64,000 nt of DNA from Adlercreutzia faecimuris (GTDB lineage: Bacteria; Actinomycetota; Coriobacteriia; Coriobacteriales; Eggerthellaceae). The DNA is taken from positions 1 to 64,000 of the forward strand of contig NZ_JAJMLW010000004.1 in NCBI RefSeq assembly GCF_022669055.1, given 5' to 3'. This document shows positions 1 to 64,000 of the stretch, piece after piece (the first letter of the stretch is position 1; each line of letters begins with the position of its first letter). The notes under the pieces are model-generated. The model was not told where the DNA came from. It ran no database searches and saw only the letters and a list, made by a program, of their open reading frames with translations. The translations under genes were made by a program, and so were the position numbers.

Positions 1-2
1 TC

Positions 3-299
3 GCCTACCTCCACGGCCACGAGGTCGGGGGCACCAACCCCAGCCTGCTCGAGGGCATGGCCTCCACCGGCCTGTGCCTGCTGCTCGACGTGGGCTTCAA
101 CCGCGAGGTCGCCGGCGACGCCGCCCTGTACTGGACCAAGGAGGAGGGCTCCCTGGCGGGGCTGATCGCGGAAGCCGAGGCGCTAGATGTGGAGGAGATC
201 CGGCGCCTGGGCACGGCTGCCAAGTCAACCATAGAAGAGCGGTTCTTGTGGAAGTGCATTGCTAGTAGATACGAAGACCTCTTTGAAGATGACTTCTAA
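3..299 (+). CDS. Glycosyltransferase, C-terminal part (DUF1972/GT4 type), 5' end outside window
   Basis: Only the last 98 codons are present; the reading frame is open from base 3 and ends at TAA 297-299. The start of the visible part (AYLHGHEVGGTNPSLLEGMA) is the donor-binding motif of family 4 glycosyltransferases, closest to the DUF1972 rhamnosyltransferase-type proteins found at the head of capsule loci. The enzyme would add a sugar to the growing lipid-linked repeat unit on the cytoplasmic face of the membrane. The first ~200 bases are GC-rich like the chromosome and the last ~80 are AT-rich like the following genes, so the composition boundary lies inside this gene. The sugar specificity cannot be read. 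Confidence 0.8.
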   Translation, partial: AYLHGHEVGGTNPSLLEGMASTGLCLLLDVGFNREVAGDAALYWTKEEGSLAGLIAEAEALDVEEIRRLGTAAKSTIEERFLWKCIASRYEDLFEDDF

Positions 300-1425
300 A
301 AAGAAATACGTGCAGATTAGCACTCATGCGGATGGGTGGGGAAAGACTATTCTATTCGACAAGCATGAGGAGCTTAGAAGCGACGGGGTGGAGTCTTATG
401 TATTTTGGGCGAGAGGAGACCATGAGCAAGATAACTACATGAGGAAAATCGCGAGCTTATCTGAGTCATGCATTGATGCTGTTCTAACAAAGCTGGATGG
501 AAAGGCAGGCTTTCATTCTAAAAGACAGACGAAGCGACTACTGCGCATGCTGGATGAGATTGACCCGGATGTAGTACACCTGCATGTTCTCATTGGCTAT
601 TATCTGGATGTTGAGCAGCTGTTCTCGTGGCTTGCGAGGAGTCGTTGCCAAGTGATCTGGACACTGCATGATTGTTGGGCGTTTACAGGCCACTGCATAC
701 ATTTTTCTTCTGCCAACTGCAATCGATGGAAGACAGGATGCACGTCTGAATGTCCGCAGATCAACTCTTATCCGAAAACGCTGAACAGACATACCATCAG
801 TTGGAATTACCAGAAAAAGAAAGAAGTTTTTACTCAGCTTCCAGTTGACCGAATGAAGTTAGTAACTCCATCTAAGTGGCTTCGAGATTTGGCCAGCGAG
901 AGCTTTCTAGCCAAGTACTCGATCGACGTTGTTCCAAACACAATCGATAGAGAAGTATTTAAGCCGGTGACAACAGATTTTAAAAGTAACTATGGCATTG
1001 AAGGAAGATACGCCATCCTGGGCGTTTCTTCAGCGTGGTCGGAGAAGAAGGGGCTACAGGATTTCATTCGCCTTTCAGAGGAAGTAGATGAATCTCACGT
1101 AATTGTTCTTGTTGGGCTAACTTCAAACCAAATAAGGCGTCTTGGAAGGCGACAGAACTCAAAGTTACTTCTTCTTCCAAAAACAAAGTCTATCGAGGAA
1201 CTTGTATCGATATATAGTGGGGTAGATGTTTTCTTTAACCCCACGAAAGAAGATACTTTTCCAACAGTAAATCTCGAGGCTGAGGCGTGCGGCCTTCCGG
1301 TTGTGACCTACGATGCCGGTGGTTGCCGAGAGACGATAAGACGTGATGATTCCGCATGCGTCGACAACTACGAAGAAGCTGTAAGACAGATAGCTAAGCA
1401 TAAGGGGCAGGCGACGCTCCAATGA
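289..1425 (+). CDS. Glycosyltransferase family 4 (capsule/EPS repeat unit)
   Basis: A 378-residue GT-B fold glycosyltransferase. The N-terminal half has the acceptor-side pattern STHADGWGKT and a WTLHDCWAFTGHC segment common in bacterial GT4 enzymes. The C-terminal half carries the donor-binding motif FNPTKEDTFPTVNLEAEACG with the E-x7-E spacing. ATG 289 is chosen because an upstream in-frame start at 259 would extend further into the preceding gene, while ATG 289 gives an 11-base overlap with its stop, typical of translational coupling. It overlaps the next gene by ATGA. The gene is AT-richer than the rest of the chromosome. It probably transfers one hexose or amino sugar of the repeat unit; donor and acceptor are unknown. 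Confidence 0.85.
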   Translation: MTSKKKYVQISTHADGWGKTILFDKHEELRSDGVESYVFWARGDHEQDNYMRKIASLSESCIDAVLTKLDGKAGFHSKRQTKRLLRMLDEIDPDVVHLHVLIGYYLDVEQLFSWLARSRCQVIWTLHDCWAFTGHCIHFSSANCNRWKTGCTSECPQINSYPKTLNRHTISWNYQKKKEVFTQLPVDRMKLVTPSKWLRDLASESFLAKYSIDVVPNTIDREVFKPVTTDFKSNYGIEGRYAILGVSSAWSEKKGLQDFIRLSEEVDESHVIVLVGLTSNQIRRLGRRQNSKLLLLPKTKSIEELVSIYSGVDVFFNPTKEDTFPTVNLEAEACGLPVVTYDAGGCRETIRRDDSACVDNYEEAVRQIAKHKGQATLQ

Positions 1426-2756
1426 GCAGAGTACTGCCTTTGGGAGCCAGGTCGTTCAATACTATTGAGAGGCCCATAAGAGACATAGCGGGACTAGACG
1501 GATGGTTCGGGATCGACAAGGCTGCCCTCGCACTTATTCTGGCAAAGGAATTCCTACTCGATTATCTCGGAGCAGGGTTAATTGCAAATCTTGTTATCTG
1601 TGGATACATTTTTGTACGCCTTGTTCTTTCAAAGCAAGGGCTCCCTTATTTTGCATATGCACTAGTGGGTACAATGTGTCTACTGTTCGGAGTCGGTTCC
1701 ATCCTTGCTGGGGATACAATTACCGCTGCCAAAAACCTGTTGAGAATAGCGCAAGTCTTTCTTTATGCAATGTTCTGCTTCTTTTTACTCCAAAATTATG
1801 GTAATAAATTTCAGTCTCTTTTTCGAAAAAGCGCCTTCTTCTTCAACAGTGTTTTAGTCATTAATATCTGCGTGATTGTGCTTCAGTTCTGGTTTCCGGG
1901 TAGTTTTGTCGCATATCCGGGGGACACCACACTCACTCTAGAGGATACGATGTCGGGTTTGTTCGGCTCAGCCTCAACTCATGCGATCGCGATATACACG
2001 ACCTTTGTGATTATTTACGATTATGTGGTGTTTCGTCGCGATAAGCGCGGGGTTCAATACTGGCTATATCTCATTGCGATAGCCATAGTATCGCTATGGA
2101 TAGCTACTCTTAACGACAACAAGGCGTTGTTTTTCTTCCTTCCCGTTGGACTTCTTTTGTGTCTGGTAATGTACTGTTGCGTCAGGCCTCGAGTGGCAAG
2201 AAGGATTCTACTTCCTTACGCCGTTGGGGCGATCGTCTTGATCGCGGTTCTTTATTCGGCTTTACCCTTTTTCCGAGAGTACCTGGAGCAAAACATCTTC
2301 AAATCAATCGAGATAGCCACACGTGCCTTTGACTTGAATGCTTACGTTAATGGAAGCGATGAGAGGTTTAAGCTGATCGTGTATGCCCTATCTCTTCCTG
2401 GTACATGGTTAATGGGGGATGGATTTGGATTGGTTAACTTGTATCAAGAAGGATATAGGGGATTCAATCACTTCGGGTTAAGCGATTTTGGATCAATCGC
2501 TATCTTGGGAGGCATCTGGTTCTATATAGTGGTGCTTTACGCCTTCTCTCGTCCGTTTGGGGATTTCAAAAAAGAAAATGCTCCGCTAGTTTTTTCCGTG
2601 GTAAGCCTCTTTGCTCTATTGGCTTTCTATACTCAAGTTTTCACGCAAGTTAGGATAGCTATTCCGGCTTTTATGCTGGCCATTACCTTCTGTTGCCTAT
2701 GGCGGGATCTGACTGTCTCGACATCGGGTCAAGGCAATCTGACGGATGGGCGGTAA
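1422..2756 (+). CDS. Wzy-like O-antigen/capsule polymerase
   Basis: A 444-residue integral membrane protein with about 11-12 hydrophobic segments and a longer loop around residues 280-345 (from FFREYLEQNIF to the FNHFGLSDFG region) that would face outward. This arrangement, and its place between glycosyltransferases in a locus with a Wzx-type flippase, fits a Wzy polymerase that joins lipid-linked repeat units on the outer face of the membrane. Wzy proteins share little sequence, so the call rests on topology and context. It starts at ATG 1422, overlapping the previous stop by ATGA, and overlaps the next gene by about 58 bases. Base composition is low in G+C. Confidence 0.75.
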   Translation: MSRVLPLGARSFNTIERPIRDIAGLDGWFGIDKAALALILAKEFLLDYLGAGLIANLVICGYIFVRLVLSKQGLPYFAYALVGTMCLLFGVGSILAGDTITAAKNLLRIAQVFLYAMFCFFLLQNYGNKFQSLFRKSAFFFNSVLVINICVIVLQFWFPGSFVAYPGDTTLTLEDTMSGLFGSASTHAIAIYTTFVIIYDYVVFRRDKRGVQYWLYLIAIAIVSLWIATLNDNKALFFFLPVGLLLCLVMYCCVRPRVARRILLPYAVGAIVLIAVLYSALPFFREYLEQNIFKSIEIATRAFDLNAYVNGSDERFKLIVYALSLPGTWLMGDGFGLVNLYQEGYRGFNHFGLSDFGSIAILGGIWFYIVVLYAFSRPFGDFKKENAPLVFSVVSLFALLAFYTQVFTQVRIAIPAFMLAITFCCLWRDLTVSTSGQGNLTDGR

Positions 2757-3865
2757 TTATTTCTAACCTAAGCAAGACAATCAGATTTTGTCGGGAAAGC
2801 CCAGACCAAGAGATTTTCAGCGAAACTACTGACTTTTCCGATAAGAGCTTTTCTCCACTTGTAACGGTTGTCATTACCACCTACGGGGATTGCTCGACGT
2901 TACTGAGGGCAATTGAGAGCGTGTTGAAGCAGAGCTATAAGAGTATCGAGATAATTGTTGTAGACGACAACGGAGATAGAGGAATGTATCGAAAAGCGAC
3001 CGAAAAGATTATGGGCCGCTACGAAAAAGACCGTCGGATTCGCTATATCTGTCATCCGAAAAACCTGAACGGTTCAGCGGCGCGAAATACTGGTATAGGT
3101 CATTCGAATGGAAAATATCTAACATTTCTCGACAACGATGATTTTATGCTGAGCGACAGAATCGCCAACGCCGTAAAGACGCTCGAGGAAGTTAAGGCAG
3201 ATGCCTATTTCTGCGATGTTCTGCTAATGGCTCAAGGACGTTACGCTAAGGTTCATGGCTTTTGCGGATCCGAACTAGTTTGGAAGGATCTGCTCTTTAG
3301 CGCAAGTTGCATGGGAACGGGGAGTAATTTATTTTTGCGTCGATCAGCTATTGACGAAACAGGTTCGTTCGACACTTCCTTCAAGCGAAATCAAGACGTT
3401 GAGTACATGCTGAGGTTTCTTCTCAATCATAAGTCTATCTGGCGCCCCGATTTGGATTTGGTTAAGGGCGAGAGTGCAACGAGCAATGAGCAATCATATG
3501 AATCATACGCGCAGACAAAAGCTCATTTTGATGTGACTTTTGCAAGCCTTATTTCTTCGTTAGATGAAGAAGAGGAAAAGAAGCGCCTTGTGTGCAGGGA
3601 GACAGAGTTGCTTTCTGTTGCTATTCGTAGCTGTAATGAGAGAGCAGTTCAATGCGCCTTGAAGAGGCTGGCCGACCTAGGTCGGCCAGTGGGAATGGCG
3701 CAAAAGGCCATGATCGGCCTCAAATGTAAGCGCAGACACGCTCCGCTTATGATCGAGAAGCTCATGAGATTGTTGAGGCATTACAGTGTGAGACGCCGAT
3801 TGAGCGCCTCTGACAGGATCTCTGTTTCAGAATTAGCGAGCTTGGCCGTTACTCCCGAGTGTTGA
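2699..3865 (+). CDS. Glycosyltransferase family 2
   Basis: A 388-residue GT-A fold enzyme. The GT2 core starts near residue 55 with VTVVITTYGDCSTLLRAIES, followed by IIVVDDN, the motif LNGSAARNTGIGHSNGKYLTF and the metal-binding FLDNDD. The ~50 residues before the domain are unusual and overlap the polymerase gene in another frame. Two starts are possible, TTG 2693 or ATG 2699; no other start codon lies between them and the domain, so the extension is either real or an artefact of an undetected start. The C-terminal ~130 residues are charged and helical. Donor sugar unknown. Confidence 0.82.
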   Translation: MAGSDCLDIGSRQSDGWAVIISNLSKTIRFCRESPDQEIFSETTDFSDKSFSPLVTVVITTYGDCSTLLRAIESVLKQSYKSIEIIVVDDNGDRGMYRKATEKIMGRYEKDRRIRYICHPKNLNGSAARNTGIGHSNGKYLTFLDNDDFMLSDRIANAVKTLEEVKADAYFCDVLLMAQGRYAKVHGFCGSELVWKDLLFSASCMGTGSNLFLRRSAIDETGSFDTSFKRNQDVEYMLRFLLNHKSIWRPDLDLVKGESATSNEQSYESYAQTKAHFDVTFASLISSLDEEEEKKRLVCRETELLSVAIRSCNERAVQCALKRLADLGRPVGMAQKAMIGLKCKRRHAPLMIEKLMRLLRHYSVRRRLSASDRISVSELASLAVTPEC

Positions 3866-3966
3866 TTTGCTTGCAAGTAGTATCCAGCAGACTCTCACCG
3901 AACTTGCCAAAGATCGATGGCGGAAGATCGTTCACCAGTTATATAGCGATTCAAAAGGAGCTTTCC

Positions 3967-5019
3967 ATGACGACATCAAGTCTTAGCGGTAGCACGCTCA
4001 TGATTACGGGCGGAACGGGGAGTTTTGGCAATACCGTGCTCAAGCATTTTCTTGACTCTGGTTTATCGGAAATCAGAATATTCTCACGCGATGAGAAGAA
4101 GCAGGACGACATGCGCCATTTGCTGCAGGCTCGTCACCCCGATCTCGTCGGTAAGGTGAGGTTCTTTATCGGAGATGTGAGGGACCCTCAATCTGTGAGG
4201 GATGCTATGCGCGGGGTAGATTATATCTTCCATGCGGCTGCTCTCAAGCAAGTGCCTTCTTGCGAGTTCTTTCCCATGGAAGCAGTCAAGACCAATGTTC
4301 TCGGCACTGACAATGTGCTGCATGCTGCTATCGATGAGGGCGTAAAGCGCGTAGTGTGCCTCTCTACTGACAAGGCGGCGTATCCGATCAATGCTATGGG
4401 CAAATCCAAGGCCATGATGGAGTCCATCATCTACGCAAATGCGCGCAATGGTGCCGGCCGTACTACGATCTGTTGCACGCGCTATGGGAACGTTATGTGC
4501 TCTCGAGGCAGTGTTATCCCCCTGTTCATTGACCAGATACGCCAGGGAGAACCCGTTACCATAACGGATCCGACCATGACGCGTTTTCTCATGAACCTTG
4601 ACGAAGCTGTTGATCTTGTCGAATTCGCTTTTGAGCATGGCGAGCCGGGCGATTTATTTATCCAAAAGGCCCCTGCCTCGACCATAGGGGATCTCTCCGA
4701 AGCAGTTCAGGAATTGTTTGGACATACGGGTACGCGGGTCATAGGAACTCGTCATGGCGAGAAGCTCTTTGAGACATTGATGACGCGTGAGGAGATGCTG
4801 CGTGCTGAGGACATGGGTGCCTATTTTCGAGTTAGCGCGGATACTCGAGATCTGAATTACGACCGTTTCGCGGCAGGCAACGTTCGCACACAAGCCGATG
4901 ACTCCTATACCTCCCATAACACCCAGAGGCTAAACGTTGTCGAGACAATAGAGAAGATTCAGACCGCAGAATATGTGAGGCTTGCCCTTGAGGGACGTGA
5001 GGACGAGGTAGCGCAATGA
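3967..5019 (+). CDS. UDP-GlcNAc 4,6-dehydratase/epimerase, FnlA/CapE/WbvB type
   Basis: A 350-residue extended short-chain dehydrogenase that acts on UDP-N-acetylglucosamine as the first step to a 6-deoxy-L-HexNAc nucleotide sugar. The NAD-binding motif TGGTGSFG is at residues 14-21, followed by the acidic GDVRD and the AAALKQVP signature of this family. The active-site segment STDKAAYPINAMGKSK has Met where most SDRs have the Tyr of YxxxK, a known feature of CapE-type members. ATG 3967 is chosen over an upstream in-frame start because AAAAGGAG sits 7 bases before it. It overlaps the next gene by ATGA, and the pair forms a dehydratase-reductase unit. No C2-epimerase partner is found in the window. 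Confidence 0.87.
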   Translation: MTTSSLSGSTLMITGGTGSFGNTVLKHFLDSGLSEIRIFSRDEKKQDDMRHLLQARHPDLVGKVRFFIGDVRDPQSVRDAMRGVDYIFHAAALKQVPSCEFFPMEAVKTNVLGTDNVLHAAIDEGVKRVVCLSTDKAAYPINAMGKSKAMMESIIYANARNGAGRTTICCTRYGNVMCSRGSVIPLFIDQIRQGEPVTITDPTMTRFLMNLDEAVDLVEFAFEHGEPGDLFIQKAPASTIGDLSEAVQELFGHTGTRVIGTRHGEKLFETLMTREEMLRAEDMGAYFRVSADTRDLNYDRFAAGNVRTQADDSYTSHNTQRLNVVETIEKIQTAEYVRLALEGREDEVAQ

Positions 5020-5894
5020 GGTTTCTCGTCCTAGGTGCAACGGGCATGGCTGGGCACGTGGCTTCGCTGTACCTTTCTGAGCGGGGACATGAAGTCTGGG
5101 GGTTTTCCCGTCGTCCCGCCTCCTTTCTCAAAAGATCGCTGACAGGCGATGCTCTCGACGTATCGTCGCTGGAAGATGCTCTTGCCCAGTCTCGCCCCGA
5201 GATCGTGCTTAACTGCATTGGCTTGCTGAACGCTTCCTGTGATGAAAGGCCCGATCTAGCGATCTATCTAAATGCCTACCTACCTCACTTGCTCGAGCGG
5301 ATGACGGCGGAGAGTCGGACGAGAGTGTTCCATCTCTCGACGGATTGTGTGTTCGCTGGCAACACCGGCCCGTATGACGAGTTCTCTACTCCCGATGGTA
5401 GGACGCTTTACGACAAGAGCAAAGCGCTTGGTGAACTTAGAAATGAAAAAGATCTAACGCTTAGGCAGTCAATTGTCGGTCCAGACATTGACCCGCACGG
5501 AATTGGGCTACTCAACTGGTTCATGGCGCAGGAGGAGCGTGTGCGGGGTTGGACTGGCGCCATCTGGACGGGGCTTACGACTCTTGAACTTGCGAAAGCC
5601 ATTGAGGCGTGCGCATTGGATGGGTCTTCTGGCCTTGTGAATATGGTGCCAGACGGGCACGGAATCCCTAAATCCGATCTGCTGAGATTACTTTCTACGT
5701 ATTTTCGTGATAGCTCCGTGACAGTGGAAGACGACCCTTCGGTGTTGCTCGACAAGACGCTTGTGCGTACGGTGCTGCCTGCGGGGTACCGGCCCATTCC
5801 CTATGCCGACCAGATTCAAGAGTTAGCAAGCTGGGTAAATGCCCACGGGGATATCTATCCCGAGAGGTATCAGAGGAGCCATGCGTATGAATAG
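5016..5894 (+). CDS. RmlD-like NDP-4-keto-sugar reductase
   Basis: A 292-residue SDR of the dTDP-4-dehydrorhamnose reductase (RmlD) family. It begins MRFLVLGATGMAGHVASLYL (nucleotide-binding GxxGxxG), has LNCIGLL and the STDCVFAG motif, and the catalytic YDKSKALGE (YxxxK). Placed directly after and overlapping a CapE/WbvB-type dehydratase, it most likely reduces the 4-keto intermediate of that enzyme, as WbvR does in L-QuiNAc synthesis. It lacks the C-terminal cupin domain of CapF. Reduction of dTDP-4-keto-rhamnose is less likely because no RmlA, B or C gene is visible. Confidence 0.82.
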   Translation: MRFLVLGATGMAGHVASLYLSERGHEVWGFSRRPASFLKRSLTGDALDVSSLEDALAQSRPEIVLNCIGLLNASCDERPDLAIYLNAYLPHLLERMTAESRTRVFHLSTDCVFAGNTGPYDEFSTPDGRTLYDKSKALGELRNEKDLTLRQSIVGPDIDPHGIGLLNWFMAQEERVRGWTGAIWTGLTTLELAKAIEACALDGSSGLVNMVPDGHGIPKSDLLRLLSTYFRDSSVTVEDDPSVLLDKTLVRTVLPAGYRPIPYADQIQELASWVNAHGDIYPERYQRSHAYE

Positions 5895-7014
5895 GCTTCC
5901 CTTGAGAGGCAAGTACGACCTGATCGTTGTAGGTGCTGGGCTGTTCGGGTCTACCGTAGCAAGGCTTGCCACTGATGCTGGTATGGATGTGCTTGTGATC
6001 GAAAAGCGAGAGCATGTAGGGGGTAATTGCTGGTCTTTCAAACGTTTCGGCATCGATGTTCATGCCTATGGCCCACATGCCTTGCATACTAATGACAAGT
6101 CTGTTTGGGAATGGTTCTGCTCTTTCGCGGATTTTACTCCATGTGTCATGTCTCCGATTGCCAACTATAAAGGAAGCCTCTACAGTCTTCCGTTCAGCAT
6201 GCGTACGTTCTATGAACTCTGGGGTGTTGTGACTCCAGAGGAGGCGGCACGCAAGCTAGAAGAGCAACGGGTGCTGTGCGGTAACCCTTCGAACCTAGAG
6301 GAACATGTTCTCTCCATGGTAGGGAGCGACGTCTACGAGAAGCTAGTAAAGGGCTATACGGAGAAGCAATACGGCAGATCTTGTAAAGAGTTGCCATCGT
6401 CGATAATAGCCAGGATGCCGCTGCTCATGACCTTCGACGTTGACTATAACCACAAGAAGTATCAGGGGATCCCCACAGAGGGGTGGGATGCTTTCTTCAG
6501 ATGCCTGCTTAAGGACATTGAGGTTTTGACGAAAGTGGATTTTCTCGAAGTGAGAAGCGAGCTTGAAACACTTACAGGCCAGACAGTGTTTACTGGCCCG
6601 ATTGACGAGTACTATGATTATCGTTTTGGCCCACTTGAATATCGGGGTAGGCGATTCGAGCACGAGGAACTCGCGATGTCCAACTATCAGGGTTGCGCAT
6701 TGATGAACTTCACTGACGCGGAGACGCCCTGGCTGAGGACGATAGAGCACAAGCATTTCGTTAGATCCAACTCTCCCGCCACGGTGGTCACGCGCGAATA
6801 TGCTACTTCATGGCGCCCTGGAGATGAGCCTTATTACACGGTAAATGATGAGGAAAACCAAGAGAGATATGGGCGTTATCGGGATCTTGCGTCCAGAGAT
6901 GAGCGGGTTCTGTTCGGAGGCCGGCTGGGAGAGTACCGCTACTACGCGATGGATGACGTGGTTTTATCGGCGCGTCGATGCTTCAGCTTGATTGAGCGGA
7001 GGATAAATGTGTGA
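5887..7014 (+). CDS. glf: UDP-galactopyranose mutase
   Basis: A 375-residue flavoenzyme that converts UDP-galactopyranose to UDP-galactofuranose, the donor for Galf residues in surface glycans. The FAD-binding motif VVGAGLFGS is at residues 14-22, followed by VIEKREHVGGNCWS and the family signature YGPHALHT at 61-68. The C-terminal motifs FGGRLGEYRYYAMDDV and the conserved arginines match the family, and the length is typical. ATG 5887 is preferred to ATG 5881 because AGGAG at 5873-5877 gives a better spacing. It overlaps the previous gene by 8 bases and the next by 8. The capsule repeat unit therefore probably contains galactofuranose. Confidence 0.95.
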   Translation: MNRLPLRGKYDLIVVGAGLFGSTVARLATDAGMDVLVIEKREHVGGNCWSFKRFGIDVHAYGPHALHTNDKSVWEWFCSFADFTPCVMSPIANYKGSLYSLPFSMRTFYELWGVVTPEEAARKLEEQRVLCGNPSNLEEHVLSMVGSDVYEKLVKGYTEKQYGRSCKELPSSIIARMPLLMTFDVDYNHKKYQGIPTEGWDAFFRCLLKDIEVLTKVDFLEVRSELETLTGQTVFTGPIDEYYDYRFGPLEYRGRRFEHEELAMSNYQGCALMNFTDAETPWLRTIEHKHFVRSNSPATVVTREYATSWRPGDEPYYTVNDEENQERYGRYRDLASRDERVLFGGRLGEYRYYAMDDVVLSARRCFSLIERRINV

Positions 7015-8041
7015 AACAAACGAAGAGGGCGAGATTGTATGCGAGGAGCCACTCCTATCTGTATCTATTGCTGCGTGTAACTCCGAGGCCTATCTTGAGC
7101 GATGCCTTGACTCTTGCCTCGGTTTCGAGGGGCTCTTGGATGTAATTATTGTTGACGATGGAAGCATTGACAGCACTGCAGAGATTGCAGACGCTTACGT
7201 TGAAACCCATCCCAAAATTTTTCGCGTTATACACAAGGAAAATGGCCACTACGGCTCTACGGTTAACGCCAGTCTTCCCATGGCGCGCGGGAAGTTCTAC
7301 CGATTGCTCGATAGTGATGACTGGTTTAACCGAGAATCGCTATGTGAGTGGCTCAAAGTTCTTTCCGAGTCCGAGGCGGACGCCGTTTGTACCGCCAGTT
7401 TGAGAATAATGGAAAAGAGCGGATGCAGGATAACGATGGATCCCTGGCCAAACGTGGAGTCAGGTGAACATGATTTAGAAAATCTTGATGTGAATGAGGT
7501 TCCAGGGCCTGGAATCTCAAATCTGGCCTACCGGACAGACTTTCTCAGGAAGATGAAACTCAGTCTTCTAGAACACTGCAACTACGTTGACGAAGAGCTG
7601 CGTGCCGTTCCTTGGTGTCGAGTACGTACCGTAAGAGTTGATCATCTTCCCGTTTACTGTGTTGTAAAAGAACGGGATGGGCAGAATACTAGTCTTGTGG
7701 GAATAAGGAAAAGTGCTTTTGATAAAGGAAAGATGCTTTTTCATATAATAGATCAAGGCGATTTTGGCGAGCTTGGGGCACGAACGCATGCTCAAACTAT
7801 GGCCTTAAGGGTTGTTGCTGATGACGTAGCCGGTGGCTGCTATAGCAACATGCTCCTCTTGGATACCACCCGGGAAACGAGGAAGAAGATCATCGACTTC
7901 GACCGAAGGCTTAAAGAGGAGTTGCCTGAGATATATGCTTTGAGCGGAAGAACTAGTCGAACTCTTCGCGCTTTAAGAGCGAGCAGCTTTCTTCTCTATT
8001 CTCCTCTTGCTCATAGGTGGCAACGAAAATGGAGAGCGTAG
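7007..8041 (+). CDS. Glycosyltransferase family 2
   Basis: A 344-residue GT2 enzyme. The domain begins at residue ~16 with LLSVSIAACNSEAYLERCLD, followed by VIIVDDGSIDST, the segment KENGHYGSTVNASLPMARGK and the metal-binding LLDSDDWF (DxD). About 100 C-terminal residues are helical with basic patches and could sit on the membrane surface. GGAGG just upstream of ATG 7007 is its ribosome site, and it overlaps glf by 8 bases. Immediate coupling to glf makes a galactofuranosyltransferase possible, but the sequence does not prove it. Confidence 0.85.
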   Translation: MCETNEEGEIVCEEPLLSVSIAACNSEAYLERCLDSCLGFEGLLDVIIVDDGSIDSTAEIADAYVETHPKIFRVIHKENGHYGSTVNASLPMARGKFYRLLDSDDWFNRESLCEWLKVLSESEADAVCTASLRIMEKSGCRITMDPWPNVESGEHDLENLDVNEVPGPGISNLAYRTDFLRKMKLSLLEHCNYVDEELRAVPWCRVRTVRVDHLPVYCVVKERDGQNTSLVGIRKSAFDKGKMLFHIIDQGDFGELGARTHAQTMALRVVADDVAGGCYSNMLLLDTTRETRKKIIDFDRRLKEELPEIYALSGRTSRTLRALRASSFLLYSPLAHRWQRKWRA

Positions 8042-8048
8042 CCTGAAC

Positions 8049-9491
8049 GTGAAGAACAAGCTGCGCGGATCGGGTCGCGTTTCAATGAGAAGAGCTGCGG
8101 CGATTCAATTTGCTTCGAAGTATGTAAGCCTGGGTGCACAGCTTGTCATCACCGCTGTTCTTGCCCGGCTCATATCTCCTGAAGAGTTTGGCTTACTTGC
8201 AATCATCACCGTGTTCACGGCATTCTTCTCCCTCTTCTCTGATATGGGAATCGGGGTCGCGATAGTGCAATTTCGCGATTTGGGGGAGCGAGACTTTGGC
8301 GCCCTCTTTGTCTTTTCGGCTCTGATAGCCTTTGCTTTGGCGGGATTGTTTTGCGCCCTGAGTCCAGCTGTGGCTGCTTTTTATGGAGAGCCATCCTTGA
8401 TGCCGCTTTGCTGCGCGGCGTCCCTCTCCCTTGTGTTTTCGACACTGAACATGGTTCCGAATGGACTGATGCTTCGCGAGAGACGCTTCGGCTCCATCGG
8501 ATTGAGGTTGGTGGTCGCTACTGCTGTCTCTGGCGTTGCGGCAATTGCTTCGGCGTTCTTCGGAGCCGGTGTTTATTCGCTTATCGTTCAGGTTGTCACT
8601 TCTTCTGCAATTGTGTTTATATGGAATTACACTATGAGGCCCATCGGGCGATTAAGCATTCACTTTGTTGCCCCATTGAGAAGGATCATTTCTTATTCGG
8701 GCTATCAATTTGGATTTAGCGCGATCAACTATTTTGCGAGGAATCTCGATACACTTCTTATCGGAAAGGCACTCGGCGTAGTTGCGGTTGGCAACTACGA
8801 TAAAGCCTATAAGCTGACAGGCTACCCGCTCTCGTCGTTTTCGAGCGTTGTCGCTTCGGTGGTGCAGCCCTATATGGCCGAACATCAAGACAACAAGGAT
8901 GTTGTCTTCGCCTATTGGATGAAGATAGAAAAAGGACTCTCCTTGGCAGGAGCATGCATCATGGCGGTCTTTGTGTCTGCCGCCGCCGAAATAGTAGGCC
9001 TGTTTTATGGTAGTCAATGGGGCGCTGCGATTCCACCGTTCGCTATTCTTTCATTCTCCGTGTACTTCCAGGTCGTGTGGAACCCTTCCGGGGCATTCTT
9101 CCAGAGTCTTGGACGGACAGACCTAATGTTCAAGGCGGGAGTCGTGAACACGCTCCTCACTATATCCGGCTTGCTGGTGGGCCTTGCAGGTGGAAGCATC
9201 GTGTCCGTTTCTGTGGGAATCGCGGTAGCATATTGTCTGCATTCGATTTCGCTCTGCTGGTTTCTATTATGGAAATGCTTCGGGGTCAAGCCTGCGAAGC
9301 TGCTTTCCTTTCTGCCCGAATTCGCGACAGCTCTTGTGGCGATTGTAGCGTGCGAGTTTGCCTCTCCGTATTTCCCTGCTGGGATGTTCCCCTCGTTCTG
9401 CTGCAAGGTTCTTCTGGCGGGAGCGGTGCTGCTCCTTGGTTTTGGGCTTACAGGTCAGCTCTCTCATCTGCGTGCGCTTTTGTGCAGGTAG
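8049..9491 (+). CDS. Wzx/WzxC-type polysaccharide flippase
   Basis: A 480-residue multi-pass membrane protein of the MOP superfamily, with about 12-14 hydrophobic segments starting at residue ~20. The opening AAIQFASKYVSLGAQLVITAVLARLISPEEFG is typical of WzxC-like lipopolysaccharide exporters. It would flip the lipid-linked repeat unit to the outer face for polymerisation by the Wzy-like protein. Start options are TTG 8007, GTG 8049 and ATG 8085; GTG 8049 has GGAGAG upstream and leaves a short basic N-terminus before the first segment. The gene ends 27 bases before ugd. It is the last gene of the AT-rich cassette. Confidence 0.85.
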   Translation: MKNKLRGSGRVSMRRAAAIQFASKYVSLGAQLVITAVLARLISPEEFGLLAIITVFTAFFSLFSDMGIGVAIVQFRDLGERDFGALFVFSALIAFALAGLFCALSPAVAAFYGEPSLMPLCCAASLSLVFSTLNMVPNGLMLRERRFGSIGLRLVVATAVSGVAAIASAFFGAGVYSLIVQVVTSSAIVFIWNYTMRPIGRLSIHFVAPLRRIISYSGYQFGFSAINYFARNLDTLLIGKALGVVAVGNYDKAYKLTGYPLSSFSSVVASVVQPYMAEHQDNKDVVFAYWMKIEKGLSLAGACIMAVFVSAAAEIVGLFYGSQWGAAIPPFAILSFSVYFQVVWNPSGAFFQSLGRTDLMFKAGVVNTLLTISGLLVGLAGGSIVSVSVGIAVAYCLHSISLCWFLLWKCFGVKPAKLLSFLPEFATALVAIVACEFASPYFPAGMFPSFCCKVLLAGAVLLLGFGLTGQLSHLRALLCR

Positions 9492-9518
9492 GTCTCGTTG
9501 CTTAGCGGAGGAATAGAC

Positions 9519-10787
9519 ATGAGAATCGCAGTTGCTGGTACTGGGTATGTGGGGCTGTCGCTGGCCGTCTTGCTGGCGCAGCGCAACGAGGTCGTGGCGG
9601 TGGACGTGGTGCCGTCGAAGGTCGAGGCGCTCTCGCGGTGGGAGAGTCCCATCGCCGACGCGGAGATAGAGTCGTGGCTCGCCGAGGCCGCGGCGGGGGA
9701 GCGCGAGCTCTCGCTCGCGGCCACGCTCGACGGGGCGGCGGCCTACCGGGACGCCGAGCTCGTGGTCATCGCCACGCCCACCAACTACGACCCCGACCGC
9801 AACTTCTTCGACACCCGCTACGTCGAGCAGGTGGTCGAGCTGGTGCTGGGGGTGAACCCCTCCGCCGTCATGGTCGTCAAGTCGACGGTGCCCGTGGGCT
9901 ACGCCGAGGAGCTCTGCGCGCGCTACCCCGAGGGCCGCTTCCTGTTCAGCCCGGAGTTCCTGCGCGAGGGCCGCGCGCTCCACGACAACCTGCACCCCTC
10001 CCGCGTGATCGTTGGCGTGCCGCGCTCCTCGGCCTTCGCCGGCGAGCTGGAGGGGGCCGCCCGCGCCTTCGCGGGGCTGCTCGTGGAGGGCGCCGACGCC
10101 GCCGAGCGCGAGCGGGAGAACGCCGACGGCACCCGCGGCATCCCCGTGCTGGTCATGGGGTCGACCGAGGCCGAGGCGGTGAAGCTCTTCGCCAACACCT
10201 ACCTGGCGCTGCGCGTGTCGTTCTTCAACGAGCTGGACACCTACGCGGCCACCCGCGGGCTCGATGCGGCCGAGGTCATCCGCGGGGTGTGCCTGGAGCC
10301 GCGCATCGGCTCGCACTACAACAACCCCTCGTTCGGCTACGGCGGCTACTGCCTGCCCAAGGACACCAAGCAGCTGCTGGCCAACTTCGACCGGGTGCCG
10401 CAGAGCCTCATCCGCGCCATCGTCGAGGCCAACCGCGTGCGCAAGGACTTCGTGGCCGACGAGGTGGTCGACCGGGTGATGTCGCTCGTGTACGCCGGCG
10501 TCGAGGCGCCGGTGGTGGGCGTCCACCGGCTCACCATGAAGACCGGGTCGGACAACTTCCGGGCGAGCTCGGTGCAGGGGATCATGCGGCGGGTGCGCGC
10601 CCGCGGCGTGCCGGTGGTGGTCTACGAGCCGACGCTCGACGCCCCCGACTTCTACGGCGCCGAGGTGATCCGCGACCTGGCCGAGTTCAAGTCCCGCTGC
10701 GACCTCATCATCGCCAACCGCTGGGATGACGAGCTCGCCGACGTGGGCGACAAGGTCTACACGCGCGACCTGTTTCGGCGGGATTAG
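9519..10787 (+). CDS. ugd: UDP-glucose 6-dehydrogenase
   Basis: A 422-residue NAD-dependent dehydrogenase that oxidises UDP-glucose to UDP-glucuronate, a common capsule precursor. The Rossmann motif AVAGTGYVGLSLA is at the N-terminus, followed by IATPTNYDP, KSTVPVGY and FSPEFLREGRALHDNLHPSR. The catalytic cysteine lies in FGYGGYCLPKDTKQL. The sequence matches the short enterobacterial/KpnUGD class, with an Ala/Glu-rich insertion around residues 175-205 that lengthens it. GGAGG at 9507-9511 fixes ATG 9519. The first ~40 bases are AT-rich like the cassette, then composition jumps to the chromosomal ~70% G+C, so a recombination edge probably lies in this 5' end. Confidence 0.95.
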   Translation: MRIAVAGTGYVGLSLAVLLAQRNEVVAVDVVPSKVEALSRWESPIADAEIESWLAEAAAGERELSLAATLDGAAAYRDAELVVIATPTNYDPDRNFFDTRYVEQVVELVLGVNPSAVMVVKSTVPVGYAEELCARYPEGRFLFSPEFLREGRALHDNLHPSRVIVGVPRSSAFAGELEGAARAFAGLLVEGADAAERERENADGTRGIPVLVMGSTEAEAVKLFANTYLALRVSFFNELDTYAATRGLDAAEVIRGVCLEPRIGSHYNNPSFGYGGYCLPKDTKQLLANFDRVPQSLIRAIVEANRVRKDFVADEVVDRVMSLVYAGVEAPVVGVHRLTMKTGSDNFRASSVQGIMRRVRARGVPVVVYEPTLDAPDFYGAEVIRDLAEFKSRCDLIIANRWDDELADVGDKVYTRDLFRRD

Positions 10788-10794
10788 GAAATGA

Positions 10795-12009
10795 TCAGCC
10801 CTGCTTGTCTAGGAACCGTCCATTGAAGCATGTGTTAAAAACTAGTGCGCAGCTTGGCGATATGTTTGTGAGTGCGATTCGGCTTAGAAAGCCGATGAAG
10901 CTCAGTTCTGAAATGAGGCTTACGAGAAGTTGGTCTGCGTAGGATGCGCTAACGATCTCGATGCCGGCAAAATCTATGTAGCATTTCCCGGAACACTCTT
11001 TAAGGGCGTTGCAGACTATATTGGCGAAGGCCTTTGCCTCGTATCGGCTGGCACATCCACGCGATTCCTCTCTGATTAATAGAGACGCATTCTGCAGTTG
11101 ATCGTCCAACCGGTTTTCAAGCCACAGGTTGACCGGCGAATAACTGTCAAGCGCCTTTTCTAGTTGTATGGGATGATCAGTTCGTAGTTGGAAATCTACC
11201 AGGGTAGTACCCTCCTTGGGCGTTCGCACGGTCGATAACTTAGGCTCGGGAGTATCATCGACGGCCTTATGGCGAAGGGAATACTTCGTTCCGTTGGAGG
11301 TAAGCTCGAATGAGCCAGCAGATGCGGAGATGATGTTTCTCATCATCCATGGCTTATTGCCTGCTCCCTTGCCATCCGTGACGCCCTTTTGGAGTGCGTA
11401 ATGAAGAGCTTTTTCGGCGTTGACGAACTTATGACCGCCTTGAGCCAAAGAGCTCTCAATGCCTTGGCCGGAGTCGAATACGGCAACAGCAACATGGTGC
11501 TCTTTTATATGGTATTGCACCATGACGAATCCAAGCATTTTCTCAGATTCCGACGCGGAGAAAGCATGCTGAAGGATATTGTCGGTCACTTCGTTGAGGG
11601 CAAGTTCAAGCCCTAGGATGACTCCGGATTCCATGGGTGCCGCTCGTCTTAGAGAATCGGCTATTCCTTTCATGATTTCGTAATGATCTTCAATTGAGAA
11701 CTTCCAGATGCGATCAAGAAGCGAACTCGGAGAGGTCTCATTGTCGAGAGTGTGAGGGCTGATGATCCCGATTTGCTCGAAATGCGATTTTTTGTAAGCG
11801 GCAGAACTTATGAAATCGCAGCCTAGCTCGGCTCGACAATAATCAATAATTCCGGCAATGGGTACGCAAATGTTAGGGTAGTGTCCTCCGGAGGATGATC
11901 GTATTCTCAGCTTGAAAAGCGAGTGGCCTTGCTTCAATCCTTCCTGAATCTTTTTAAACAGGAACAGAGGTGCGCCCTTTTTTCGCGATATCCAAATTGA
12001 TACTGACAT
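10795..12009 (-). CDS. GHKL ATPase fused to a STAS-like DUF4325 domain
   Basis: A 404-residue protein on the minus strand. Residues ~125-225 form a histidine-kinase-like ATPase: N-box ELALNEVTDNILQHAF (E140, N144), G1 box FDSGQGI (D179) and G2-like GKGAGNKP. There is no phospho-accepting histidine domain. Residues ~315-400 (YIDFAGIEIVSASYADQLL) resemble the STAS-like DUF4325 family. The ATPase/STAS-like layout recalls anti-sigma kinase and anti-anti-sigma pairs combined in one chain, so a regulatory switch is a reasonable inference; the target is unknown. The gene is much AT-richer than its neighbours and probably acquired. It ends 7 bases from the ugd stop, convergent. Confidence 0.7.
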   Translation of the reverse strand: MSVSIWISRKKGAPLFLFKKIQEGLKQGHSLFKLRIRSSSGGHYPNICVPIAGIIDYCRAELGCDFISSAAYKKSHFEQIGIISPHTLDNETSPSSLLDRIWKFSIEDHYEIMKGIADSLRRAAPMESGVILGLELALNEVTDNILQHAFSASESEKMLGFVMVQYHIKEHHVAVAVFDSGQGIESSLAQGGHKFVNAEKALHYALQKGVTDGKGAGNKPWMMRNIISASAGSFELTSNGTKYSLRHKAVDDTPEPKLSTVRTPKEGTTLVDFQLRTDHPIQLEKALDSYSPVNLWLENRLDDQLQNASLLIREESRGCASRYEAKAFANIVCNALKECSGKCYIDFAGIEIVSASYADQLLVSLISELSFIGFLSRIALTNISPSCALVFNTCFNGRFLDKQG

Positions 12010-12259
12010 GAGTTTGTCTGTCCGGTGAAAAAGTTGTAACCATAGGCAGACTCCTCAAACCCGTCTCGCTCAGTCTGCATTAGAATATAGCACGTGAAAT
12101 CCCCCGGGCCTCTGCCATTGGCATGCAAACTTCGGGGGATATTTATTTGGCGGGGATCTGATGCTTTCGCTAAGAGCGTGGCCTTTTGCCAGGGGTTATC
12201 GCGCTGTTTGGTGGGCAGGAGCCGCCTCGTTGCGTCGGTCTTCAATGATCCCTGACCAC
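12010..12259. other. AT-richer spacer with one stem-loop
   Basis: No convincing gene. It must hold the promoter of the ATPase/DUF4325 gene (minus strand); TATATT on that strand near 12088 could be its -10 box, but no good -35 box is seen. An inverted repeat ATCCCCCG (12099-12106) / CGGGGGAT (12133-12140) with a 26-base loop followed by ATTTATTT on the plus strand may be a weak terminator or an operator. Confidence 0.4.
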
Positions 12260-12703
12260 CTAAAACCCCACCTCTTCGTAGATGAGTCCGCGCTTCTTCA
12301 TGAGGGCAAGCCACTCTGTGGGTGAGAGGACGGGAATGGGGGAGCGCTCGAATCCCTTGGCGTCTCGGGTGATGAGGTAATCGGCGCGAACCTTGTCCGC
12401 CGCCATTGCTATTAGGCAGTCCTCGTAGTCCTCCCACTTCAGTCGCGCTGCGCGGCGCAGGTCATCGGCGGTGAGGGATACGGGCTCAATGAGGTTGAAG
12501 GCGCTCAGGAGCGCTTCTTGCAGCCGCTCGGCCGAGACATAGCGACTGAGGACATAGAAGGCATCGGTTGCCGACTGGGCGGGCACCCAGAGCTTGGCGT
12601 CTCCGAAGAAGCCGGCGGCGACGATGCGCTGGGCGCTATCGAAGAAGGGCTGCTTCCGGCCAAGATAATCGATGAGGACGTTGGTATCAAGCAAGAGATT
12701 CAT
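12260..12703 (-). CDS. PIN-domain toxin (VapC-like ribonuclease)
   Basis: A 147-residue PIN-domain protein. It opens MNLLLDTNVLIDYL with the first catalytic acid D6; further acids D47, D92/D95 and D114 (LITRDAKGF) complete the usual Mg-binding cluster. PIN toxins cut RNA to stop growth. ATG 12703 is chosen because it is the PIN-domain start and overlaps the antitoxin stop by 17 bases; a longer open frame upstream is antitoxin coding sequence read in another frame. It lies downstream of a RelB/DinJ-like antitoxin rather than a VapB type, a mixed pairing. Confidence 0.88.
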   Translation of the reverse strand: MNLLLDTNVLIDYLGRKQPFFDSAQRIVAAGFFGDAKLWVPAQSATDAFYVLSRYVSAERLQEALLSAFNLIEPVSLTADDLRRAARLKWEDYEDCLIAMAADKVRADYLITRDAKGFERSPIPVLSPTEWLALMKKRGLIYEEVGF

Positions 12704-12983
12704 AGCGCGTGTGCTTCCCGCCTCGAATGAGCTTCCGGTAGTCTCCACTGAGCTCTGAGCTTTCCCAGGGGATGTCGAGGGTGCTCTTTCCGAGGAATTG
12801 GGCGAAGGACTCTGTCGGACGGTCTTCGGGCTGCTCGGCCTGCGGGAGGTGTTTGGTAGCAAGCAGGTAGTCAAAGGCGCTGTTGACGAGATCCGATGTG
12901 GTGGCGCCAACGGCCGCGAGTACTCCTTGGGCGGCTTCCCGCTTTGCGGTAGGGACACGAGCGCTGATGAGAGAGCTGGCCAT
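12687..12983 (-). CDS. RelB/DinJ-like antitoxin
   Basis: A 98-residue protein. The N-terminal ~45 residues (SLISARVPTAKREAAQGVL, then TTSDLVNSAFDYLL) have the ribbon-helix-helix pattern of RelB/DinJ antitoxins, which bind DNA as dimers. The C-terminal half is acidic and probably disordered until it wraps the PIN toxin. AAAGGAGCC upstream of ATG 12983 is its ribosome site, lying inside a 48-bp palindrome that is very likely the autoregulatory operator. It overlaps the toxin gene. Confidence 0.85.
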   Translation of the reverse strand: MASSLISARVPTAKREAAQGVLAAVGATTSDLVNSAFDYLLATKHLPQAEQPEDRPTESFAQFLGKSTLDIPWESSELSGDYRKLIRGGKHTRYESLA

Positions 12984-12986
12984 AAG

Positions 12987-13034
12987 AGGCTCCTTTCTAT
13001 GGTGTAATACATATTACACCATAGAAAGGAGCCT
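12987..13034. promoter_or_regulatory. 48-bp perfect palindrome, likely toxin-antitoxin operator
   Basis: Two 23-base arms are exact reverse complements around a 2-base centre (CA, 13010-13011). The core GGTGTAATACATATTACACC lies just upstream of the antitoxin and contains TAATA/TATTA elements suited to a -10 box on either strand. The arms include the antitoxin ribosome site and its mirror image. RHH antitoxins bind palindromes at this position, so autorepression is the simplest reading. Confidence 0.75.
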
Positions 13035-13038
13035 GGTA

Positions 13039-13069
13039 ATGTCGTAATAAACTCGCTTTATTACGACAT
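13039..13069. repeat. 13-bp inverted repeat beside the operator
   Basis: ATGTCGTAATAAA (13039-13051) and TTTATTACGACAT (13057-13069) are exact reverse complements separated by CTCGC. A related half-copy, TTATTGCGACAT, lies at 13089-13100. The AT-rich arms contrast with the surroundings. This may be a second protein-binding site or the edge of an old insertion. Confidence 0.6.
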
Positions 13070-13102
13070 CATGCGAACAGTAAATCGGTTATTGCGACAT
13101 GA

Positions 13103-13143
13103 AAAGGCCCCCGCGCTGCCTTTGGGCGGCGCGGGGGCCTTTG
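13103..13143. terminator. Bidirectional terminator-like hairpin
   Basis: AAAAGGCCCCCGCGC and GCGCGGGGGCCTTT form a long GC stem around a short loop. On the minus strand it lies just after the stop of the DUF4012 gene and would end that transcript. Confidence 0.75.
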
Positions 13144-13163
13144 GTTGCGTCGGGCGCTTTTCC

Positions 13164-15452
13164 CTATCGATACGCCGTGAGCGTGGGCATGTTGTAGAAG
13201 GCCAGCTCCCTTTCGGGGTTGGGGGCGGTGGTTACCGTGTAGGTGAGGGAGATGCTCTTCGACGGCAGCAGGCTCGGGCGGAACCAGAGGTAGGCCTGCA
13301 GGTCGTCTTGGATGGCGGAGGAGAGCTGGGAGCCGTCGCTGGCCGTCAGGTTGGTGATGGTGCCGCCGGCGGGCGCGTAGAGATAGATCTGCGGGATCAT
13401 GTCGCCCGACTGGTACCCTTCGAGCTTGCCCATGATATAGGGGCCGCCGTCGTAAACCTCCTGCTGCTTCACCGTGTTCGTGAACGTGGTCTTCACCTCG
13501 TAGGACACGGTTCCGTCGGCGTTGGTCGTCGTGCTGAGGATCTCGTTGTTCAGGTCGAGGTACCAGCCCAGCTTCGATCCGATCCACAGGTTGAAGAACA
13601 CGCCCACCTCGGGCGCCAGCGGGTCGGTGTTGAGCGAGCCCGACCAGCCGGCCTGCTGGATGGTGGTCTGATCGACCTCGTTGGTGAGCCACATCATGGT
13701 CTCGCGGCTCTCCATACAGTCCATCATGAGCGTCGCGAACTTCATGAGCGTCTCGGAGTTCATGTTGCCGAGCAGCTGCTTGAACGACAGGTCGGCCGCT
13801 TGGGCGAACAGCGCATCGCAGATCTGGTTCCCGTTTTCTGTCGGCGTGCCGCTCAAATACTTCCAATACAGATCATGCTGCAGCACCTTCGTCGCATTCT
13901 GCCCGTTGAGCTCGGTGCCATCACTCAGCTTGATCGGCCCGGTGATCGCCAGGATCTTCTGCACCACGCACGGCGTGATGCCGATGACGCCGTCCACGGA
14001 ATTGCCCGTGCGCGCCGTGTACGATGCGGCCCAGATGTTGGCCACGGTGGGGAAGTCGGGGTCGAAGCCGGCGTCGCGCGGCACGGCCATCCAGTTCCCG
14101 AACAGCGCCTGCTCGGCCTCGGTCAGCTGGATGGACGACGGCGTGGCGTCGGTGAGCATGTCGTAGACGGTCGCGAAGTCGTTGAGCGAGATGGCGCCGT
14201 TGTTGATCTTGAGCGTGCCCATCGATCCGGGGAAGCCGCCGCTCGAGCGGATCTCGGCGGAGTTCTGCGCGGCGATGAGGTAGGTGCGCTCGCCGTCGAC
14301 GCCCAGCAGCGTGCCCACCAGAGGGGCGAAGGCGTTGGCCTGCTGGAACGTGTCGTTGATGCCGACGATCTTCTCGCGCGCCGGGCCCATGACGGCCTCG
14401 AGCTGCTCGATGTTCATGGGCGTCATGTTGGAGAGCGAGTCGGTGCAGCGCTGCATGACGGGCGCCGCCTGCTGCAGCGAGTCGAGCAGCAGCCCCAGCG
14501 CCGCCACATCGATGGCGCCCTCCTGCGTGATGAGGGCCGACGGCGGGTTGGCCTGCAGCGCGTCGGTCAGGGGCACGAGCGCGTTGGCTGACGCATCCTT
14601 CAGCGTGGCCACCACGGTGCGCACGTTCTGGATGTCGGGCCCCACCACGGGCAGCGCTGACGCGAGCCCCCACAGCGGGCCGTCCATCTCGGACTGCATG
14701 GCGCTGGCGGTGTCGTCGATCTTGTGCGCAGCCGCCGCGGCGCCGGCGTAGTCGCCGCCCACGATCTGGTCCTTGATGCCCGAGACGCTGGTCATCACGG
14801 TGCTGGCCTGGGCTTTCAGCGTCTTGGCGGAGTTGAGCATGGTGTAGCCGGACACGCCGACGGCCACCGCCAGCAGCACGATGACGCCGAGTACGACGAA
14901 GGGCCACTTCCGGCGGCGCTTCTTGGCCGGCGGGGCCATCATCTCCTGGTAGTTGCCGAAGGCCGCGTAGCCGCCCTGGGCATTGCGCTGGCCAGCAGGA
15001 ACCATGCCGGGGCGCTGCCCACGGGGGACGTTCACGGCCTGGCGGCGGCCGCCGCGCACCGAGGGGCGGGCGGCGGGCTGGCCTTGCGGCTGTCCGCTGG
15101 GATGCGCCGTCGCGCGCTGTCCGGCCGGCCGGCCGCCACGGGGCTGCTGCGCGCCCGCGCCGCCGTGCGTCGCGTTCAGACGCGGGTTGTTGCTGGGATG
15201 GCCGGTGGGGCGGGCGTCCTGCTGCGGTCGGCCGGCTCGCGGCGCGGCCTGCCGCGGATCCTGGGCGGCGCGGCCTCCCTGGGCGGCCTGCGCCCGGCGC
15301 GGACGCTGGGCCTCGCGACCCCCGGCACGCTGCGGCGTCCGACCGTCGCGGGGGCCGGCGCCCTCCTGCTGCGCCCGCGCGCGCGGGTTGTTGCTGCCCG
15401 CCTGCGGCCGGCGCCTCTCGGGCCCGGAGCCCCCCTCAAACCTATCCGTCAT
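13164..15452 (-). CDS. DUF4012 membrane-anchored envelope protein
   Basis: A 762-residue protein. Residues 1-180 are disordered, rich in Arg, Gly, Gln and Pro, and contain the motif SNNPR twice (20-24 and 87-91). One membrane segment follows at ~183-205, preceded by KKRRRK, placing the tail inside and the rest outside. The outer part matches DUF4012, recognisable in LLGVDGERTYLIAAQNSAEIRSSGGF (read in two parts around residue 400) and QLTEAEQALFG. DUF4012 proteins are found in actinobacteria near surface polysaccharide and LCP genes; their biochemical role is not established. Its tail motif is shared with the LCP protein at 16326-17753, suggesting a common cytoplasmic partner. Confidence 0.8.
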   Translation of the reverse strand: MTDRFEGGSGPERRRPQAGSNNPRARAQQEGAGPRDGRTPQRAGGREAQRPRRAQAAQGGRAAQDPRQAAPRAGRPQQDARPTGHPSNNPRLNATHGGAGAQQPRGGRPAGQRATAHPSGQPQGQPAARPSVRGGRRQAVNVPRGQRPGMVPAGQRNAQGGYAAFGNYQEMMAPPAKKRRRKWPFVVLGVIVLLAVAVGVSGYTMLNSAKTLKAQASTVMTSVSGIKDQIVGGDYAGAAAAAHKIDDTASAMQSEMDGPLWGLASALPVVGPDIQNVRTVVATLKDASANALVPLTDALQANPPSALITQEGAIDVAALGLLLDSLQQAAPVMQRCTDSLSNMTPMNIEQLEAVMGPAREKIVGINDTFQQANAFAPLVGTLLGVDGERTYLIAAQNSAEIRSSGGFPGSMGTLKINNGAISLNDFATVYDMLTDATPSSIQLTEAEQALFGNWMAVPRDAGFDPDFPTVANIWAASYTARTGNSVDGVIGITPCVVQKILAITGPIKLSDGTELNGQNATKVLQHDLYWKYLSGTPTENGNQICDALFAQAADLSFKQLLGNMNSETLMKFATLMMDCMESRETMMWLTNEVDQTTIQQAGWSGSLNTDPLAPEVGVFFNLWIGSKLGWYLDLNNEILSTTTNADGTVSYEVKTTFTNTVKQQEVYDGGPYIMGKLEGYQSGDMIPQIYLYAPAGGTITNLTASDGSQLSSAIQDDLQAYLWFRPSLLPSKSISLTYTVTTAPNPERELAFYNMPTLTAYR

Positions 15453-15661
15453 GATGCTCCTCTTCGTCCTGGATAAATGCCCGTGCGATCAGGCACGCGA
15501 ATTGCACTGAACAGATAGCCAGAATGATACCAGCCCGGGCTGCCAACCGTCCGATGGTTGACCCAATCACAGACTATTCGGACACCATCAGGCGCGAAAA
15601 GGCGAGGTCAGGAGTGGAATGAGGGGTAAGTAGGCGAATGAGGCACCCTCGCGCCTGTGCC

Positions 15662-16132
15662 CTATTCCACCGTCAGGACGGGGAGGCTGGTCTTGCGCAT
15701 GACGGACTTGGCGGTGCTGCCGAGGAAGTCGAGGATGCCGCGCTTGCTGTGGCGGCCCATGACGATGAGGTCGCAGCCGTGCTGATGCGCGTAGTCGGCG
15801 ATGGGCTCGGCGGCGGTGGGGAAGACCTGCGCCTCGCTCGCGATGCGGCTCGGATCGATGCCCTCCAGCGTGGCGACCGCGTTGCGCAGCTGCTCGCGGG
15901 CATGCCTCTGGTCGGCCTTGTCCATCTCCTGGTCGAGCTCGAAGGTCGAGGGGTCGGGCATCATCGCGCCGCCGTCGTAGAAGGTGCCGGGGTCGACGTC
16001 GGCGGGGAAGACGATGGTCAGCAAGGTCAGCCGGACGCCCTCGTCCGCCAGGGCGAACTGGTGGGCGACCTCGAGCGCCGCCTTCGCGTGGTCGGATCCG
16101 TCGTACGCAACCAGGATGTTCGAGAAGATCAT
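15662..16132 (-). CDS. Universal stress protein (UspA family)
   Basis: A 156-residue single-domain Usp. It begins MIFSNILVAYDGSDHAKAAL and ends LIVMGRHSKRG plus FLGSTAKSV and PVLTVE, the nucleotide-binding loop region; the second Gly of the usual G-x2-G-x9-G-S motif is Ser here. ATG 16132 is chosen over an upstream ATG at 16168 because GGGAGG lies 6 bases before it and it matches the family start. Usp proteins support survival under stress; the ligand is not predictable. It stands alone between two envelope genes. Confidence 0.9.
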   Translation of the reverse strand: MIFSNILVAYDGSDHAKAALEVAHQFALADEGVRLTLLTIVFPADVDPGTFYDGGAMMPDPSTFELDQEMDKADQRHAREQLRNAVATLEGIDPSRIASEAQVFPTAAEPIADYAHQHGCDLIVMGRHSKRGILDFLGSTAKSVMRKTSLPVLTVE

Positions 16133-16325
16133 GATGGCCTCCCAAGGCTCGTCTGCCGTTGGGCCCATGGTACGGCGCCGCCTCGCGCGCTCGGGCCGCC
16201 GCCGCGAACCGACGCCGTTCCGCCGCCGCAAGGCAACCCGCACGTTGACGGGGAAGGTGAGGGAGGGCGCGAAGGCGCCCGCGCCGACGGCCGCGCGTCC
16301 CGCCGGCGCGGGTGGCTCGCGGTCC

Positions 16326-17753
16326 TTATCCCGCGCTGGCCACGTCGTTGGTGGTGAGGCCGGCCTTGGCGGCGAGGGCCTTGTAGTCCTTGGGGGCGGC
16401 GGAGTTGGTGGCGGCGCCGAGCGTGGTGCTGGAGGCCTGGGGCTCGGGGATGACGGCGCTCGTGTCGGTGGGGTCGAGGCCCGCGTCGACGCGCTTCATC
16501 ATGTCGCGCCACTCGTCGAACATGGTGCCGACGTAGCTCACCCCGCCCTGGCTGAGCGAGTAGCTGGGGCACGCCGCCTGGTACATGACCAGGCCGTTCC
16601 CCTGGAACTTGGTGGCCAGGCCCACCAGGTCGCCGACGGAGTAGTCGGTGGTCACGCAGCCGGCCAGCTCGCCGATGAGGCCGGGAAGCTGGGTCGGCGG
16701 CGCGTCGAGCACCTGCTGGATGATGGCCATGATGATGAGCCGCTGGGCCTGGGCGCGGCCGAAGTCGCCGCCGGACACGTTGTAGCGCTCGCGCGCGAAG
16801 GCCAGAGCCTGCTCGCCGTTGAGCCGCTGCTCGCCAGCGCTGAAGCTCATGCCGCCGTTGCCGGCCTTGAAGCTTTCGGGCACCGTGACGGTGATGCCGC
16901 CGAGCAGGTCGACCACGTCCTTCAGCTCGTCGAAGTGCACCTCGACGTAGTGGCTGATGGGGACGCCGGCGAACTCGGAGATGCACTCCACGGCGCCGGG
17001 CGCGCCGCCGAAGGCGAAGGCGGCGTTGATCTTCTGCGTACCGTGGCCCTCGATGGTCACCATGGTGTCGCGGGGGATGGAGATGAGGTCGACCACCTTG
17101 TTCTTCTGGTCGACGCGGGCCAGCATGGTCACGTCGCTGCGGCTGGTGGTCTCGCCCTTGCGCGCGTCGCTGCCGAGGATGGCCACGTAGTAGGCGTCGT
17201 CGCCGCGCGTGGGGGCGAGCTTGTCGAGCAGCGCCTTCCGCTCGGCCTCGGTGTTGAAGCCGAGCGCGCGGTCGAGGGCGCCCACCCAGAAGGCGAGCGC
17301 GCCGCCACCGACCAGCGCGAGCGCCAGGATGACGCCGAGCGCCACCTTCAGCTTCCTGTGGCCCCCGCCGCGCCGCTTGGCGGCGGTGCCGGGCGGCACC
17401 ACGGCGCCGGCCTGGGCCTGCTGGGCCTGCACGCCGCGGCTGCCGCGGCCCTTCGCAGGCGGCATGGCGATGGTGCGGCCTGGCTGCTGGCCGCCCGCCG
17501 CCCCGGCGTTCATGCGCACGGTCTGCGCCGACGTGCGCGTCCCGCCCGCGCCGGCCCGCGCCCGCGGGTTGCCGGGCACGCCCGCGCTGCGGCCCGCGTC
17601 CACGTCGCCCGCGTAGCCGCCGAAGGCGTCCTCGTCCGCCGGCTGGTAGTGGATGCCCTGGCCCGTGCGGATGCCCTGGCCGCCGGCCGCGCGGTGCTGC
17701 GGGTTGTGCCGCTGGCCGGACTGGGCGTTATGTCTGGGATTGTTGCTCGCCAT
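16326..17753 (-). CDS. LytR-CpsA-Psr (LCP) family cell-wall glycopolymer ligase
   Basis: A 475-residue type II membrane protein. A disordered N-terminus with MASNNPRHNA and GNPRARAG motifs precedes a membrane segment at ~137-157. The LCP domain follows: VAILGSDARKGETTSRSDVTML, then LISIPRDTMVTIEG with the catalytic-site Arg/Asp, and GGDFGRAQAQRLIIMAI. LCP enzymes transfer lipid-linked glycopolymers to peptidoglycan outside the membrane, and this one could attach the capsule made by the locus at 1-10.8 kb. ATG 17753 is chosen because SNNPR follows it as in the DUF4012 protein; the only GGAGG is about 20 bases away, so the start is uncertain. Confidence 0.88.
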   Translation of the reverse strand: MASNNPRHNAQSGQRHNPQHRAAGGQGIRTGQGIHYQPADEDAFGGYAGDVDAGRSAGVPGNPRARAGAGGTRTSAQTVRMNAGAAGGQQPGRTIAMPPAKGRGSRGVQAQQAQAGAVVPPGTAAKRRGGGHRKLKVALGVILALALVGGGALAFWVGALDRALGFNTEAERKALLDKLAPTRGDDAYYVAILGSDARKGETTSRSDVTMLARVDQKNKVVDLISIPRDTMVTIEGHGTQKINAAFAFGGAPGAVECISEFAGVPISHYVEVHFDELKDVVDLLGGITVTVPESFKAGNGGMSFSAGEQRLNGEQALAFARERYNVSGGDFGRAQAQRLIIMAIIQQVLDAPPTQLPGLIGELAGCVTTDYSVGDLVGLATKFQGNGLVMYQAACPSYSLSQGGVSYVGTMFDEWRDMMKRVDAGLDPTDTSAVIPEPQASSTTLGAATNSAAPKDYKALAAKAGLTTNDVASAG

Positions 17754-18092
17754 AGCGTTCGGCGCCGGGCGCCTTGCCTCCTCGGTGGCCGTGCGCGTCT
17801 CGGTCGCGCGCTCCAGGATTCGGCGACGCCCGCCGGCGCGCCGGGCCCCGCATCCCCCGACGCGGAGGGCCTTTCTCGCCTTCATCCTACCATGGCCGCC
17901 TGGCCCCCACGCCATTTCCACGACGAACCCAGCTCGCCTGCATCGACGCGGGGCGAGCACCGGCATCGCATCAGCATCGATTCGGCCTCGGCGAGGGGAG
18001 GGGTTGTGCCAGAGCGGCGCGATCGGCTAGTATCTTTTTCAGGGGAAAGCTGTTGATCTGGGGATACGGCTGAATCAAGGGGAAGGGGATCC
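17754..18092. other. Intergenic region between divergent genes
   Basis: No gene is supported in these 339 bases. It must contain the divergent promoters of the LCP gene and the lipoprotein gene. I see no convincing -35/-10 pair, repeat or stem-loop. An open frame continues upstream from the LCP start but lacks a fitting domain or ribosome site. Confidence 0.5.
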
Positions 18093-19184
18093 GTGGGTTT
18101 CCTGGTTGGGCCGCAGGGCGGGGACGACGCGCGCTCGTCGCGGTTTGTAAAGGCGCGTTTGCGTTTCGCGGTCGCGTTCGCCGCGGCGGCCCTGGCGGTG
18201 TTGGGCGCGTTGGGCGGCTGCGCGGTTGGCGGTGGGTTGGCGGATCCCAGCGATGCCGCTCGGGAGGCGCGCCCGTCAGTCGAGCGTGCCGTCGAGGTCG
18301 CGGGGGAGACGCCCGCGGAGGTCGGCGCCCCCGCGGACGCGCCGGATGACGGGGCGTCGGATGCGTCGGGCGCCGAGGCGCCCCTCGCCGGCACGGGCGA
18401 TGCCGCCGACGCCGCTGTGGCCCCCGAGCTCGTGGTGCGCTTCCTCGACGTCGGCCAGGGCGACGCCGCGCTCATCAGCTGCGACGGCCAGTGGCTGCTC
18501 ATCGACGGCGGCCCGCCGAAGGCGTCGTCGACGCTCTACGCCATCCTCCAGCGCCTCGGCGTGACGCGGCTCGACTGCATCGTCTCCACGCACCCCGACG
18601 CCGACCACGCCGGCGGCCTGTCCGGCGCCCTGGAGGTCGCGACCTGCGGCACGTTCTACGCCTCGACCGCCACATCCGACACGCGCACGTGGCGCGGCGT
18701 TTGCGATCGGCTCGAGCGCCAGGGCGTCCCCCTCTCCATCCCCGCCCCGGGCGACAGCTTCGATCTGGGCGCGGCGCGCGTGACCTTCCTCGGCCCCGTG
18801 CGCGCGGCGCCTGACGACAACAACAACTCGCTCGTGCTGCGCATCGACCATGGTGGCGACTCGTTCCTCTTCACCGGCGACGCCGAGCGTGAGGAGGAAT
18901 CCGACCTGCTGGTCGCGGGCGCGAACTTGTGCGCCGATGTCCTGAAGGTGGGACACCACGGGTCGGCGGGGGCGTCGTCCCCGGCGTTCGTGGCAGCGGT
19001 CGACCCGCAAGTCGCGGTCATATCCGTCGGCCGCAACTCCTACGGCCACCCCACCGACGAGGTGCTCGACCGCCTGGAGGTCCAGGGCGCACGCGTCCTC
19101 CGCACCGACCAAGGCGGCGATATCGTGGCAACAACCAGGGGAAACGGCATAGCGTTTGAGCAGGTGGGGATGATCGGCGAGTAG
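18093..19184 (+). CDS. ComEC-C-terminal-like metallo-beta-lactamase-fold lipoprotein
   Basis: A 363-residue secreted protein. A basic N-terminus and hydrophobic stretch end in a lipobox ALGGC (C43), predicting a lipid-anchored outer-surface protein. A low-complexity acidic Ala/Asp linker reaches residue ~110. The catalytic domain follows: VVRFLDVGQGDAALI, STHPDADHAGG (HxDxDH), FTGDAEREEE and KVGHHGSAGASS, as in the hydrolase domain of ComEC/Rec2. Stand-alone versions are thought to be nucleases or phosphodiesterases. GTG 18093 follows AAGGGGAAGGGG. It is transcribed away from the LCP gene. Confidence 0.85.
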   Translation: MGFLVGPQGGDDARSSRFVKARLRFAVAFAAAALAVLGALGGCAVGGGLADPSDAAREARPSVERAVEVAGETPAEVGAPADAPDDGASDASGAEAPLAGTGDAADAAVAPELVVRFLDVGQGDAALISCDGQWLLIDGGPPKASSTLYAILQRLGVTRLDCIVSTHPDADHAGGLSGALEVATCGTFYASTATSDTRTWRGVCDRLERQGVPLSIPAPGDSFDLGAARVTFLGPVRAAPDDNNNSLVLRIDHGGDSFLFTGDAEREEESDLLVAGANLCADVLKVGHHGSAGASSPAFVAAVDPQVAVISVGRNSYGHPTDEVLDRLEVQGARVLRTDQGGDIVATTRGNGIAFEQVGMIGE

Positions 19185-19317
19185 GGAGAGCGGCCCGCGT
19201 CTGCTCGGCGGGCCCCGCTGGTGGCCGAGCGCCGCGGCGGGTGCCCGCGCCCGCTCGGCGGGCCTCGCTGGTGGCCGAGCGCCGCGGCCAGGGGCGCGCT
19301 TCTCGGGCGGTGCGGGC

Positions 19318-20157
19318 TTAGCGGGCCGAGGCGCCCTGGGCGTCGGCCTCGGCGGGCTCCGCGCAGGGGCTGGCGACTCGCGCCGCCTGCGCGTCCGCGC
19401 CGCGCCGCCGCGTGCCGTCCTTGGGGATGAGCGGCGCGATGAACACGCGGGGCGCGGGCGGGATCAGCCGATCCAGGACGGGCGTCAGCGTGCGACCCCA
19501 CATCCCCACGGCGCGCCCGACCAGCAGCGCGGCGATGATCGTCCCCTCGCGCACCTGGTACAGGCCGCCGAGCGTCAGCAGCGAGAGCGCGGCCGCCGAG
19601 GTCATCAGCGTCACATCGACGGCGATCTTGCAGGTGGGGAAGGGCCGCCCGGACACGTAGGCGATGACCTGGATGATGGCGTCTGCCGGCGACATCACCA
19701 GGTCGGGCGCCATCTGAAGGCTGATGCCCAGCCCCAGGGTGAGGATGGACAGCGCCAGGAACGCGAGCTGCATCGGGTAGCCCGTCGGCGGTACGAACGA
19801 GAGCGCCCACAGCCACACGTCCACCGCCACGGAAAGCAGGAGGAACAGCGGCAGCTGCAACAGCTGGATGGGCTTGAACTCCTGGCGCAGGAGCGCCATC
19901 TCCAGGAACAGGAACGCCAGGTTGATGACGAACGTCCACGCACCCATGGTCATCCAGCCGGCGTCCAGCCGCGCGCAGAGCTCGGTGAGCACGGCCGGCA
20001 TCGACGAGATGGCTGCCGTGCCCGTGCACGAGTGCTTCGACAGCGCGATGCCCAGCGCCACCAGCACGGCGCCCAGCACCGTCACCGCTACGCGCAGGCA
20101 GAAGTTAGCACGCGCGCCCGCGAAGAGCGCGCTCCAGTTGGTCTTGATGTGTCCCAT
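19318..20157 (-). CDS. YczE/YitT-type integral membrane protein
   Basis: A 279-residue membrane protein with about five hydrophobic segments. Conserved-looking parts are RVAVTVLGAVLVALGIALSK at the N-terminus, MSPADAIIQVIAYVSGRPF and the following segment, which match the YczE/YyaS family. Function of the family is unknown; in Bacillus YczE affects surfactin production indirectly. ATG 20157 is the start of the family match; longer open frame upstream runs into repeat DNA and is not coding. The C-terminal ~40 residues are Arg/Ala-rich. Confidence 0.75.
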   Translation of the reverse strand: MGHIKTNWSALFAGARANFCLRVAVTVLGAVLVALGIALSKHSCTGTAAISSMPAVLTELCARLDAGWMTMGAWTFVINLAFLFLEMALLRQEFKPIQLLQLPLFLLLSVAVDVWLWALSFVPPTGYPMQLAFLALSILTLGLGISLQMAPDLVMSPADAIIQVIAYVSGRPFPTCKIAVDVTLMTSAAALSLLTLGGLYQVREGTIIAALLVGRAVGMWGRTLTPVLDRLIPPAPRVFIAPLIPKDGTRRRGADAQAARVASPCAEPAEADAQGASAR

Positions 20158-20626
20158 AGCCAGAAGTGTAGCACCTCGTCTCCGCACGCCCGCCGCCCGC
20201 CGTCGGCGAACGGCGCCCAGCGCGCCGACGCCTCGCTCGTGCCCGGCGCCCGGGAGCGGCTTCTCGTGGACAAAAAACGCCGATCTCGCAGCTCTTCCGC
20301 GGGCGACCCCAAGCGCGGGTTCCGCTCCTCTCGCGATATGGCCAGGTCGGGAAGTCGCGGCCTTCCTCGCCGTCCTCCCCACCGCTCGCTTTCCCTCTCG
20401 GATTCATGCGAGATCGCCGATTTTTGTCCACCCAAATGCGAGATCGCGTGTTTTTGTCCACGCGCAGGGACAAAAACACGCGATCTCGCAGACCGTCCCG
20501 CCGCGCATCGACGCCGCCCGAGGGCTACGCCGCGCTCATCGCCCAGCTCGCCGTCCGCTGCGCGCCCGGCTTCCGCGACGAGCGCACCACCACGCCGCGC
20601 TCGCTGCTCGCCCCGGCCTCCGGCGC
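20158..20626. other. Repeat-bearing intergenic region
   Basis: These 469 bases hold no credible gene. They contain four copies of a 23-base element (20268-20490). Open frames read through the region only translate the repeats. Confidence 0.6.
20268..20490. repeat. Four copies of a 23-base inverted element
   Basis: Plus-orientation copies TGCGAGATCGCCGATTTTTG (+TCCA) at 20407-20430 and TGCGAGATCGCGTGTTTTTG (+TCCA) at 20437-20460; reverse-orientation copies at 20268-20290 and 20468-20490. The last two copies are exact inverted repeats around CACGCGCAG-type spacer and would form a hairpin of more than 20 pairs. This looks like a REP/MITE-type dispersed element or a strong terminator shared by the convergent-facing flanks. 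Confidence 0.75.
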
Positions 20627-21568
20627 CTACGAGTTCAGCACCGACTCGACGCTGCGGCTGAAGTAGCCCTCGGGGATGTTGGCGGCTACGAACTCGGCGA
20701 AGGCCCGGGCCTCGTCGGAGCGGGGCGCCTCGGAGGGCCAGGTCAGCGACACGGGGTACCACATGGTGTCCGTCGCCACCTTGAAGCGCACGATGCCGGG
20801 CTCGTTGCGGTAGCGGTTGGCGATGCACTCGGGCAGCGTGGCCCATCCCAGGCCCGCCTTCACGCCCTCGACCATGGCCTCGTGGGTATCGAAGCAGCCC
20901 ACCATGTTGTGGTCGCGCAGCGATATGCCGTAGCGCTCGCGGAAGTGGCGGTTGCCCACCATGTGTCGTCCGGAGTGCCACTCGTACACGATCATGGGCC
21001 ACTTGAGCAGGGTCTCCACGGGCACGGGGTAGATGATCTGGTTGTAGGGCGCCTTGTCCGGGGCCAGGAACACGAGCTTCTTGTAGCCCAGCACCTCGTT
21101 GACGATGCCCGGCTCGGTGGGCTGGTTCTCCAGGATGGCGAAGTCCAGCTCGCCGTCCTTCAGCTTCTGAACCAGGTCGGGCTCGTAGCCGGCGTCCAGG
21201 TGGACGCGCGCCTCGGGAGCCTGCTTGACGTACTCGGCCACCAGGCGCGGCAGCAGCGTCACGCCGTCGGCGAAGCTCATGCCGATGGTGAGGCTGGCGG
21301 GGAAGTGCTCGTCGATGGCGGCGATCTGCGACGCCAGCACCCGTTCCATGCCCGCTACGTTCTGGGCGAACTTCACCACCACCTTGCCAGCTTGCGTGAG
21401 CGATATGCCCGCCGACGAGCGGTTGACGAGCGAGGTGCCGAACTTCTTCTCGATGCTGTTGATCTTCTGCGAGAGCCCCGGGCGCGACATGTACAGCTGG
21501 TCGGCCGCCTGCGAGAGGCTCTTCGCCTTCGCCAGGACCAGCAGGACCTCAACGTCGTCAAACAGCAT
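20627..21568 (-). CDS. LysR-family transcriptional regulator
   Basis: A 313-residue LysR regulator. The winged helix lies at residues 1-60 (LFDDVEVLLVLAKAKSLSQAADQLYMSRPGLSQKINSIEKKFG, read in parts). The effector domain from ~90 has SLTIGMSFADGVTLLPRLV and LDFAILENQPTEPGIV. GGGGGA before ATG 21568 supports the start. It diverges from the molybdoenzyme gene at 21990 with a 421-base shared promoter region, the standard arrangement for a LysR activator of the adjacent operon. Its effector is probably the substrate of that enzyme or the imported compound. Confidence 0.9.
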   Translation of the reverse strand: MLFDDVEVLLVLAKAKSLSQAADQLYMSRPGLSQKINSIEKKFGTSLVNRSSAGISLTQAGKVVVKFAQNVAGMERVLASQIAAIDEHFPASLTIGMSFADGVTLLPRLVAEYVKQAPEARVHLDAGYEPDLVQKLKDGELDFAILENQPTEPGIVNEVLGYKKLVFLAPDKAPYNQIIYPVPVETLLKWPMIVYEWHSGRHMVGNRHFRERYGISLRDHNMVGCFDTHEAMVEGVKAGLGWATLPECIANRYRNEPGIVRFKVATDTMWYPVSLTWPSEAPRSDEARAFAEFVAANIPEGYFSRSVESVLNS

Positions 21569-21989
21569 CGTTCCCCCTTGCTTTTGGGAACTACGGGCGT
21601 GGTCGGGGTCGGGCGGGCGCCATCCGGCTTTGCGCTGTGCGAAAGAGGGTGGCCCACCCCGGCTCCGCGCCGCCGGCGCAGCATCCGCGATTAAGCACAC
21701 ATGAGCAGATTAAACACTGGCCGCTTGGAGTTAGTCCAGGGTGTCCGGCGGAATCGGTGAAGTTCTTTTTTCCCGAACCTGCAACAAACGCTTACATGTC
21801 CGAATTCCTTTGCAACCCCTGCAAGGAAGTCGAACGGGCAATCGGTGACTGACGTAGTAGCAATTACCTCCACCTTCCTATGATCGAGGCACAGGCGATA
21901 GGGGGTTGCGTCGTCGAGGGGGCCCACAAGAACCGTCGATCAACTCCCAAGCCTTGAGTGTCACGAAGAGGAAAGACGAGGAGGAATCG
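21569..21989. promoter_or_regulatory. Divergent control region of LysR gene and molybdoenzyme operon
   Basis: No gene is seen in these 421 bases, which are distinctly AT-richer in 21700-21900 than the flanks. The region must hold the operon promoter and the LysR binding sites. GTTC-N9-GAAC at about 21761-21777 is one dyad with a T-rich centre. The operon ribosome site GAGGAGGAATCG ends just before ATG 21990. Confidence 0.5.
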
Positions 21990-24611
21990 ATGGACAAACA
22001 GGGAATCATCGAGGCCAGCCGGGAGCGTCGCGAAGGTGAGCGCATCTTCTACACGTCCTGCCCGGCGAACGGATGCTGGGACTCCGCATGCATTCTGAGG
22101 TGCCATCTGAAGGAGGGCAAGCTCATTGCCGTCGAGCCCGACGACTCCGTTAACAAGAACGACAGTCGCGAGGACTGCGGCTGGGAGAACATCTGGAAGG
22201 GCAACGTTCAGATGCGCCCCTGCGCCATGGGCCATTCCTGGAAGAAGGAGCTCTACGCCGAGACGCGCCTGCTCCATCCGATGAAGCGCGTCGGCAAGAA
22301 GGGCCCTGGCAACGGCTACTTCGTGCAGATCAGCTGGGAAGAGGCCCTCGACACCATCGCTGAGAAGATGATCGAGATCAAGGGCAAGTACGGCCCTTAC
22401 GGCATCTTCCACTCCCAGTACCCCAGCTTCGAGAAGAACGGCTTCCCCCTGGCTCCCTGGTGGGAGGCGGGCTTCGGCGCGTGGGGCGAGCACTCCTGCT
22501 CGGGCCATGCGGCTGGCGAGATGTTCCACCTGGGCGTCGACATGCCCAAGTGCGCTCGCGGCGTCGCGGATAACCTGCCGGGCTTCGAGGCCTCGGACAT
22601 CTTCAACTCCAAGCTCTTCATCATGTGGGGCATGGATCCGGTGGTCGCCTGGTTCGGACCGACGTCCTACTACATGCAGCTGGCCCATGAGTACGGCTGC
22701 AAGACCATCGTCATCGACCCGCGCTACACCCAGTCCGCCGAGATCCTCGCCGATCAGTGGATTCCCATTCGCCCCGGCACCGATCTGGCCATGATGCTGG
22801 CCGTGGCCCAGGTGCTCTATGAAGAGGATCTCATCGACCACGAGTTCGTCGACGAGTGGGTCGAGAAGGATGGCTTCGAGGAGTGGCGCGCCTACGTCAT
22901 GGGCGAGGGCGAGGACGGCATCAAGAAGACCCCCGAGTGGGCTGCCCCCATCACCGCCGTGCCGGCTGAGACCATCCGCGAGTTCGCGCGTCTCTACGGC
23001 ACCGAGAAGCCGGTGCATCTGCAGTACTTCTACTCCTGCGCCAAGCGCCACCTGGGCGACTACAGCGCGGCTGCCGCCATGCTGCTCCAGGCCATGACCG
23101 GCAACGTCGCCTGCGCTGGCGGCTGCGAGTCGGGCGCCTGCCTGCCCACCCCCGGCCGCGTGCCCGCGCCTCGCGCCGACTTCGGCCGCAATCCGGGCGA
23201 CTACACGGTGCCGGTGCTGTTCAACAACAACTGCCTGACCGAGATCCTGGCGTCGCAGAAGGACTACTGGGAGGGCCGCATGAGCGAGGACGAGTTCCGT
23301 CATCGCATCGGCTCGCCGACCAACGACAGCCCGCTGCCCAACATCCAGATGATCATCTTCGAGAACAACTACGCCAACAACCACTCGAACGTGAACCGTC
23401 GCTTCCAGGGCATGGCCGACACGGAGTTCAACTGGGGCTTCCAGTGGCACGTGAACCAGCCCACCGCCGAGCTCTGCGACATCATCCTGCCGGCGCCGGT
23501 GTGGCAGCTCGAGGGCATGGACGAGTACATGTACGGCCATCAGCGCTTCGTGAGCGGCCCGAACGGCATGCGCAACTACTTCACCTTCTGCGCCCGTGGC
23601 TGCGACTTCCCCGGCGAGGTTCGCTCCAAGGAGTGGGTGTGGACTGAGATCGCCAAGCGTCTGGGCGATGAGGTCGTCGAGGGCTACAACCCCCGCATGA
23701 AGGACGTTCCGGTGGAGAAGTGGGTTGACGCCCAGGAGGCCATCTACAAGGAGGCCTTCGAGAAATGGGCCGACAACGAGACCGTCATGGCCTACCTCGG
23801 CTACGAGAAGCGCCCCACCTGGGAGGAGTTCAACGCGAATCCGGTCGTCCGCACCGAGATCGACGTGCCGTACTACCCCTTCAAGAACGTCATGGAGCGT
23901 GGCGACAGCCCGTTCCTCACGCCGTCGGGCAAGGTTGAGTTCGTGTCCAACTTCGTGAAGAACAACGACATGACCGAGACCCGCTGGCGCGGCCAGTACG
24001 AGGCCATGCCGGTGTGGAGCCCCAGCTACGTCGAGGGCGACATCTCCACGGCCTCCAACGACGGCTTCTACAACCCGAAGGTCAAGGACTATCCGCTGTC
24101 GCTGGTCACCCCGGTGTCCATCTACCGACAGCACTCCTCCAACGACAACAACCCGTTCATGCGCGAGGACGTCTACCGCCACGGCGTGTGGATCTCCGGC
24201 GTGGACGCCCAGGCTCGCGGCATCAAGGACGGCGACGTCTGCCGCGTCTACAGCGATCGCGGCGAGGCCATCCTCACGGCCTACGTGACCAACCGCTGCA
24301 TGCCCGGCACCGCGGCCATCCACCATGGCGGCTGGTACCAGACCAACGGCGAGACGAGCGAGATGAACGCCTTTGGCCAGGATATGCGCGGTACGCCGAA
24401 CATCTTCCTCGATGACGGCCACCTGCCCCACATCCTGGGCGCGCTGATCATCGCCGGCCTCATCAACGTTGAGAAGGTGGCCGACGGCGACGCCGAGGGC
24501 TACGGCTCCGAGGCCGAGCGCGGCGGCATGCGCGGCGCATCGGTCGCCATTGGCACCCGCGATGCCCTGGCCAAGAAGGACGGCGCCCGCGACGCGGCCG
24601 CCACGGCCTAG
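21990..24611 (+). CDS. Molybdopterin (bis-MGD) oxidoreductase large subunit, DMSO reductase family
   Basis: An 873-residue catalytic subunit. N-terminal cysteines C24, C29, C34 and a distant C78 fit an FS0 [4Fe-4S] site, but with wide C-x4-C-x4-C spacing and an extra C38. C170 in GEHSCSGHAAGEM is a candidate molybdenum ligand. Cofactor motifs include LFIMWGMDPVVAWFG, TIVIDPRYTQSAEILADQWI and the C-terminal HGVWISGVDAQARGIKDGD. There is no Tat signal, so it should act in the cytoplasm. The linked Fe-S subunit and permease suggest an imported organic electron acceptor, as in the catechol dehydroxylases of Eggerthella and Gordonibacter; the substrate cannot be read from sequence. Start fixed by GAGGAGG. 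Confidence 0.9.
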   Translation: MDKQGIIEASRERREGERIFYTSCPANGCWDSACILRCHLKEGKLIAVEPDDSVNKNDSREDCGWENIWKGNVQMRPCAMGHSWKKELYAETRLLHPMKRVGKKGPGNGYFVQISWEEALDTIAEKMIEIKGKYGPYGIFHSQYPSFEKNGFPLAPWWEAGFGAWGEHSCSGHAAGEMFHLGVDMPKCARGVADNLPGFEASDIFNSKLFIMWGMDPVVAWFGPTSYYMQLAHEYGCKTIVIDPRYTQSAEILADQWIPIRPGTDLAMMLAVAQVLYEEDLIDHEFVDEWVEKDGFEEWRAYVMGEGEDGIKKTPEWAAPITAVPAETIREFARLYGTEKPVHLQYFYSCAKRHLGDYSAAAAMLLQAMTGNVACAGGCESGACLPTPGRVPAPRADFGRNPGDYTVPVLFNNNCLTEILASQKDYWEGRMSEDEFRHRIGSPTNDSPLPNIQMIIFENNYANNHSNVNRRFQGMADTEFNWGFQWHVNQPTAELCDIILPAPVWQLEGMDEYMYGHQRFVSGPNGMRNYFTFCARGCDFPGEVRSKEWVWTEIAKRLGDEVVEGYNPRMKDVPVEKWVDAQEAIYKEAFEKWADNETVMAYLGYEKRPTWEEFNANPVVRTEIDVPYYPFKNVMERGDSPFLTPSGKVEFVSNFVKNNDMTETRWRGQYEAMPVWSPSYVEGDISTASNDGFYNPKVKDYPLSLVTPVSIYRQHSSNDNNPFMREDVYRHGVWISGVDAQARGIKDGDVCRVYSDRGEAILTAYVTNRCMPGTAAIHHGGWYQTNGETSEMNAFGQDMRGTPNIFLDDGHLPHILGALIIAGLINVEKVADGDAEGYGSEAERGGMRGASVAIGTRDALAKKDGARDAAATA

Positions 24612-24642
24612 TGGCGAAGACTTCGAGAGGAGGAAACAGACA

Positions 24643-25386
24643 ATGACCCAGTACGGATTCTTTTTCGACATGAACCGCTGCTACGCCTGCCAGGCCTGCA
24701 GCATTGCCTGCAAGGACTGGAACGGCCTTGAGCCCGGCGCCGAGAAGTGGATGACCGTCTACGAGTGGGAGCAGGGCACGTTCCCGAACATCCGCCTGCA
24801 TGCGCTGGCGTTCCCCTGCGCGCACTGCGAGGATCCCTCGTGCGTGAAGGTGTGCGAGTCGGGCGCCCTCTACAAGGAGGACGAGTTCGGCGCGGTCCTG
24901 GTGGATCAGGACAAGTGCACCGGCTGCCGCAAGTGCTACGACGCGTGCCCCTATGGCGCGCCGAAGTTCGCCACCGACGAGCCGACGGCCAAGATGAGCA
25001 AGTGCACCATGTGCGTCGACCGCCTGGCCGAGGGCCAGCAGCCCCTGTGCACCCTGTCCTGCCCGCTGCGCGCCTTCGACTTCGGCCCGCTCGACGAGCT
25101 CATCGAGAAGTACGGCGACGTGCGCTACTGCGAGGGCATGCCCTCCCCGGACGCCACCAAGCCGGCCTATCTCGTCTGGAACCCGCGCGAGAAGAAGCAG
25201 CTCATCCCGTATCCCGTGGACGAGGCCATCGCGCTCAACCAGCAGCGTGGCGACCTGGGCACCATGTTCGAGAGCGAGGAGGACCTCACCACCTTCGACG
25301 AGGGCACCATCCGCCGCGACAAGCTGCAGATGAAGTTCGACAGCAACATCGAGCTCATGCGCGCCACCCGTAACGATATGGCGTAA
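24643..25386 (+). CDS. DmsB-like four-cluster [4Fe-4S] electron-transfer subunit
   Basis: A 247-residue ferredoxin-like subunit that passes electrons to the large subunit encoded 31 bases upstream. Four cysteine sets are intact: C13-x2-C16-x2-C19-x3-C23; C59, C62, C67, C71; C92, C95, C98, C102; and C121, C124, C136, C140. GGAGG precedes ATG 24643. No membrane anchor subunit (DmsC/NrfD) is encoded nearby, so the electron donor is probably a soluble protein or an anchor encoded elsewhere. This intact protein is a useful internal reference for the degenerate subunit at 47352-47711. Confidence 0.93.
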   Translation: MTQYGFFFDMNRCYACQACSIACKDWNGLEPGAEKWMTVYEWEQGTFPNIRLHALAFPCAHCEDPSCVKVCESGALYKEDEFGAVLVDQDKCTGCRKCYDACPYGAPKFATDEPTAKMSKCTMCVDRLAEGQQPLCTLSCPLRAFDFGPLDELIEKYGDVRYCEGMPSPDATKPAYLVWNPREKKQLIPYPVDEAIALNQQRGDLGTMFESEEDLTTFDEGTIRRDKLQMKFDSNIELMRATRNDMA

Positions 25387-25404
25387 GTCGTCTGACGACG
25401 GCCA

Positions 25405-25474
25405 GGGAGGTGGGGCCGAGGGGCGAAGCGAAGGCTGCGCAGCTTCTGAGCGTAGCCCCTCGGCCCCACCTCCC
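25405..25474. repeat. Long stem-loop between Fe-S subunit and permease genes
   Basis: The 20-base arms GGGAGGTGGGGCCGAGGGGC (25405-25424) and its exact complement (25455-25474) enclose 30 bases that contain a smaller GAAG/CTTC hairpin. There is no T-run after it, so it is more likely an mRNA-stabilising or REP-like element that sets different levels for the enzyme and permease than a plain terminator. Confidence 0.7.
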
Positions 25475-25597
25475 GTCCCGCGCTAGGCGAGGGGCCTGGC
25501 GCGGGCACGAGTTCCACCATCTACGTCCACTTGCTGGCTTGGAGGACCCGGAAGTGGGCTTAGGGGAAATCAGCATCAACCTGAAAGGGGAAAAGAA

Positions 25598-26917
25598 ATG
25601 GAGTGGATAGGAGTCATCGGCATCGTCGCCGGTCTCGTCTTCTTCGTCGTCGCGGCCATGAAGGGCTGGAACGTGCTCATCACGTCCCTCGTGACCGCCA
25701 TCGTCATCGCTTTGACCAACGGCATGGACATCATGAACTCCATGGTGGGTGCCGAGAAGTCCTACGTCACCGGCCTGGCCGGGTTCATCCGCGGCAACCT
25801 GCTGATCTTCATGGGCGGCGCCATCATGGGCGAGTTCATGGACAAGTCGGGCGCCGCCAAGGCCATCGCCCAGTTCGTCATGAACAAGGTCGGCACCAAG
25901 AGCCCGTACCTGGTGCTCCTGGGCATCGCCGCCGTGGGTGCCGTGCTCACCTACGCGGGCATCTCGATGTTCGTCGCCATGTTCGCCCTCATCCCGCTGG
26001 CGCGCCCGATGTTCCGCGAGTGCAACATCCCGTGGCACCTGTTCTGCGCCGCGTGGTCGCTGGCCGCCTGCTCGTTCACCATGGCCATGATCCCCGGCGT
26101 GCCGGCCGTGGCCTGGATCAACGCCGCCAACGGCTGCGGTGTGTCCCTGACCGCCGCCCCCATCATGGGCATCGTGGGCTCCATCATCGCCATCGTGGTG
26201 AGCTGCATCTACATCAAGTTCGCCCTCAAGCGCGCTGAGGCCAAGGGCGAGACCTTCGTGGCCGACGCCGACGACGTGGCCGTCGAGGAGCAGAAGGACC
26301 TGCCGAGCCTGTTCCTGTCGCTGCTGCCGCTGATCGTGCTGATCGGCGTCATCATCGGCCTTTCCGCCACCGGCATGAAGAACGTCGTCTACATCGGCAT
26401 GCTGGCCGGCATCATCGCCTCCATCGTGTGCTTCTTCAAGTACGTGCCCTCGATGCGTGACACGCTCGGCAAGGGCGCCGTCGCCGGCGTGGGCCCGGCC
26501 GTGTTCACCTCCGCCGCCGTCGGCGTGGGCACCGTGGCCGCCGCCTCCGTGGGCTTCACCGTCATCTACGAGGCCATCTTCAACATGCCGGGCGGCACCT
26601 ACGTGTCCGCCGCCACCATGGCCGCTGCCCTCGGCGGCATCATGGGATCCGGCTCGGGTGCTGTGGGCATCATCGCCCAGAACTTCCTGGAGCCCTACCT
26701 GGCCACCGGCGTCGACCCGGCCGCCCTGGCGAAGATCATCGCCACCTCGGCCACCATCGGCGGCGCGCTGCCCAACTCGGGCGCCATGTTCGGCATGCTG
26801 GCCGCCATGGGCCTGAACCACAAGAACTCCTACAAGCACATCGCCGCCATCTCCATCGGCGCCGGCCTGTGCGCCCTGGTGGTCATGATCATCATGGCCA
26901 ACGTGGGCATCTACTAG
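25598..26917 (+). CDS. GntP-family permease
   Basis: A 439-residue membrane transporter with about 12 hydrophobic segments and a charged loop near residues 210-230. The opening WIGVIGIVAGLVFFVVAAMKGWN and the NSGAMFGMLAAMG motif near the end match the gluconate/citrate-type GntP group of proton symporters. It lies in the same orientation 211 bases after the Fe-S subunit, behind a large stem-loop, so it probably imports the substrate of the molybdoenzyme or exports its product. AAAGGGG precedes ATG 25598. Confidence 0.85.
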   Translation: MEWIGVIGIVAGLVFFVVAAMKGWNVLITSLVTAIVIALTNGMDIMNSMVGAEKSYVTGLAGFIRGNLLIFMGGAIMGEFMDKSGAAKAIAQFVMNKVGTKSPYLVLLGIAAVGAVLTYAGISMFVAMFALIPLARPMFRECNIPWHLFCAAWSLAACSFTMAMIPGVPAVAWINAANGCGVSLTAAPIMGIVGSIIAIVVSCIYIKFALKRAEAKGETFVADADDVAVEEQKDLPSLFLSLLPLIVLIGVIIGLSATGMKNVVYIGMLAGIIASIVCFFKYVPSMRDTLGKGAVAGVGPAVFTSAAVGVGTVAAASVGFTVIYEAIFNMPGGTYVSAATMAAALGGIMGSGSGAVGIIAQNFLEPYLATGVDPAALAKIIATSATIGGALPNSGAMFGMLAAMGLNHKNSYKHIAAISIGAGLCALVVMIIMANVGIY

Positions 26918-27025
26918 GAGATTCTCCGATCTTTCCGGCTGGCGCGGCTGCGGCGCGCGGCATCCTCCAGGCCCCGCCGCGGCCGGCCGGCCCCTTGTCC
27001 CCCTTACCCTCCTGAGGAGAACACC

Positions 27026-27304
27026 ATGTGCTTTAGACCTGCTGACACCGGCGCCTCCGCCGGTCCCGCCAAGTGCCCCGAGTGCGGCAAGACCATCCAG
27101 GCCATGGGCGGCATCGAGCTGAAGAGCTGCCCGTTCTGCAAGTGCGACTTCACGCCGTACCTGAACGGGTCCAAGCCGCTGCCCAACGGCGCGCCGGCCG
27201 CTCCGGCCGCGCCGGGCGCCCCCGGAGCCCCCAAGGCTCCCGGCGCCCCGGGTGCTCCCGCGGCCCCGGCCGCGCCTGCCGCGCCCAAGGCCCCCGGCGC
27301 CTAA
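27026..27304 (+). CDS. Small zinc-ribbon protein with Pro/Ala/Gly tail (MCFRPAD family, copy 1)
   Basis: A 92-residue protein. It begins MCFRPADTG, then has two Cys pairs, CPECGKTIQAMGG and CPFCKCDFTPYL, which should bind one zinc ion. The last ~45 residues are a collagen-like run of GAP/APxAP repeats with no hydrophobic segment. The first 55 residues are nearly identical to the protein at 44611-44862, which also stands beside a molybdoenzyme. TGAGGAG precedes ATG 27026. Function unknown; a metal-handling or assembly accessory is a guess from context. Confidence 0.85.
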   Translation: MCFRPADTGASAGPAKCPECGKTIQAMGGIELKSCPFCKCDFTPYLNGSKPLPNGAPAAPAAPGAPGAPKAPGAPGAPAAPAAPAAPKAPGA

Positions 27305-27318
27305 GCCGCGTCAGCCTT

Positions 27319-27402
27319 GGGAGCTGGGCCTCCGCCGAGGGGCCCAGCTCCCTTCCCGAAGGTGCCCGCCGCACCCCACCTTGCGGGCGCCTTCGGGAAG
27401 GG
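27319..27402. terminator. Two consecutive strong hairpins
   Basis: First hairpin: GGGAGCTGGGCC (27319-27330) with GGCCCAGCTCCC (27341-27352). Second: 20-base arms 27350-27369 and 27383-27402 with one mismatch. They overlap by three bases and could be alternative structures. No T-run follows, so termination may be incomplete, leaving the NCS1 permease partly coupled to the upstream genes. Confidence 0.6.
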
Positions 27403-27519
27403 AAGGGCATTCGCCGGCCGCCGAGGCGGTCGCCTGCCTCCCTTGCCGGAGGCGGCGGCCCGCGGCCGCCCGGCCCGCGCACGGCGCCGGCGAGCGGAGT
27501 CAGAGAGGGGAATCCGCCG

Positions 27520-29007
27520 ATGGATACCAAGACGAGCGAGGCGAAGGGCAAGCCCACTGCCGACGTGGCCGAGAAGACTCGGGGCCGTGCCCCGGCGGCC
27601 GGAGGGGACGCGGCCAAGCCCCGGAAGAGGGGCTCGGCCACCGAGCAGGTGTCGCTGTTCGAGCGCGTGCCGGCCGACAAGCGGCTCGCGTGGCCCGACA
27701 TCGGGGCCATCCTGGGCGGCGTGGTGTCGAGCCTGTCCAAGGTCATGGGCGGCGGCATCGTCGCCTTCTACGCCGGCTGCCAGATGGGCGGCGTGACGGT
27801 GGCCATCACCTTCGTGCTGTCGTTCTTCCTGACGCTTCTGGTGGGCAAGATCTGCTACCGCGAGGGACTGCCCAACAACGTGGTGTCCCGCTTCTACGTG
27901 TTCGGCCGGCGCGGGTCGGCGGCCGGATCCCTCATCTGGATCTTCTGCCTGGTGGGCGTGCTGGCCGTGGGCACGGTGCAGCTGGGCAACGCGATACTGT
28001 TCGCCTTCGGGTGGGAGGGCGAGGCCGTCCGCTGGGCGCTGTTCATCGGCATCTCGTGCGTGTGGGTGGCCATGGCGCTGTTCGGCACCAAGGTGATCGC
28101 CCGCATGAACGCCGTGTTCGTGGTGGCCCTGTTCTGCGTCATGGGCTACGTCATCTACCTCATCGCCGCCGACGGGCAGCTGGTCGACGCGGCCACCCAC
28201 GGCATCCTCATCCCCGGCGTCGAGCCGCTCGAGGGCTTCGCCTACTCCGTGAACTACGCCATCATGACGAGCGGCCTCATGGCGCTGTTCGCCGCCGACT
28301 TCACCCGCTTCGCCCGCAAGGAGCGCGACATCGCGCCCATCGCCGCCACGGGCAGCGTCTTCGCCATCATCACCTACCTGTGCGGCGCGCTCATCGTCTA
28401 CTACGGCTTCGACAAGTCGGTCGAGTACTTCTCCGCCCAGGGCATGGGCGCCACCCTGGCCGCCAACGCCGCGGTCACCAACCCGGGCGTGTCGTTGGTG
28501 CTGGCCGCGGGCGGCGTGGGCCTGGCGGTCATCTGCCTGTCGCAGATGAAGGTGGAGACGTCCAATTCCATCGGCGGCGCCAACGCCGTGTCGAACCTGG
28601 TCAACTGCCTCACGGGGCGCAAGCTGCCCTGGTGGGCGGCGGTCGTGGCCGCCAACGCCATCGGGCTCGCGTTCATCCTGGGCAACATCCTCGACCAGGT
28701 GAACGCCTTCATGAGCTACGGGTCGATCCTGACGAGCTCGTGGTGCGTGCTGCTCATCACCGACTACTACCTGGTGCGCGGCAAGATGGGCATCGGCGTG
28801 CAGGGCATCGACCTGGACGCGCCCGAGCACGAGGTCAACTGGCGCGGCGTGGGCACCATCGCCGTGGTCGGCCTGATCGGCAGCGTGCTCTACGCCACCG
28901 GCGCCGTGGCCGTTCCCTTCCTGGTGGTGGCCCCGCTCACCGTGGCCGCCTACGTGGCCGTGAGCTGGCTTCTGCGCGACAAGGTGCGCGCCGGCGAAAT
29001 CGGCTAG
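27520..29007 (+). CDS. NCS1 purine/cytosine-type permease
   Basis: A 495-residue transporter with about 12 hydrophobic segments after a hydrophilic Lys/Ala-rich N-terminus of ~45 residues. WPDIGAILGGVVSSLSKVMGGG and the following helices match cytosine permease-like NCS1 proteins (CodB group). The C-terminal half has GGANAVSNLVNCLTG and NAFMSYGSILTSSWC. GAGAGGGG before ATG 27520 sets the start; a longer open frame upstream covers the previous gene in another frame. It probably imports a nucleobase or related ring compound; a link with the molybdoenzyme is only positional. Confidence 0.85.
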   Translation: MDTKTSEAKGKPTADVAEKTRGRAPAAGGDAAKPRKRGSATEQVSLFERVPADKRLAWPDIGAILGGVVSSLSKVMGGGIVAFYAGCQMGGVTVAITFVLSFFLTLLVGKICYREGLPNNVVSRFYVFGRRGSAAGSLIWIFCLVGVLAVGTVQLGNAILFAFGWEGEAVRWALFIGISCVWVAMALFGTKVIARMNAVFVVALFCVMGYVIYLIAADGQLVDAATHGILIPGVEPLEGFAYSVNYAIMTSGLMALFAADFTRFARKERDIAPIAATGSVFAIITYLCGALIVYYGFDKSVEYFSAQGMGATLAANAAVTNPGVSLVLAAGGVGLAVICLSQMKVETSNSIGGANAVSNLVNCLTGRKLPWWAAVVAANAIGLAFILGNILDQVNAFMSYGSILTSSWCVLLITDYYLVRGKMGIGVQGIDLDAPEHEVNWRGVGTIAVVGLIGSVLYATGAVAVPFLVVAPLTVAAYVAVSWLLRDKVRAGEIG

Positions 29008-29156
29008 CCGCGCCGAGCGCGGGTGTGCGCGTGTGCGGACGTGCCCCGCGAGAGCGCCTGCACCCCGCACTTCGTGGGGCGTGCGTCTCGTGAGAGCGTC
29101 CCTGCGAGCGCACCCGCATTGCCCCCACACCCCCGCGGGTGCACCTCCTCCCTTGG

Positions 29157-29190
29157 GCGCCGGGATGTTTCACGTGAAACATCCCGGCGC
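29157..29190. promoter_or_regulatory. parS: parS centromere site inside a 34-bp palindrome
   Basis: TGTTTCACGTGAAACA at 29166-29181 is an exact match to the bacterial parS consensus bound by ParB. It is embedded in a perfect palindrome whose outer arms (GCGCCGGGA/TCCCGGCGC) and following TTTCTT could also end transcription of the NCS1 permease gene. Confidence 0.85.
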
Positions 29191-29201
29191 TTTCTTCTGT
29201 G

Positions 29202-29259
29202 AAAAACGTGTCTTCACACCATTTTTTATTACGAAAAAGTGGCGTGAAGATACGTTTTT
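29202..29259. repeat. Imperfect 25-bp inverted repeat next to parS
   Basis: AAAAACGTGTCTTCACACCA and its continuation pair with the sequence ending GGCGTGAAGATACGTTTTT, with three mismatches and a 7-base AT loop. This AT-rich block lies directly upstream of the DUF4143 ATPase gene, so it may be an operator or a hairpin in the leader of that gene. Confidence 0.6.
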
Positions 29260-29299
29260 TCTTATTATGATCGTATTCACCACAAGGAGGGAGGAAAGG

Positions 29300-30631
29300 G
29301 TGCGCAGGAAGATAGACGCGATCCTCGACCGCTGGGCCCAAGAGGGCGATGCTCGCCCGCTTCTGGTGCGCGGTGCGCGGCGCGTGGGGAAGACCTACGC
29401 GATCAGGCGCCTCGGCGAGGAGGCCTTCGGCGGCGACTTCGCTTACTGCGACTTCCAGGCCAATCTCGAGCGCCTGGAGGCCGTCTTCGCGGGGTCGACG
29501 GACGTGGCGCGCATCGTGGCCGACCTTGAGCTGCTCCTTCGACGCGACATCGTGCCCGGCCGCACCCTCATCGCCTTCGACGAGGTGCAGCTGTGCGAGA
29601 AGGCTCTCAACGCCCTGCGCTTCTTCGCCGGCAGCGGCTATCGCGTGATCGCCACGGGCTCGCAGCTGGGCCTCACCCTGCGTCATCGCGAGCTGCCGTT
29701 CCCCAGCGACGTGACCCACGTCTACCTGCGTCCGCTCGACTTCGAGGAGTTCCTCTGGGCCCGCGGCGAGGAGCGCATGGCCGCTGCCATACGTCGGGCC
29801 TTCGACGAGCGTGCCCCCTTCGCCTTCCACGAGGAGGCCCTCGACCTCTACCGGCGCTACCTGGTGGTGGGCGGCATGCCGGCGCCGGCGCGCGCCTTCT
29901 GCGAGGGAGGCGGCCTCGAGGAGGTGCGGGCGCTCCAGGCGGAGATCGCCCAGACCTACGTCGCCGACATGGCGCTCTACGCGCCGGCGGAGGAGACGGC
30001 GCGTATCCGGGCGGTGTGGGCGAGCCTGCCCGCGCAGCTCACCCGCGAGAGCACGGCCAAGTTCAAGTACGCCGACGTGGCGTCCGGCGGGAGGGAGCGC
30101 CAGCTGCGCGGGCCCCTCGCCTGGCTCGAGGCGGCGGAGCTGGTGCTGCTCAACCCGCAGACCAATGATGCGCAGCCGCCGCTCACGGCCCGCGGGGGAG
30201 GCTCCTTCTTCAAGGCGTACCTGCTGGATGCGGGCATCCTGTTCTACCGGCTCAACCTTGACGGGGGCATCTTCCTGGATGCCTCCCTGCGAGTCTCGCT
30301 CTCGCCGTGGTTCCGTGGGGCGCTGGCGGAGAACTACGTGATGGAGTCCCTGGTGGCCAACGGGGTTCCGACGTTCTACTGGACACCGGGAACCAGCTCG
30401 TCGGGAGAGGTCGAGTTCGTGGTGCAGACGCGCCGCGGCGCCATCGTGCCCATCGAGGTGAAGTCAGGGCCGAACGTGCGCTCGCGCAGCCTCAACGCCT
30501 ATCGGGCCAAGTGCGGGGCGGAGGTGGCCGTGCGCCTGTCCGAGCGCAACTTCGGCCTGGAGGGCGGCATCCTCAGCATCCCCCTCTACGCCGCCTTCTG
30601 CTTGGACGAGGCTGCGCTGGCGGCGCTGTAG
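29300..30631 (+). CDS. AAA-family ATPase with DUF4143 and nuclease-like C-terminus
   Basis: A 443-residue protein. The N-terminal AAA_14 domain has Walker A RGARRVGKTYAIR and Walker B TLIAFDEVQ. The DUF4143 domain covers roughly 200-420 and includes PIEVKSG, an (D/E)xK motif like that of restriction-type nucleases. Family members are widespread, often mobile and of unknown role. GTG 29300 is chosen because AAGGAGGGAGG lies at the right distance; ATG 29267, in frame, has no ribosome site and overlaps the inverted repeat. It stands alone and ends at a hairpin terminator. Confidence 0.88.
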   Translation: MRRKIDAILDRWAQEGDARPLLVRGARRVGKTYAIRRLGEEAFGGDFAYCDFQANLERLEAVFAGSTDVARIVADLELLLRRDIVPGRTLIAFDEVQLCEKALNALRFFAGSGYRVIATGSQLGLTLRHRELPFPSDVTHVYLRPLDFEEFLWARGEERMAAAIRRAFDERAPFAFHEEALDLYRRYLVVGGMPAPARAFCEGGGLEEVRALQAEIAQTYVADMALYAPAEETARIRAVWASLPAQLTRESTAKFKYADVASGGRERQLRGPLAWLEAAELVLLNPQTNDAQPPLTARGGGSFFKAYLLDAGILFYRLNLDGGIFLDASLRVSLSPWFRGALAENYVMESLVANGVPTFYWTPGTSSSGEVEFVVQTRRGAIVPIEVKSGPNVRSRSLNAYRAKCGAEVAVRLSERNFGLEGGILSIPLYAAFCLDEAALAAL

Positions 30632-30640
30632 GCGCGCATG

Positions 30641-30676
30641 AGAAGGCCCCGGCGCGGGTTCGCGCCGGGGCCTTCT
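30641..30676. terminator. Bidirectional hairpin terminator
   Basis: AGAAGGCCCCGGCGCG (30641-30656) and CGCGCCGGGGCCTTCT (30661-30676) are exact complements around GGTT. It separates the convergent DUF4143 gene and the helical repeat protein gene. Confidence 0.85.
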
Positions 30677-30699
30677 GGGTGATGGGGGAGGGGAGGGTG

Positions 30700-31134
30700 C
30701 TACTTCTGGGTGGCTTCCTTGGCGTCTTGGGCCTTGGCCTCCACGGCGCCCTTGGCCTCGTGGGCCTTGGCGACGACGGCGTCCTTGGCGTCGCCGGCCT
30801 TGTCAGCCGCGGCGTCCTTCGCCTCGGCTGCCTTGTCGGCGGCCTTGTGGGCGGCGTCGCTGGCGGCCTGCTTGGCGTTCTCGGCCACCTCGCCGGCCTT
30901 GTCAGCCGCGGCGTCCTTCGCCTCGGCTGCCTTGTCGGCGGCCTTGTGGGCGGCGTCGCTGGCCGCGTCGGCCAGGTCGCCCGCCTTCTCGACGGCGGCG
31001 TCCTTGATGTCGCCGGCCTTGTCGACGGCCGCGTCCTTCAGGTCCCCCGCCTTGTCGGCCAGGTTGCCCGCGGCGTCCTGGATGGCCTCCTTGGCGTCCT
31101 CGGCCATGTCCTTGAGCTTATCGGTGAATCCCAT
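30700..31134 (-). CDS. LEA-like Ala/Lys/Asp-rich helical repeat protein
   Basis: A 144-residue hydrophilic protein made almost entirely of 11-residue units such as DKAGDLKDAAV and DKAAEAKDAAA. It would form amphipathic helices or stay disordered, as LEA and apolipoprotein-like proteins do. No signal peptide or membrane segment. Residues include SDAAHKAADKAAEAKDAAAD twice. At DNA level an exact 73-base copy occurs at 30792-30864 and 30891-30963, 99 bases apart, so the gene has grown by duplication. GGAG before ATG 31134 supports the start. A stress-protective or surface-coating role is a guess. Confidence 0.8.
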   Translation of the reverse strand: MGFTDKLKDMAEDAKEAIQDAAGNLADKAGDLKDAAVDKAGDIKDAAVEKAGDLADAASDAAHKAADKAAEAKDAAADKAGEVAENAKQAASDAAHKAADKAAEAKDAAADKAGDAKDAVVAKAHEAKGAVEAKAQDAKEATQK

Positions 31135-31411
31135 GGTCGTTCTCCTTTCGAGCTACTGCGTCTCTGACAGCCCGTCCGGTGAGTTAGCGGATCGGAGGGC
31201 TGCCGAGGCATTTGCGTTAGGTTACGGGGAGCCCGGCGGCGCGCCGCTGTCGCCGAGCTCCTGAAACGCTCTCATAGCCTAGCTGTGAACTAGGCGTTGT
31301 CATCGGCGGCGGGCGTAACGGTTCCGCGCAGGATGGGAAGCGGCGCGGGCGCGGGACGCGGGCGCTGTGAGAGAATAGCCCGAGGAAACCGGTCGTGGAA
31401 GGAGCGCTGCC
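31135..31411. other. Divergent promoter region of two Ala-rich protein genes
   Basis: No gene is supported. It lies between the divergent starts of the helical repeat protein and the 248-residue Ala-rich protein. I see a short dyad CCTAG/CTAGG near 31277-31293 but no clear promoter boxes. Confidence 0.4.
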
Positions 31412-32158
31412 ATGACAGATAGCCAGGTCAGCTATGGGGAAGCCGTGGAACGCGGGATGGATGCGACGGGCGCGGCGCCCGCGGCCGTGGAGCTCGCGGC
31501 GGACGCCGTGGGCGTGGCGGGCGCGGAGCCTGGGGTCGCGGACGCCGCCGGAGTGGCGGGCACGACGGGCGACGGCGCGGCGAGCTCGCAGGGCGCCGCA
31601 GTCGCCGGCGCGGCGGGCAAGCCGCGGAAGTCGGCCGCCGAGTACGCCGAGACCTTCGGCAAGGTGGTGGACGTGGCTGACAAGGCCCTGCGCTTCATGC
31701 CGCTTCCCAAGGGGGCCAAGCGCGTCGTAAACAGCGCGATGCCCCTGGTCAAGCAGGTCGCCCAGATAGCGCCCGCCGCCGCGCCCGTGGTGGAGCCCTA
31801 TGCGCGCAAGGCCGTGGCCCAGGCGAAGGTGGCGGCTCCCAAGGCCGCCGCCGCGGCCAAGGCCGGCGCCCGCGCAGCCGCCGCCACCGCCGGCAAGGCG
31901 GGCCACGCAGCGGCTACCGGGCTGTCCCATGCCGGCCACGCCGCCGCGACCGCCGGGCACGCCGTGGCCTCGGGAGCGTCGGCAGCCGGCCACGCCGCAG
32001 CGGCGGGAGCGTCGGCGGCCGGCCATGCGGCCGCGACCGCCGGGCACGTCGTGGCGGGCGGCGCCTCCCGGGCGGGCCATGCGGCCGCCGCGGGCGCGCG
32101 TGCGGCCGCGGGCGGCGTGCGCGCCGTCGCCGACCGGGTGCGCCCTAAGGAGCGCTAG
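31412..32158 (+). CDS. Ala-rich protein with AGHAAA repeats, function unknown
   Basis: A 248-residue protein not matched to a named family. Residues 1-70 are Ala/Gly/Val-rich and acidic. Residues ~72-135 form a more complex segment (AEYAETFGKVVDVADKALRF, then MPLPKGAKRVVNS) that may fold. From ~140 the chain is Ala/Lys/His-rich with repeated AGHAAA units, resembling histone H1-like tails of actinobacterial DNA-binding proteins; phasin-like behaviour is another option. AAGGAG precedes ATG 31412. Its stop overlaps that of the convergent MATE gene by 3 bases. Confidence 0.75.
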   Translation: MTDSQVSYGEAVERGMDATGAAPAAVELAADAVGVAGAEPGVADAAGVAGTTGDGAASSQGAAVAGAAGKPRKSAAEYAETFGKVVDVADKALRFMPLPKGAKRVVNSAMPLVKQVAQIAPAAAPVVEPYARKAVAQAKVAAPKAAAAAKAGARAAAATAGKAGHAAATGLSHAGHAAATAGHAVASGASAAGHAAAAGASAAGHAAATAGHVVAGGASRAGHAAAAGARAAAGGVRAVADRVRPKER

Positions 32159-33516
32159 CTCGCCTTCCCCGCCTTCATCCCGGCCTTGCGATAGCCGTAG
32201 TGCCCGCTCAGGGCGATCATGAACACGGCGGTCACCAGCACCGATGCCAGCTCGGCCACCGTCACCGACAGCCAGATGCCGTCGACGCCCAGCCACAGCG
32301 GCAGCAGGATGACGGCGCCCACCTCGAAGACGAGCGTGCGCAGAAACGATATGAGCGCCGACACCAGCCCGTTGCCTAGCGACGTGAAGAACGCCGACCC
32401 GTAGATGGAGAAGCCCATCAGCAGGAAGCACAGCGCGTACACCCGGTAGGCGTGCACGGTGAGCGCCAGCAGCGCCGCGTCGTAGCCGACGAAGATGCGC
32501 GACAGCGGCTCGGCCAACAGCTGCCCGGCGGTGAACATCGCCACGCTCCCGGCGGCGATGAGCCCGAGGCTCCGCAGCAGCAGGCTGCGCATCTCGCGGT
32601 GGTTCCGCGCGCCGTACTGGAAGCTCATCAGCGGCGACGACCCCATGGCGTAGCCCATGAAGATGGCGCCGAACACCATCCCCGTGTACATGATGACGCC
32701 GTAGGCCGCCACGCCGTCCTCGCCGACGTAGGCTAGCAGCTGGAGGTTGTACAGCATCCCCACCAGGCTCATGGCCACGTTGGCCACCATCTCCGACGAC
32801 CCGTTGACGCACGCCTTGCCGATGACGCGCCACTGAGGTCGCACGGGGCGCAGCCGCAGGAAGCTCGCGTTCTTGCGCAGGAAGTAGATGAGCGGCAGGC
32901 CGCCGCCGACCAGCTCGCCGATGTTGGTGGCCAGCGCGGCGCCGACGAGCCCCCAGCCGAGCGCGCCGACGAACAGCGCGTCGAGCACCATGTTCGTCAC
33001 GCCGGCCGCCACGATGATGCCGAAGCCGAGCTGCGGCTTGCCGGCCGTGACGAAGAAGCTCTGGAAGGCGTACTGCAGCATGAAGAAGGGCAGCGTCAGG
33101 AGGATGAGCCGCCCGTAGAGCGTGGCATCGGCCAGCAGCTGGCCGCTGGCGCCCAGGAGCGCGGCCACCGGTTCCGTCGCCGCGAAGCCCGCCGCGGCCA
33201 GCACGATGCCGAGCCCCAGGGCGAACCACACGAGCATCGAGAAGTACCGGTTGGCGCGGTCGTCGTCGCCCTCGCCGCGGGTCTTGGCCACGATGGCGCT
33301 GCCGCCGGTGCCGATCATCATGCCCGAGGCCGACAGGATCATGATGAAGGGGAAGATGAGGTTGACCGCCGTGAAGGCCGTCTTGCCGGCGAAGTTGGAC
33401 ACGAACAGGCCGTCCACGATGGAGTAGAGTGACGCGAAGATGGTCATGGCGATGGAGGGCGCCACGAACTTGAGCAGCTTGCCTGTGGTGAAGTGCTGGG
33501 ACATGTCGACGGTCAT
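32155..33516 (-). CDS. MATE-family efflux transporter
   Basis: A 453-residue membrane protein with 12 predicted hydrophobic segments. The start TTGKLLKFVAPSIAMTIFASLYSIVDGLFVSNF and the symmetrical second half (GKACVNGSSEMVANVAMSLV) are typical of the MepA/NorM group, which expel cationic compounds using Na+ or H+ gradients. GAGGAGCC lies just before ATG 33516; an in-frame ATG at 33504 is possible. Substrate unknown. Confidence 0.92.
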   Translation of the reverse strand: MTVDMSQHFTTGKLLKFVAPSIAMTIFASLYSIVDGLFVSNFAGKTAFTAVNLIFPFIMILSASGMMIGTGGSAIVAKTRGEGDDDRANRYFSMLVWFALGLGIVLAAAGFAATEPVAALLGASGQLLADATLYGRLILLTLPFFMLQYAFQSFFVTAGKPQLGFGIIVAAGVTNMVLDALFVGALGWGLVGAALATNIGELVGGGLPLIYFLRKNASFLRLRPVRPQWRVIGKACVNGSSEMVANVAMSLVGMLYNLQLLAYVGEDGVAAYGVIMYTGMVFGAIFMGYAMGSSPLMSFQYGARNHREMRSLLLRSLGLIAAGSVAMFTAGQLLAEPLSRIFVGYDAALLALTVHAYRVYALCFLLMGFSIYGSAFFTSLGNGLVSALISFLRTLVFEVGAVILLPLWLGVDGIWLSVTVAELASVLVTAVFMIALSGHYGYRKAGMKAGKAS

Positions 33517-33711
33517 GGAGGCTCCTCGGAGCGGGGGGGGCGGGCGCGTAGGGCGCGGGGTTGCGGGGCGTGCGGCGGCGCGCACGCGGGCGCGTGTGGC
33601 GGCGGGTGCGCTCGACTGGGGCGGGCTTCTCTCTCGGGGGCCCAGTGTCGCCCAACGCTGAGGGCGGATGTCAGGGTCGGCCCAGTCTCCAGAAGTTTTT
33701 CAGATAAGATG

Positions 33712-33740
33712 TTGACGAGTATTGGATAGTGTCATATAGT
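33712..33740 (+). promoter_or_regulatory. Sigma-70-type promoter with repeated TATAGTGTC-like boxes
   Basis: TTGACG at 33712-33717 and TATAGT at 33735-33740 are separated by 17 bases, close to the consensus. The direct repeat ATAGTGTCATATAGTGTC across the -10 box (33726-33743) could be an operator. It would start transcription near 33747, just before a stem-loop. Confidence 0.65.
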
Positions 33741-33760
33741 GTCCGTAGTCTAAAACACAG

Positions 33761-33804
33761 CGAAAGCGGACTGGAGCCTCCCCGATGGCACCGGTCCGCT
33801 TTCG
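33761..33804 (+). ncRNA. Possible small RNA or leader hairpin
   Basis: CGAAAGCGGACTGG (33761-33774) and CCGGTCCGCTTTCG (33791-33804) pair over 14 positions with one wobble. The 16-base loop contains CCTCCCC, complementary to Shine-Dalgarno sequences. It sits directly behind the promoter at 33712-33740. No T-run follows, so it could equally be the leader of the small membrane protein and amidohydrolase genes. Confidence 0.35.
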
Positions 33805-33980
33805 TGTTCGGGGCGGTTGCGGGGGCGTCGCGGGTGCTGGCGCGGCCGCGCGTTCCCCGCCTCGTCCCACCTTGCTGTCGCGGTTCACGGCGGCTCGACG
33901 GCGCGGGCGGCGCCGGGCGTGCGGTCGCGGGGGCGTGCTATGCTGCTCGGCAGCAACCGACCCCGAGGGAAAGGCCCGCC

Positions 33981-34196
33981 ATGCCCCATCAGCCCGACAA
34001 CCCGAAGCGCGACGCGTCCCGCCTCATGGCGTCCATGGGGGAGCCGGCCGTCGGGCGGCGCGAGGCCCCGCAGCCGGAGGATCCCGGCGCGTCGCGGCGG
34101 CGCGTCGTCGTGGGGGTGGCCCTGGGGGCGGTCGTCGTGGCGGCGGTCCTCGCGCTCATGCTGTTCCTGGCGCCGAGCGCCGCGGCGGCATGCTAG
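33981..34196 (+). CDS. Small single-pass membrane protein, unknown function
   Basis: A 71-residue protein: a hydrophilic N-terminus with MPHQPDNPKRDASRLMASMG, an SRRR positive cluster and one membrane segment at ~46-68 ending in a C-terminal Cys. It starts at ATG 33981 behind GAGGGAAAGG. Its last codons overlap the start of the amidohydrolase gene by 7 bases, so the two are probably co-translated. No family recognised. Confidence 0.55.
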   Translation: MPHQPDNPKRDASRLMASMGEPAVGRREAPQPEDPGASRRRVVVGVALGAVVVAAVLALMLFLAPSAAAAC

Positions 34197-35938
34197 GGGA
34201 GCGTCCGACGGCCGGCGCTGCCGCGGCGGGCGCCGCCGTGTCGGCGGCCGACCTGGTGGTGACGGCACGCCACGGCTTCACCGCGCTTGACGACGAGGTG
34301 CGCCCGCTGGCCGTGGGCATCGCGGGCGACCGCATCGCGTGGACGGGCGACCCCGCCGAGGTGGGCGACGCCGCCCATCCCGTGGCCGCCGCCGCGCGCC
34401 GCGCCGACTACGGCGACGCCTTCCTCATGCCGGGCTTCCACGACGCCCACCTGCACTTCTTCCACTCCGCGCTCTACGCGTCGCCCCTGGCCGACCAGTT
34501 CCTCGGCGCGAGCGAGCAGGACTGCGTCGACCGCCTGGCCCCGCTGGCCGCGCGGCGCCCCGCCGGGTCGTGGCTGCTGGCCCAGGGCTGGCGCGAGTAC
34601 CGCTGGAACCCGCCGGTCATGCCCACGCGCGCCTCGCTCGACGCCGCCTACCCCGACCGGCCCGTGGCGCTGTACTCCGGCGACGCCCACACCTTGTGGC
34701 TCAACGGGCGCGCGCTCGAGCGGCTCGGCATCACCGAGGCCTCGGAGGCGCCGGCCGGTGGCAGCTACGACCGCGACGCGGAGGGCCGGCTGACCGGCAT
34801 CGTGCGCGAGGCGGCGGCCATGGAGCTCATGCCGCGCATCGTCGGCGAGTTCACAGCCGACGAGCTGCTGGACGCTTACCGCGCCTTCCAGGCCACGCTC
34901 AACGCCCAGGGCGTGACGGCGGTCTGCGACATGGCGCTCATGGCGGGGCCGGGGCTCGACTTCGTGCGCGACGATCTGTTCGCCGCCCTGGAGGAGGCCG
35001 GCGAGCTCACCCTGCGCGTGTCGCTGTTTCCCACACTGCTGGCCGACGGCAGTCGCCTGGCCGGCCTCCAGGAGCGCCTGGACGGCCCGCTCGTGCGCGC
35101 CCAGGGCTACAAGCAGTTCTTCGACGGCGTGTCCAGCCAGCACACGGCCTGGCTGCACGATCCCTACGCCAACGCGCGCTTCCCCGGCGACTGCGGGCGC
35201 CCGACGGTGGATCCCCAGGTCATGGGCGAGCTCGTGCAGAAGGCGGCCGCCGAGGGGCAGGGCGTGCGCATCCACGCCATCGGCGACGAGGCGATCCACC
35301 GGGCGCTCGACCTGTACGAGGCCGCGGGCATCGGGCGGTCGCGAGCCGGCGCTTCGGATGCGGGCGTCGCGGGCGCCGCGGACGCCCCGGGTGCCGCCCC
35401 GCGCCCCGCGCCCGTCTTCACCCTGGAGCATCTGGAGAACTTCCAGCCCGCCGATATCGCGCGCCTGGCGCGCCTGGGCGTGGCGGCCTCGGTGCAGCCG
35501 CGCCACATGACGCTCGACCCCGGCGGCCCCGAGCGCGACCTGGGGCCCGCGCGCGTGCCGTACATGTGGCCCCTCCGCCAGCTGCTCGACGCCGGGGCCG
35601 TGCTCGCCTTCGGCACCGATTCGCCGGTCACGCCCACCGACCCGCTCGCTGCCGTCTACACGGCCGTCACCCGCAAGGACGCCGACACGCGCGCGCCGGA
35701 GGGCGGCTGGTTGCCGGCTGAGGCGCTCACCGTGCCCGAGGCCCTGCGCGCCTACACCGCCGGCAGCGCCCGCGCCGCCGGCCGCGGCGCCGACCTGGGC
35801 GCGCTCGCCCCCGGCATGCTGGCCGACCTGGTCGTGCTTGACCGCGACCTCACCGCCGTTGACTCCGAGGCCATCCCCGATGCCCGCGTCCTGGCCACCT
35901 ACGTCGGCGGTCGCCGGGTCTACGCCGCCGACGAGTAA
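34190..35938 (+). CDS. Amidohydrolase, YtcJ-like (Amidohydro_3)
   Basis: A 582-residue metal-dependent hydrolase. The N-terminal beta part (ADLVVTARHGFTALDDEVRPLAVGIAGDRIAW) leads to the metal-binding FLMPGFHDAHLHFF. Later conserved parts are KQFFDGVSSQHTAWL, RIHAIGDEAIHRALD, FTLEHLENFQP and AFGTDSPVTPTDPL. Related enzymes hydrolyse N-substituted amides or cyclic imides; the substrate here is unknown. An Ala/Gly-rich insertion (about residues 383-405) splits the His-containing strands. ATG 34190 overlaps the preceding small membrane protein gene. No signal peptide. Confidence 0.88.
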   Translation: MLGERPTAGAAAAGAAVSAADLVVTARHGFTALDDEVRPLAVGIAGDRIAWTGDPAEVGDAAHPVAAAARRADYGDAFLMPGFHDAHLHFFHSALYASPLADQFLGASEQDCVDRLAPLAARRPAGSWLLAQGWREYRWNPPVMPTRASLDAAYPDRPVALYSGDAHTLWLNGRALERLGITEASEAPAGGSYDRDAEGRLTGIVREAAAMELMPRIVGEFTADELLDAYRAFQATLNAQGVTAVCDMALMAGPGLDFVRDDLFAALEEAGELTLRVSLFPTLLADGSRLAGLQERLDGPLVRAQGYKQFFDGVSSQHTAWLHDPYANARFPGDCGRPTVDPQVMGELVQKAAAEGQGVRIHAIGDEAIHRALDLYEAAGIGRSRAGASDAGVAGAADAPGAAPRPAPVFTLEHLENFQPADIARLARLGVAASVQPRHMTLDPGGPERDLGPARVPYMWPLRQLLDAGAVLAFGTDSPVTPTDPLAAVYTAVTRKDADTRAPEGGWLPAEALTVPEALRAYTAGSARAAGRGADLGALAPGMLADLVVLDRDLTAVDSEAIPDARVLATYVGGRRVYAADE

Positions 35939-36388
35939 CCGCGCGCCGGGCCTGCCCCGCGCCGCCGACGAGCGGCGACGTGCCGCGCCCGGCCCACCCC
36001 GCGCCGCCGACGAGCGAGGCGCGGCGTGCCAGGTTGCCGGCGGCTTGCCCCCGGCGATTGGAGCCCGCCGCCCCGAATCACCGGCGGCTTGCACCGATTT
36101 GGGCGTTTCATATCCATTTCGTCGAGTTTCCCGAGGCAAGCGACGGCGCCTCGGAGGGCCGCGCCGGCGTTTCCCCAGGTCAGTTTTTTCGCGTTCCCCA
36201 ATCGGCGCCCGATTCCCGCGAAAAACGCCCTCCGAGCCTCGGGAAACTCGCGAAAATGGATATGAAATCCCGTCTGACCGAAAAGAGGGCGGCGTGGGAG
36301 GGCTCCTTCGCGCGGGAGCGGTATGCTTAGCGGGTCACTGACAACGCGCGCCGGCCGGGGGCCCGCGCGCCGACGCTAAGGGGTCGCC
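35939..36388. other. Intergenic region with short direct repeats and an inverted-repeat element
   Basis: No gene is supported in these 450 bases. GCCGCCGACGAG, the end of the amidohydrolase gene, recurs at about 35963 and 36005 in GC-rich DNA. An inverted-repeat element of about 163 bases follows at 36105-36267. The final part precedes the dehydrogenase gene. Confidence 0.55.
36105..36267. mobile_element. MITE-like element with 31-base terminal inverted repeats
   Basis: TTTCATATCCATTTCGTCGA...GAGG (36105-36136) and its near-complement ending AATGGATATGAAA (36237-36267) have about three mismatches. A nested inverted repeat TTTTTTCGCG/CGCGAAAAA lies inside. The element is AT-richer than its flanks and has no coding capacity. 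This form fits a non-autonomous miniature transposon; a long regulatory hairpin is the alternative. No target duplication was identified. Confidence 0.5.
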
Positions 36389-37306
36389 ATGTACAAAGTC
36401 CACTGCCTCAACAACATCTCGCCGGAGGGCCTGGCCCTCCTGACCGACCAGTACGAGATCGTCGACGACATCGAGCAGGCCGATGCCGTGCTCGTGCGCA
36501 GCGCCAACATGCACGAGATGGCCATCCCCGCCAACCTGAAGGTGGTCGCCCGCGCCGGCGCCGGCGTCAACAACATCCCGCTCGAGGCCATGGCTGAGGC
36601 CGGCATCCCCGTGCTCAACACCCCCGGCGCCAACGCCAATGCCGTGAAGGAGCTCGTCCTGGCCGGCATGCTGCTGGCCAGCCGCGACATCGTCGGCGGC
36701 ATCGCCTGGTGCCGCGACAACGCCGACGACGAGAACATCGGCAAGTCGGCCGAGAAGGCGAAGAAGCAGTTCGCCGGCCGCGAGATCACCGGCAAGACCC
36801 TCGGCGTCATCGGCTTGGGCGCCATCGGCAAGCTCGTCGTGGCCGCCGCCGAGGCCCTGGGCATGAAGGTCATCGGCTACGACCCGTTCCTTGACGCCGA
36901 GCGCGCCGCCGCCATCTCGCCGACCATGACCTTCACCGCCGACCTGGCCGACCTCTACGGCGCCAGCGACTTCGTCACTATCCACGTGCCGGCCACGGCC
37001 GACACCAAGGGCATGGTGGACGCGGACGCCATCGCCCAGATGAAGGACGGCGTCGTCTTCCTCAACTTCTCGCGCGACTCCCTCGTCGACGACGCGGCCA
37101 TGGCCGCCGGCCTGGCCGACGGCAAGGTGGGCTGCTACGTCACCGACTTCGCCAACCCCGCCGTCATGGCCATGGAAAACGCCATCGTCATCCCGCACCT
37201 GGGCGCTTCTACCGCCGAGGCCGAGGACAACTGCGCCATCATGGCCGTCAACCAGATCATGGACTACCTGGAGAACGGCAACAAGGTGCACTGCGTCAAC
37301 ATGTAG
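36389..37306 (+). CDS. D-3-phosphoglycerate dehydrogenase-like 2-hydroxyacid dehydrogenase
   Basis: A 305-residue NAD-dependent D-2-hydroxyacid dehydrogenase. The catalytic domain has VLVRSANMHEM and ARAGAGVNNIPLEA; the Rossmann motif is TLGVIGLGAIGKLV; the catalytic Arg lies in LNFSRDSLVDD and the His in IPHLGASTAEAEDN. It ends without the ACT domain that gives serine feedback control in longer SerA proteins. Oxidation of 3-phosphoglycerate for serine synthesis is the likeliest role, but other hydroxyacids cannot be excluded. Confidence 0.88.
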   Translation: MYKVHCLNNISPEGLALLTDQYEIVDDIEQADAVLVRSANMHEMAIPANLKVVARAGAGVNNIPLEAMAEAGIPVLNTPGANANAVKELVLAGMLLASRDIVGGIAWCRDNADDENIGKSAEKAKKQFAGREITGKTLGVIGLGAIGKLVVAAAEALGMKVIGYDPFLDAERAAAISPTMTFTADLADLYGASDFVTIHVPATADTKGMVDADAIAQMKDGVVFLNFSRDSLVDDAAMAAGLADGKVGCYVTDFANPAVMAMENAIVIPHLGASTAEAEDNCAIMAVNQIMDYLENGNKVHCVNM

Positions 37307-37509
37307 GCGCGCCCGGCACGTCCGCGGGGGCATCCCCCGCGCGAGCCCCGCGTTTCGAGTTTGTTGCAAACGGCCGCCGTGCCCTCGGGCGTGGCGGCCG
37401 TCCCGTATCATGGCGTCCAATGCGAAAGCGGCCGTTCGGCGCTCTGGCGCCCGACGGCCCGTCATCGGCCCTGGCGCCCCGCGCGCCCGCGGCCGAAGAA
37501 GGAGGAACC

Positions 37510-38262
37510 ATGGGCATTCTCGACGGGAAGGTCGCCATCATCACCGGCGCGACGCGCGGCATCGGCTTCGCCATCGCGCACGAGTTCCTGGAGAACGGCG
37601 CGAAGGTCGCCATCTGCGGCTCGCGGCCCGAGACGGTGGAGCGCGCGCTGTCCGAGCTCCAGGTCATCGACGAGGGCTACCCGGTCATGGGCATCACTCC
37701 CGACCTGTCCGACCCCGACTCCATCGCGGCGGAGTTCCAGAAGGTGGTCGACGCCTTCGGCCGCCTGGACATCCTGGGCAACAACGCCGGCGTCAGCTCG
37801 CGCACGCCCATCCTCGACTACACGGCCGACGAGTTCCGCAAGGTCATGGAGATCAACGTCGACGCCGTGTTCCTGTGCAGCCAGGCGGCGACCCGCATCT
37901 TCCGCGAGCAGGGCGAGGGCGGCTGCATCATCAACACCTCGTCGATGGTGGGCCGCTACGGCCAGCCCTCTGGCTCGGCGTACCCCACGTCGAAGTTCGC
38001 GGTGAACGGGCTGACGCTGTCGCTCGCGCGTGAGCTGGCCAAGGACCACATCCGCGTGAACGCCGTGGCGCCGGGCGTCATCCACACCGACATGGTGGAC
38101 GCGCTGCCCGACTCGATCATCCAGCCGCTCATCGCCAGCATCCCGCTCGGCCGCATGGGCGAGCCGTCCGACATCGCCAACGCCTACCTCTTCCTGGCGA
38201 GCGACATGGCCAGCTACATCTCCGGCGCCGTCCTGCCGGTTGACGGGCTGTCGCGCCCGTAG
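37510..38262 (+). CDS. Short-chain dehydrogenase/reductase, FabG-like
   Basis: A 250-residue classical SDR. TGATRGIGFAIA binds the nucleotide, NNAGVSSR stabilises the fold, and the catalytic Ser/Tyr/Lys lie in NTSSMVGRYG and YPTSKFAVNG. The C-terminal IRVNAVAPGVIHTDM and SGAVLPVDGL match 3-oxoacyl-ACP reductases and bile-acid or sugar alcohol dehydrogenases, so the substrate is open. GGAGGAACC fixes ATG 37510. It is followed by a perfect terminator and is probably monocistronic or paired with the upstream dehydrogenase. Confidence 0.88.
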   Translation: MGILDGKVAIITGATRGIGFAIAHEFLENGAKVAICGSRPETVERALSELQVIDEGYPVMGITPDLSDPDSIAAEFQKVVDAFGRLDILGNNAGVSSRTPILDYTADEFRKVMEINVDAVFLCSQAATRIFREQGEGGCIINTSSMVGRYGQPSGSAYPTSKFAVNGLTLSLARELAKDHIRVNAVAPGVIHTDMVDALPDSIIQPLIASIPLGRMGEPSDIANAYLFLASDMASYISGAVLPVDGLSRP

Positions 38263-38286
38263 CGAATCACACGCGCCGCTGATGCG

Positions 38287-38318
38287 AAGGGGCCCCTCCT
38301 CGGAGGGGCCCCTTTTGC
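38287..38318 (+). terminator. Rho-independent terminator
   Basis: AAGGGGCCCCTCC (38287-38299) pairs with GGAGGGGCCCCTT (38302-38314), followed by TTTT. It ends the SDR transcript and probably also the convergent activase transcript. Confidence 0.9.
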
Positions 38319-38357
38319 GCGGGGAGGGAGGGACCCTTCGCTTGCGAGGGGCGGCCG

Positions 38358-41300
38358 CTAGCGGAGGTTGCGGCGGGCGGCCTCCACCACCAGGCGGACG
38401 CGGTTCTCGCGGTTGAGGGCCGATGCCTCGGGGTCGTAGTCGAGCACGGTGATCTGCATATCGGGGTAGCGCCGCCCCAGGTCGTGCAGCGCGCCGCGGC
38501 TCCTCACGTGGCCCTTGAGGCAGCCGAAGGACTGAAGATAGATGACGTGGCGCACGCCGGCGGCGGCGAAGGCGTCCAGCTGGGGGAGGAAGCGCACGTC
38601 GTCGGAGAACAGCAGGGCGGGGTCGGGGAGCACCGGCTCGGCGTCGAGAGCGCCGAGCATCTCGACCAGCCTGTCGTTCATGAAGGGGTCGAAGATGAGC
38701 AGCGGGTTGCCCACCAGCCCGATGCGCGGTCGGCTGGCGTCGTCGCCGGCGGGCGTGGGCGCGGGCACGTCGTCGGGCGCGGCGCCATCGGGCGCGCGCC
38801 AGGCGCGTTCCCAGGTGAAGGCGGGCGTGCGGCCCGTGGCGCGCTCGACCATGCGGGGCACGGCGTCCACCAGGCAGCGCTCGCAGACCGCCGGCAGTGT
38901 GATGGCGTCCAGGTCGGGGTCGGCCTCCAGCAGGCGGATGGCGCGCGCCGCCAGCGCGGTGGCCGTGAAGCACACGTCCTTGGCCGTGCAGCGTCGCGCC
39001 ACCTCCAGGTCGCCCTCGTCCAGCCCGCGTGCGAGCAGGAGCGCCTCGTGGTCGCCGGTCGCCGCAGCGTCACCGGCACACGCCGCGGCCGCCTCGCCAG
39101 CATCGGGCGCGCCCGGCGCGTCGCCCGCGGCACACGCCGCGCCCTCCGCATCGCCGACGCCCGTCGGCGCCTCGCCCGCAGCGCCCGCGTCGCCCGTCAC
39201 CGCGCCGCCGCTCGCCGCGCCCCGGCGCTTGCGCACGGCGATGGTCTCGGCGAGGGTGCGCAGGCGGATACGGAGGTGGGCGGTGTCCACCATCTCGTCC
39301 ACCTTGAGCGCCGTGAAGGGCGCGCCGGCCGCCGTGACGAGGTCGCGCACCTCCTCCAGGCTCACGGCGTCGAAGCCGCAGCCGAACGACTGGAGGCACA
39401 CCAGGTCGACCTGGGGGTGGGCCAGCGCGAAGCGCGCGCTCCTCACCAGGCGCTTTGCCGGCTTCCACGGCTGGGCGCCGGGGGCGTGGCCGTCCACCGC
39501 GCGCAGGCGCGCGCCCAGGCCGAGGGGGTTGAGCACGGCGAGCCCCATCTTCTGCAGCATGACGTCCACGTCGTGGGCCAGCGCGGCGTCGTTGTGGTAG
39601 GGGCGCCCCGCCACCAGCACGGCGTGGCGCCGCGGGTCGGCTTCCACCCAGGCGAGCGCCGCCTCGCCGGCGCGCTCCATCGTGTGCTCGAAGTCGGCCT
39701 GGGCGGCCAGCGCCGCGTCGAGCGCCGCCTCCAGCTCGCCCTCGGCCAGCGGCGCCCCGGCGGCGGTCGCCAGGGGGTCGAGGCAGGCGGCGAGCGCGGC
39801 GCGATCCTCGGGGCTGGCGGCGATGGCGCGCGGCTTGCTGCGGCTGAGCGTCGGCGCGATCAGCGGCGGGCGGCCCCCGCGGGCGCCCATCCCGGCGCCG
39901 TCGGCCAGCGCATCGGCGTACTCGCAGGTCACGGGGCAGTGGTAGCTCCGGTCGTAGCGTGCCATGAGCACGGCGTCGCAGTCCTTGCCCAGAAGCGAGA
40001 ACAGGCGGCTGTGCGACAGCTTGGCGGGGAAGCACACGCTCTCGGAGGGCACCGTCTCACAGGCGGCTCGCGATCCGCCCTGGTCGGAGCCGTGATCGGG
40101 CACGCGCACGCTGAACCCGAGGGCGCGGATGAGCCCATGCCAGAAGGGCAGCGCCTCGTAGGATTCCAGGGTGTCCATGATCCCGATGGTCATCCGGGCG
40201 CGCGGGCCCAGGCCCTCCTCGTCGCCGAGGCGCCCGACGAGCGCCTGCTCGAGCGCCATCAGGTTGGGGGCGCTCTCGCGCCCGCCATCGGCCGGCCCCG
40301 CGTCGCCCGCGCCCTCCGCCGCGGCGCGCCGCCGCAGCTCGTCGGCGCCGCGGTCGCACTTGTTGCCGCTCACGAAGGCGCGGTCCTCGCCGAACTCCAC
40401 CACGTCGAGCGAGCAGGCGTTGGCGCAGCCGGTGCAGGTGAGCGCCCGGTGCGCCGGCTTGAGCGCCGCCAGCTCGTCGCGCCCGATGAGCGTGCTCCGC
40501 CTCCTCGCCCGCGCGCCGTCGTCCGCGCCCTCGCCGGAGGCGGGGCCCGCACCTGCCCGGCCGTCGCCCTCCGCCTCCCAGCGGTCGCGCGCCACGAGCG
40601 CCGCGCCGATGGCGCCCATCAGGTGCGCCCGGTCGCAGCGCACGGCCTCGACGCCGCAGATCAGCTCGAAGGCGCGCAGCACGGCGTCGGACTTGAACGC
40701 GCCGCCCTGCACCACCACGCGGTCGCCCAGCGACGCAGCGCGCTCGCTGCCGATGATGCGGAACAGCGCGTTCTGCACCACCGAGTAGGCCACGCCGGCG
40801 GCGATGTCGTCGAGCGAGGCGCCCACCTTCTGGGCGTGCTTCACCCGCGACGACATGAACACGGTGCAGCGCATTCCCAGGTCGACGGGATGGTCGGCCC
40901 GCAGCGCGGCGGCCGCGAACTCCGAGGGGGTCGACCGCAGGCTGTGGGCGGTGCCCTCGATGAACGCGCCGCAGCCGCTCGAGCAGGCCTCGTTGAGCAC
41001 GGCGTCAGCCACCGCGCCCTGCTCGACCCACAGCGCCTTCATGTCCTGGCCGCCGATGTCGAGCACGAACGACACGTCGGGCACGAGCTCCTGGGCGCCG
41101 CGCAGGTGCGCCGCCGTCTCCACCACCCCCGAGTCGATGCCGAGTGCCGCGCGCAGCAGGTCCTCGCCGTAGCCGGTGGCGGTGGCGTGTGCGATCCACG
41201 GCGCCTCCTCGCCCCGCGGGGCTGACCGCGGCAGCGATGCGAGCGCGCCCAGGACCATCTGGCGCACGGTGTCCAGCACGTCGCCGCGCGTGGGCTCGTA

Positions 41301-42380
41301 GGCGTTGTAGACCAGGCGCCCGTCGGCATCCACCAGGGCGACCTTCGCCGTCGTCGACCCGGCGTCGACGCCCAGGAACAGCGGCCCACGCGCGTCGAAG
41401 GAGCGGAGGGAGGGGAAGACGGCCCGGGCGTGCCGCTCGCGGAAGGCGGCCAGCTCCTCCGGGTCGGCGAACAGGGCGGGCAGGCGTCCCAGCTCCTCCT
41501 CGGCGTCGATGAGCTCGCCGGCGCCCGCGCGCTCGCACAGCTCGTCGAGCGACGCGGTGACGGCCTCCTCCTCGGACAGCAGCGCGGCGCCCAGGGCGGT
41601 GAACAGGTGCGCGTCGCGGGGCAGGATGCCCGTCGCGGGGGTGAGCCCGAGCGCGCGGCGGAAGCGGTGCGCCAGGTCGGGCACGTACTCGAAGGGCCCG
41701 CCCAGAAACACGAGCGTCCCGCGCAGGGGCCGTCCGCAGGCCAGCCCGCCCAGGGTCTGGCGCACCACGGCGTCCAGCGCGCTCGCGGCGATGTCGGCCT
41801 TCGCGGCGCCGGCGTTGAGTAGCGGCCGCACGTCGGTCTGGGCGAACACGGCGCAGCGCGACGCGATGGGGTAGAGCCGCGACGCGCCCATGGACAGCCG
41901 GCTCATGGCGCCGGTGCGCACGCCCAGCATGAAGGCAATGGTGTCGATGAAGCCGCCCGTGCCGCCGGCGCAGGTGGCGTTCATGCGCTGCTCCAGGCCG
42001 CCGGTCAGGTAGATGACCTTCGCGTCCTCGCCGCCCAGCTCCACCACGGCGTCGGCGTCGGGGTAGGCGCCGCGCACGGCCCGGGTGGTGGCCACGACCT
42101 CCTGGACGAAGGGGACGCCGAGCACCTCGGCGGCGCTGATGCCGGCCGACCCGGTGATGGCGACGGTGCCCTCCAGGTTGCCGTGGCGCCAGGACAGGTC
42201 GTGCAGCACCGTCTGGAGCGTCTTGCGGATGTTGGACTGATGGCGCTGGTAGGCGGAGTGGAGGATGGTGCCGTCCTCCTCGGCGATGACGACCTTGATG
42301 GTCTTCGACCCCGCATCGATGCCGATGCGCAGGGTCGGCCGGGACGCGCCGAGGGGCGCCCCGCAGTCGGTCTCGTGCAT
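38358..42380 (-). CDS. Giant BadF/HgdC-type 2-hydroxyacyl-CoA dehydratase activase with DUF2229 and HgdB-like parts
   Basis: A 1340-residue multidomain protein. Two ASKHA ATPase domains lie in tandem: residues ~15-290 (RIGIDAGSKTIKVVIAEEDG, VELGGEDAKVI, CAGGTGGFIDT) and ~335-610 (LGVDAGSTTAKVALVDADG, LDIGGQDMKALW, CSSGCGAFIEG). Then come a Cys-rich DUF2229 region (LTCTGCANACSLDVVEF, SGNKCDRGADE) and a C-terminal half resembling the dehydratase HgdB fold. Such proteins use ATP to push electrons to very low potential for dehydratases or related enzymes. No separate HgdA/B genes are adjacent, so its partner is unknown. An Ala/Gly-rich insertion lies around residues 1065-1115. Cytoplasmic. Confidence 0.9.
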   Translation of the reverse strand: MHETDCGAPLGASRPTLRIGIDAGSKTIKVVIAEEDGTILHSAYQRHQSNIRKTLQTVLHDLSWRHGNLEGTVAITGSAGISAAEVLGVPFVQEVVATTRAVRGAYPDADAVVELGGEDAKVIYLTGGLEQRMNATCAGGTGGFIDTIAFMLGVRTGAMSRLSMGASRLYPIASRCAVFAQTDVRPLLNAGAAKADIAASALDAVVRQTLGGLACGRPLRGTLVFLGGPFEYVPDLAHRFRRALGLTPATGILPRDAHLFTALGAALLSEEEAVTASLDELCERAGAGELIDAEEELGRLPALFADPEELAAFRERHARAVFPSLRSFDARGPLFLGVDAGSTTAKVALVDADGRLVYNAYEPTRGDVLDTVRQMVLGALASLPRSAPRGEEAPWIAHATATGYGEDLLRAALGIDSGVVETAAHLRGAQELVPDVSFVLDIGGQDMKALWVEQGAVADAVLNEACSSGCGAFIEGTAHSLRSTPSEFAAAALRADHPVDLGMRCTVFMSSRVKHAQKVGASLDDIAAGVAYSVVQNALFRIIGSERAASLGDRVVVQGGAFKSDAVLRAFELICGVEAVRCDRAHLMGAIGAALVARDRWEAEGDGRAGAGPASGEGADDGARARRRSTLIGRDELAALKPAHRALTCTGCANACSLDVVEFGEDRAFVSGNKCDRGADELRRRAAAEGAGDAGPADGGRESAPNLMALEQALVGRLGDEEGLGPRARMTIGIMDTLESYEALPFWHGLIRALGFSVRVPDHGSDQGGSRAACETVPSESVCFPAKLSHSRLFSLLGKDCDAVLMARYDRSYHCPVTCEYADALADGAGMGARGGRPPLIAPTLSRSKPRAIAASPEDRAALAACLDPLATAAGAPLAEGELEAALDAALAAQADFEHTMERAGEAALAWVEADPRRHAVLVAGRPYHNDAALAHDVDVMLQKMGLAVLNPLGLGARLRAVDGHAPGAQPWKPAKRLVRSARFALAHPQVDLVCLQSFGCGFDAVSLEEVRDLVTAAGAPFTALKVDEMVDTAHLRIRLRTLAETIAVRKRRGAASGGAVTGDAGAAGEAPTGVGDAEGAACAAGDAPGAPDAGEAAAACAGDAAATGDHEALLLARGLDEGDLEVARRCTAKDVCFTATALAARAIRLLEADPDLDAITLPAVCERCLVDAVPRMVERATGRTPAFTWERAWRAPDGAAPDDVPAPTPAGDDASRPRIGLVGNPLLIFDPFMNDRLVEMLGALDAEPVLPDPALLFSDDVRFLPQLDAFAAAGVRHVIYLQSFGCLKGHVRSRGALHDLGRRYPDMQITVLDYDPEASALNRENRVRLVVEAARRNLR

Positions 42381-42583
42381 GATGTGCCTGCTCTTCCCTC
42401 GATGTTCTCGGGTCGATTATGACACAGAAGGCGCCTGCCAGCCCGTCGGCGCGCCCCGTGCGCAAAGCGCCCACACGCGCCCGAGCGCCGCGCCCGCGCC
42501 CGCCGCTTGGCGCCCGCCGCGACTGCGCCGGCCGCCCCGGTCGCCCGCGTCCGGCCGCGCCCGCTGCCCGCGCCCCGCGCGCC

Positions 42584-44221
42584 CTAGCGCCGCCGAGCCT
42601 CGAGGGGCGCCGGCACCTCGCGCTCCTCCACCATGGTCAGCAGCTCCTGCTGGGTGTGGATGTCCAGCTTGCGGTAGATGTGGTTGATGTGCGTCTTGGC
42701 GGTGCTCTTCGATATGCACAGCTTGTCCTGGATGAACGCCGCGTTGTGGCCCTTGGCCAGCAGGAACATCACCTCGGTCTCGCGCCGCGACAGCAGGTAG
42801 CGGTCGGCTATCTCCTCGCAGCGGCCGTGGAAGCGGCCCTTCGCGGCCCGCTCCTCGGCCTCGGCCCCGGCCGTCTCGTCGGCGTCGGGGGCGCCTTGCC
42901 CGCCGGTCTCCGCGGCCTCGGCTCGTGCGGCCGCCTGCTCCTCCTGGCGGTTCACCGCGGCCTTGAGCGACGTCCAGCCCGGGCTCTCGCCGCGCCGCGG
43001 GTCGATGATGGCCTGGATCTCACGCTGGCGGGGCAGCAGCGAGTAGCCGACCAGCAGCAGGAGCATCAGCAGCAGCGCCTCGGTGGGGGATCCGGGGGTC
43101 GCGCCGATCCCGGCCAGGATGCCCTCGGTGATGGTGGCGCCGGCGAAGGCGCCGATGGCCAGCAGGCCGCGGCCCAGCCCGAACACGAAGATGGGCGACA
43201 GCCGCAGCTCCTGGGACATGTCCGAGAAGAAGATCCACATCAGCGACTCGAGGCAGATGTAGCCCACCAGCACCATGAAGCACGCCGGCAGCTCGGCGGG
43301 GCCCGACAGCAGCGGCAGGCAGAACAGGGCCGCCGCGGCGAAGGGCACCAGGCAGCGGAACAGCATGTCCCAGTGCGAGTCGCCCTTGGTCACCGCCGCC
43401 ACCACCAAGACGACGGCCGCGCCCACGCAGGCCCCCGCGCCGATGGCCAGCTGGCCCGTGAGGTCGCCGGTCTGGAGGAACCCGGTCACCACGCAGACGC
43501 GCAGCGCCCCCAGCGACACCCCGAAGATGAGCGAGGGCAGCCCGAAGCGCGCCACGAAGGAGGCGCGGCGGATGGGCAGCGGGTGGAAGATGGGGATCTC
43601 CTGGCGCCGGTAGTAGGGGATGGGCGTCAGCTTCCACAGCAGCAGCGACGCCAGCACCGGCAGCAGCGCGGCCATGAGGGCCGACACCGGCACGATGACC
43701 CAGTTGACGAGGCACAGGTAGAGGGCGATGCCCAGCACCACGGCCACGACGGTGTTCAGGATGATGGTGGTGAACTCGTAGCGGGCGAAGGCCGTGCCCC
43801 ACATGGCCACCATGAGGCTGCCCCCCGCGCCCATGCACGCGCCCGACGCCACGGCCGCCGCGGCTGCCGTCGGGGAACCGGATCCCGCGGCGAACAGGCC
43901 CAGCGTTCCCGCCGAGGCCAGGATCGACGCCAGGGCCAGCGCCTTCTTCCCCACGTAGAACCGCAGAAACAGCTGGTTGGTGAAGGCGAGCAGCAGCAGG
44001 GCCAGGGCGAAGCTCACGCAGAACGCGTCAAAGACGAGCGTCGCCACCCCGCCGTCGTCGCCCACGCCGGGGAACACCGCCACGCCTCCGAACACCGCGG
44101 CGTACAGCCATCCCTGGAACATCCCGAACCCGACGCAGAGCGTGTTCAGGTCGCCCGAGGCGTCGGACTCGTTCCTTCCATGGGCGACGCTGATGGTGAT
44201 GTGCGGGAAGTTGGAGGGCAT
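42584..44221 (-). CDS. Membrane-bound LuxR-family regulator
   Basis: A 545-residue protein with an N-terminal region of about 12 membrane segments (residues ~30-405), a charged linker and a C-terminal LuxR helix-turn-helix at ~480-535 (YLLSRRETEVMFLLAKGHNA, ISKSTAKTHINHIYRKLDI). This layout is greatly expanded in Eggerthellaceae and usually sits next to the oxidoreductase operon it controls. It diverges from the zinc-ribbon/molybdoenzyme genes with 389 bases between starts, so it probably senses a ligand at the membrane and activates that operon. GGAGC precedes ATG 44221. Confidence 0.92.
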   Translation of the reverse strand: MPSNFPHITISVAHGRNESDASGDLNTLCVGFGMFQGWLYAAVFGGVAVFPGVGDDGGVATLVFDAFCVSFALALLLLAFTNQLFLRFYVGKKALALASILASAGTLGLFAAGSGSPTAAAAAVASGACMGAGGSLMVAMWGTAFARYEFTTIILNTVVAVVLGIALYLCLVNWVIVPVSALMAALLPVLASLLLWKLTPIPYYRRQEIPIFHPLPIRRASFVARFGLPSLIFGVSLGALRVCVVTGFLQTGDLTGQLAIGAGACVGAAVVLVVAAVTKGDSHWDMLFRCLVPFAAAALFCLPLLSGPAELPACFMVLVGYICLESLMWIFFSDMSQELRLSPIFVFGLGRGLLAIGAFAGATITEGILAGIGATPGSPTEALLLMLLLLVGYSLLPRQREIQAIIDPRRGESPGWTSLKAAVNRQEEQAAARAEAAETGGQGAPDADETAGAEAEERAAKGRFHGRCEEIADRYLLSRRETEVMFLLAKGHNAAFIQDKLCISKSTAKTHINHIYRKLDIHTQQELLTMVEEREVPAPLEARRR

Positions 44222-44610
44222 AGGAGCTCCTTCGTCGTCTTGTCAGCGATCGATGAGAGGGGACGGGACGACGTCCTCCGAGGGCTTGGCGAGCCGGCCG
44301 GCCGCTGCCCAACGCGCCCCATAATACTACGCTCCCGGGTCGCCCGTAAGGAGCAAAATGGGAGCCCCTAGCATCCCCCCGCCGCCCCGCCCGAGAGGCG
44401 GGGAATCCGTTTCCATGGCGTTGACCAGGTGCGACCATTTCGAGGACGAGGAAAATCAACCCAGGGGGTTGAGCGGCGCCGCGCGAAAAACGACCCCCTG
44501 GAATGAACCTCGTCCCCGCCGCGCTCCGTACACTCCGGCTTGTCGGAGGCGCTGGGGACGCAACGGCTCCTCCGGCAAGTCAGCCATCTTCTATAAAAGG
44601 AGGAACCCCG
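44222..44610. promoter_or_regulatory. Divergent control region of LuxR gene and molybdoenzyme module 2
   Basis: No gene is supported in these 389 bases. Notable dyads: TCAACCC-AGG-GGGTTGA at 44456-44472; CCAGGGGG (44461-44468) with CCCCCTGG (44494-44501); and a leader stem-loop CTTGTCGGAGG (44539-44549) with CCTCCGGCAAG (44569-44579). The first two overlap and are candidate sites for the adjacent LuxR regulator. The ribosome site AAAGGAGG lies before ATG 44611. Confidence 0.55.
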
Positions 44611-44862
44611 ATGTGCTTTAGACCTGCTGACGCCTCTGCGGGCTCGGGCGTGAACCAGTGCCCCGAGTGCGGCAAGACCATCCAGGCCATGGGCGGCATC
44701 ACGCTCAAGTCCTGCCCGTTCTGCAAGTGCGACTTCACCCCCTACCTCGACGGCACCAAGCCGCTGCCCAACGCGGCCCCCGGCGCGCCCGCGGCTCCCG
44801 CGGCCCCCGGCGCCCCGAAGGCCCCCGGCGCCCCGAAGCCGCCGGCGGCCCCCGGCCAGTAG
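44611..44862 (+). CDS. Small zinc-ribbon protein with Pro/Ala/Gly tail (MCFRPAD family, copy 2)
   Basis: An 83-residue paralogue of the protein at 27026-27304. MCFRPADAS is followed by CPECGKTIQAMGG and CPFCKCDFTPYL (two Cys pairs, one zinc site expected) and a Pro/Ala/Gly tail of ~33 residues. AAAGGAGG before ATG 44611 gives a strong start. It is the first gene after the LuxR-divergent promoter and precedes the molybdoenzyme large subunit by 156 bases. Two copies, each beside a different molybdoenzyme, suggest an accessory role such as assembly, metal handling or scaffolding; this is inference. Confidence 0.85.
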   Translation: MCFRPADASAGSGVNQCPECGKTIQAMGGITLKSCPFCKCDFTPYLDGTKPLPNAAPGAPAAPAAPGAPKAPGAPKPPAAPGQ

Positions 44863-45018
44863 GCCGACCCTTGGCAACAGGCGCTCGGGCCCCTCACTAG
44901 GGATGGGAGGCCCAGCCGCCCCGGAGAACCACCTCCCCGGCGGCCGCGCTTGCTGATAGCGTGCCGCCAAGCACGCGAAGTTTCTACGGTATGGAAAACG
45001 TGGAGAAAGAAGGAAAGT

Positions 45019-47331
45019 ATGGCATACGGTAAACAGTGGCAAACCGTAATGGAGGACGGCACCGTCGTCACTCGCTCCAACACCTGGTCGCCTCCGGGAT
45101 CCCACCCCGTGGGGTACGGCGTCAAGGTCGTGACCAAGGACGGCGAGCTGATCCGCATCGAGGGCGATGACGACAACCCGATCACCACCGGTCGCGTGAA
45201 CGCCATGAACCTCGCCCTGCGCGAGTACACCTACGCCCCCGAGCGCATCATCTACCCGATGAAGCGCGCCTACGAGGACCGTGGCAAGGACAAGTGGGTC
45301 CGCACCACCTGGGACGAGGCCATGGACACCATCTGCGAGAAGGTGCGCTACTTCCAGGAGACCTACGGCCCCGAGTCCATCGTCTGCTTCGGCGGCACCG
45401 GCCGCGAGGCGTGCATCTTCTACTACGCCCTGACGTTCTCGGTGCTGCAGTCCCCCAACTGCTGCTACACGCAGTCCGGCTGGTCCTGCTACGGCCCCCG
45501 CTGCTCCATCTCCGACTACGTGCTGGGCGCGGGCTACCCCGAGCTCGACTACGCCGGCCACCTGCCGGGCAGCTACGACGACCCCCGCTACACCCTGTCC
45601 AAGTGGGTCGTGGTCTGGGGCAAGGAGCCCCTGCCCTCCAACGGCGACGGCTTCTTCGGCCACTGCCTCGTCGACATGATGAAGCGCGGCACCAAGATCA
45701 TCTCCATCGACCCCCGCATCACCTGGGTCGGCGCCCATAACGGCAACATCAACCTGCAGGTCCGCCCGCAGACCGACACCGCCCTGGCCCTCGGCATCAT
45801 GAACCTGATGTTCGAGACCGGCGAGTACGACCACGAGTTCGCCGAGAACTGGATCTACGGCCTCGACGAGATCAAGGCCCGCGCCGCCGAGTACCCGGTG
45901 GAGAAGGTCTCCGAGATCACCACCGTCCCGGTCGAGGACATCAAGCGCGTCGCGCACATCATCGGCACCGAGCGCCCGATCGGCTGGGCCTGGGGCCTGG
46001 CCTTCGACCAGAACAAGAACGGCGTGCAGCTGTCCCAGGCGTTCATCGTGCTGGCGGCCCTGGCCGGCTCGATCGACCGTCCCGGCGGCCTGACCCTCGG
46101 CCCGCCGTCCGCCCTGCTGGGCAAGTGGCGCATGGAGCAGCGCGGCGCCATGGACGACGAGGTGTGGTCCAAGCGCATCGGCGCCGCGGCGTGGCCGGGC
46201 CTGTCCACCGGCATGGCCACCACCCAGCCCGACGAGACCCTCAACACCATGGAGACCGACGAGCCCTACGCCCTGAAGATGGGCTGGTTCAACAGCTCCA
46301 ACTTCCTGACCCCCACCTGCTCGGCCCAGCCCAAGCGCTGGCACAAGGCCCTGCAGAAGCTGGAGTTCGTCGTGGTGCAGGACATCACCATGACCCCGAC
46401 CGCCATGGCCGTCGGCGACTACTTCCTGCCCATGGCCACCTGGGCCGAGCATGACGGCATCGTGCTCACCCACTACGGCCGCAACACCGTGTTCATGGGC
46501 CCCATGAACAAGGCCCTCACCGTCGGCGAGTGCAAGTCCGACGTGGAGATCTGCCTCATGTTCGGCCAGCGCCTGAACCCCAGCTGGTGGCCGTGGTACA
46601 AGCCGGCCGACGGCAAGTCCCTCGACCTCGAGGCCCTGCAGACCGCCGTGGAGGACTTCTACAGCGACCAGCTCAAGGAGCTCGGCTTCGACTGGAAGGG
46701 CTTCCAGGAGCTCGGCCTGTACCAGCCCGGCGCCCACGGCTTCGAGTACGAGAAGTACGAGAAGGGCCTGCTGCGCTTCGACGGCCAGCCCGGCTTCAAC
46801 ACCATCACCGGCCAGATCGAGGCCTACTCGATCCTCTACGAATCCTGGGGCGAGGATCCGCTGCCCTACTACGAGGAGCCGAACTACAGCCCGATCAGCA
46901 AGCCCGACTTCGCCGGCCAGTACCCGCTCATCACCACGTCCGGCTCGCGCCGCTACAGCTCCTTCCACTCCGAGCATCGCCAGGTGCCCTCGCTGCGCCA
47001 GATCGATCCGTGGCCGTGGGTGCAGATCAACCCCGAGACCGCCAAGGAGTACGGCATCACCGACGGCGACTGGGTCGAGGTCTACAACATGTTCGGCGAG
47101 GCTCGTTTCAAGGCGGAGATCACCCCGGTCATGAAGCCCGGCATCCTGAACTGCGCCCATGGCTGGTGGTTCCCCGAGCAGGACGGCGAGGAGCCCAACC
47201 TGTTCGGCGTCTGGAAGTCGAACTTCAACAGCCTCGTGCCGCACTTCAACGTTGGCAAGCTCGGCTTCGGCGCGCCGTATAAGGGCGTCATGTGCAACGT
47301 CCGTCGTGTCCGCAGCCTCGACCAGGACTAA
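45019..47331 (+). CDS. Molybdopterin (bis-MGD) enzyme large subunit lacking the FS0 Fe-S cysteines
   Basis: A 770-residue member of the DMSO reductase family. The usual N-terminal [4Fe-4S] region is recognisable (TWSPPGSHPVGYGVKVVTKDG, then GRVNAMNLALREYTYAPERI) but its cysteines are replaced, for example by S28, Y33 and N61; no Cys occurs before C106. Candidate metal-ligand cysteines C148, C149, C157 and C162 lie in SPNCCYTQSGWSCYGPRC. Cofactor motifs IISIDPRITWVGAHNGNI and the C-terminal DPWPWVQINPETAKEYGITDGD are intact. No Tat signal, so cytoplasmic. Loss of the cluster suggests chemistry without electron transfer, as in acetylene hydratase or transhydroxylase relatives, or a direct redox partner. 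AAGGAAAG precedes ATG 45019. Confidence 0.88.
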   Translation: MAYGKQWQTVMEDGTVVTRSNTWSPPGSHPVGYGVKVVTKDGELIRIEGDDDNPITTGRVNAMNLALREYTYAPERIIYPMKRAYEDRGKDKWVRTTWDEAMDTICEKVRYFQETYGPESIVCFGGTGREACIFYYALTFSVLQSPNCCYTQSGWSCYGPRCSISDYVLGAGYPELDYAGHLPGSYDDPRYTLSKWVVVWGKEPLPSNGDGFFGHCLVDMMKRGTKIISIDPRITWVGAHNGNINLQVRPQTDTALALGIMNLMFETGEYDHEFAENWIYGLDEIKARAAEYPVEKVSEITTVPVEDIKRVAHIIGTERPIGWAWGLAFDQNKNGVQLSQAFIVLAALAGSIDRPGGLTLGPPSALLGKWRMEQRGAMDDEVWSKRIGAAAWPGLSTGMATTQPDETLNTMETDEPYALKMGWFNSSNFLTPTCSAQPKRWHKALQKLEFVVVQDITMTPTAMAVGDYFLPMATWAEHDGIVLTHYGRNTVFMGPMNKALTVGECKSDVEICLMFGQRLNPSWWPWYKPADGKSLDLEALQTAVEDFYSDQLKELGFDWKGFQELGLYQPGAHGFEYEKYEKGLLRFDGQPGFNTITGQIEAYSILYESWGEDPLPYYEEPNYSPISKPDFAGQYPLITTSGSRRYSSFHSEHRQVPSLRQIDPWPWVQINPETAKEYGITDGDWVEVYNMFGEARFKAEITPVMKPGILNCAHGWWFPEQDGEEPNLFGVWKSNFNSLVPHFNVGKLGFGAPYKGVMCNVRRVRSLDQD

Positions 47332-47351
47332 CTCGAAAGGTAGTGACACAC

Positions 47352-47711
47352 ATGGCAGATCAGAAATACGCTTTGCTCGTTGACTACACCTACTTCTCCG
47401 GCAACCATGCCGCCGAGATCGCCTGCAAGGAGGAGCTCGGCCTGCCGATCGACCAGTTCGGCATCAAGGAGGTCGAGGTCGGCCCGTTCAAGAAGGGCGA
47501 GGGCAACGACGGCGACGCCTGGGAGTGGTTCTACATCCCCTGCCCGACGTCCATCTTCTCCGACCACTGGGGCACGGGCGGCGACAAGGCCGGCCAGCGT
47601 CCCCTGGCGGTCCAGGTCGAGGAGTCCGCGTCCATGTACTACGGCACCCTTGAGGAGATGCAGGCCAAGATGGCGGAGTTCGACCGCCCGATGGTCCTGT
47701 TCCAGCTGTAG
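47352..47711 (+). CDS. Degenerate ferredoxin-type small subunit that has lost its cluster cysteines
   Basis: A 119-residue protein 20 bases after the large subunit gene. Its N-terminus YALLVDYTYFSGNHAAEIAC aligns without gaps to YGFFFDMNRCYACQACSIAC of the Fe-S subunit at 24643-25386: C13, C16 and C19 there are F15, N18 and A21 here; only C25 remains. Later AGQRPLAVQVEESASMYYGT aligns with EGQQPLCTLSCPLRAFDFGP, with A86 and E90 in place of two more cysteines. The middle part holding two clusters is shortened, with C64 the only other Cys. It probably still binds the large subunit as a structural partner. GAAAGG lies upstream. Confidence 0.85.
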   Translation: MADQKYALLVDYTYFSGNHAAEIACKEELGLPIDQFGIKEVEVGPFKKGEGNDGDAWEWFYIPCPTSIFSDHWGTGGDKAGQRPLAVQVEESASMYYGTLEEMQAKMAEFDRPMVLFQL

Positions 47712-47737
47712 TCCCGCGATCCCCGCGAGGTAGTGTG

Positions 47738-47773
47738 CCGCGGTCATCGGCTCGATGGCCGGTGACCGCGGCT
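47738..47773 (+). terminator. Intercistronic hairpin
   Basis: GCCGCGGTCA (47738-47747) and TGACCGCGGC (47764-47773) are exact complements, with a further TCGG/CCGG-like pairing inside. TTGTGCTTT follows. It could reduce read-through from the enzyme genes into the next small gene. Confidence 0.6.
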
Positions 47774-47802
47774 TGTGCTTTGAGACTGACAAGGAGGGCA
47801 CT

Positions 47803-48078
47803 ATGACCCGCGACGAATTCCTGGCCCTCGACGCCCCCGAGGCGGCCGAGGTCCTGAACAAGCTGGTGGCCGAGGGCAAGTCCAAGGACGAGGCCCTGGC
47901 CGAGGAGGGCATCACCCAGGCTGACCTCATGAAGGCGCAGATCTTCTGGGTGAAGGACAAGTTCATCGCCCGCGCCTGGGGCGGCTACACCTCCACCAAG
48001 CGCACCGGCAACGAAGCCGGCGACGACGAGAAGGGCGTCGGCGGCAGCGATCCTTCCAAGGGCTTCGCCGGCATCTAG
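47803..48078 (+). CDS. Small helical protein of unknown function, molybdoenzyme module 2
   Basis: A 91-residue soluble protein. Residues 1-50 are acidic and helical (MTRDEFLALDAPEAAEVLNK, EGKSKDEALAEEGIT) and look like a helix-turn-helix-sized bundle; then IFWVKDKFIARAWGGYTSTK and a disordered Gly/Asp-rich tail. No cysteines, membrane segment or signal. AAGGAGGGCACT before ATG 47803 is a strong ribosome site. Not recognised as a named family; conserved association with the enzyme would be the main clue. Confidence 0.75.
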   Translation: MTRDEFLALDAPEAAEVLNKLVAEGKSKDEALAEEGITQADLMKAQIFWVKDKFIARAWGGYTSTKRTGNEAGDDEKGVGGSDPSKGFAGI

Positions 48079-48097
48079 CATCTGCCGGCGAGGGATC

Positions 48098-48137
48098 GAA
48101 GGCCCGTCTCGTCCCCCTGAGGCGGGCCTTCCCCTTG
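48098..48137 (+). terminator. Hairpin terminator after module 2
   Basis: GAAGGCCCG (48098-48106) pairs with CGGGCCTTC (48123-48131), followed by CCCCTT. It probably ends the main transcript of the molybdoenzyme module. Confidence 0.75.
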
Positions 48138-48255
48138 CATCTCCGGCGCGGGCCGCTCCTCTGCCCAGCGGCCCGCGCCGGCGATGCATGCGCCTGTCAA
48201 ATCACGGAGCGATCACGAAGTCGGGAAAGTCATCGAACGCGAGGAGGCATCAGTC

Positions 48256-48582
48256 ATGGCGACGGAAGAGGAGATCAGGGCCGAGATCGAGAGGCTCGGG
48301 CGCCTGACCGAGGAGCAGGAGGACATCCTGTACAACATCTCGCTCAAGCAGGACGAGCTGGGCCGCCAGCCCACCAACCTGCTGCTGGAGCAGATCGAGG
48401 GCAGCGACGTCTACGGGCCCCTGATCGAACGGGAGTACCTTACCTACGAGGTGTTCAACCACGGCGGGCGGCACGAGATAGCGAGCCTGTACGTCACGCT
48501 GAAGGGGATGCGCTACTGCATTCTGTTCAGCGACGAGCTGTCGCCGCGCCGCAAGCTGAACCCCGCCGGCGCGCCCTGGTAG
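48256..48582 (+). CDS. Small protein of unknown function
   Basis: A 108-residue soluble protein. Residues 1-40 are a charged helix (ATEEEIRAEIERLGRLTEEQ) that could form a coiled coil; the rest is predicted beta-rich (YLTYEVFNHGGRHEIASLYV, MRYCILFSDELSP). Single Cys, no metal motif. GGAGG precedes ATG 48256. It lies behind the terminator of the molybdoenzyme module in the same orientation, so it may be independent. No family recognised. Confidence 0.75.
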   Translation: MATEEEIRAEIERLGRLTEEQEDILYNISLKQDELGRQPTNLLLEQIEGSDVYGPLIEREYLTYEVFNHGGRHEIASLYVTLKGMRYCILFSDELSPRRKLNPAGAPW

Positions 48583-48683
48583 GCGCTGCGCGCGAGCGCG
48601 CGGGCGCTTGCTGCGCGGGCGGCCGGGCGCTACGATGCCCCCTGACCGATGGATGGGCCGCGGGCCCGGGGAGGGGAGGCGCG

Positions 48684-49382
48684 ATGGACGCGGACGAGCT
48701 GCGGGACTTCTACGAGGGGCGCCAGTTCGAGTACGGGTTCGCCAGCATGTGCAAGATGGTGCTGCCGGACGACGAGCTGGCGGGCAGGCGCATCCTGGAC
48801 GTGTGCTGCCGGCGCGGCCGCGGGGCCTACCGGCTGGGCGAGCTGGCCGGCGACGAGGGCTCGGTGCTCGGCGTCGACTGGAGCCCCGCCTACGTCGAGG
48901 AGGCCCGCGCCGGTGCCGAGCGCGCCTGGCGCAAGGGCGGCCTCTCCCGCAGCAACCTCGCGTTCGCCGTGGCCTACCCGGAAGACCTGGCGGCCGCCGG
49001 CGTCGAGGACGGGTCGATGGACGTGGCCTACGTGAACAGCGTGGTCACGCTGCTGGCCGACCCGGCGGCGGCCCTGGCCGAGATCGGCCGGGCGCTGCGC
49101 CCCGGCGGCCTGCTGATCCTGGAGACCGTGCTCGCCGACCGCCCGCGGGACGAGGCGGTGGTGGAGGCGGCCCGCGCGCTGGGCAACAGCGTCCAGGCCG
49201 CCCGCACCGAGGCCGAGACCCTCGCATGGCTCGCGTCCGCCGGCTTCTCGGCGCCCGAGGTGGTGGCCGAGGAGCCCGTCGAGGCGAGCCGGGGCTACCG
49301 GGAGGGCGCCACGGCGCCCACAGCCCCTGGCGACGAGGACGTGCGCTTCCGCGCCGTCGCCCTCAACGCCCATAAGAAGTAG
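48684..49382 (+). CDS. SAM-dependent methyltransferase
   Basis: A 232-residue class I methyltransferase. Motif I is ILDVCCRRGRGAYRLGELAG, followed by VLGVDWSPAYVEEA (acidic motif II), VEDGSMDVAYVNSVVTLL (motif IV) and LRPGGLLILETVLADRP. The Cys-Cys and Arg residues in motif I are unusual; the common form is DxGCGxG. The pattern resembles the ArsM/Cyt19 region but without its paired catalytic cysteines clearly visible, so the substrate is open. GGGAGG fixes ATG 48684. It is 70 bases upstream of the isomerase gene. Confidence 0.83.
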   Translation: MDADELRDFYEGRQFEYGFASMCKMVLPDDELAGRRILDVCCRRGRGAYRLGELAGDEGSVLGVDWSPAYVEEARAGAERAWRKGGLSRSNLAFAVAYPEDLAAAGVEDGSMDVAYVNSVVTLLADPAAALAEIGRALRPGGLLILETVLADRPRDEAVVEAARALGNSVQAARTEAETLAWLASAGFSAPEVVAEEPVEASRGYREGATAPTAPGDEDVRFRAVALNAHKK

Positions 49383-49451
49383 GCGCCCTTCCGCGGGGAG
49401 GGCGCGAGGCCCGGCGCGCGGGGAGCGCGCCTTCCCCCAAAGGAGCACCGC

Positions 49452-49973
49452 ATGGAGCTTGGATCGACCGTCACCCTCACCTACACCGGGAAGCTCGAGG
49501 ACGGCAGCGTCTTCGGGTTCGCCACCGCCGATGCGCCCATGGTCTTCCAGACCGGGATGGACATGACCATCGACGGGTTCGAGCAGGCCGTCCTCGAGAT
49601 GGCCGGTGAGCCAGGCGAGCGGAAGACGTTCACCGTCGGCCAGTACGACGCCTACGGCGAGTACCTGGACGACTACGTCACCACCATCCCCGCCGAGCAG
49701 ATCCCCGCGCGCGACGTGGCCGTGGGCAAGCGCATCTGGCTGGCCAGCGGCGAGGACGGCGCGCCCATGCCGGCCACCGTCACGGCCGTCGGTGCCGGCG
49801 AGGTCACGTTCGACCTGAACCACCCGCTCGCCGGCCACGACCTGACCTTCGAGGTGGAGCTGCTGTCCGTCGAGGAGCCGCCGGCCGACTTCGTCTCCGC
49901 CGCCGAGAAGGCCCGCCACCTCAAGGAGCAGTCCAAGCTCCTCGGCGCCGACCAGGCCAGCGACTACCGCTAG
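49452..49973 (+). CDS. SlyD-like FKBP-type peptidyl-prolyl isomerase
   Basis: A 173-residue protein. LGSTVTLTYTGKLEDGSVFG and FQTGMDMTIDGFEQAVLEMA form the FKBP core; an IF-like insertion covers about residues 70-125, then AGHDLTFEVELLSVEEP closes the fold. SlyD proteins are cytoplasmic folding helpers and in several bacteria bind nickel through a His-rich tail. Here the tail is short and not His-rich, so nickel storage is unlikely. AAAGGAG precedes ATG 49452. Confidence 0.9.
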   Translation: MELGSTVTLTYTGKLEDGSVFGFATADAPMVFQTGMDMTIDGFEQAVLEMAGEPGERKTFTVGQYDAYGEYLDDYVTTIPAEQIPARDVAVGKRIWLASGEDGAPMPATVTAVGAGEVTFDLNHPLAGHDLTFEVELLSVEEPPADFVSAAEKARHLKEQSKLLGADQASDYR

Positions 49974-50023
49974 TGCGCGCGTCGCGCGGGGTGTGCGTGC
50001 GGGTGTGTGGCGCGTGGCGCGTG

Positions 50024-50104
50024 GCAAGAGTGCGGGTGCGGGCGTGCGGTGCAAGAGTGCGGGTGCGGGCGTGCGGTGCAAGAGTGCGGGTGCGCGTGTG
50101 CGGC
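50024..50104. repeat. Three tandem copies of a 27-base unit
   Basis: GCAAGAGTGCGGGTGCGGGC(GTGCGGT) occurs at 50024-50050 and 50051-50077 exactly and at 50078-50104 with three changes. Spacers are absent, so this is a minisatellite, not a CRISPR array. Confidence 0.85.
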
Positions 50105-50228
50105 GTGGCAAAAGCGCGGCATGTGGGGTGCGTAGCGCGGGCGTGTTGTGCCGCGAGCGGCGCGAGCGCGCGATGCAAGCGTGTGGTGCGCGGGTGTGGT
50201 GAGGGTGTTGCCGCCGGGCTGCGCGTGA

Positions 50229-50257
50229 TTGCTCCTGGGGGTGATCTGTGGGAGAAT
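50229..50257 (+). promoter_or_regulatory. Probable tRNA promoter
   Basis: TTGCTC (50229-50234) and GAGAAT (50252-50257) are 17 bases apart. Transcription would start about 37 bases before the tRNA. The match to consensus is moderate. Confidence 0.45.
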
Positions 50258-50300
50258 ACCGGGACGCGGACGTCCGCCAGGCGGGCGTGGCGCGCGATGA

Positions 50301-50375
50301 GGTCGCGTGGCGCAGCGGGAGCGCAGGTGCCTTACAAGCACAAGGTCGGGGGTTCAAATCCCTCCGCGACCACCA
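50301..50375 (+). tRNA. tRNA-Val (anticodon UAC)
   Basis: Acceptor stem GGTCGCG (50301-50307) pairs with CGCGACC (50365-50371); discriminator A is 50372 and CCA (50373-50375) is encoded. The D-arm is GCGC-AGCGGGA-GCGC; the anticodon loop CTTACAA gives UAC, reading GUA/GUG valine codons; the T-arm is GGGGG-TTCAAAT-CCCTC. The first anticodon-stem pair is a G-A mismatch. A strong terminator follows. Confidence 0.93.
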
Positions 50376-50382
50376 CGATACG

Positions 50383-50413
50383 AAAGGCCGGGGCCCACGC
50401 CCCGGCCTTTTTC
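50383..50413 (+). terminator. Rho-independent terminator after tRNA-Val
   Basis: AAAGGCCGGGGC (50383-50394) and GCCCCGGCCTTT (50399-50410) pair around CCAC, followed by TT. Confidence 0.9.
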
Positions 50414-50419
50414 GTTGCG

Positions 50420-50517
50420 CCCCCAACCCCCAACCCCCAACCCCCCAACCCCCAACCCCCCAACCTCCGACCCCCGACCCCCGACCCCCGACCCCCGACC
50501 CCCGACCCCCGACCCCT
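50420..50517. repeat. Heptamer repeats CCCCCAA then CCCCCGA
   Basis: About six units of CCCCCAA (with some length variation) change into about seven units of CCCCCGA. The unit changes by one base between the blocks, as expected for slippage and spread. It lies between the tRNA terminator and the second parS site. Confidence 0.85.
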
Positions 50518-50566
50518 CCTGACTTCCCGGCGCCGTTTTGCGTCTTCTTCCTCCTGCTCTCGAAAA

Positions 50567-50582
50567 TGTTTCACGTGAAACA
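50567..50582. promoter_or_regulatory. parS: parS centromere site, second copy
   Basis: TGTTTCACGTGAAACA is again an exact match to the parS consensus, identical to the site at 29166-29181, but here without the larger palindrome. A hairpin CTATTGTCG (50589-50597)/CGACAATAG (50608-50616) follows directly. Confidence 0.85.
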
Positions 50583-50659
50583 CTTGTTCTATTGTCGTGT
50601 GACATTGCGACAATAGCGCCCTTGCGCCCAGCATCCCGTGACGTGTCGGGTGCACCGCC

Positions 50660-50791
50660 ATGACGCTCGCGCGCCGCCGGGGGAGCGCCATCGCGACGCC
50701 CGCGCGCCGCCGGGGTGGTACCGCTGTGACGCTCACGCGCTGCCGGGGCGGCCTTGCCGTGACGCCCGCGCGCCGCCGGGGCGGCTCCGCC
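50660..50791. repeat. Four tandem copies of a 33-base unit
   Basis: Units resembling GTGACGCTCGCGCGCCGCCG plus GGG-rich remainder repeat four times in this GC-rich stretch, with 70-85% identity by eye. An open frame reads through them but has no other support. The surrounding 50583-51038 holds no gene that I can support. Confidence 0.75.
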
Positions 50792-51038
50792 GTGCGTCAT
50801 CGAGCCGTCGGGGCGTCGCTCTCGCGGGGCTCGCGCATCGCGGGGGCGGCGCTGATGGCGGTCGCCGCGCCGCGGGGGACGATGGTCCGCGGCCCTCCGA
50901 GCACGCGTCGCGGCGGCATTCGCCATGCGGGGACGATGGCGGCGTGACGCGGGGCAGCCGCATCTGCGCCGCCGTGTGAGCGCTCCCCAGTTATTGGGGG
51001 TGCCCACAATGGCCTCCGATCGAGAGGACGGAGGTTCT

Positions 51039-51704
51039 ATGAAGCGAAGTCGATCCCTCGCCGTGGGCGTTCTGTGCGCCCTGGGCTGCGCGGTGTGCGT
51101 GGGCGCGTTCCTCATGCAGGTGAGCGACCAGGCCGACGCCGCGCGAGCCGAGGCGCTCGCACGTTATGGCGGCGACCAGCTCGAGGTGTGCGTCGCGCGG
51201 CGGGACATCGCGGCGGGCGAGATCATCGACGAGGGCGCGGTCGACACGGGCCTGTGGGTGGCGGGGCTGCTGCCGGAGGGCGCCGTCACCGCGCGAGGGG
51301 AAATCATGGGCAAGCAGGCGTCGGCGCCCATCCTCAAGGGCGAGGCGATCACCACGCGGCGCATCGGCGCGCCCGCGGCCCAGTCGCTCGACATTCCTGA
51401 GGGGCTCGCGGCCGTGAGCGTTCCCGCGCGGGAGGTGCAGGCGGTGGGCGGCGCGCTCCAGCCGGGGATGCGGGCGGACGTGTACGCCACGGGCGCGAGC
51501 GCCACCGAGCTGCTCGTGCCGCGCGCGTTGATCGTGGCCACGAGCAGCGACGCGTCCGGGCCGCTCGCACCCGGCGCCGTCGCGTGGGTGACGCTGGCGG
51601 TGAGCCCGTCGGCCGTGCAGGAGCTGGTGGCGGCCGCCCAGAATCTCGAGCTCTACTTCGTCCTTCCCACGGGCGGAGGGGAAAGCGGCCGCACCGAGGC
51701 CTAG
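51039..51704 (+). CDS. cpaB: CpaB/RcpC-type Flp pilus assembly protein
   Basis: A 221-residue protein, first gene of the tad locus. A membrane segment at ~7-26 is followed by a SAF domain (LEVCVARRDIAAGEIIDEGA) and the RcpC/CpaB fold with VSVPAREVQAVGGALQPGMRADVY. In Gram-negative bacteria CpaB sits with the secretin; in Gram-positives it is thought to help assemble pili at the outer face of the membrane, perhaps by binding peptidoglycan. GGAGG precedes ATG 51039. Confidence 0.88.
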   Translation: MKRSRSLAVGVLCALGCAVCVGAFLMQVSDQADAARAEALARYGGDQLEVCVARRDIAAGEIIDEGAVDTGLWVAGLLPEGAVTARGEIMGKQASAPILKGEAITTRRIGAPAAQSLDIPEGLAAVSVPAREVQAVGGALQPGMRADVYATGASATELLVPRALIVATSSDASGPLAPGAVAWVTLAVSPSAVQELVAAAQNLELYFVLPTGGGESGRTEA

Positions 51705-51738
51705 GAGAGAGCCGGCGCTGCCGGCGGAAAGGATGGCC

Positions 51739-53451
51739 ATGGGCAACATACTATTCTGCGCTGACCGGGCGTCGCTGGCGAGTCCCGCGTCCCTGGGGTT
51801 GGCGGACGACCTGCTGCGGGAACGCGACTGGCTGGAGGGGCGCTCGGATGCCGTCGAGGCCCGGGCGCGGCTGGCCCAGCAGCCGCCCATCGAGGAGGCC
51901 TGGGTGGCGTCGAGCGACCAGATGGGAGCTGTGAACCTGGCGGCCGCCCTGCGGCGGGACGACGCGCGCATCCCCCTCTACCTGGTGGCGGAGGGCCTGA
52001 GCGGGTCGGAGGTCAGCCGCGCTCAGGCGGCCGGCGTCACGGGGCTGCTCACGCCGGATGGTCTGGCGCGTCGCGTCGCCCACGAGGATCGCCGCCGGCT
52101 GGCCTCGGCGGCGCGCGCGGCGGCCGTGCGGGCGGCCGAGGCGTCGGCGCGTCCGCTCGGAGCCGGGGATGACGCGCGGCTGCCGATAGTGTGCGCCCCG
52201 CGCCCGCCGCGAGACGACGGCGCGTGCGCCTGGGAATGCGACGGCGGCCCAGATGCGGAGGATCCGCTGCCGCCGCCGGCGCCCGCTGTGGAAGCGGGGC
52301 GGGCGGCTGCCGCGCCTGGCGCGCCCGGGGCGCCGTCGGGGGAGCGCGCCCCGGCGCTCTCGCTGTCGGCTGCCGACACGGCGCCGCTGCCGCCTGTGGC
52401 GTTGGCGCCCGCGTCGCCCGCCGCGTCAGCGTCCGCGCCTCGTGTGCCCGTGTCCACCGCGTCGGATCCCGCTGCCCCGGCGGCATCCCCGGCCCCCGCT
52501 CCACCGCCCGCGCCTGCCGCTCCCGCGGCACCGCCGCCGGCATCCGCTCCCGCCGCCGCCCGCCCTCCCGCGTACGTGCTGTCGGTGGTGAGCGGCAGCG
52601 GCGGCGCGGGCAAGAGCACCGTGGCCGTGCTGGCCGCCTGCCTGGCGGCGCGTCGCGGGCTGCGCACGCTGCTCGTCGACGCCGACCTCCAGTTCGGCGA
52701 CGCCGCCGACCTGCTGGGATCCTCCGGCGCCCCCACGGTGGACGAAGTTCTGGCCGATCCGGGCCTGCTCGATGCTCCGGCCGACGCCGGCGTGCCGGCC
52801 CTCGTGGCCGCACCGCACCGCCTCGAGTTGGCAGAGGCCCTGGCGGCCCAGCTCCCGCGCCTGCTGGAGGAGGCGTCGGCCCGCTTCGACGCGGTGGTGG
52901 TCAACACGGGCGCCAGCTGGTCGGAGGGCCACGCCCTCGTCATCGAGCGCAGCGCCCGCACGCTCTTCCTCGTCGACCAGCGCGCTTCGTCGGTGCGGGC
53001 CTGCCGCCACGCGCTCGAGCTGTGCGCGCGGTGCGGCATCGCCACGGGCTCGTTCCTGTTCCTGCTCAACCGCTGCGCCAAGGGCGTGCCGTTCACCTCA
53101 CTCGACGTGTCCTGCGCGCTGCAGGGCGCCCCGGTGAGGGAGCTGCGCGACGGCGGCCCGGCGGTGGAGGAGCTGCTCGGATCGGGGCTGGCCCAGACCC
53201 TGGCCTCCGAGCGCAACGAGCTGCGCGAGTCGCTGGGGGCCGTTCTCGACGACCTGCTCCCCGGGGGCTCGTCGGGTCGGGGCGCCGGCAGGGGCCGGAA
53301 GAGGGGGCGCGGGGCGTCCGAGGCGACTTCTGAGGCGCCCCCTGACGCCGGCCGCCCGCGTGGCCGGGACGCCGGGGGTCGCAAGGCGGGCCGGTGGGGC
53401 CGGCGCCGCGGCCGCCCCGCGGTGCTCGTGGAGGCGGGGGCCGCGCGATGA
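51739..53451 (+). CDS. cpaE: CpaE/TadZ-like MinD-family ATPase
   Basis: A 570-residue cytoplasmic protein. The N-terminal ~120 residues resemble a receiver-like domain; a Pro/Ala-rich linker extends to ~275. The MinD/ParA-type ATPase follows with a deviant Walker A VVSGSGGAGKSTVAVLA and LLVDADLQFGDAADLLG; the C-terminus is basic (SGRGAGRGRKRGRG). TadZ proteins place the pilus machine in the cell. ATG 51739 is preferred to 51733 because the site GGAAAGG ends at 51732. It overlaps cpaF by ATGA. Confidence 0.88.
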   Translation: MGNILFCADRASLASPASLGLADDLLRERDWLEGRSDAVEARARLAQQPPIEEAWVASSDQMGAVNLAAALRRDDARIPLYLVAEGLSGSEVSRAQAAGVTGLLTPDGLARRVAHEDRRRLASAARAAAVRAAEASARPLGAGDDARLPIVCAPRPPRDDGACAWECDGGPDAEDPLPPPAPAVEAGRAAAAPGAPGAPSGERAPALSLSAADTAPLPPVALAPASPAASASAPRVPVSTASDPAAPAASPAPAPPPAPAAPAAPPPASAPAAARPPAYVLSVVSGSGGAGKSTVAVLAACLAARRGLRTLLVDADLQFGDAADLLGSSGAPTVDEVLADPGLLDAPADAGVPALVAAPHRLELAEALAAQLPRLLEEASARFDAVVVNTGASWSEGHALVIERSARTLFLVDQRASSVRACRHALELCARCGIATGSFLFLLNRCAKGVPFTSLDVSCALQGAPVRELRDGGPAVEELLGSGLAQTLASERNELRESLGAVLDDLLPGGSSGRGAGRGRKRGRGASEATSEAPPDAGRPRGRDAGGRKAGRWGRRRGRPAVLVEAGAAR

Positions 53452-54776
53452 CGCTGCTCGAGCGCGCCCGCGCGGCCGAGGCGGCGCCCGTCCCCGGCCG
53501 CCCTGCCCGGACGGCGACGGTGGAGGACCTGCGCCGCAGCGTGCGCGAGCGCCTGGCCATGGAGAAGGTGGCCGCGATGATGGGGGACAACCCCGAGCGC
53601 GCCCGCAACGAGCTGCGCGCCGCGTGCCGCCAGGCGTTCGCCGAGGGCGGGTGGGACGCCGTGACCCCGGTGGAGCGCGAGCGGCTGGTGGCCGACCTGG
53701 TGGACGTGGTGTTCGGCATGGGCCCCATCGACGGGCTGCTGGAGGACGAGACCGTCACCGAGGTGATGGTCAACGGCACCAAGAGCATCTACTACGAGCG
53801 GGACGGCCGGCTCCACCGCAGCCCGGCGCGCTTCGCCAGCGACGAGCAGGTGCGCGTGCTCATCGACCGGATCATCGGCCCGCTGGGCCGGCGCATCGAC
53901 GAGGCGTCGCCGACAGTGAGCGCCCGGCTGCCCCAGGGGCACCGCGTCCACGCCATCATCCCGCCGCTCTCGCCGGACGGCCCGCTGCTGACCATCCGCC
54001 TCTTCTCGCGGCGCGTGATGACGCTCGAGGAGATGGTGGCCCGCGGATCGTTCGGCGACGACTTCCGGCAGCTGCTCGTATGGGCGGTCGTCGCGCGGAA
54101 GAACGTGGCGGTTTCGGGCGGCACGGGCAGCGGCAAGACGACGCTGCTCAACGCGCTGTCGTGCCACATCCCCGCGGGGGAGCGCGTCATCACCATCGAG
54201 GACTCGGCGGAGCTCAAGTTCGACGAGCACCCGCACGTGGTGCGGCTGGAGGCGCGGCCGAGCAACGCCGAGGGGCTCGGGGAGGTGACCATCCGCGAGC
54301 TCGTCATCAACGCGCTGCGCATGAGGCCCGACCGCATCATCGTCGGGGAGTGTCGCGGCGGCGAGGCGCTCGACATGCTCCAGGCCATGAACACGGGCCA
54401 CGAGGGATCGCTCACGACGCTGCACGCCAACGCCCCGCAGGAGGTGGTCGACCGGCTGGTCACCATGGTGCGCTATGCGGTCGACCTGCCGCTCGACGCC
54501 GTGGAGGCGCAAATCGGCGGCGCGTTCGACCTGATCGTCCAGACGGCGCGCGCCCGCGACGGGTCGCGCTTCGTGTCGGCGGCGGCCGAGGTGGTCTTCG
54601 ACGCGCAGCGGCGCGCATGCGTGCTCACGCCGCTCTACGAGCGCGGCCCGGGCGAGGAGCGGGGAAGGTGGCTCGCCGAGCCCGGATGGCTCGACGCGGC
54701 CGTGAGGTGGGGAATCATCGACGAGGAGGAGGTGGTCGCATGGAGGCGGCGACTCTCACGGCAGGCGGCGCGCTAG
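53448..54776 (+). CDS. cpaF: CpaF/TadA secretion ATPase
   Basis: A 442-residue hexameric ATPase that drives Flp pilus assembly. The N-terminal domain has VFGMGPIDGLLEDETVTEVM; the ATPase has Walker A SGGTGSGKTTLLNAL, the Asp box VITIEDSAELKF, Walker B RMRPDRIIVGECRGGEA and the His box GHEGSLTTLHANAP. It overlaps cpaE by 4 bases and tadB by 37. Cytoplasmic, docking on TadB/TadC. Confidence 0.95.
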   Translation: MTLLERARAAEAAPVPGRPARTATVEDLRRSVRERLAMEKVAAMMGDNPERARNELRAACRQAFAEGGWDAVTPVERERLVADLVDVVFGMGPIDGLLEDETVTEVMVNGTKSIYYERDGRLHRSPARFASDEQVRVLIDRIIGPLGRRIDEASPTVSARLPQGHRVHAIIPPLSPDGPLLTIRLFSRRVMTLEEMVARGSFGDDFRQLLVWAVVARKNVAVSGGTGSGKTTLLNALSCHIPAGERVITIEDSAELKFDEHPHVVRLEARPSNAEGLGEVTIRELVINALRMRPDRIIVGECRGGEALDMLQAMNTGHEGSLTTLHANAPQEVVDRLVTMVRYAVDLPLDAVEAQIGGAFDLIVQTARARDGSRFVSAAAEVVFDAQRRACVLTPLYERGPGEERGRWLAEPGWLDAAVRWGIIDEEEVVAWRRRLSRQAAR

Positions 54777-55711
54777 CGGGCGCGGCGGCGGCCGGGCTGG
54801 TGCTGGGCCAGTGGGGGTTCGAGGGGATCGTGCGGGCGCGCCGCGCCCAGGCCGTCGTGGGAGGCGATGGCCCGGGGGCCGCGCCGTGGCTCTTGCGCCA
54901 CGGCGCGCGGCCGCTGCTGCCGGCGGCGCGGCTGCTGCTGCGGGCATGCGGCGCGCACCAGATGGCCCGGGACGCCTGCGCCCTGCTGGCTGAGCGCGGC
55001 GCCGTGTCGTCGCCCGAGGCGGTCGCGAGCCTGCTCCTGCTCGCCTGCGCGGCCCTCGGCGCTACGGCGTGGCTCGCGTCGGGCACGCCGGTGTGCGCTG
55101 CGGCCGTGGCGGCCTGCGTCACCGTGGCCGCGGCGGGCGCCTTGCGAGCCGCCCAGGATCGGCGGCAGGAGGCCCTGCGGGCGGGGGTGCCCGACGCGCT
55201 CCGCTCGATGGGGGTGTGCTTCCGCGCCGGCCTCTCGCTGCCGCAGACCCTGCGGCAGACGGCCGACGAGGTAGGCGGCCCGCTCGGCGCCCTGTTCGCC
55301 CGCGCCGCCGCGCGGCTGGGGACGGGCTGCACGCCGGGGGAGGCCCTCGCCGTCTTCCGCGGCCAGGAGGGGCTGGCGGAGCTGGCCTTCGTGGCGGTGT
55401 CGCTCGACGTGCAGCACCAGAGCGGCGGCAGCCTGGCGTCGGTGCTCGACGCCGCGCGGGAGTCGGTGGAGGGCGAGCTGGAGCTGCGGCGCTCCCTGCG
55501 GGTGCAGACGGCCCAGGCGAAGCTCTCGGCGCGCATCGTGACGCTGATGCCCTTCCTGCTGGTGGCGTTGTTCTCCCTGGTGAGCGAGGGGTTCCTCGAG
55601 CCGTTCTTCGGCAGCCCCGTGGGGGTGGCGCTGCTCGGCGCGGCCCTTGCCATGCAGGCGGCGGGCGTCCTCGCCGTGCGCCACATGCTCGACGTGGGCG
55701 TGGGGCGATGA
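54740..55711 (+). CDS. tadB: TadB-like inner-membrane platform protein
   Basis: A 323-residue protein of the type II secretion F family. Two N-terminal membrane segments, a cytoplasmic F domain (GVPDALRSMGVCFRAGLSLPQTL, LAFVAVSLDVQHQSGGSLAS) and two C-terminal segments are visible. GAGGAGGAGG inside cpaF serves ATG 54740. It overlaps tadC by ATGA; together they form the membrane base of the pilus. Confidence 0.9.
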   Translation: MEAATLTAGGALAGAAAAGLVLGQWGFEGIVRARRAQAVVGGDGPGAAPWLLRHGARPLLPAARLLLRACGAHQMARDACALLAERGAVSSPEAVASLLLLACAALGATAWLASGTPVCAAAVAACVTVAAAGALRAAQDRRQEALRAGVPDALRSMGVCFRAGLSLPQTLRQTADEVGGPLGALFARAAARLGTGCTPGEALAVFRGQEGLAELAFVAVSLDVQHQSGGSLASVLDAARESVEGELELRRSLRVQTAQAKLSARIVTLMPFLLVALFSLVSEGFLEPFFGSPVGVALLGAALAMQAAGVLAVRHMLDVGVGR

Positions 55712-56658
55712 CGGCGGCCGGGGCGCCGGCCGCCTGGGCCGCGGCGGCGTGCGCGTTCGCGGCTCTGCTGGGGCTGTGGGGCTGGGATGCGGCGCGGCGC
55801 TGGCAGCGGAGGCGCTGCCACCGGCGGGCCCTGGGCGGCGCGGAGGCGACGGCCGCCGCGGGATCGACGGCCGCATCGGGCGGCTCGGCGGACGACCGGG
55901 TCGTGGCCTACCTGACGGCGTTGACCCGCCGGCTCGAGGGGGCGGCGCCCCACCGCTGGGCGCCCCCGCCGCTGGGCCGGCCGGCCTGGTTCGGGGATCA
56001 CCTGGCGCGCGCCGGGCTGGGGGACGCCGTGTCGGTCGCGGCCTGCGGCGAGGCGCGGGTGCGCCTGGCGGCGGCCGGCGCGGCCCTGGGCGGCGCGCTC
56101 GGGATGGCGGCCTCGCCCGAGGCGGCCCTGCTGCTGGCGGGCGCCGGCGGCGCGCTCGGATGGCGCGCCCCGCGCTGGGCCGTGGCGCGCCGCAGCCGGC
56201 GCCGGGCCGAGGAGATGGAGCGCCACCTCTCCGAGATGCTGGACGTGGTGGCCCTGGGGCTGCGCAGCGGCCTGTCCTTCGACCGGAGCCTGGCGCTGTA
56301 CGGCGAGCACTTCGACACGCTGCTGGCGGCGTCGCTGACCGGCGCGCGGCGGCAGTGGGAGTGCGGCCTGGCCACGCGCGAGGAGGCGCTGCGGCGCGTG
56401 GCGGCGTCCTACGACTCGCCGCCGTTCACGCGCGTGGTGGAAAACGTCGTGCGGTCGCTGCGCTTCGGCGCGTCGATGGCCGACAGCCTGGAGGACGCGG
56501 CGCGCGAGGCGCGGGCGGCCTACCGGGCGCGCCTGCAGGAGCAGGTGGCGAAGGCGCCGGTGAAGATGATGGTGCCCACGGCGACGCTCATCCTGCCGGC
56601 GATGCTGATGCTGGTGCTGGGCCCGGTGATGCTGGAGCTCATCGGGGGTTTCTCATGA
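55708..56658 (+). CDS. tadC: TadC-like inner-membrane platform protein
   Basis: A 316-residue protein with the same F-domain layout: membrane segments near residues 8-25 and 110-145, cytoplasmic SEMLDVVALGLRSGLSFDRSL and YRARLQEQVAKAPVKMMVPT, and a final pair of membrane segments. It directly follows tadB by a 4-base overlap, the usual tadB-tadC order. Confidence 0.9.
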   Translation: MTAAGAPAAWAAAACAFAALLGLWGWDAARRWQRRRCHRRALGGAEATAAAGSTAASGGSADDRVVAYLTALTRRLEGAAPHRWAPPPLGRPAWFGDHLARAGLGDAVSVAACGEARVRLAAAGAALGGALGMAASPEAALLLAGAGGALGWRAPRWAVARRSRRRAEEMERHLSEMLDVVALGLRSGLSFDRSLALYGEHFDTLLAASLTGARRQWECGLATREEALRRVAASYDSPPFTRVVENVVRSLRFGASMADSLEDAAREARAAYRARLQEQVAKAPVKMMVPTATLILPAMLMLVLGPVMLELIGGFS

Positions 56659-56673
56659 GAGAGGAGAGAAGTC

Positions 56674-56922
56674 ATGGTCAAGGACACGCTGGAGAAGGGG
56701 TGGGCACGCGCGAGGGCGGCCTGGGATCGCGCGGGGCTCACGGCGGCCGCGCTGCCGGGGCGCGTGCGGGCGAAGCTGGCCTGCGAGGCGGGCCAGGGGA
56801 CGACGGAGTACGCCATCCTCGTCGGCATCCTGGTGGTCATCGCCATCCTGGCCATCACGCTGTTCCGCCCCAAGCTCCAGGAGCTGTGGGACGCCATCGC
56901 GACGGGCATCAACGGCTTGTAG
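56674..56922 (+). CDS. flp: Flp-type pilin
   Basis: An 82-residue prepilin. A long basic leader of ~39 residues ends before GQGTTEYAILVGILVVIAIL, with the conserved Glu-Tyr at +5/+6 after the expected Gly-type cleavage point and a hydrophobic helix. Mature pilin would be about 42 residues, usual for Flp. GAGAGGAG lies before ATG 56674. The cleaving peptidase TadV is not encoded in this window. Confidence 0.9.
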   Translation: MVKDTLEKGWARARAAWDRAGLTAAALPGRVRAKLACEAGQGTTEYAILVGILVVIAILAITLFRPKLQELWDAIATGINGL

Positions 56923-57119
56923 GGCTCGCGGCCGACGAGGCGGGCCAGGCCACGGTGGAATACGCCGTGGTGGCCGGGGCGCTCGTGGCCATCGTGCTCG
57001 CCTGCGCGCTGCTCGCCCGTGCGTTGGGGGACGGGATGTTCGTCGACCACGCCCTGGCGGCGGCCTCGCATCACGTGCGGGCGGCCGCGGGCTGGGCGGC
57101 GGACGTGTTCTGCTACTGA
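56886..57119 (+). CDS. Second Flp-like pilin, start uncertain
   Basis: An open frame with AGQATVEYAVVAGALVAIVL, the same cleavage pattern and hydrophobic helix as Flp, ending HVRAAAGWAADVFCY. No ATG is available; GTG 56886, inside flp, is the nearest start with AGGAG (56879-56883) ahead, giving 77 residues. Overlap starts of this kind also occur at tadB. It could be a minor pilin of the same fibre. Confidence 0.65.
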   Translation: MGRHRDGHQRLVGLAADEAGQATVEYAVVAGALVAIVLACALLARALGDGMFVDHALAAASHHVRAAAGWAADVFCY

Positions 57120-57137
57120 GGAAGGAGGGGAGGAAGA

Positions 57138-57821
57138 ATGGCAGGAAGGAGATCGTTCGCGGAAGCTGGGCGACCTGCGGATCCCGCGGTGCCGAGGCGG
57201 GCCGCGGGGCGGCTCGCGGAGCCTGTGGCGCCGGATCGCGCCCGTTCGCGCGGCGCGGACGTCCGACACGGCACGCGGTGTCAAGCGACGCGCCCCCGCG
57301 TCTTCGCGCGCCTCTGCGACGAGCGGGGCCAGGCGACGGTGGAGGCGGCCTTCGCACTCCCGGTGCTGCTCCTGCTGGCGCTCCTCCTCATCCAGCCGGG
57401 CATCGTCCTCTACGACCGCATGGTGATGGAGGCCGCCGCGGCCGAGGGGTGTCGCCTGCTCGCCACGCGGTCGGATGCCATGGGCGACGCGGAGCGGCTC
57501 TGCGAGGAGTACGTCCTGCGCCGCCTGGGGTCGGTGCCGTCCGTCGACTGCTTCCACGTCCACGGCGGCGGCTGCACCTGGCGGGTCGAGCTGGAGGGCG
57601 ACGAGAAGTCGGAGAGGGTGCGCGTCTCGATAGCGACCGAGGTCAGGCCGCTGCCGCTTCTGGACGGCGCGGCGGTGATGGCGGGAATGGCGAACGAGCG
57701 CGGCAACATCGTGGTGTCGGTGGAGCGGTCGATGGCCGTGCAGCCGGCGTGGACGTCGGGGGCGGAGGCCGGGCGCGACCCGGCCCGCTGGATAGGGGCG
57801 TGGGTCGATGGGAACGTATGA
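57138..57821 (+). CDS. TadE-like pseudopilin
   Basis: A 227-residue protein. A long basic N-terminus of ~60 residues precedes the TadE motif CDERGQATVEAAFALPVLLL and one membrane helix. The outer part has paired cysteines (CFHVHGGGC) and would face outward. AAGGAGGGGAGG precedes ATG 57138. Its end overlaps the next gene by 14 bases. Confidence 0.85.
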   Translation: MAGRRSFAEAGRPADPAVPRRAAGRLAEPVAPDRARSRGADVRHGTRCQATRPRVFARLCDERGQATVEAAFALPVLLLLALLLIQPGIVLYDRMVMEAAAAEGCRLLATRSDAMGDAERLCEEYVLRRLGSVPSVDCFHVHGGGCTWRVELEGDEKSERVRVSIATEVRPLPLLDGAAVMAGMANERGNIVVSVERSMAVQPAWTSGAEAGRDPARWIGAWVDGNV

Positions 57822-59961
57822 GGCGGCCGCGGACGCTGTCGGGCGGTGCATGCGCGACGAGGACGGCCTGACGACGGCCGGCATGGCCGTGGCGCTGCTG
57901 CTTGTGCTGGCGCTCGTGTTCAGCAGCGCCCAGGTGTACCGGGTGAACGCGGCCGCGGCGGACATCCAGGAGGTGGCAGACGCCGCCGCGCTCGCGGCCG
58001 AGAACCCCGTGGCGGAGTTCATGGTGGCCGTGCGGCTGTGCGACGCGGTGGTGCTGTCCCTGTCGCTCCTAGGGACGGTAGCCTACGGCGCGGGGGTGGT
58101 GGCCCTGTGCGTGCCGCCGGCCGCGACCGTGGGGGCGCGTCTGGTCGAGCTGGGGTCGAAGGTGCTCGACGCGCGCGACGCCTTCGCCGAGCGCGCGGCC
58201 CGCGGGCTCAACCGCCTGCAGGCGGCGCTGCCGTTTCTGGCGGCTGCCAACGCCGCGGCCGTGGGCGCCGCTAACGACGGCGGCGCGTCGGGCGGCGGCT
58301 ACCTGGCGGCGGCGATGCTGGTGCCGACGCGGGGGACGGACATCGCGGTGGGGCCGGATGCCGACGCCGCGGCCCTCCGCGAGGCCGTGGAGGCCGACGC
58401 CGAGGCGGTGAGGCAGGCGGCGGCCCTGGCCGAGGAGGCCGCGCGCCGGGCGCAGGAGGCCAAGGAGCGCGCCTTCGAGCGCGACTGCGGGGCCGATCCG
58501 GCCTACTGCCTCTATGAGCGCGCGGGCCACTTGGCCGGCCTCGGCGCGGGGGACAACCCCCTCTACCGCAGCGTCGACGCGTGGTCGTTCGCGGTGCCGC
58601 TCGAGCGGGCGCGGGCCTACTACGCCGCGCGCCTGGCCCAGGAGCGCCCGGCGGACGGCTCGGCGCAGGAGGGCGCGCGCTCGGCGCTGCGCCGGCTGTT
58701 CTACGAGTTCGCCGCCGACGAGCTCGCGGGCGGCTACGTGCGCGAGTCCGACGGCTCCTTCGAGGCGCTCTTCCCGCGCCTGCCGCGCAACACTGACGAG
58801 CTGCGCGCGACGACGCTCTACCGCCTGCGCGCCTTCCCCGTCACGGGCGAGGGCGACGCCCGCATGATGCACGCATGGGAGGGCTGCCCGGGTGCCGTCG
58901 GGGCAACGGGCCGAGGGTCGGTCGCCGACCTGGAGGAGGGCGGGTTCGCGCCGTGCGCCTCCTGCGCCTTCGAGCCCGCGAGCCTGGGGAACGTGGCGTC
59001 GGCCTCGACGGCCATCGAGAACGGCTTCGAGTACCACTACGCGGCCATCGCCCAGGCGGCGGACGACTACCAGGCCGCCCGCGAGGAGCTCGCGCCCGTG
59101 GCGGCCCAGGCGAAGGGGGTGGCCGGCGATCTCATCGGGCGCTGCGCCGAGGCGGCCCGCGCGGCGGGAGGCTTCCGCATCGAGGCTGCGCCGCCGGGAT
59201 GCCGGGGCGCCGTGGCGCTGGTGGTGAACGTGCGGGCCGTCGCTGCCGACGGGGGCTTCGAGTCGCTGTTCGTCCTGGGCGGCATGACGCTGGGCGCCCG
59301 GGCCGCCGTATCGGGTGCCACGCTGCTGGAGGATCCGTCGCCCGAGGGCCAGACGGTCATCACGGCGCTCCTCGACGGCTTCGGGCGCGACGGCGGCGCG
59401 GCCGTGGGAGCGGGACGCATCGTGCTCGACTGCTGGTCGGGGCTGCTGCGGGCCTACGGCGAGGGGCAGGAGGCGCTTGCGGAGGCGGTGGAGTCCGCCA
59501 CCTCGGAGGTGCCCCTGGTCAGCGCGAGCGGCCTGGGGACGTGGGCGGCCGGGGCCCTGCGCGACGCGTTCGCGGCGGCGGGGCTGCAGCCGGCGCGCCT
59601 GGGCGCCCTACGGCCCGTGCTGGTCAACAGCGCGCACGTGGCCGCGGCGGGGGACGACCGCTTCTCGGCGACGTTCCGGTCGGTGCGCGAGCAGGCGCTG
59701 CGGTTCTCGTCGTCCACGGCCGACCTGTTCACGTCGGTGGCGCTCGAGCTGGAGTCGGAGGCGCTCGACGCGGTGTCGGCCGCCGAGCGCGGCGTGGAGG
59801 TGGCGCGGATCGAGCTCCCCGTCGGCGACCTGTCGATCCCTGTGACGGTGGCGCTGCCCCCGTCGCTGGGCGACGACGCGCGCGATCTGGTGGGACGCGC
59901 CTTCGACGCGGCGGCCTCGCTCTACGGCGAGGTGACGGAGGTGACGCGGCCATGGCGGTGA
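57808..59961 (+). CDS. Large TadG-like pilus-associated protein
   Basis: A 717-residue protein. Its start, DEDGLTTAGMAVALLLVLAL with YRVNAAAADIQEVADAAALA, is the N-terminal pattern of TadG/Flp-associated proteins, with one or two membrane segments up to residue ~115. The rest is a very long, Ala-rich outer domain with helical stretches (DAAALREAVEADAEAVRQAA) and several cysteines (GFAPCASCAFEP). It is much longer than TadG of Gram-negative loci. It may be an anchor or tip component. It overlaps both neighbours. Confidence 0.78.
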   Translation: MGTYEAAADAVGRCMRDEDGLTTAGMAVALLLVLALVFSSAQVYRVNAAAADIQEVADAAALAAENPVAEFMVAVRLCDAVVLSLSLLGTVAYGAGVVALCVPPAATVGARLVELGSKVLDARDAFAERAARGLNRLQAALPFLAAANAAAVGAANDGGASGGGYLAAAMLVPTRGTDIAVGPDADAAALREAVEADAEAVRQAAALAEEAARRAQEAKERAFERDCGADPAYCLYERAGHLAGLGAGDNPLYRSVDAWSFAVPLERARAYYAARLAQERPADGSAQEGARSALRRLFYEFAADELAGGYVRESDGSFEALFPRLPRNTDELRATTLYRLRAFPVTGEGDARMMHAWEGCPGAVGATGRGSVADLEEGGFAPCASCAFEPASLGNVASASTAIENGFEYHYAAIAQAADDYQAAREELAPVAAQAKGVAGDLIGRCAEAARAAGGFRIEAAPPGCRGAVALVVNVRAVAADGGFESLFVLGGMTLGARAAVSGATLLEDPSPEGQTVITALLDGFGRDGGAAVGAGRIVLDCWSGLLRAYGEGQEALAEAVESATSEVPLVSASGLGTWAAGALRDAFAAAGLQPARLGALRPVLVNSAHVAAAGDDRFSATFRSVREQALRFSSSTADLFTSVALELESEALDAVSAAERGVEVARIELPVGDLSIPVTVALPPSLGDDARDLVGRAFDAAASLYGEVTEVTRPWR

Positions 59962-60449
59962 GGGGGCCTGCGGGCGCCGCGCGCGGGCGTGGGTGCCTGC
60001 GCGGGAGCAGGCGGCTTGCGGGCGCGCTCCGCGACGAGGGCGGCCAGATGACCATCGAGCTGCTGGTGGTGCTGCCCGTGATCCTGATCGTGGCGGTCAT
60101 CGCGGTGAACGCGCTCACGTTCTTCGGGGACTGCGCGGCCTTCGACCGCGTGGCGCGCAACGCGGTGAGGATCTGCGCGGCCTCACCGGGCTACGGCCAG
60201 GACGTGGGGCAGAGCGCCGCACAGGTCGAGACGATGGTGGGGGAGGCCCTGGCCCGCGACAACCTGGAGGTGTCGGCGGAGGCCTCCGGCGGCGCGCTCG
60301 GCCAGGTCACCTTCACGGTGCGGCTGTCCTACGCGCCGACGCTGTTCGGGCTGGGGCTGCGCGACGAGGTGCTGGGCGTGGCGCTCCCGCGCCTGGAGCA
60401 CCGGGTGGCGCTGACGGTGGATCCCTACAAGCCGGGGATGCTGTTCTGA
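59952..60449 (+). CDS. TadE/TadG-like pseudopilin
   Basis: A 165-residue protein. A basic leader of ~30 residues is followed by DEGGQMTIELLVVLPVILIV, the TadE-type helix, then a short outer domain with one Cys pair region (GDCAAFDRV, RICAASPG). ATG 59952 overlaps the preceding stop by 10 bases. Together with the gene at 57138 it gives two pseudopilins besides the Flp pilins. Confidence 0.82.
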   Translation: MAVRGPAGAARGRGCLRGSRRLAGALRDEGGQMTIELLVVLPVILIVAVIAVNALTFFGDCAAFDRVARNAVRICAASPGYGQDVGQSAAQVETMVGEALARDNLEVSAEASGGALGQVTFTVRLSYAPTLFGLGLRDEVLGVALPRLEHRVALTVDPYKPGMLF

Positions 60450-60458
60450 GGAGGGACG

Positions 60459-60980
60459 ATGGACGAGGAGAGGCAGCGGCGCCGGGCGCTTGGCGCGTCG
60501 GCCCTGGTGGCGGGGATGCTCGCGATGGCGGCGGTGGCCGGCGCGCTCGGCCGGGAGCCTCCGCCGCAGCCCCCTGCGGCTACGGGGCGCGCGGCGTCCC
60601 TGGCGCGGGCGGCGCTGGGAGGGGAGGAGGCCTGGGCCGACGCGGTGCCTGGCTACCGGGAGGGGTCGGCCGCGCCGGACTGGTTCGCCGAGGAGCTGTT
60701 CGCGCCGGAGGGCGCCCTCGCCTCCTACGCCGACGAGGACGGTCGGGTGGTGGGGTTCTCGTTTCCCGGCTCCGCCGCCGACTGCGCCGCGATGGTGGCG
60801 GAGGCGATGGGGGAGCGGGGCTGGCTTGGCGTGCCCAGCGGCGTCGAGGGCTGCGTGACGTTCGTGAGAGGGGAGGGGTCGTGCCGATGGGCGATGGTGT
60901 CGTGCGTCGACGTTCCGGGAGGAACGAGCGTGGTGGTGCAGGTGCAGAGGGCATCCTGGGGCCGGTCTTCCTGGCCGTGA
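60459..60980 (+). CDS. Secreted or anchored protein of unknown function in tad locus
   Basis: A 173-residue protein with an N-terminal membrane segment or signal at ~10-31 (ALGASALVAGMLAMAAVAGAL) and an outer domain with three cysteines (SAADCAAMV, GVEGCVTFV, GSCRWAMVSC). It follows the pseudopilin gene by 9 bases behind GAGGAGGG. No named family recognised; a pilus accessory by location. Confidence 0.7.
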   Translation: MDEERQRRRALGASALVAGMLAMAAVAGALGREPPPQPPAATGRAASLARAALGGEEAWADAVPGYREGSAAPDWFAEELFAPEGALASYADEDGRVVGFSFPGSAADCAAMVAEAMGERGWLGVPSGVEGCVTFVRGEGSCRWAMVSCVDVPGGTSVVVQVQRASWGRSSWP

Positions 60981-61279
60981 GCCTGCCGGCGCGGCTGAGG
61001 GGCCTTCTCCTGCGCGCCCCGCGCGACGGGGTGACGGTGCTGGCGCCCTGCCGCGACGTCCACACCCTCGGGATGACCCGCGCCATCGACGTGGCCTTCG
61101 CGGACGACCGGGGGCGGGTGATCCGCGCCTTCCGGGACGTGGGCCCCGCTCGCCGGCTGCGCTGCCCGGGTGCGGCGGTGGCGCTCGAGCGATTCGCGGC
61201 CGACGGCCCGTGGCTTCGGCCGGGAGACCAGATGGAGATTGCCGTCGCCAGCGCGGCGGCGCGAGAGGAGGAACGATGA
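60887..61279 (+). CDS. DUF192 family protein
   Basis: A 130-residue protein. LRGLLLRAPRDGVTVLAPCRDVHTLGMTRAIDVAFADDRG matches DUF192, a small beta-barrel family of unknown function that is often near pilus genes in actinobacteria. ATG 60887 (or GTG 60881) follows GGGAGGGG; the start overlaps the previous gene by about 94 bases in another frame. No signal peptide is clear. Confidence 0.72.
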   Translation: MGDGVVRRRSGRNERGGAGAEGILGPVFLAVSLPARLRGLLLRAPRDGVTVLAPCRDVHTLGMTRAIDVAFADDRGRVIRAFRDVGPARRLRCPGAAVALERFAADGPWLRPGDQMEIAVASAAAREEER

Positions 61280-61632
61280 AGATGTGTCCGGTATGCCGGA
61301 CGACGCTCTTCGAGGATATGGAGGTCTGCTACGGATGCCTCTACCGCTTCGGGAGCGAGCCGGCCCTGGAGAAGGCGGCGCGGCAGCTGGAGGAGGGTCC
61401 CGCCAAGGCGGACGGCGGGGCGGGAGGCGCCGGCGACCTGCGGCGCTGGGCGGTGCGGCTGGAGGTGCGCAGCTGGTCGAACCCCGATCAGGTGTGGACG
61501 GCCGAGCTGATACCTCCCTACGAGGACGGCGGCGCGGCGGCGCTGCCGGTGCGGGCGCGTCCCGGTGGGAGCGGCCCCGGCTCGGCTCCGGCTGCCGCGG
61601 CGGCCGTGCCGGAGGCCGCGGCAGCCGTCTAG
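61276..61632 (+). CDS. Zinc-ribbon protein, end of tad locus
   Basis: A 118-residue protein. MKMCPVCRTTLFEDMEVCYGC provides two Cys pairs for one zinc ion; the remainder includes WAVRLEVRSWSNPDQVWTAE and an Ala/Pro-rich tail. GAGAGGAGG precedes ATG 61276, which overlaps the DUF192 stop by 4 bases. Function unknown; similar tiny zinc ribbons close other pilus loci. Its stop overlaps the convergent regulator gene by 4 bases. Confidence 0.78.
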   Translation: MKMCPVCRTTLFEDMEVCYGCLYRFGSEPALEKAARQLEEGPAKADGGAGGAGDLRRWAVRLEVRSWSNPDQVWTAELIPPYEDGGAAALPVRARPGGSGPGSAPAAAAAVPEAAAAV

Positions 61633-61973
61633 GCGCCCAGCTCGGCGAAGAGGCGCTGGGCTTCGGCCTGGAGGCGCGCGTCGATGGCGATGTAGGCGTC
61701 GAGGAGGCGTCCGCCCCTCTCGGTGAGCTCGCTACCGTGGGCGCCGTCGCGGTTCAGCAGCTGGATGTCGAGAGCCGCCTCGGTGTCCTTGATGATGCGC
61801 CAGGCCTTGCTGTAGGCCATGCCCATGTTCTTGGCGGCGGCGTTGAGCGATCCGTATTCCCGCACGCCGAGGCAGAGGTCGGCAACGCCGCGGCCGAACG
61901 CGGAGGTGCTCTCGGAGTGGGGGTTCCTCACCGAGAGGCGGACGTTCGTCTCCAGCTTGTCGAGTTGATCCAT
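61629..61973 (-). CDS. ModE-type winged-helix DNA-binding protein
   Basis: A 114-residue protein. VADLCLGVREYGSLNAAAKNMGMAYSKAWRIIKDTEAAL and SELTERGGRLLDAY match the N-terminal DNA-binding domain of ModE, the molybdate-responsive repressor; the C-terminal molybdate-binding MOP domains are absent. Such short ModE-like proteins may act without direct molybdate sensing. AAGGGA lies before ATG 61973. It could link molybdenum supply to the two molybdoenzyme modules here; this is inference only. Confidence 0.8.
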   Translation of the reverse strand: MDQLDKLETNVRLSVRNPHSESTSAFGRGVADLCLGVREYGSLNAAAKNMGMAYSKAWRIIKDTEAALDIQLLNRDGAHGSELTERGGRLLDAYIAIDARLQAEAQRLFAELGA

Positions 61974-62110
61974 GGTGTGTGTCCCTTCGGTCGGGATGCC
62001 CGGGTGCCCTCCGGTCGCCTGGGCACCGCTCCAGGTTAGCACAGCTGGGCGCGGTTCCCGGGGAATTGGGCCACGGCATCCTCTGGAACCGTGGCCCTCA
62101 GGTGGCGTTC

Positions 62111-63685
62111 CTAGCGAGTCAGAAAGCCCGCGGCCGCCTCCTTGATGGATTCCACGTCGCCGTCGATCACCGCGGAGAAGCGCACGGGCATCGTGTCCAG
62201 CGAGGCCAGGCCGGCGGGGATGGCGCGGCCGCCCGTCTCGCGGGCGATGAGCTCGTTGAGCTGGCAGCCGGTGAGCTTTGCCACGTCGTCGGGCAGCGGG
62301 GCGCCGGCGTCTAGGCCGTGGAGGGCGCGGTACACGTTGTCGCCGAACTTGGCCCAGTGGGCCGTGCTGGCGATGAGGACGGGGTTCTCGCCGCGGAGGT
62401 TCTGGGCCACGCGGTAGGCTACGGCCGTGTGCGGGTCGAGCAGGTAGTCGTGCTCGTCGAGGGCCTCGCGGATGACGGCCAGGCACTCGTCGTTGTCCAC
62501 CGAGTCGGCCGCGAAGTCGGCGCGCACCTTGGCGAAGGTGTCAGCGTCCACGCGGAAGCGGCGCTCCTCGGAGAGGTCGCGCATCCACCCGGCGATGGCC
62601 TGGGCGTCGCGGCCCGTCAGCTCGAAGAGCTGACGCTCGAGGTTAGACGAGACGAGGATGTCCATCGACGGGGAGGGGGTGGTGACGAACGGGCGGTCGG
62701 AGATGTCGTAGGTGCCCGTGTTGATGAAGTCGGCCAGGACGCGGTTCTCGTTGCTGGCGCACATGAGGGTGCCGATGGGCACGCCCATGGCCTTGGCGTA
62801 CCAGGCGGCCAGGATGTTGCCGAAGTTGCCGGTGGGCACGCAGACGTCCAGCTCGGCGCCGGCCTCCAGCTTGCCCTGGGCCACCAGCTCGGCGTAGCTC
62901 GATACGTAGTAGACGATCTGGGGCATGAGGCGCCCCCAGTTGATGGAGTTGGCGCTCGAGAGGGCCACGGCGTGCTCGTCGAGGAGCCTGCGCGCGAACG
63001 CGTCGTCGGAGAACGCCCGCTTCACGCCCGTCTGGCAGTCGTCGAAGTTGCCGCGGACACCCCACACCTGCACGTTCGACCCGGTGGTGGTGACCATCTG
63101 CTTGCGCTGGATGTCGCTCACGCCGCCGTCGGGGAAGAGCACGCCGATGCGCACGCCGTCCGCGTCCTTGAAGCCCTCGAGGGCGGCCTTGCCGGTGTCG
63201 CCCGAGGTGGCGACGAGGATGAGGAACTCATGGTCGAGCGCGCCGGCCTCGCGCAGGGCGCTCGCGCTGGCGGAGAAGAACTGGGGCAGGCACTGGAGCG
63301 CCATGTCCTTGAAGGCGCTCGTGGGGCCGTGCCACAGCTCGAGGACGTGGGTCTTGTCGTCCAGCGACGTGATGGGGCAGATGGCCTCGTCGTCGAAGTT
63401 ATCGCCGTAGGAGCGCTCCATGAGGCGGTCGATCTCCTCATCGGGCAGATCGATGCCGAAGGCTCGGTAGACGGCGGCGGCGCGCTGGGCGTAGGGGAGC
63501 GCGGCGAGCCCCGTGATCTGGTCGAGGGAGAGCTGGGGGATGCGCTCGGGCACGTAGAGGCCGCCTCCCTGGGCCAGGCCGTTGACGACGGCCTCGGTGA
63601 AGGGGACGGGTGCCTCGCAGCAGCCGCGCGTGTCGATGTAGAGGTTCTGGCCGGCGGGGGCCTCGCTGGATGCGACGTTTGTCAT
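62111..63685 (-). CDS. thrC: Threonine synthase
   Basis: A 524-residue PLP enzyme making threonine from O-phosphohomoserine. The N-terminal RGCCEAPVPFTEAVVNGLAQGGGLYVPE and the PLP lysine in GPTSAFKDMALQ are diagnostic; VATSGDTGKAALEGF and VPTGNFGNILAAWYAKAMG bind the cofactor and substrate. It belongs to the long fungal/enterobacterial-like class (~500 residues). ATG 63685 follows AAGGAAGAA; a longer frame upstream is not supported. TATACT on the minus strand near 63723 may be its -10 box. Confidence 0.95.
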   Translation of the reverse strand: MTNVASSEAPAGQNLYIDTRGCCEAPVPFTEAVVNGLAQGGGLYVPERIPQLSLDQITGLAALPYAQRAAAVYRAFGIDLPDEEIDRLMERSYGDNFDDEAICPITSLDDKTHVLELWHGPTSAFKDMALQCLPQFFSASASALREAGALDHEFLILVATSGDTGKAALEGFKDADGVRIGVLFPDGGVSDIQRKQMVTTTGSNVQVWGVRGNFDDCQTGVKRAFSDDAFARRLLDEHAVALSSANSINWGRLMPQIVYYVSSYAELVAQGKLEAGAELDVCVPTGNFGNILAAWYAKAMGVPIGTLMCASNENRVLADFINTGTYDISDRPFVTTPSPSMDILVSSNLERQLFELTGRDAQAIAGWMRDLSEERRFRVDADTFAKVRADFAADSVDNDECLAVIREALDEHDYLLDPHTAVAYRVAQNLRGENPVLIASTAHWAKFGDNVYRALHGLDAGAPLPDDVAKLTGCQLNELIARETGGRAIPAGLASLDTMPVRFSAVIDGDVESIKEAAAGFLTR

Positions 63686-63834
63686 GTGGGGTTCTTCCTT
63701 CCCGGGGGCGGACGCGCACAAGTATACTATGCTGCCATCCGGGCCGGCTTGCCGCGGGCCCAGGTTCTGAGCAACGCGCGATCGCCCCGCCCGGGCGGCG
63801 CGCCTCCGCACGGCGATCCTGACGGGAGGCCTCT

Positions 63835-64000
63835 ATGGCGCAGCGGTCGTTCTCCATCTTCGGCGACTCCATCTCCACCTTCGAGAGAGTCACCAACCCG
63901 GCGAACCGCATCTACTATAAGGAAGACCTGCGCGCCGCGACCGGCGTGGAGGAGGTCGGCGACACGTGGTGGGCGCAGGTGATAGCGCGCCTCGGCGGCC
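63835..64000 (+). CDS. SGNH/GDSL-type hydrolase, N-terminal part
   Basis: Only the first 55 codons lie in the window. FSIFGDSISTFERVTNPANR carries the block I GDS motif with the catalytic Ser; TWWAQVIARLGG resembles the start of the next helix. It diverges from thrC. GGGAGG precedes ATG 63835. Lipase/esterase or acetyl-esterase activity is typical for the family. Confidence 0.75.
   Translation, partial: MAQRSFSIFGDSISTFERVTNPANRIYYKEDLRAATGVEEVGDTWWAQVIARLGG

Follow-up and report, generated by a model that had tools for sequence, protein, structure and literature searches.

How does a molybdenum enzyme exchange electrons if neither of its subunits retains the ligands for Fe–S clusters? This question is raised by two adjacent genes in the window, i.e., the analysed stretch of 64,000 nucleotides of the Adlercreutzia faecimuris genome, which encode a catalytic bis-MGD subunit (P0001) and a small subunit (P0002). 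From the letters alone, a sequence-only reading had offered either a hydratase, transhydroxylase or isomerase-like reaction or a new electron route.

Table 1 Features of the locus (positions in the window)
Feature	Position	Strand	Length	Remarks
P0008	42584..44221	-	545 aa	membrane LuxR-type regulator with GerE domain; HcdR/Unk-9R counterpart
Zinc-ribbon-like protein	44611..44862	+		small; CPEC...CPFC; family-wide accessory
P0001	45019..47331	+	770 aa	catalytic bis-MGD subunit; probable Gp Hcdh orthologue
Lost FS0 site of P0001	45100..45210	+		codons for S28, Y33, N61, N64
C157 of P0001	45487..45489	+		predicted Mo ligand, retained; invariant in 63/63 family members counted
P0002	47352..47711	+	119 aa	small subunit; probably cluster-less relative of PsrB/DmsB-type ferredoxin subunits
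Lost cluster ligands of P0002	47394..47621	+		F15, N18, A21, F69, G74, A86, E90
P0007	47803..48078	+	91 aa	cassette-specific; no known family
108-aa protein	48256..48582	+	108 aa	cassette-specific; no known family

Cluster ligands of the two subunits

The gene for P0002 lies downstream of that for P0001, separated by 20 bases. P0001 matches the Pfam families Molybdopterin and Molydop_binding, with Molybdop_Fe4S4 remaining under its cut-off. Its structural model is nearest to acetylene hydratase (2e7z; TM 0.84/0.88), and C157 aligns with the metal-ligand Cys region of the latter. In case of P0002, the AlphaFold model (pLDDT 94) has the B chain of PsrB as top PDB fold match (2vpw_B; prob 1.00, E 2.8e-3, TMq 0.60), a predicted resemblance consistent with a scaffold role.

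Substitution of the N-terminal cluster site of P0001 (S28, Y33, N61) and absence of any Cys ahead of C106 had been described correctly before; N64 represents a fourth substituted position. By alignment, positions 28, 33 and 61 fall on the cluster Cys of acetylene hydratase, position 64 being extra, and all four read S, Y, N and N in 33 of 33 P0001 orthologues. Likewise, the substitutions F15, N18, A21, A86 and E90 reported for P0002 are accurate, and F69 as well as (by alignment) G74 are two further losses, leaving C25 as the sole retained ligand out of eight. The P0002 orthologues (71 loci, 41 distinct sequences) uniformly lack the lost ligands, displaying F/Y, N, A, F, G, A and E/D at these positions. 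P0003 (24643-25386), on which the gap-free alignment of P0002 had been based, gave no significant BLASTP match to P0002; it is too distant and was replaced as comparator by true same-genome paralogues.

The latter belong to a family with more than 20 large and about 20 small subunits in A. faecimuris, in which P0001/P0002 form the only pair without cluster ligands. An FS0-like four-ligand site is present in 21 of 21 paralogous large subunits (Cys in 19 and Asp in 2 at position 28, followed by C33, C61 and C64), and eight Cys are present in 20 of 20 paralogous small subunits sharing roughly 32–44 % identity with P0002; across paralogue and sister-clade small subunits the count is 29 of 29. The same holds for Gordonibacter sp. 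28C, where 25 other family members carry FS0-like and eight-Cys motifs, both of which are missing from the P0001/P0002 orthologue alone. Since all paralogues keep their ligands, the loss is derived. According to a review, the FS0 motif is absent from Gordonibacter catalytic subunits (PMC11574389); as a general Gordonibacter-type trait this was rejected, since the paralogues carry a shifted motif (C/D28, C33, C61, C64), which may explain the statement. One paralogous large subunit with FS0-like Cys (L012:1501-3741; G000:C1:694521-696761) has no small-subunit gene that could be found within 1.5 kb.

Loss of the ligands suggests that P0001/P0002 contain no Fe–S cluster. That a cluster is still held by atypical residues (Asn, Glu, His or C25) might be considered, as C25 occurs in almost all P0002 orthologues and H19 and E/D90 are conserved. 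However, with one of eight ligand Cys left, C25 missing as well from a homologue of 62 % identity (L163) and the large-subunit ligands replaced by S, Y, N and N, such binding is highly unlikely.

Conservation and order of the losses

Orthologues of P0002 are present in 38 of 138 Eggerthellaceae genomes (41 genomes matched at E<=1e-20, three of which contained paralogues of 44–47 % identity only and were left out) and in five sampled genomes from other families of the same order, in line with the supposed co-occurrence of the pair across Coriobacteriia. Orthologues and paralogues are well separated, with a median identity of 93 % versus 33 % for the small and 91 % versus 42 % for the large subunit. 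The residues replacing the lost ligands are invariant or nearly so across orthologues. Pairwise dN/dS (with dS uncorrected for codon bias) ranges from 0.01 to 0.15 for the small subunit (0.23 in one pair with very low dS) and from 0.04 to 0.21 for the large subunit. Judged from these sequence comparisons, the ligand loss is fixed in the orthologues and under purifying selection, as the earlier argument for selection rather than decay had it. Sequencing error and pseudogene formation were dismissed, since the same substitutions recur in dozens of independent assemblies and dN/dS is low. Genome G085 contains a second, more divergent cluster-less copy beside the main one (L132; 78 % in the large, 89 % in the small subunit).

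The nearest sister clade (L123, L124, L126 and L128 from genomes G060, G086, G085 and G040, respectively) comprises large subunits of about 56 % identity, which read E28, W33, N61 and G/M64 and hence have no FS0, and small subunits with all eight Cys kept. In a tree from a short search, with SH-aLRT values of 99–100 as support in place of bootstrap, this clade adjoins the orthogroup within the cluster-bearing paralogues. Since an FS0-less clade with an eight-Cys small subunit adjoins the orthogroup, the FS0 site was lost before the small-subunit ligands. Thus, the previously proposed parallel loss is right in that both subunits are affected, but its timing was stepwise. The layout of the sister clade (FS0-less large, Fe–S small subunit) is that of pyrogallol-phloroglucinol transhydroxylase, and these enzymes could be non-redox.

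Probable assignment to the hydrocaffeic acid dehydroxylase Gp Hcdh

Hydrocaffeic acid, derived from coffee and vegetables, is dehydroxylated by a gut-bacterial enzyme. In the parts of the study by Bae et al. considered here (PMC11585353), Unk-9 is Gp Hcdh, the enzyme from Gordonibacter pamelaeae, which (i) consists of a 770-aa catalytic and an accessory subunit, (ii) occurs in Gordonibacter, P. hongkongensis, E. isourolithinifaciens and Raoultibacter, (iii) is accompanied by a LuxR regulator (Unk-9R) with 44 % identity and 60 % similarity to HcdR of E. lenta, whose Hcdh has a published length of 1193 aa, (iv) reduces hydrocaffeic acid with methyl viologen/dithionite, (v) was purified under air and contains one Mo per protein by ICP-MS, and (vi) upon deletion leaves cells devoid of activity and of hydrocaffeic-acid-dependent ATP production.

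Orthologues of P0001 with 770 aa and 92.6–94 % identity are present in Gordonibacter, Paraeggerthella (P. hongkongensis) and Raoultibacter (the host identified being R. timonensis), and E. isourolithinifaciens carries an orthologue as well; as in Gp Hcdh, the 770-aa catalytic subunit adjoins a small accessory subunit. In E. lenta (genome taken to be that of strain DSM 2243), about 7 kb separate the gene of the best LuxR match from that of a Tat-type Mo subunit, whose length is exactly 1193 aa. The Gordonibacter LuxR protein beside the orthologous cassette shares 45 % identity and 61 % similarity with this E. lenta LuxR protein, close to the published 44 % and 60 %. P0008 is the reciprocal best match of the E. 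lenta protein (39 % identity, 56 % similarity) and shares 43–45 % identity with the Gordonibacter LuxR protein. In a search with HcdR at E<=1e-40, nine of ten genomes gave the cassette LuxR as sole match, while the remaining one gave two matches, of which the cassette LuxR was the better; P0008 is the single match in A. faecimuris. Host range, exact 770-aa length and the reciprocal-best relation of the regulator to HcdR thus identify the P0001/P0002 group as Gp Hcdh, an assignment for which the evidence is strong but indirect. Tree, alignment and fold place the group among two-subunit enzymes related to acetylene hydratase, as expected for Gordonibacter-type catechol dehydroxylases. Most likely, therefore, P0001/P0002 represent a reductase that is already known, and their substrate is probably hydrocaffeic acid, as published for Gp Hcdh.

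This assignment bears on the reaction type. A bis-MGD enzyme of the hydratase, transhydroxylase or isomerase type, being non-redox, would need no electrons, rendering clusters dispensable, and would agree with the lack of a recognisable Fe–S path in P0001/P0002, with acetylene hydratase as best solved relative and with the transhydroxylase large subunit aligning only past the FS0 region. Yet the viologen-dependent dehydroxylation by Gp Hcdh and its support of ATP production, as given in the cited parts of PMC11585353, run against such a reaction, which we regard as very improbable. The new electron route is then the remaining option of the sequence-only reading.

Of the inducible system which LuxR and zinc-ribbon proteins had been suggested to complete, control of the locus by LuxR stands. 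The zinc-ribbon gene is conserved upstream of many orthologues, but its product has about a dozen matches in the A. faecimuris genome, many beside other molybdoenzyme loci, and was therefore discarded as specific partner. A zinc-ribbon-like protein at 27026-27250 is 83 % identical to that of the cassette. The gene adjoining that for P0008 (38358-42380, minus strand) encodes a 1340-aa protein resembling by eye activator/subunit proteins of 2-hydroxyacyl-CoA dehydratases.

Electron supply and comparison with known systems

Taken as a whole, the locus is best explained by a Gp Hcdh orthologue which lost its clusters stepwise and became a cluster-less reductase with Mo re-reduced by an external donor, a reading we consider quite probable. 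The ancestor would have possessed an FS0-like cluster in the large and two [4Fe–4S] clusters in the small subunit; FS0 would have been lost first and both small-subunit clusters next, upon which the cluster-less state became fixed. The present enzyme would be a cytoplasmic two-subunit bis-MGD reductase, induced via the membrane LuxR regulator. It would reduce hydrocaffeic acid with two electrons and thereby eliminate the para-hydroxyl group. As such a reductase has cluster ligands in neither subunit, Mo must be re-reduced by something other than an own Fe–S relay. The preferred reading is that electrons enter directly at Mo; conceivable donors are NAD(P)H, a reduced flavin and a redox protein, and the small subunit would serve as cofactor-free ferredoxin-fold scaffold or donor-docking surface. 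DMSO reductases without Fe–S clusters and the NADPH-driven biotin sulfoxide reductase provide precedents for direct re-reduction of Mo.

Alternatively, a partner acting in trans (P0007, the 108-aa protein, a ferredoxin or a flavodoxin) could dock on the small subunit and feed Mo at short range, the cassette-specific proteins being part of the new route or of maturation. The P0007 gene is found downstream of nearly all orthologues and the 108-aa gene in most orthologous cassettes; neither has a paralogue that could be found in the A. faecimuris genome, and distant P0007 copies also adjoin the FS0-less sister clade. However, both proteins are without family match or Cys motifs, the 108-aa protein was detected neither beside the sister clade nor beside the basal homologue L163, and gene association does not equal interaction. 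A role of the two proteins in electron donation or maturation may be proposed on these grounds, while a trans-acting partner appears possible but rather doubtful. A partner protein may also supply a cluster to P0001/P0002.

With similar reserve, one may tentatively picture a highly transcribed respiratory reductase of the human gut in which the whole Fe–S relay was replaced by a new electron route, with the cofactor-free ex-ferredoxin subunit as docking platform and with participation of P0007 and/or the 108-aa protein, possibly sparing iron in the face of an abundant iron-chelating catechol. That an enzyme made at very high levels would profit from saving iron when its catechol substrate binds this metal is speculative.

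While the enzyme Gp Hcdh is known, the loss of all recognisable Fe–S ligand sets from both subunits in two steps appears to be new; no prior mention of it was found in the main texts of the literature searched. If the orthologues are indeed cluster-free, models of polyphenol respiration in gut Actinobacteria need another electron route, and the series from full via FS0-less to cluster-less enzymes could serve as a natural experiment revealing under which circumstances molybdoenzymes are able to shed their wiring.

Compared to known systems, P0001/P0002 agree with Gp Hcdh in the 770-aa catalytic subunit, the small accessory subunit, the HcdR-closest LuxR protein and the host genera; nothing essential differs, the considered parts of PMC11585353 making no mention of Fe–S ligand loss. 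The Gordonibacter-type catechol dehydroxylases (Dodh, Cldh, Eadh1/2) resemble the pair in having two cytoplasmic subunits of similar length, the fold of the family and control by LuxR. Their small subunits are described as Fe–S-binding (PMC11887054, PMC12771579), contrasting the loss of seven of eight ligands in P0002 and its orthologues, and the 25 other family members of strain 28C, counted as a group, keep the motifs. Hcdh of E. lenta has the same (published) reaction and a related regulator, but is Tat-exported, possesses Fe–S and membrane subunits and shares very low identity with P0001. Acetylene hydratase is closest in fold and in the Cys metal-ligand region, but retains the FS0 Cys set replaced in P0001, catalyses non-redox hydration and has no small subunit. 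Pyrogallol-phloroglucinol transhydroxylase combines an FS0-less large with an Fe–S small subunit, whereas P0002 is devoid of ligands. DMSO, TMAO and biotin sulfoxide reductases without Fe–S clusters likewise employ bis-MGD and no Fe–S relay, but are single-subunit enzymes of another clade without a vestigial ferredoxin subunit.

Follow-up and report, generated by a model that had tools for sequence, protein, structure and literature searches.

Within the window, that is, the entire 64,000-nucleotide stretch of Adlercreutzia faecimuris DNA analysed (contig NZ_JAJMLW010000004.1, positions 1 to 64,000), a gene for a molybdopterin oxidoreductase (hcdhA) is followed after an interval of 20 bases by a short complete open reading frame (ORF), hcdhB. 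The relevant genes are as follows.

42584 to 44221, minus strand: LuxR-type (GerE) regulator with a membrane part recognised by eye (Pfam GerE 1.4e-11, residues 477-530); a related gene at 8 of 40 named loci.
44611 to 44862, plus strand: small protein with a CxxC..CxxC pattern, resembling a zinc ribbon by eye, ahead of hcdhA; no family above cut-off; at 17 of 40 loci.
45019 to 47331, plus strand: hcdhA, catalytic bis-MGD subunit of 770 amino acids, acetylene-hydratase-like; ATG at 45019.
47352 to 47711, plus strand: hcdhB, 119-residue accessory (B) subunit of ferredoxin type, predicted to be cluster-free; ATG to TAG.
47803 to 48078, plus strand: orf91, small conserved gene with no Cys and no known family; at 39 of 40 loci and in all 23 genomes with hcdhB.
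48256 to 48582, plus strand: orf132, 108 residues from this start, winged-helix-like in its model and a probable regulator; at 37 of 40 loci and in all 23 genomes with hcdhB.

The hcdhB ORF is a genuine and intact gene subject to strong purifying selection, with a median dN/dS of 0.086 (434 of 435 pairs from 30 full-length orthologues) and an uninterrupted frame at 39 of the 40 named loci, the remaining locus being cut by a contig end. Homologues of the protein were recorded in 61 of 100 related genomes, and hcdhB itself in 23 of them (22 covering 97% or more of the full length and one cut at a contig end), close orthologues occurring in Gordonibacter, Paraeggerthella hongkongensis RC2/2 A, Raoultibacter, Ellagibacter isourolithinifaciens DSM 104140, Adlercreutzia and others. 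The A. faecimuris genome contains 21 copies of the HcdhB family at E ≤ 0.01 (25 matches at E ≤ 10, the last four weak). Translations from the same genome yielded 20 paralogous B subunits, mostly of about 110-120 residues, which carry a CxxCxxCxxxC motif close to the N-terminus and CDxC..PxCVxHC further along; five of the paralogues are encoded on the minus strand, and three larger, four-motif subunits of the DmsB type are also present. A second, diverged hcdhAB copy was encountered at one locus (L131, G042:C2:363711-368070), its A and B products being respectively 78% and 89% identical to those of the window; the matches to orf91 and orf132 there each contain a TGA stop, and this copy is possibly a decaying duplicate.

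Gene order is well maintained: at 38 of 40 named loci hcdhA precedes hcdhB, two loci start at hcdhB itself, and hcdhA-hcdhB-orf91-orf132 forms a conserved cluster. The two downstream genes extend somewhat further than hcdhB, to 29 (orf91) and 25 (orf132) of the 100 genomes, including all 23 that carry it, and orf91 homologues also adjoin the B genes of L129, L135 and L136, sister enzymes without the FS0 cluster site of the catalytic subunit. An AlphaFold2 (AF2) model of the orf132 product (pLDDT 88.7) gave Foldseek matches mostly to MarR/PadR-type proteins, none with E under 0.001. Neither orf91 nor orf132 was retained as an electron donor, no family above cut-off and no cofactor motif by eye being found for either, and orf132 being winged-helix-like; the zinc-ribbon-like ORF was likewise rejected as a rubredoxin-like donor, having no family above cut-off and a place at only 17 of 40 loci. 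No donor gene was found in the conserved four-gene cluster. Elsewhere in the window, a 1340-residue BadF/DUF2229 CoA-enzyme activase-type protein (2-hydroxyacyl-CoA dehydratase activase family; 38358-42380, minus strand) lies beside the dehydroxylase regulator, and 50925-60000 (plus strand) resembles, by eye, a Tad/Flp pilus gene set (CpaB/CpaE/CpaF/TadBC-like ORFs, with a small pilin at 56674-56922).

Ligand positions were compared in a MAFFT alignment of 96 B sequences from this and related genomes, consisting of 55 paralogues and 41 clade members (the window, 39 of the 40 named loci, the partial L067 being left out, and L131); of the 60 regions fetched, L148-L151 were omitted as clade members already among the named loci. 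All eight ligand columns, which make up two [4Fe-4S] motifs, are Cys in every one of the 55 paralogues. Seven of the eight have been lost in all 41 clade members as opposed to none of the paralogues, a difference far beyond chance. The relevant sites are as follows.

47394 to 47426, plus strand: remnant of motif I, residues 15-25 (FSGNHAAEIAC), CxxCxxCxxxC having become F/Y15, N18, A21 and C25.
47424 to 47426, plus strand: C25 codon, the sole inherited cluster ligand remaining; Cys in every clade member (41 of 41) and every paralogue (55 of 55).
47541 to 47543, plus strand: C64 codon, not an inherited ligand; Cys in 34 of 41 clade members and 0 of 55 paralogues.
47556 to 47621, plus strand: remnant of motif II, residues 69-90, CxxC..PxCxxxC having become F69, G74 (by MAFFT; H72 by CxxC spacing), A86 and E90.

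Residues N18, A21 and C25 of motif I, together with F69, G74 and A86 of motif II, were present throughout the clade, while position 15 was Phe in 37 members and Tyr in four, and position 90 Glu in 37 and Asp in four. The two motifs have changed alike, the first Cys being replaced by Phe (or Tyr) and the third by Ala, such that the pockets are filled in symmetrically. Forty-seven residues are invariant across the clade, including S16-I23 and C25-E28. Thirty further B loci from four named genomes, partly the same genomes as those in the 96-sequence alignment, gave an equivalent result: 26 displayed the eight-Cys pattern, and the other four were HcdhB orthologues. Searches at E ≤ 1e-28 for the cluster-free B subunit in 296 genomes drawn evenly across the phylum located it in only two, A. 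faecimuris and one member of its family. The retention of a single ligand Cys out of eight in all 41 members would make HcdhB a member of the B family by descent and not an Fe-S protein, and on this alignment we regard it as almost certain that the subunit carries no cluster.

A prior sequence-only reading had proposed that a ferredoxin-type subunit had here been turned into a cluster-free structural protein, with four or more ligand cysteines replaced, the middle cluster-binding segment shortened, and C25 and C64 surviving as a possible pair. The central proposal is well supported by the alignment, by profile comparison and by the best matches of the predicted fold, all of them Fe-S subunits of Mo/W enzymes, and the loss of ligands exceeds that claimed; that HcdhB is a structural protein is something we infer. 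The suggested check on C25 found it invariant. The short middle segment proved to be no peculiarity of HcdhB, shortness being common to the whole B family, relative to which HcdhB has two extra residues at motif II. Nor is C64 a surviving ligand: its column is V, M, L, T, I or A in all 55 paralogues, and since it occupies a non-ligand position and is missing from seven of the 41 clade members, the envisaged C25-C64 pair, whether binding a single metal or forming a disulphide across the dimer, finds no support and was rejected.

The same reading had held that HcdhB shares its scaffold with the window's own Fe-S subunit, a claim that stood at the level of profiles but not of single sequences. 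Profile-profile comparison (hhalign) of the clade with 19 eight-Cys paralogues from the same genome gave a probability of 99.9 (E 1.2e-31), and with four four-cluster DmsB-type subunits, including that of the window, 82.8 (E 9.4e-6). Plain pairwise BLASTP of HcdhB against the window's own subunit, however, returned no significant match (E 0.22), the link requiring the two-cluster paralogues as a bridge. HcdhB alone matched none of the Pfam families, and phmmer found nothing among PDB sequences; the DmsB model TIGR02951 aligned residues 6-59 in register at 15.1 bits, below its cut-off of 214.1, and an intact B paralogue scored 29.9 bits against Fer4_11, above the cut-off of 26.2. A profile search of the PDB recovered PsrB alone, at E 1.6 and in the right register. 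An AF2 model of HcdhB built from 38 orthologues only was of middling confidence (pLDDT 65, pTM 0.57), and Foldseek gave it no match under E 0.001, with a ferredoxin first appearing at rank 30. In VIA-align, the eight top rows were all Fe-S subunits of Mo/W enzymes with Z from 5.6, a value not decisive alone, down to 3.0: 6sdr_B (Z 5.6 over 105 residues, 3.5 Å), 2vpw_B (5.5) and 1h0h_B (5.0), then 8c0z_C, 9mqx_G and three BamBC chains, the leaders being W-formate dehydrogenase beta and PsrB. A ferredoxin-type fold is accordingly a prediction that is supported but not proved.

The catalytic subunit HcdhA, for which acetylene hydratase (2e7z, E 6.9e-72) is the nearest relative of known structure, displays changes of its own at FS0, and two sites are relevant.

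45100 to 45210, plus strand: FS0 remnant, residues 28-64, PGCH..GC....LCxRC having become S28, Y33, N61 and N64.
45487 to 45489, plus strand: Cys157 codon, expected metal ligand; Cys in all 77 rows that have a residue there.

Over 79 aligned A rows, the four FS0 positions read CCCC in 44, DCCC in four, EWNG, EWNM or EWSF in four and SYNN in 25, with two partial rows (L141 and L152) that were excluded from the tree and from the counts of FS0 and switch positions. SYNN was common to 25 of 25 HcdhA sequences, and the set of rows bearing it is exactly the cluster-free clade; outside it, 48 of 52 full rows have CCCC or DCCC at FS0 and four have lost the site. Of 13 positions in A that switch between the clade and the rest, six (S28, Y33, V60, N61, M63 and N64) lie within the two FS0 loops. 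HcdhA scored 15.2 bits against the Pfam domain Molybdop_Fe4S4 (PF04879), below the cut-off of 22.7, and the intact paralogue L110, the one paralogous catalytic subunit so scored, 42.9 bits. The Cys of an intact paralogue at the Cys157 position aligns with a Cys of acetylene hydratase, and we take this position in HcdhA to be a metal ligand.

A review describes Gordonibacter catalytic subunits as being without an Fe-S motif; contrary to that description, among the 52 full A rows outside the clade, 44 have all four Cys at FS0 and a further four have three. The paralogue motif is atypical (e.g., L110:587-2989), the first canonical Cys being missing and an extra one following the fourth (LCxRC), a peculiarity that may explain the review's statement. 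In the catalytic subunits L118, L102, L111 and L154 the first FS0 Cys is replaced by Asp, possibly giving an Asp-ligated cluster.

As judged from these alignments, both subunits of the HcdhAB clade have lost cluster ligands, at FS0 in A and in both motifs in B. A tree of 63 A rows (quick LG+G4 search, FS0 columns left out, some long branches flagged) placed the cluster-free clade on one branch with SH-aLRT 100, and the changes counted on it amounted to one loss of the B clusters and three of FS0. L118, the L129/L135/L136 group and the HcdhA clade arise from one fork whose branching order the tree leaves open, such that FS0 loss may be shared or parallel there. The EW rows L128, L129, L135 and L136 have lost FS0 while all eight Cys are kept in their B subunits, and FS0 can therefore go while the B clusters stay; no case of B-cluster loss without FS0 loss was found among the aligned A/B rows. 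With FS0 lost in A and the clusters lost in B, the enzyme should be Mo-only, with no electron wire to Mo, and it is very likely on these grounds that HcdhAB as a whole lacks Fe-S clusters.

HcdhB belongs, as accessory (B) subunit, to a soluble Mo-bis-MGD catechol dehydroxylase of the Gordonibacter type, and very probably corresponds to Unk-9B of the Gordonibacter pamelaeae hydrocaffeic acid dehydroxylase Gp Hcdh, with hydrocaffeic acid as the presumed substrate. The hosts given for Unk-9, later named Gp Hcdh, in the available text of PMC11585353 fit those of the HcdhB orthologues, and the 770 residues reported there for the catalytic subunit equal the length found both in the window and in G. 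pamelaeae 7-10-1-b. P. hongkongensis RC2/2 A has three B genes, of which only the hcdhB orthologue is close in G. pamelaeae (96%), Raoultibacter (97%) and E. isourolithinifaciens (92%), the best Ellagibacter matches of the other two being 64% and 56%. The same text places a LuxR-type regulator gene beside unk-9 (PMC11585353), and the window likewise has a LuxR-type neighbour; the 12-kb locus of G. pamelaeae, some stretches of it masked, showed no such gene. Native purification of Gp Hcdh, its dehydroxylation of the substrate in assays with methyl viologen/dithionite and a Mo content equimolar with protein are described in the portion available, as are its support of ATP production, the in vivo transcription of its A and B genes at levels above all others in G. 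pamelaeae, and its rank as the most transcribed catechol dehydroxylase in human gut data (PMC11585353). That portion terms Unk-9B an accessory subunit, gives no iron figure for the enzyme and does not state the loss of clusters or of FS0 (PMC11585353).

We favour, with some reserve, a reading in which HcdhB serves as a scaffold while Mo is reduced directly by a donor. According to this reading, HcdhB would descend from a two-cluster ferredoxin-type electron-transfer subunit and would no longer carry electrons; it would pack on the N-terminal part of HcdhA at the former FS0 site, closing off the pterin and keeping the enzyme assembled as a lid or scaffold and possibly offering a docking face, and the two electrons required per reductive dehydroxylation would reach Mo directly, from a soluble donor or via the substrate funnel. 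Electrons enter directly at Mo in those DMSO reductase relatives that have no clusters, the direct reduction of biotin sulfoxide reductase by NADPH being a precedent. The sequence of HcdhB, including its N-terminal loop and C25, has remained under purifying selection despite the loss of ligands. Against this reading, the ATP production that Gp Hcdh is reported to support points to a connection with respiration for which a bare Mo enzyme would not account.

Another possibility, which we consider unlikely, is that HcdhB still relays electrons by means of a different redox or structural cofactor (a single metal, flavin or haem) bound in the old pockets by C25, H19, E90/D90 and others. The invariance of C25, H19 and the motif SGNHAAEIxCKEE in all 41 members goes beyond the needs of filler, and residue 90 is acidic in all 41; however, H19 also occurs in 48 of the 55 cluster-bearing paralogues and is thus not a new ligand, the remaining replacements (F, A, N and G) are space-filling and not metal-binding residues, and no family match for another cofactor was obtained. 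That a cluster persists, held by C25 together with cysteines of HcdhA at the interface, appears very improbable: 12 HcdhA cysteines recur in 80% or more of clade sequences, some (C132, C162, C434 and C712) being rare outside the clade, but they are scattered and form no CxxC motif, and the FS0 site itself has been lost.

It is also rather improbable that HcdhB acts mainly in the assembly or maturation of HcdhA (cofactor insertion or folding) and is no lasting subunit. Its cluster-free state, and the fact that no other chaperone gene was recognised in the conserved cluster, would suit such a role, although all other B subunits, with their electron-carrier motifs, also adjoin a catalytic subunit, and the standing of the A and B genes as the two most transcribed in G. 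pamelaeae in vivo, as given in the available text of PMC11585353, fits a stoichiometric subunit. The loss of motifs kept by all paralogues might lastly point to a pseudogene or mis-called ORF, an explanation of negligible probability that is refuted by the intact frames, the low dN/dS and the 47 invariant residues already described. Among these explanations, the scaffold with direct reduction of Mo is retained as the preferred reading.

HcdhAB may also be set against better-known systems. Acetylene hydratase, the closest solved relative of HcdhA, shares with it a Cys where the metal ligand is expected; it contains a 4Fe-4S cluster and is not known to have a B subunit, whereas HcdhA has no FS0 site. 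DMSO reductases of the DorA/TorA/BisC type contain Mo-bis-MGD with a Ser ligand and are not known to have an Fe-S cluster or a ferredoxin-derived partner; HcdhAB likewise appears to be without an Fe-S site, but has kept its B subunit and has Cys157 instead of Ser. The DmsB/PsrB/FdhB-type Fe-S subunits (TIGR02951, Fer4_11) share common ancestry with HcdhB as judged by profile, and a similar fold is predicted for it; they carry four clusters in about 200 residues, whereas HcdhB lacks both a cluster site and a second dicluster segment. Homologous B subunits of about 110-120 residues, lying beside an acetylene-hydratase-like catalytic subunit, belong to further Gordonibacter-type catechol dehydroxylases such as Dodh and Eadh; by way of contrast, the 55 aligned paralogues keep eight of eight Cys and HcdhB one.

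In the available text of PMC7028382 and PMC11887054, Gordonibacter-type B subunits are described as electron-shuttling 4Fe-4S proteins. For HcdhB, judged by its sequence, that description cannot be right, and FS0 cannot stand in. The openly accessible articles searched yielded no statement of a cluster-free B subunit; the enzyme is known, and what is new, as not stated in that literature, is the cluster-free state of its B subunit together with the graded series of losses.

The observation that FS0 loss occurs without B-cluster loss, and never the reverse, suggests that the relay was dismantled piecemeal. We tentatively propose that a lineage of working and physiologically important reductive Mo enzymes may have taken its Fe-S relay apart in this manner, FS0 going before both B clusters were lost, once, with the emptied subunit becoming a scaffold or docking face and a soluble donor reducing Mo directly. 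It thereby becomes possible to test directly where the electrons come from in a gut reaction relevant to diet, the dehydroxylation of a plant-derived catechol, and the graded paralogue series within one genome family constitutes a natural experiment on the role of Fe-S relays in Mo enzymes.
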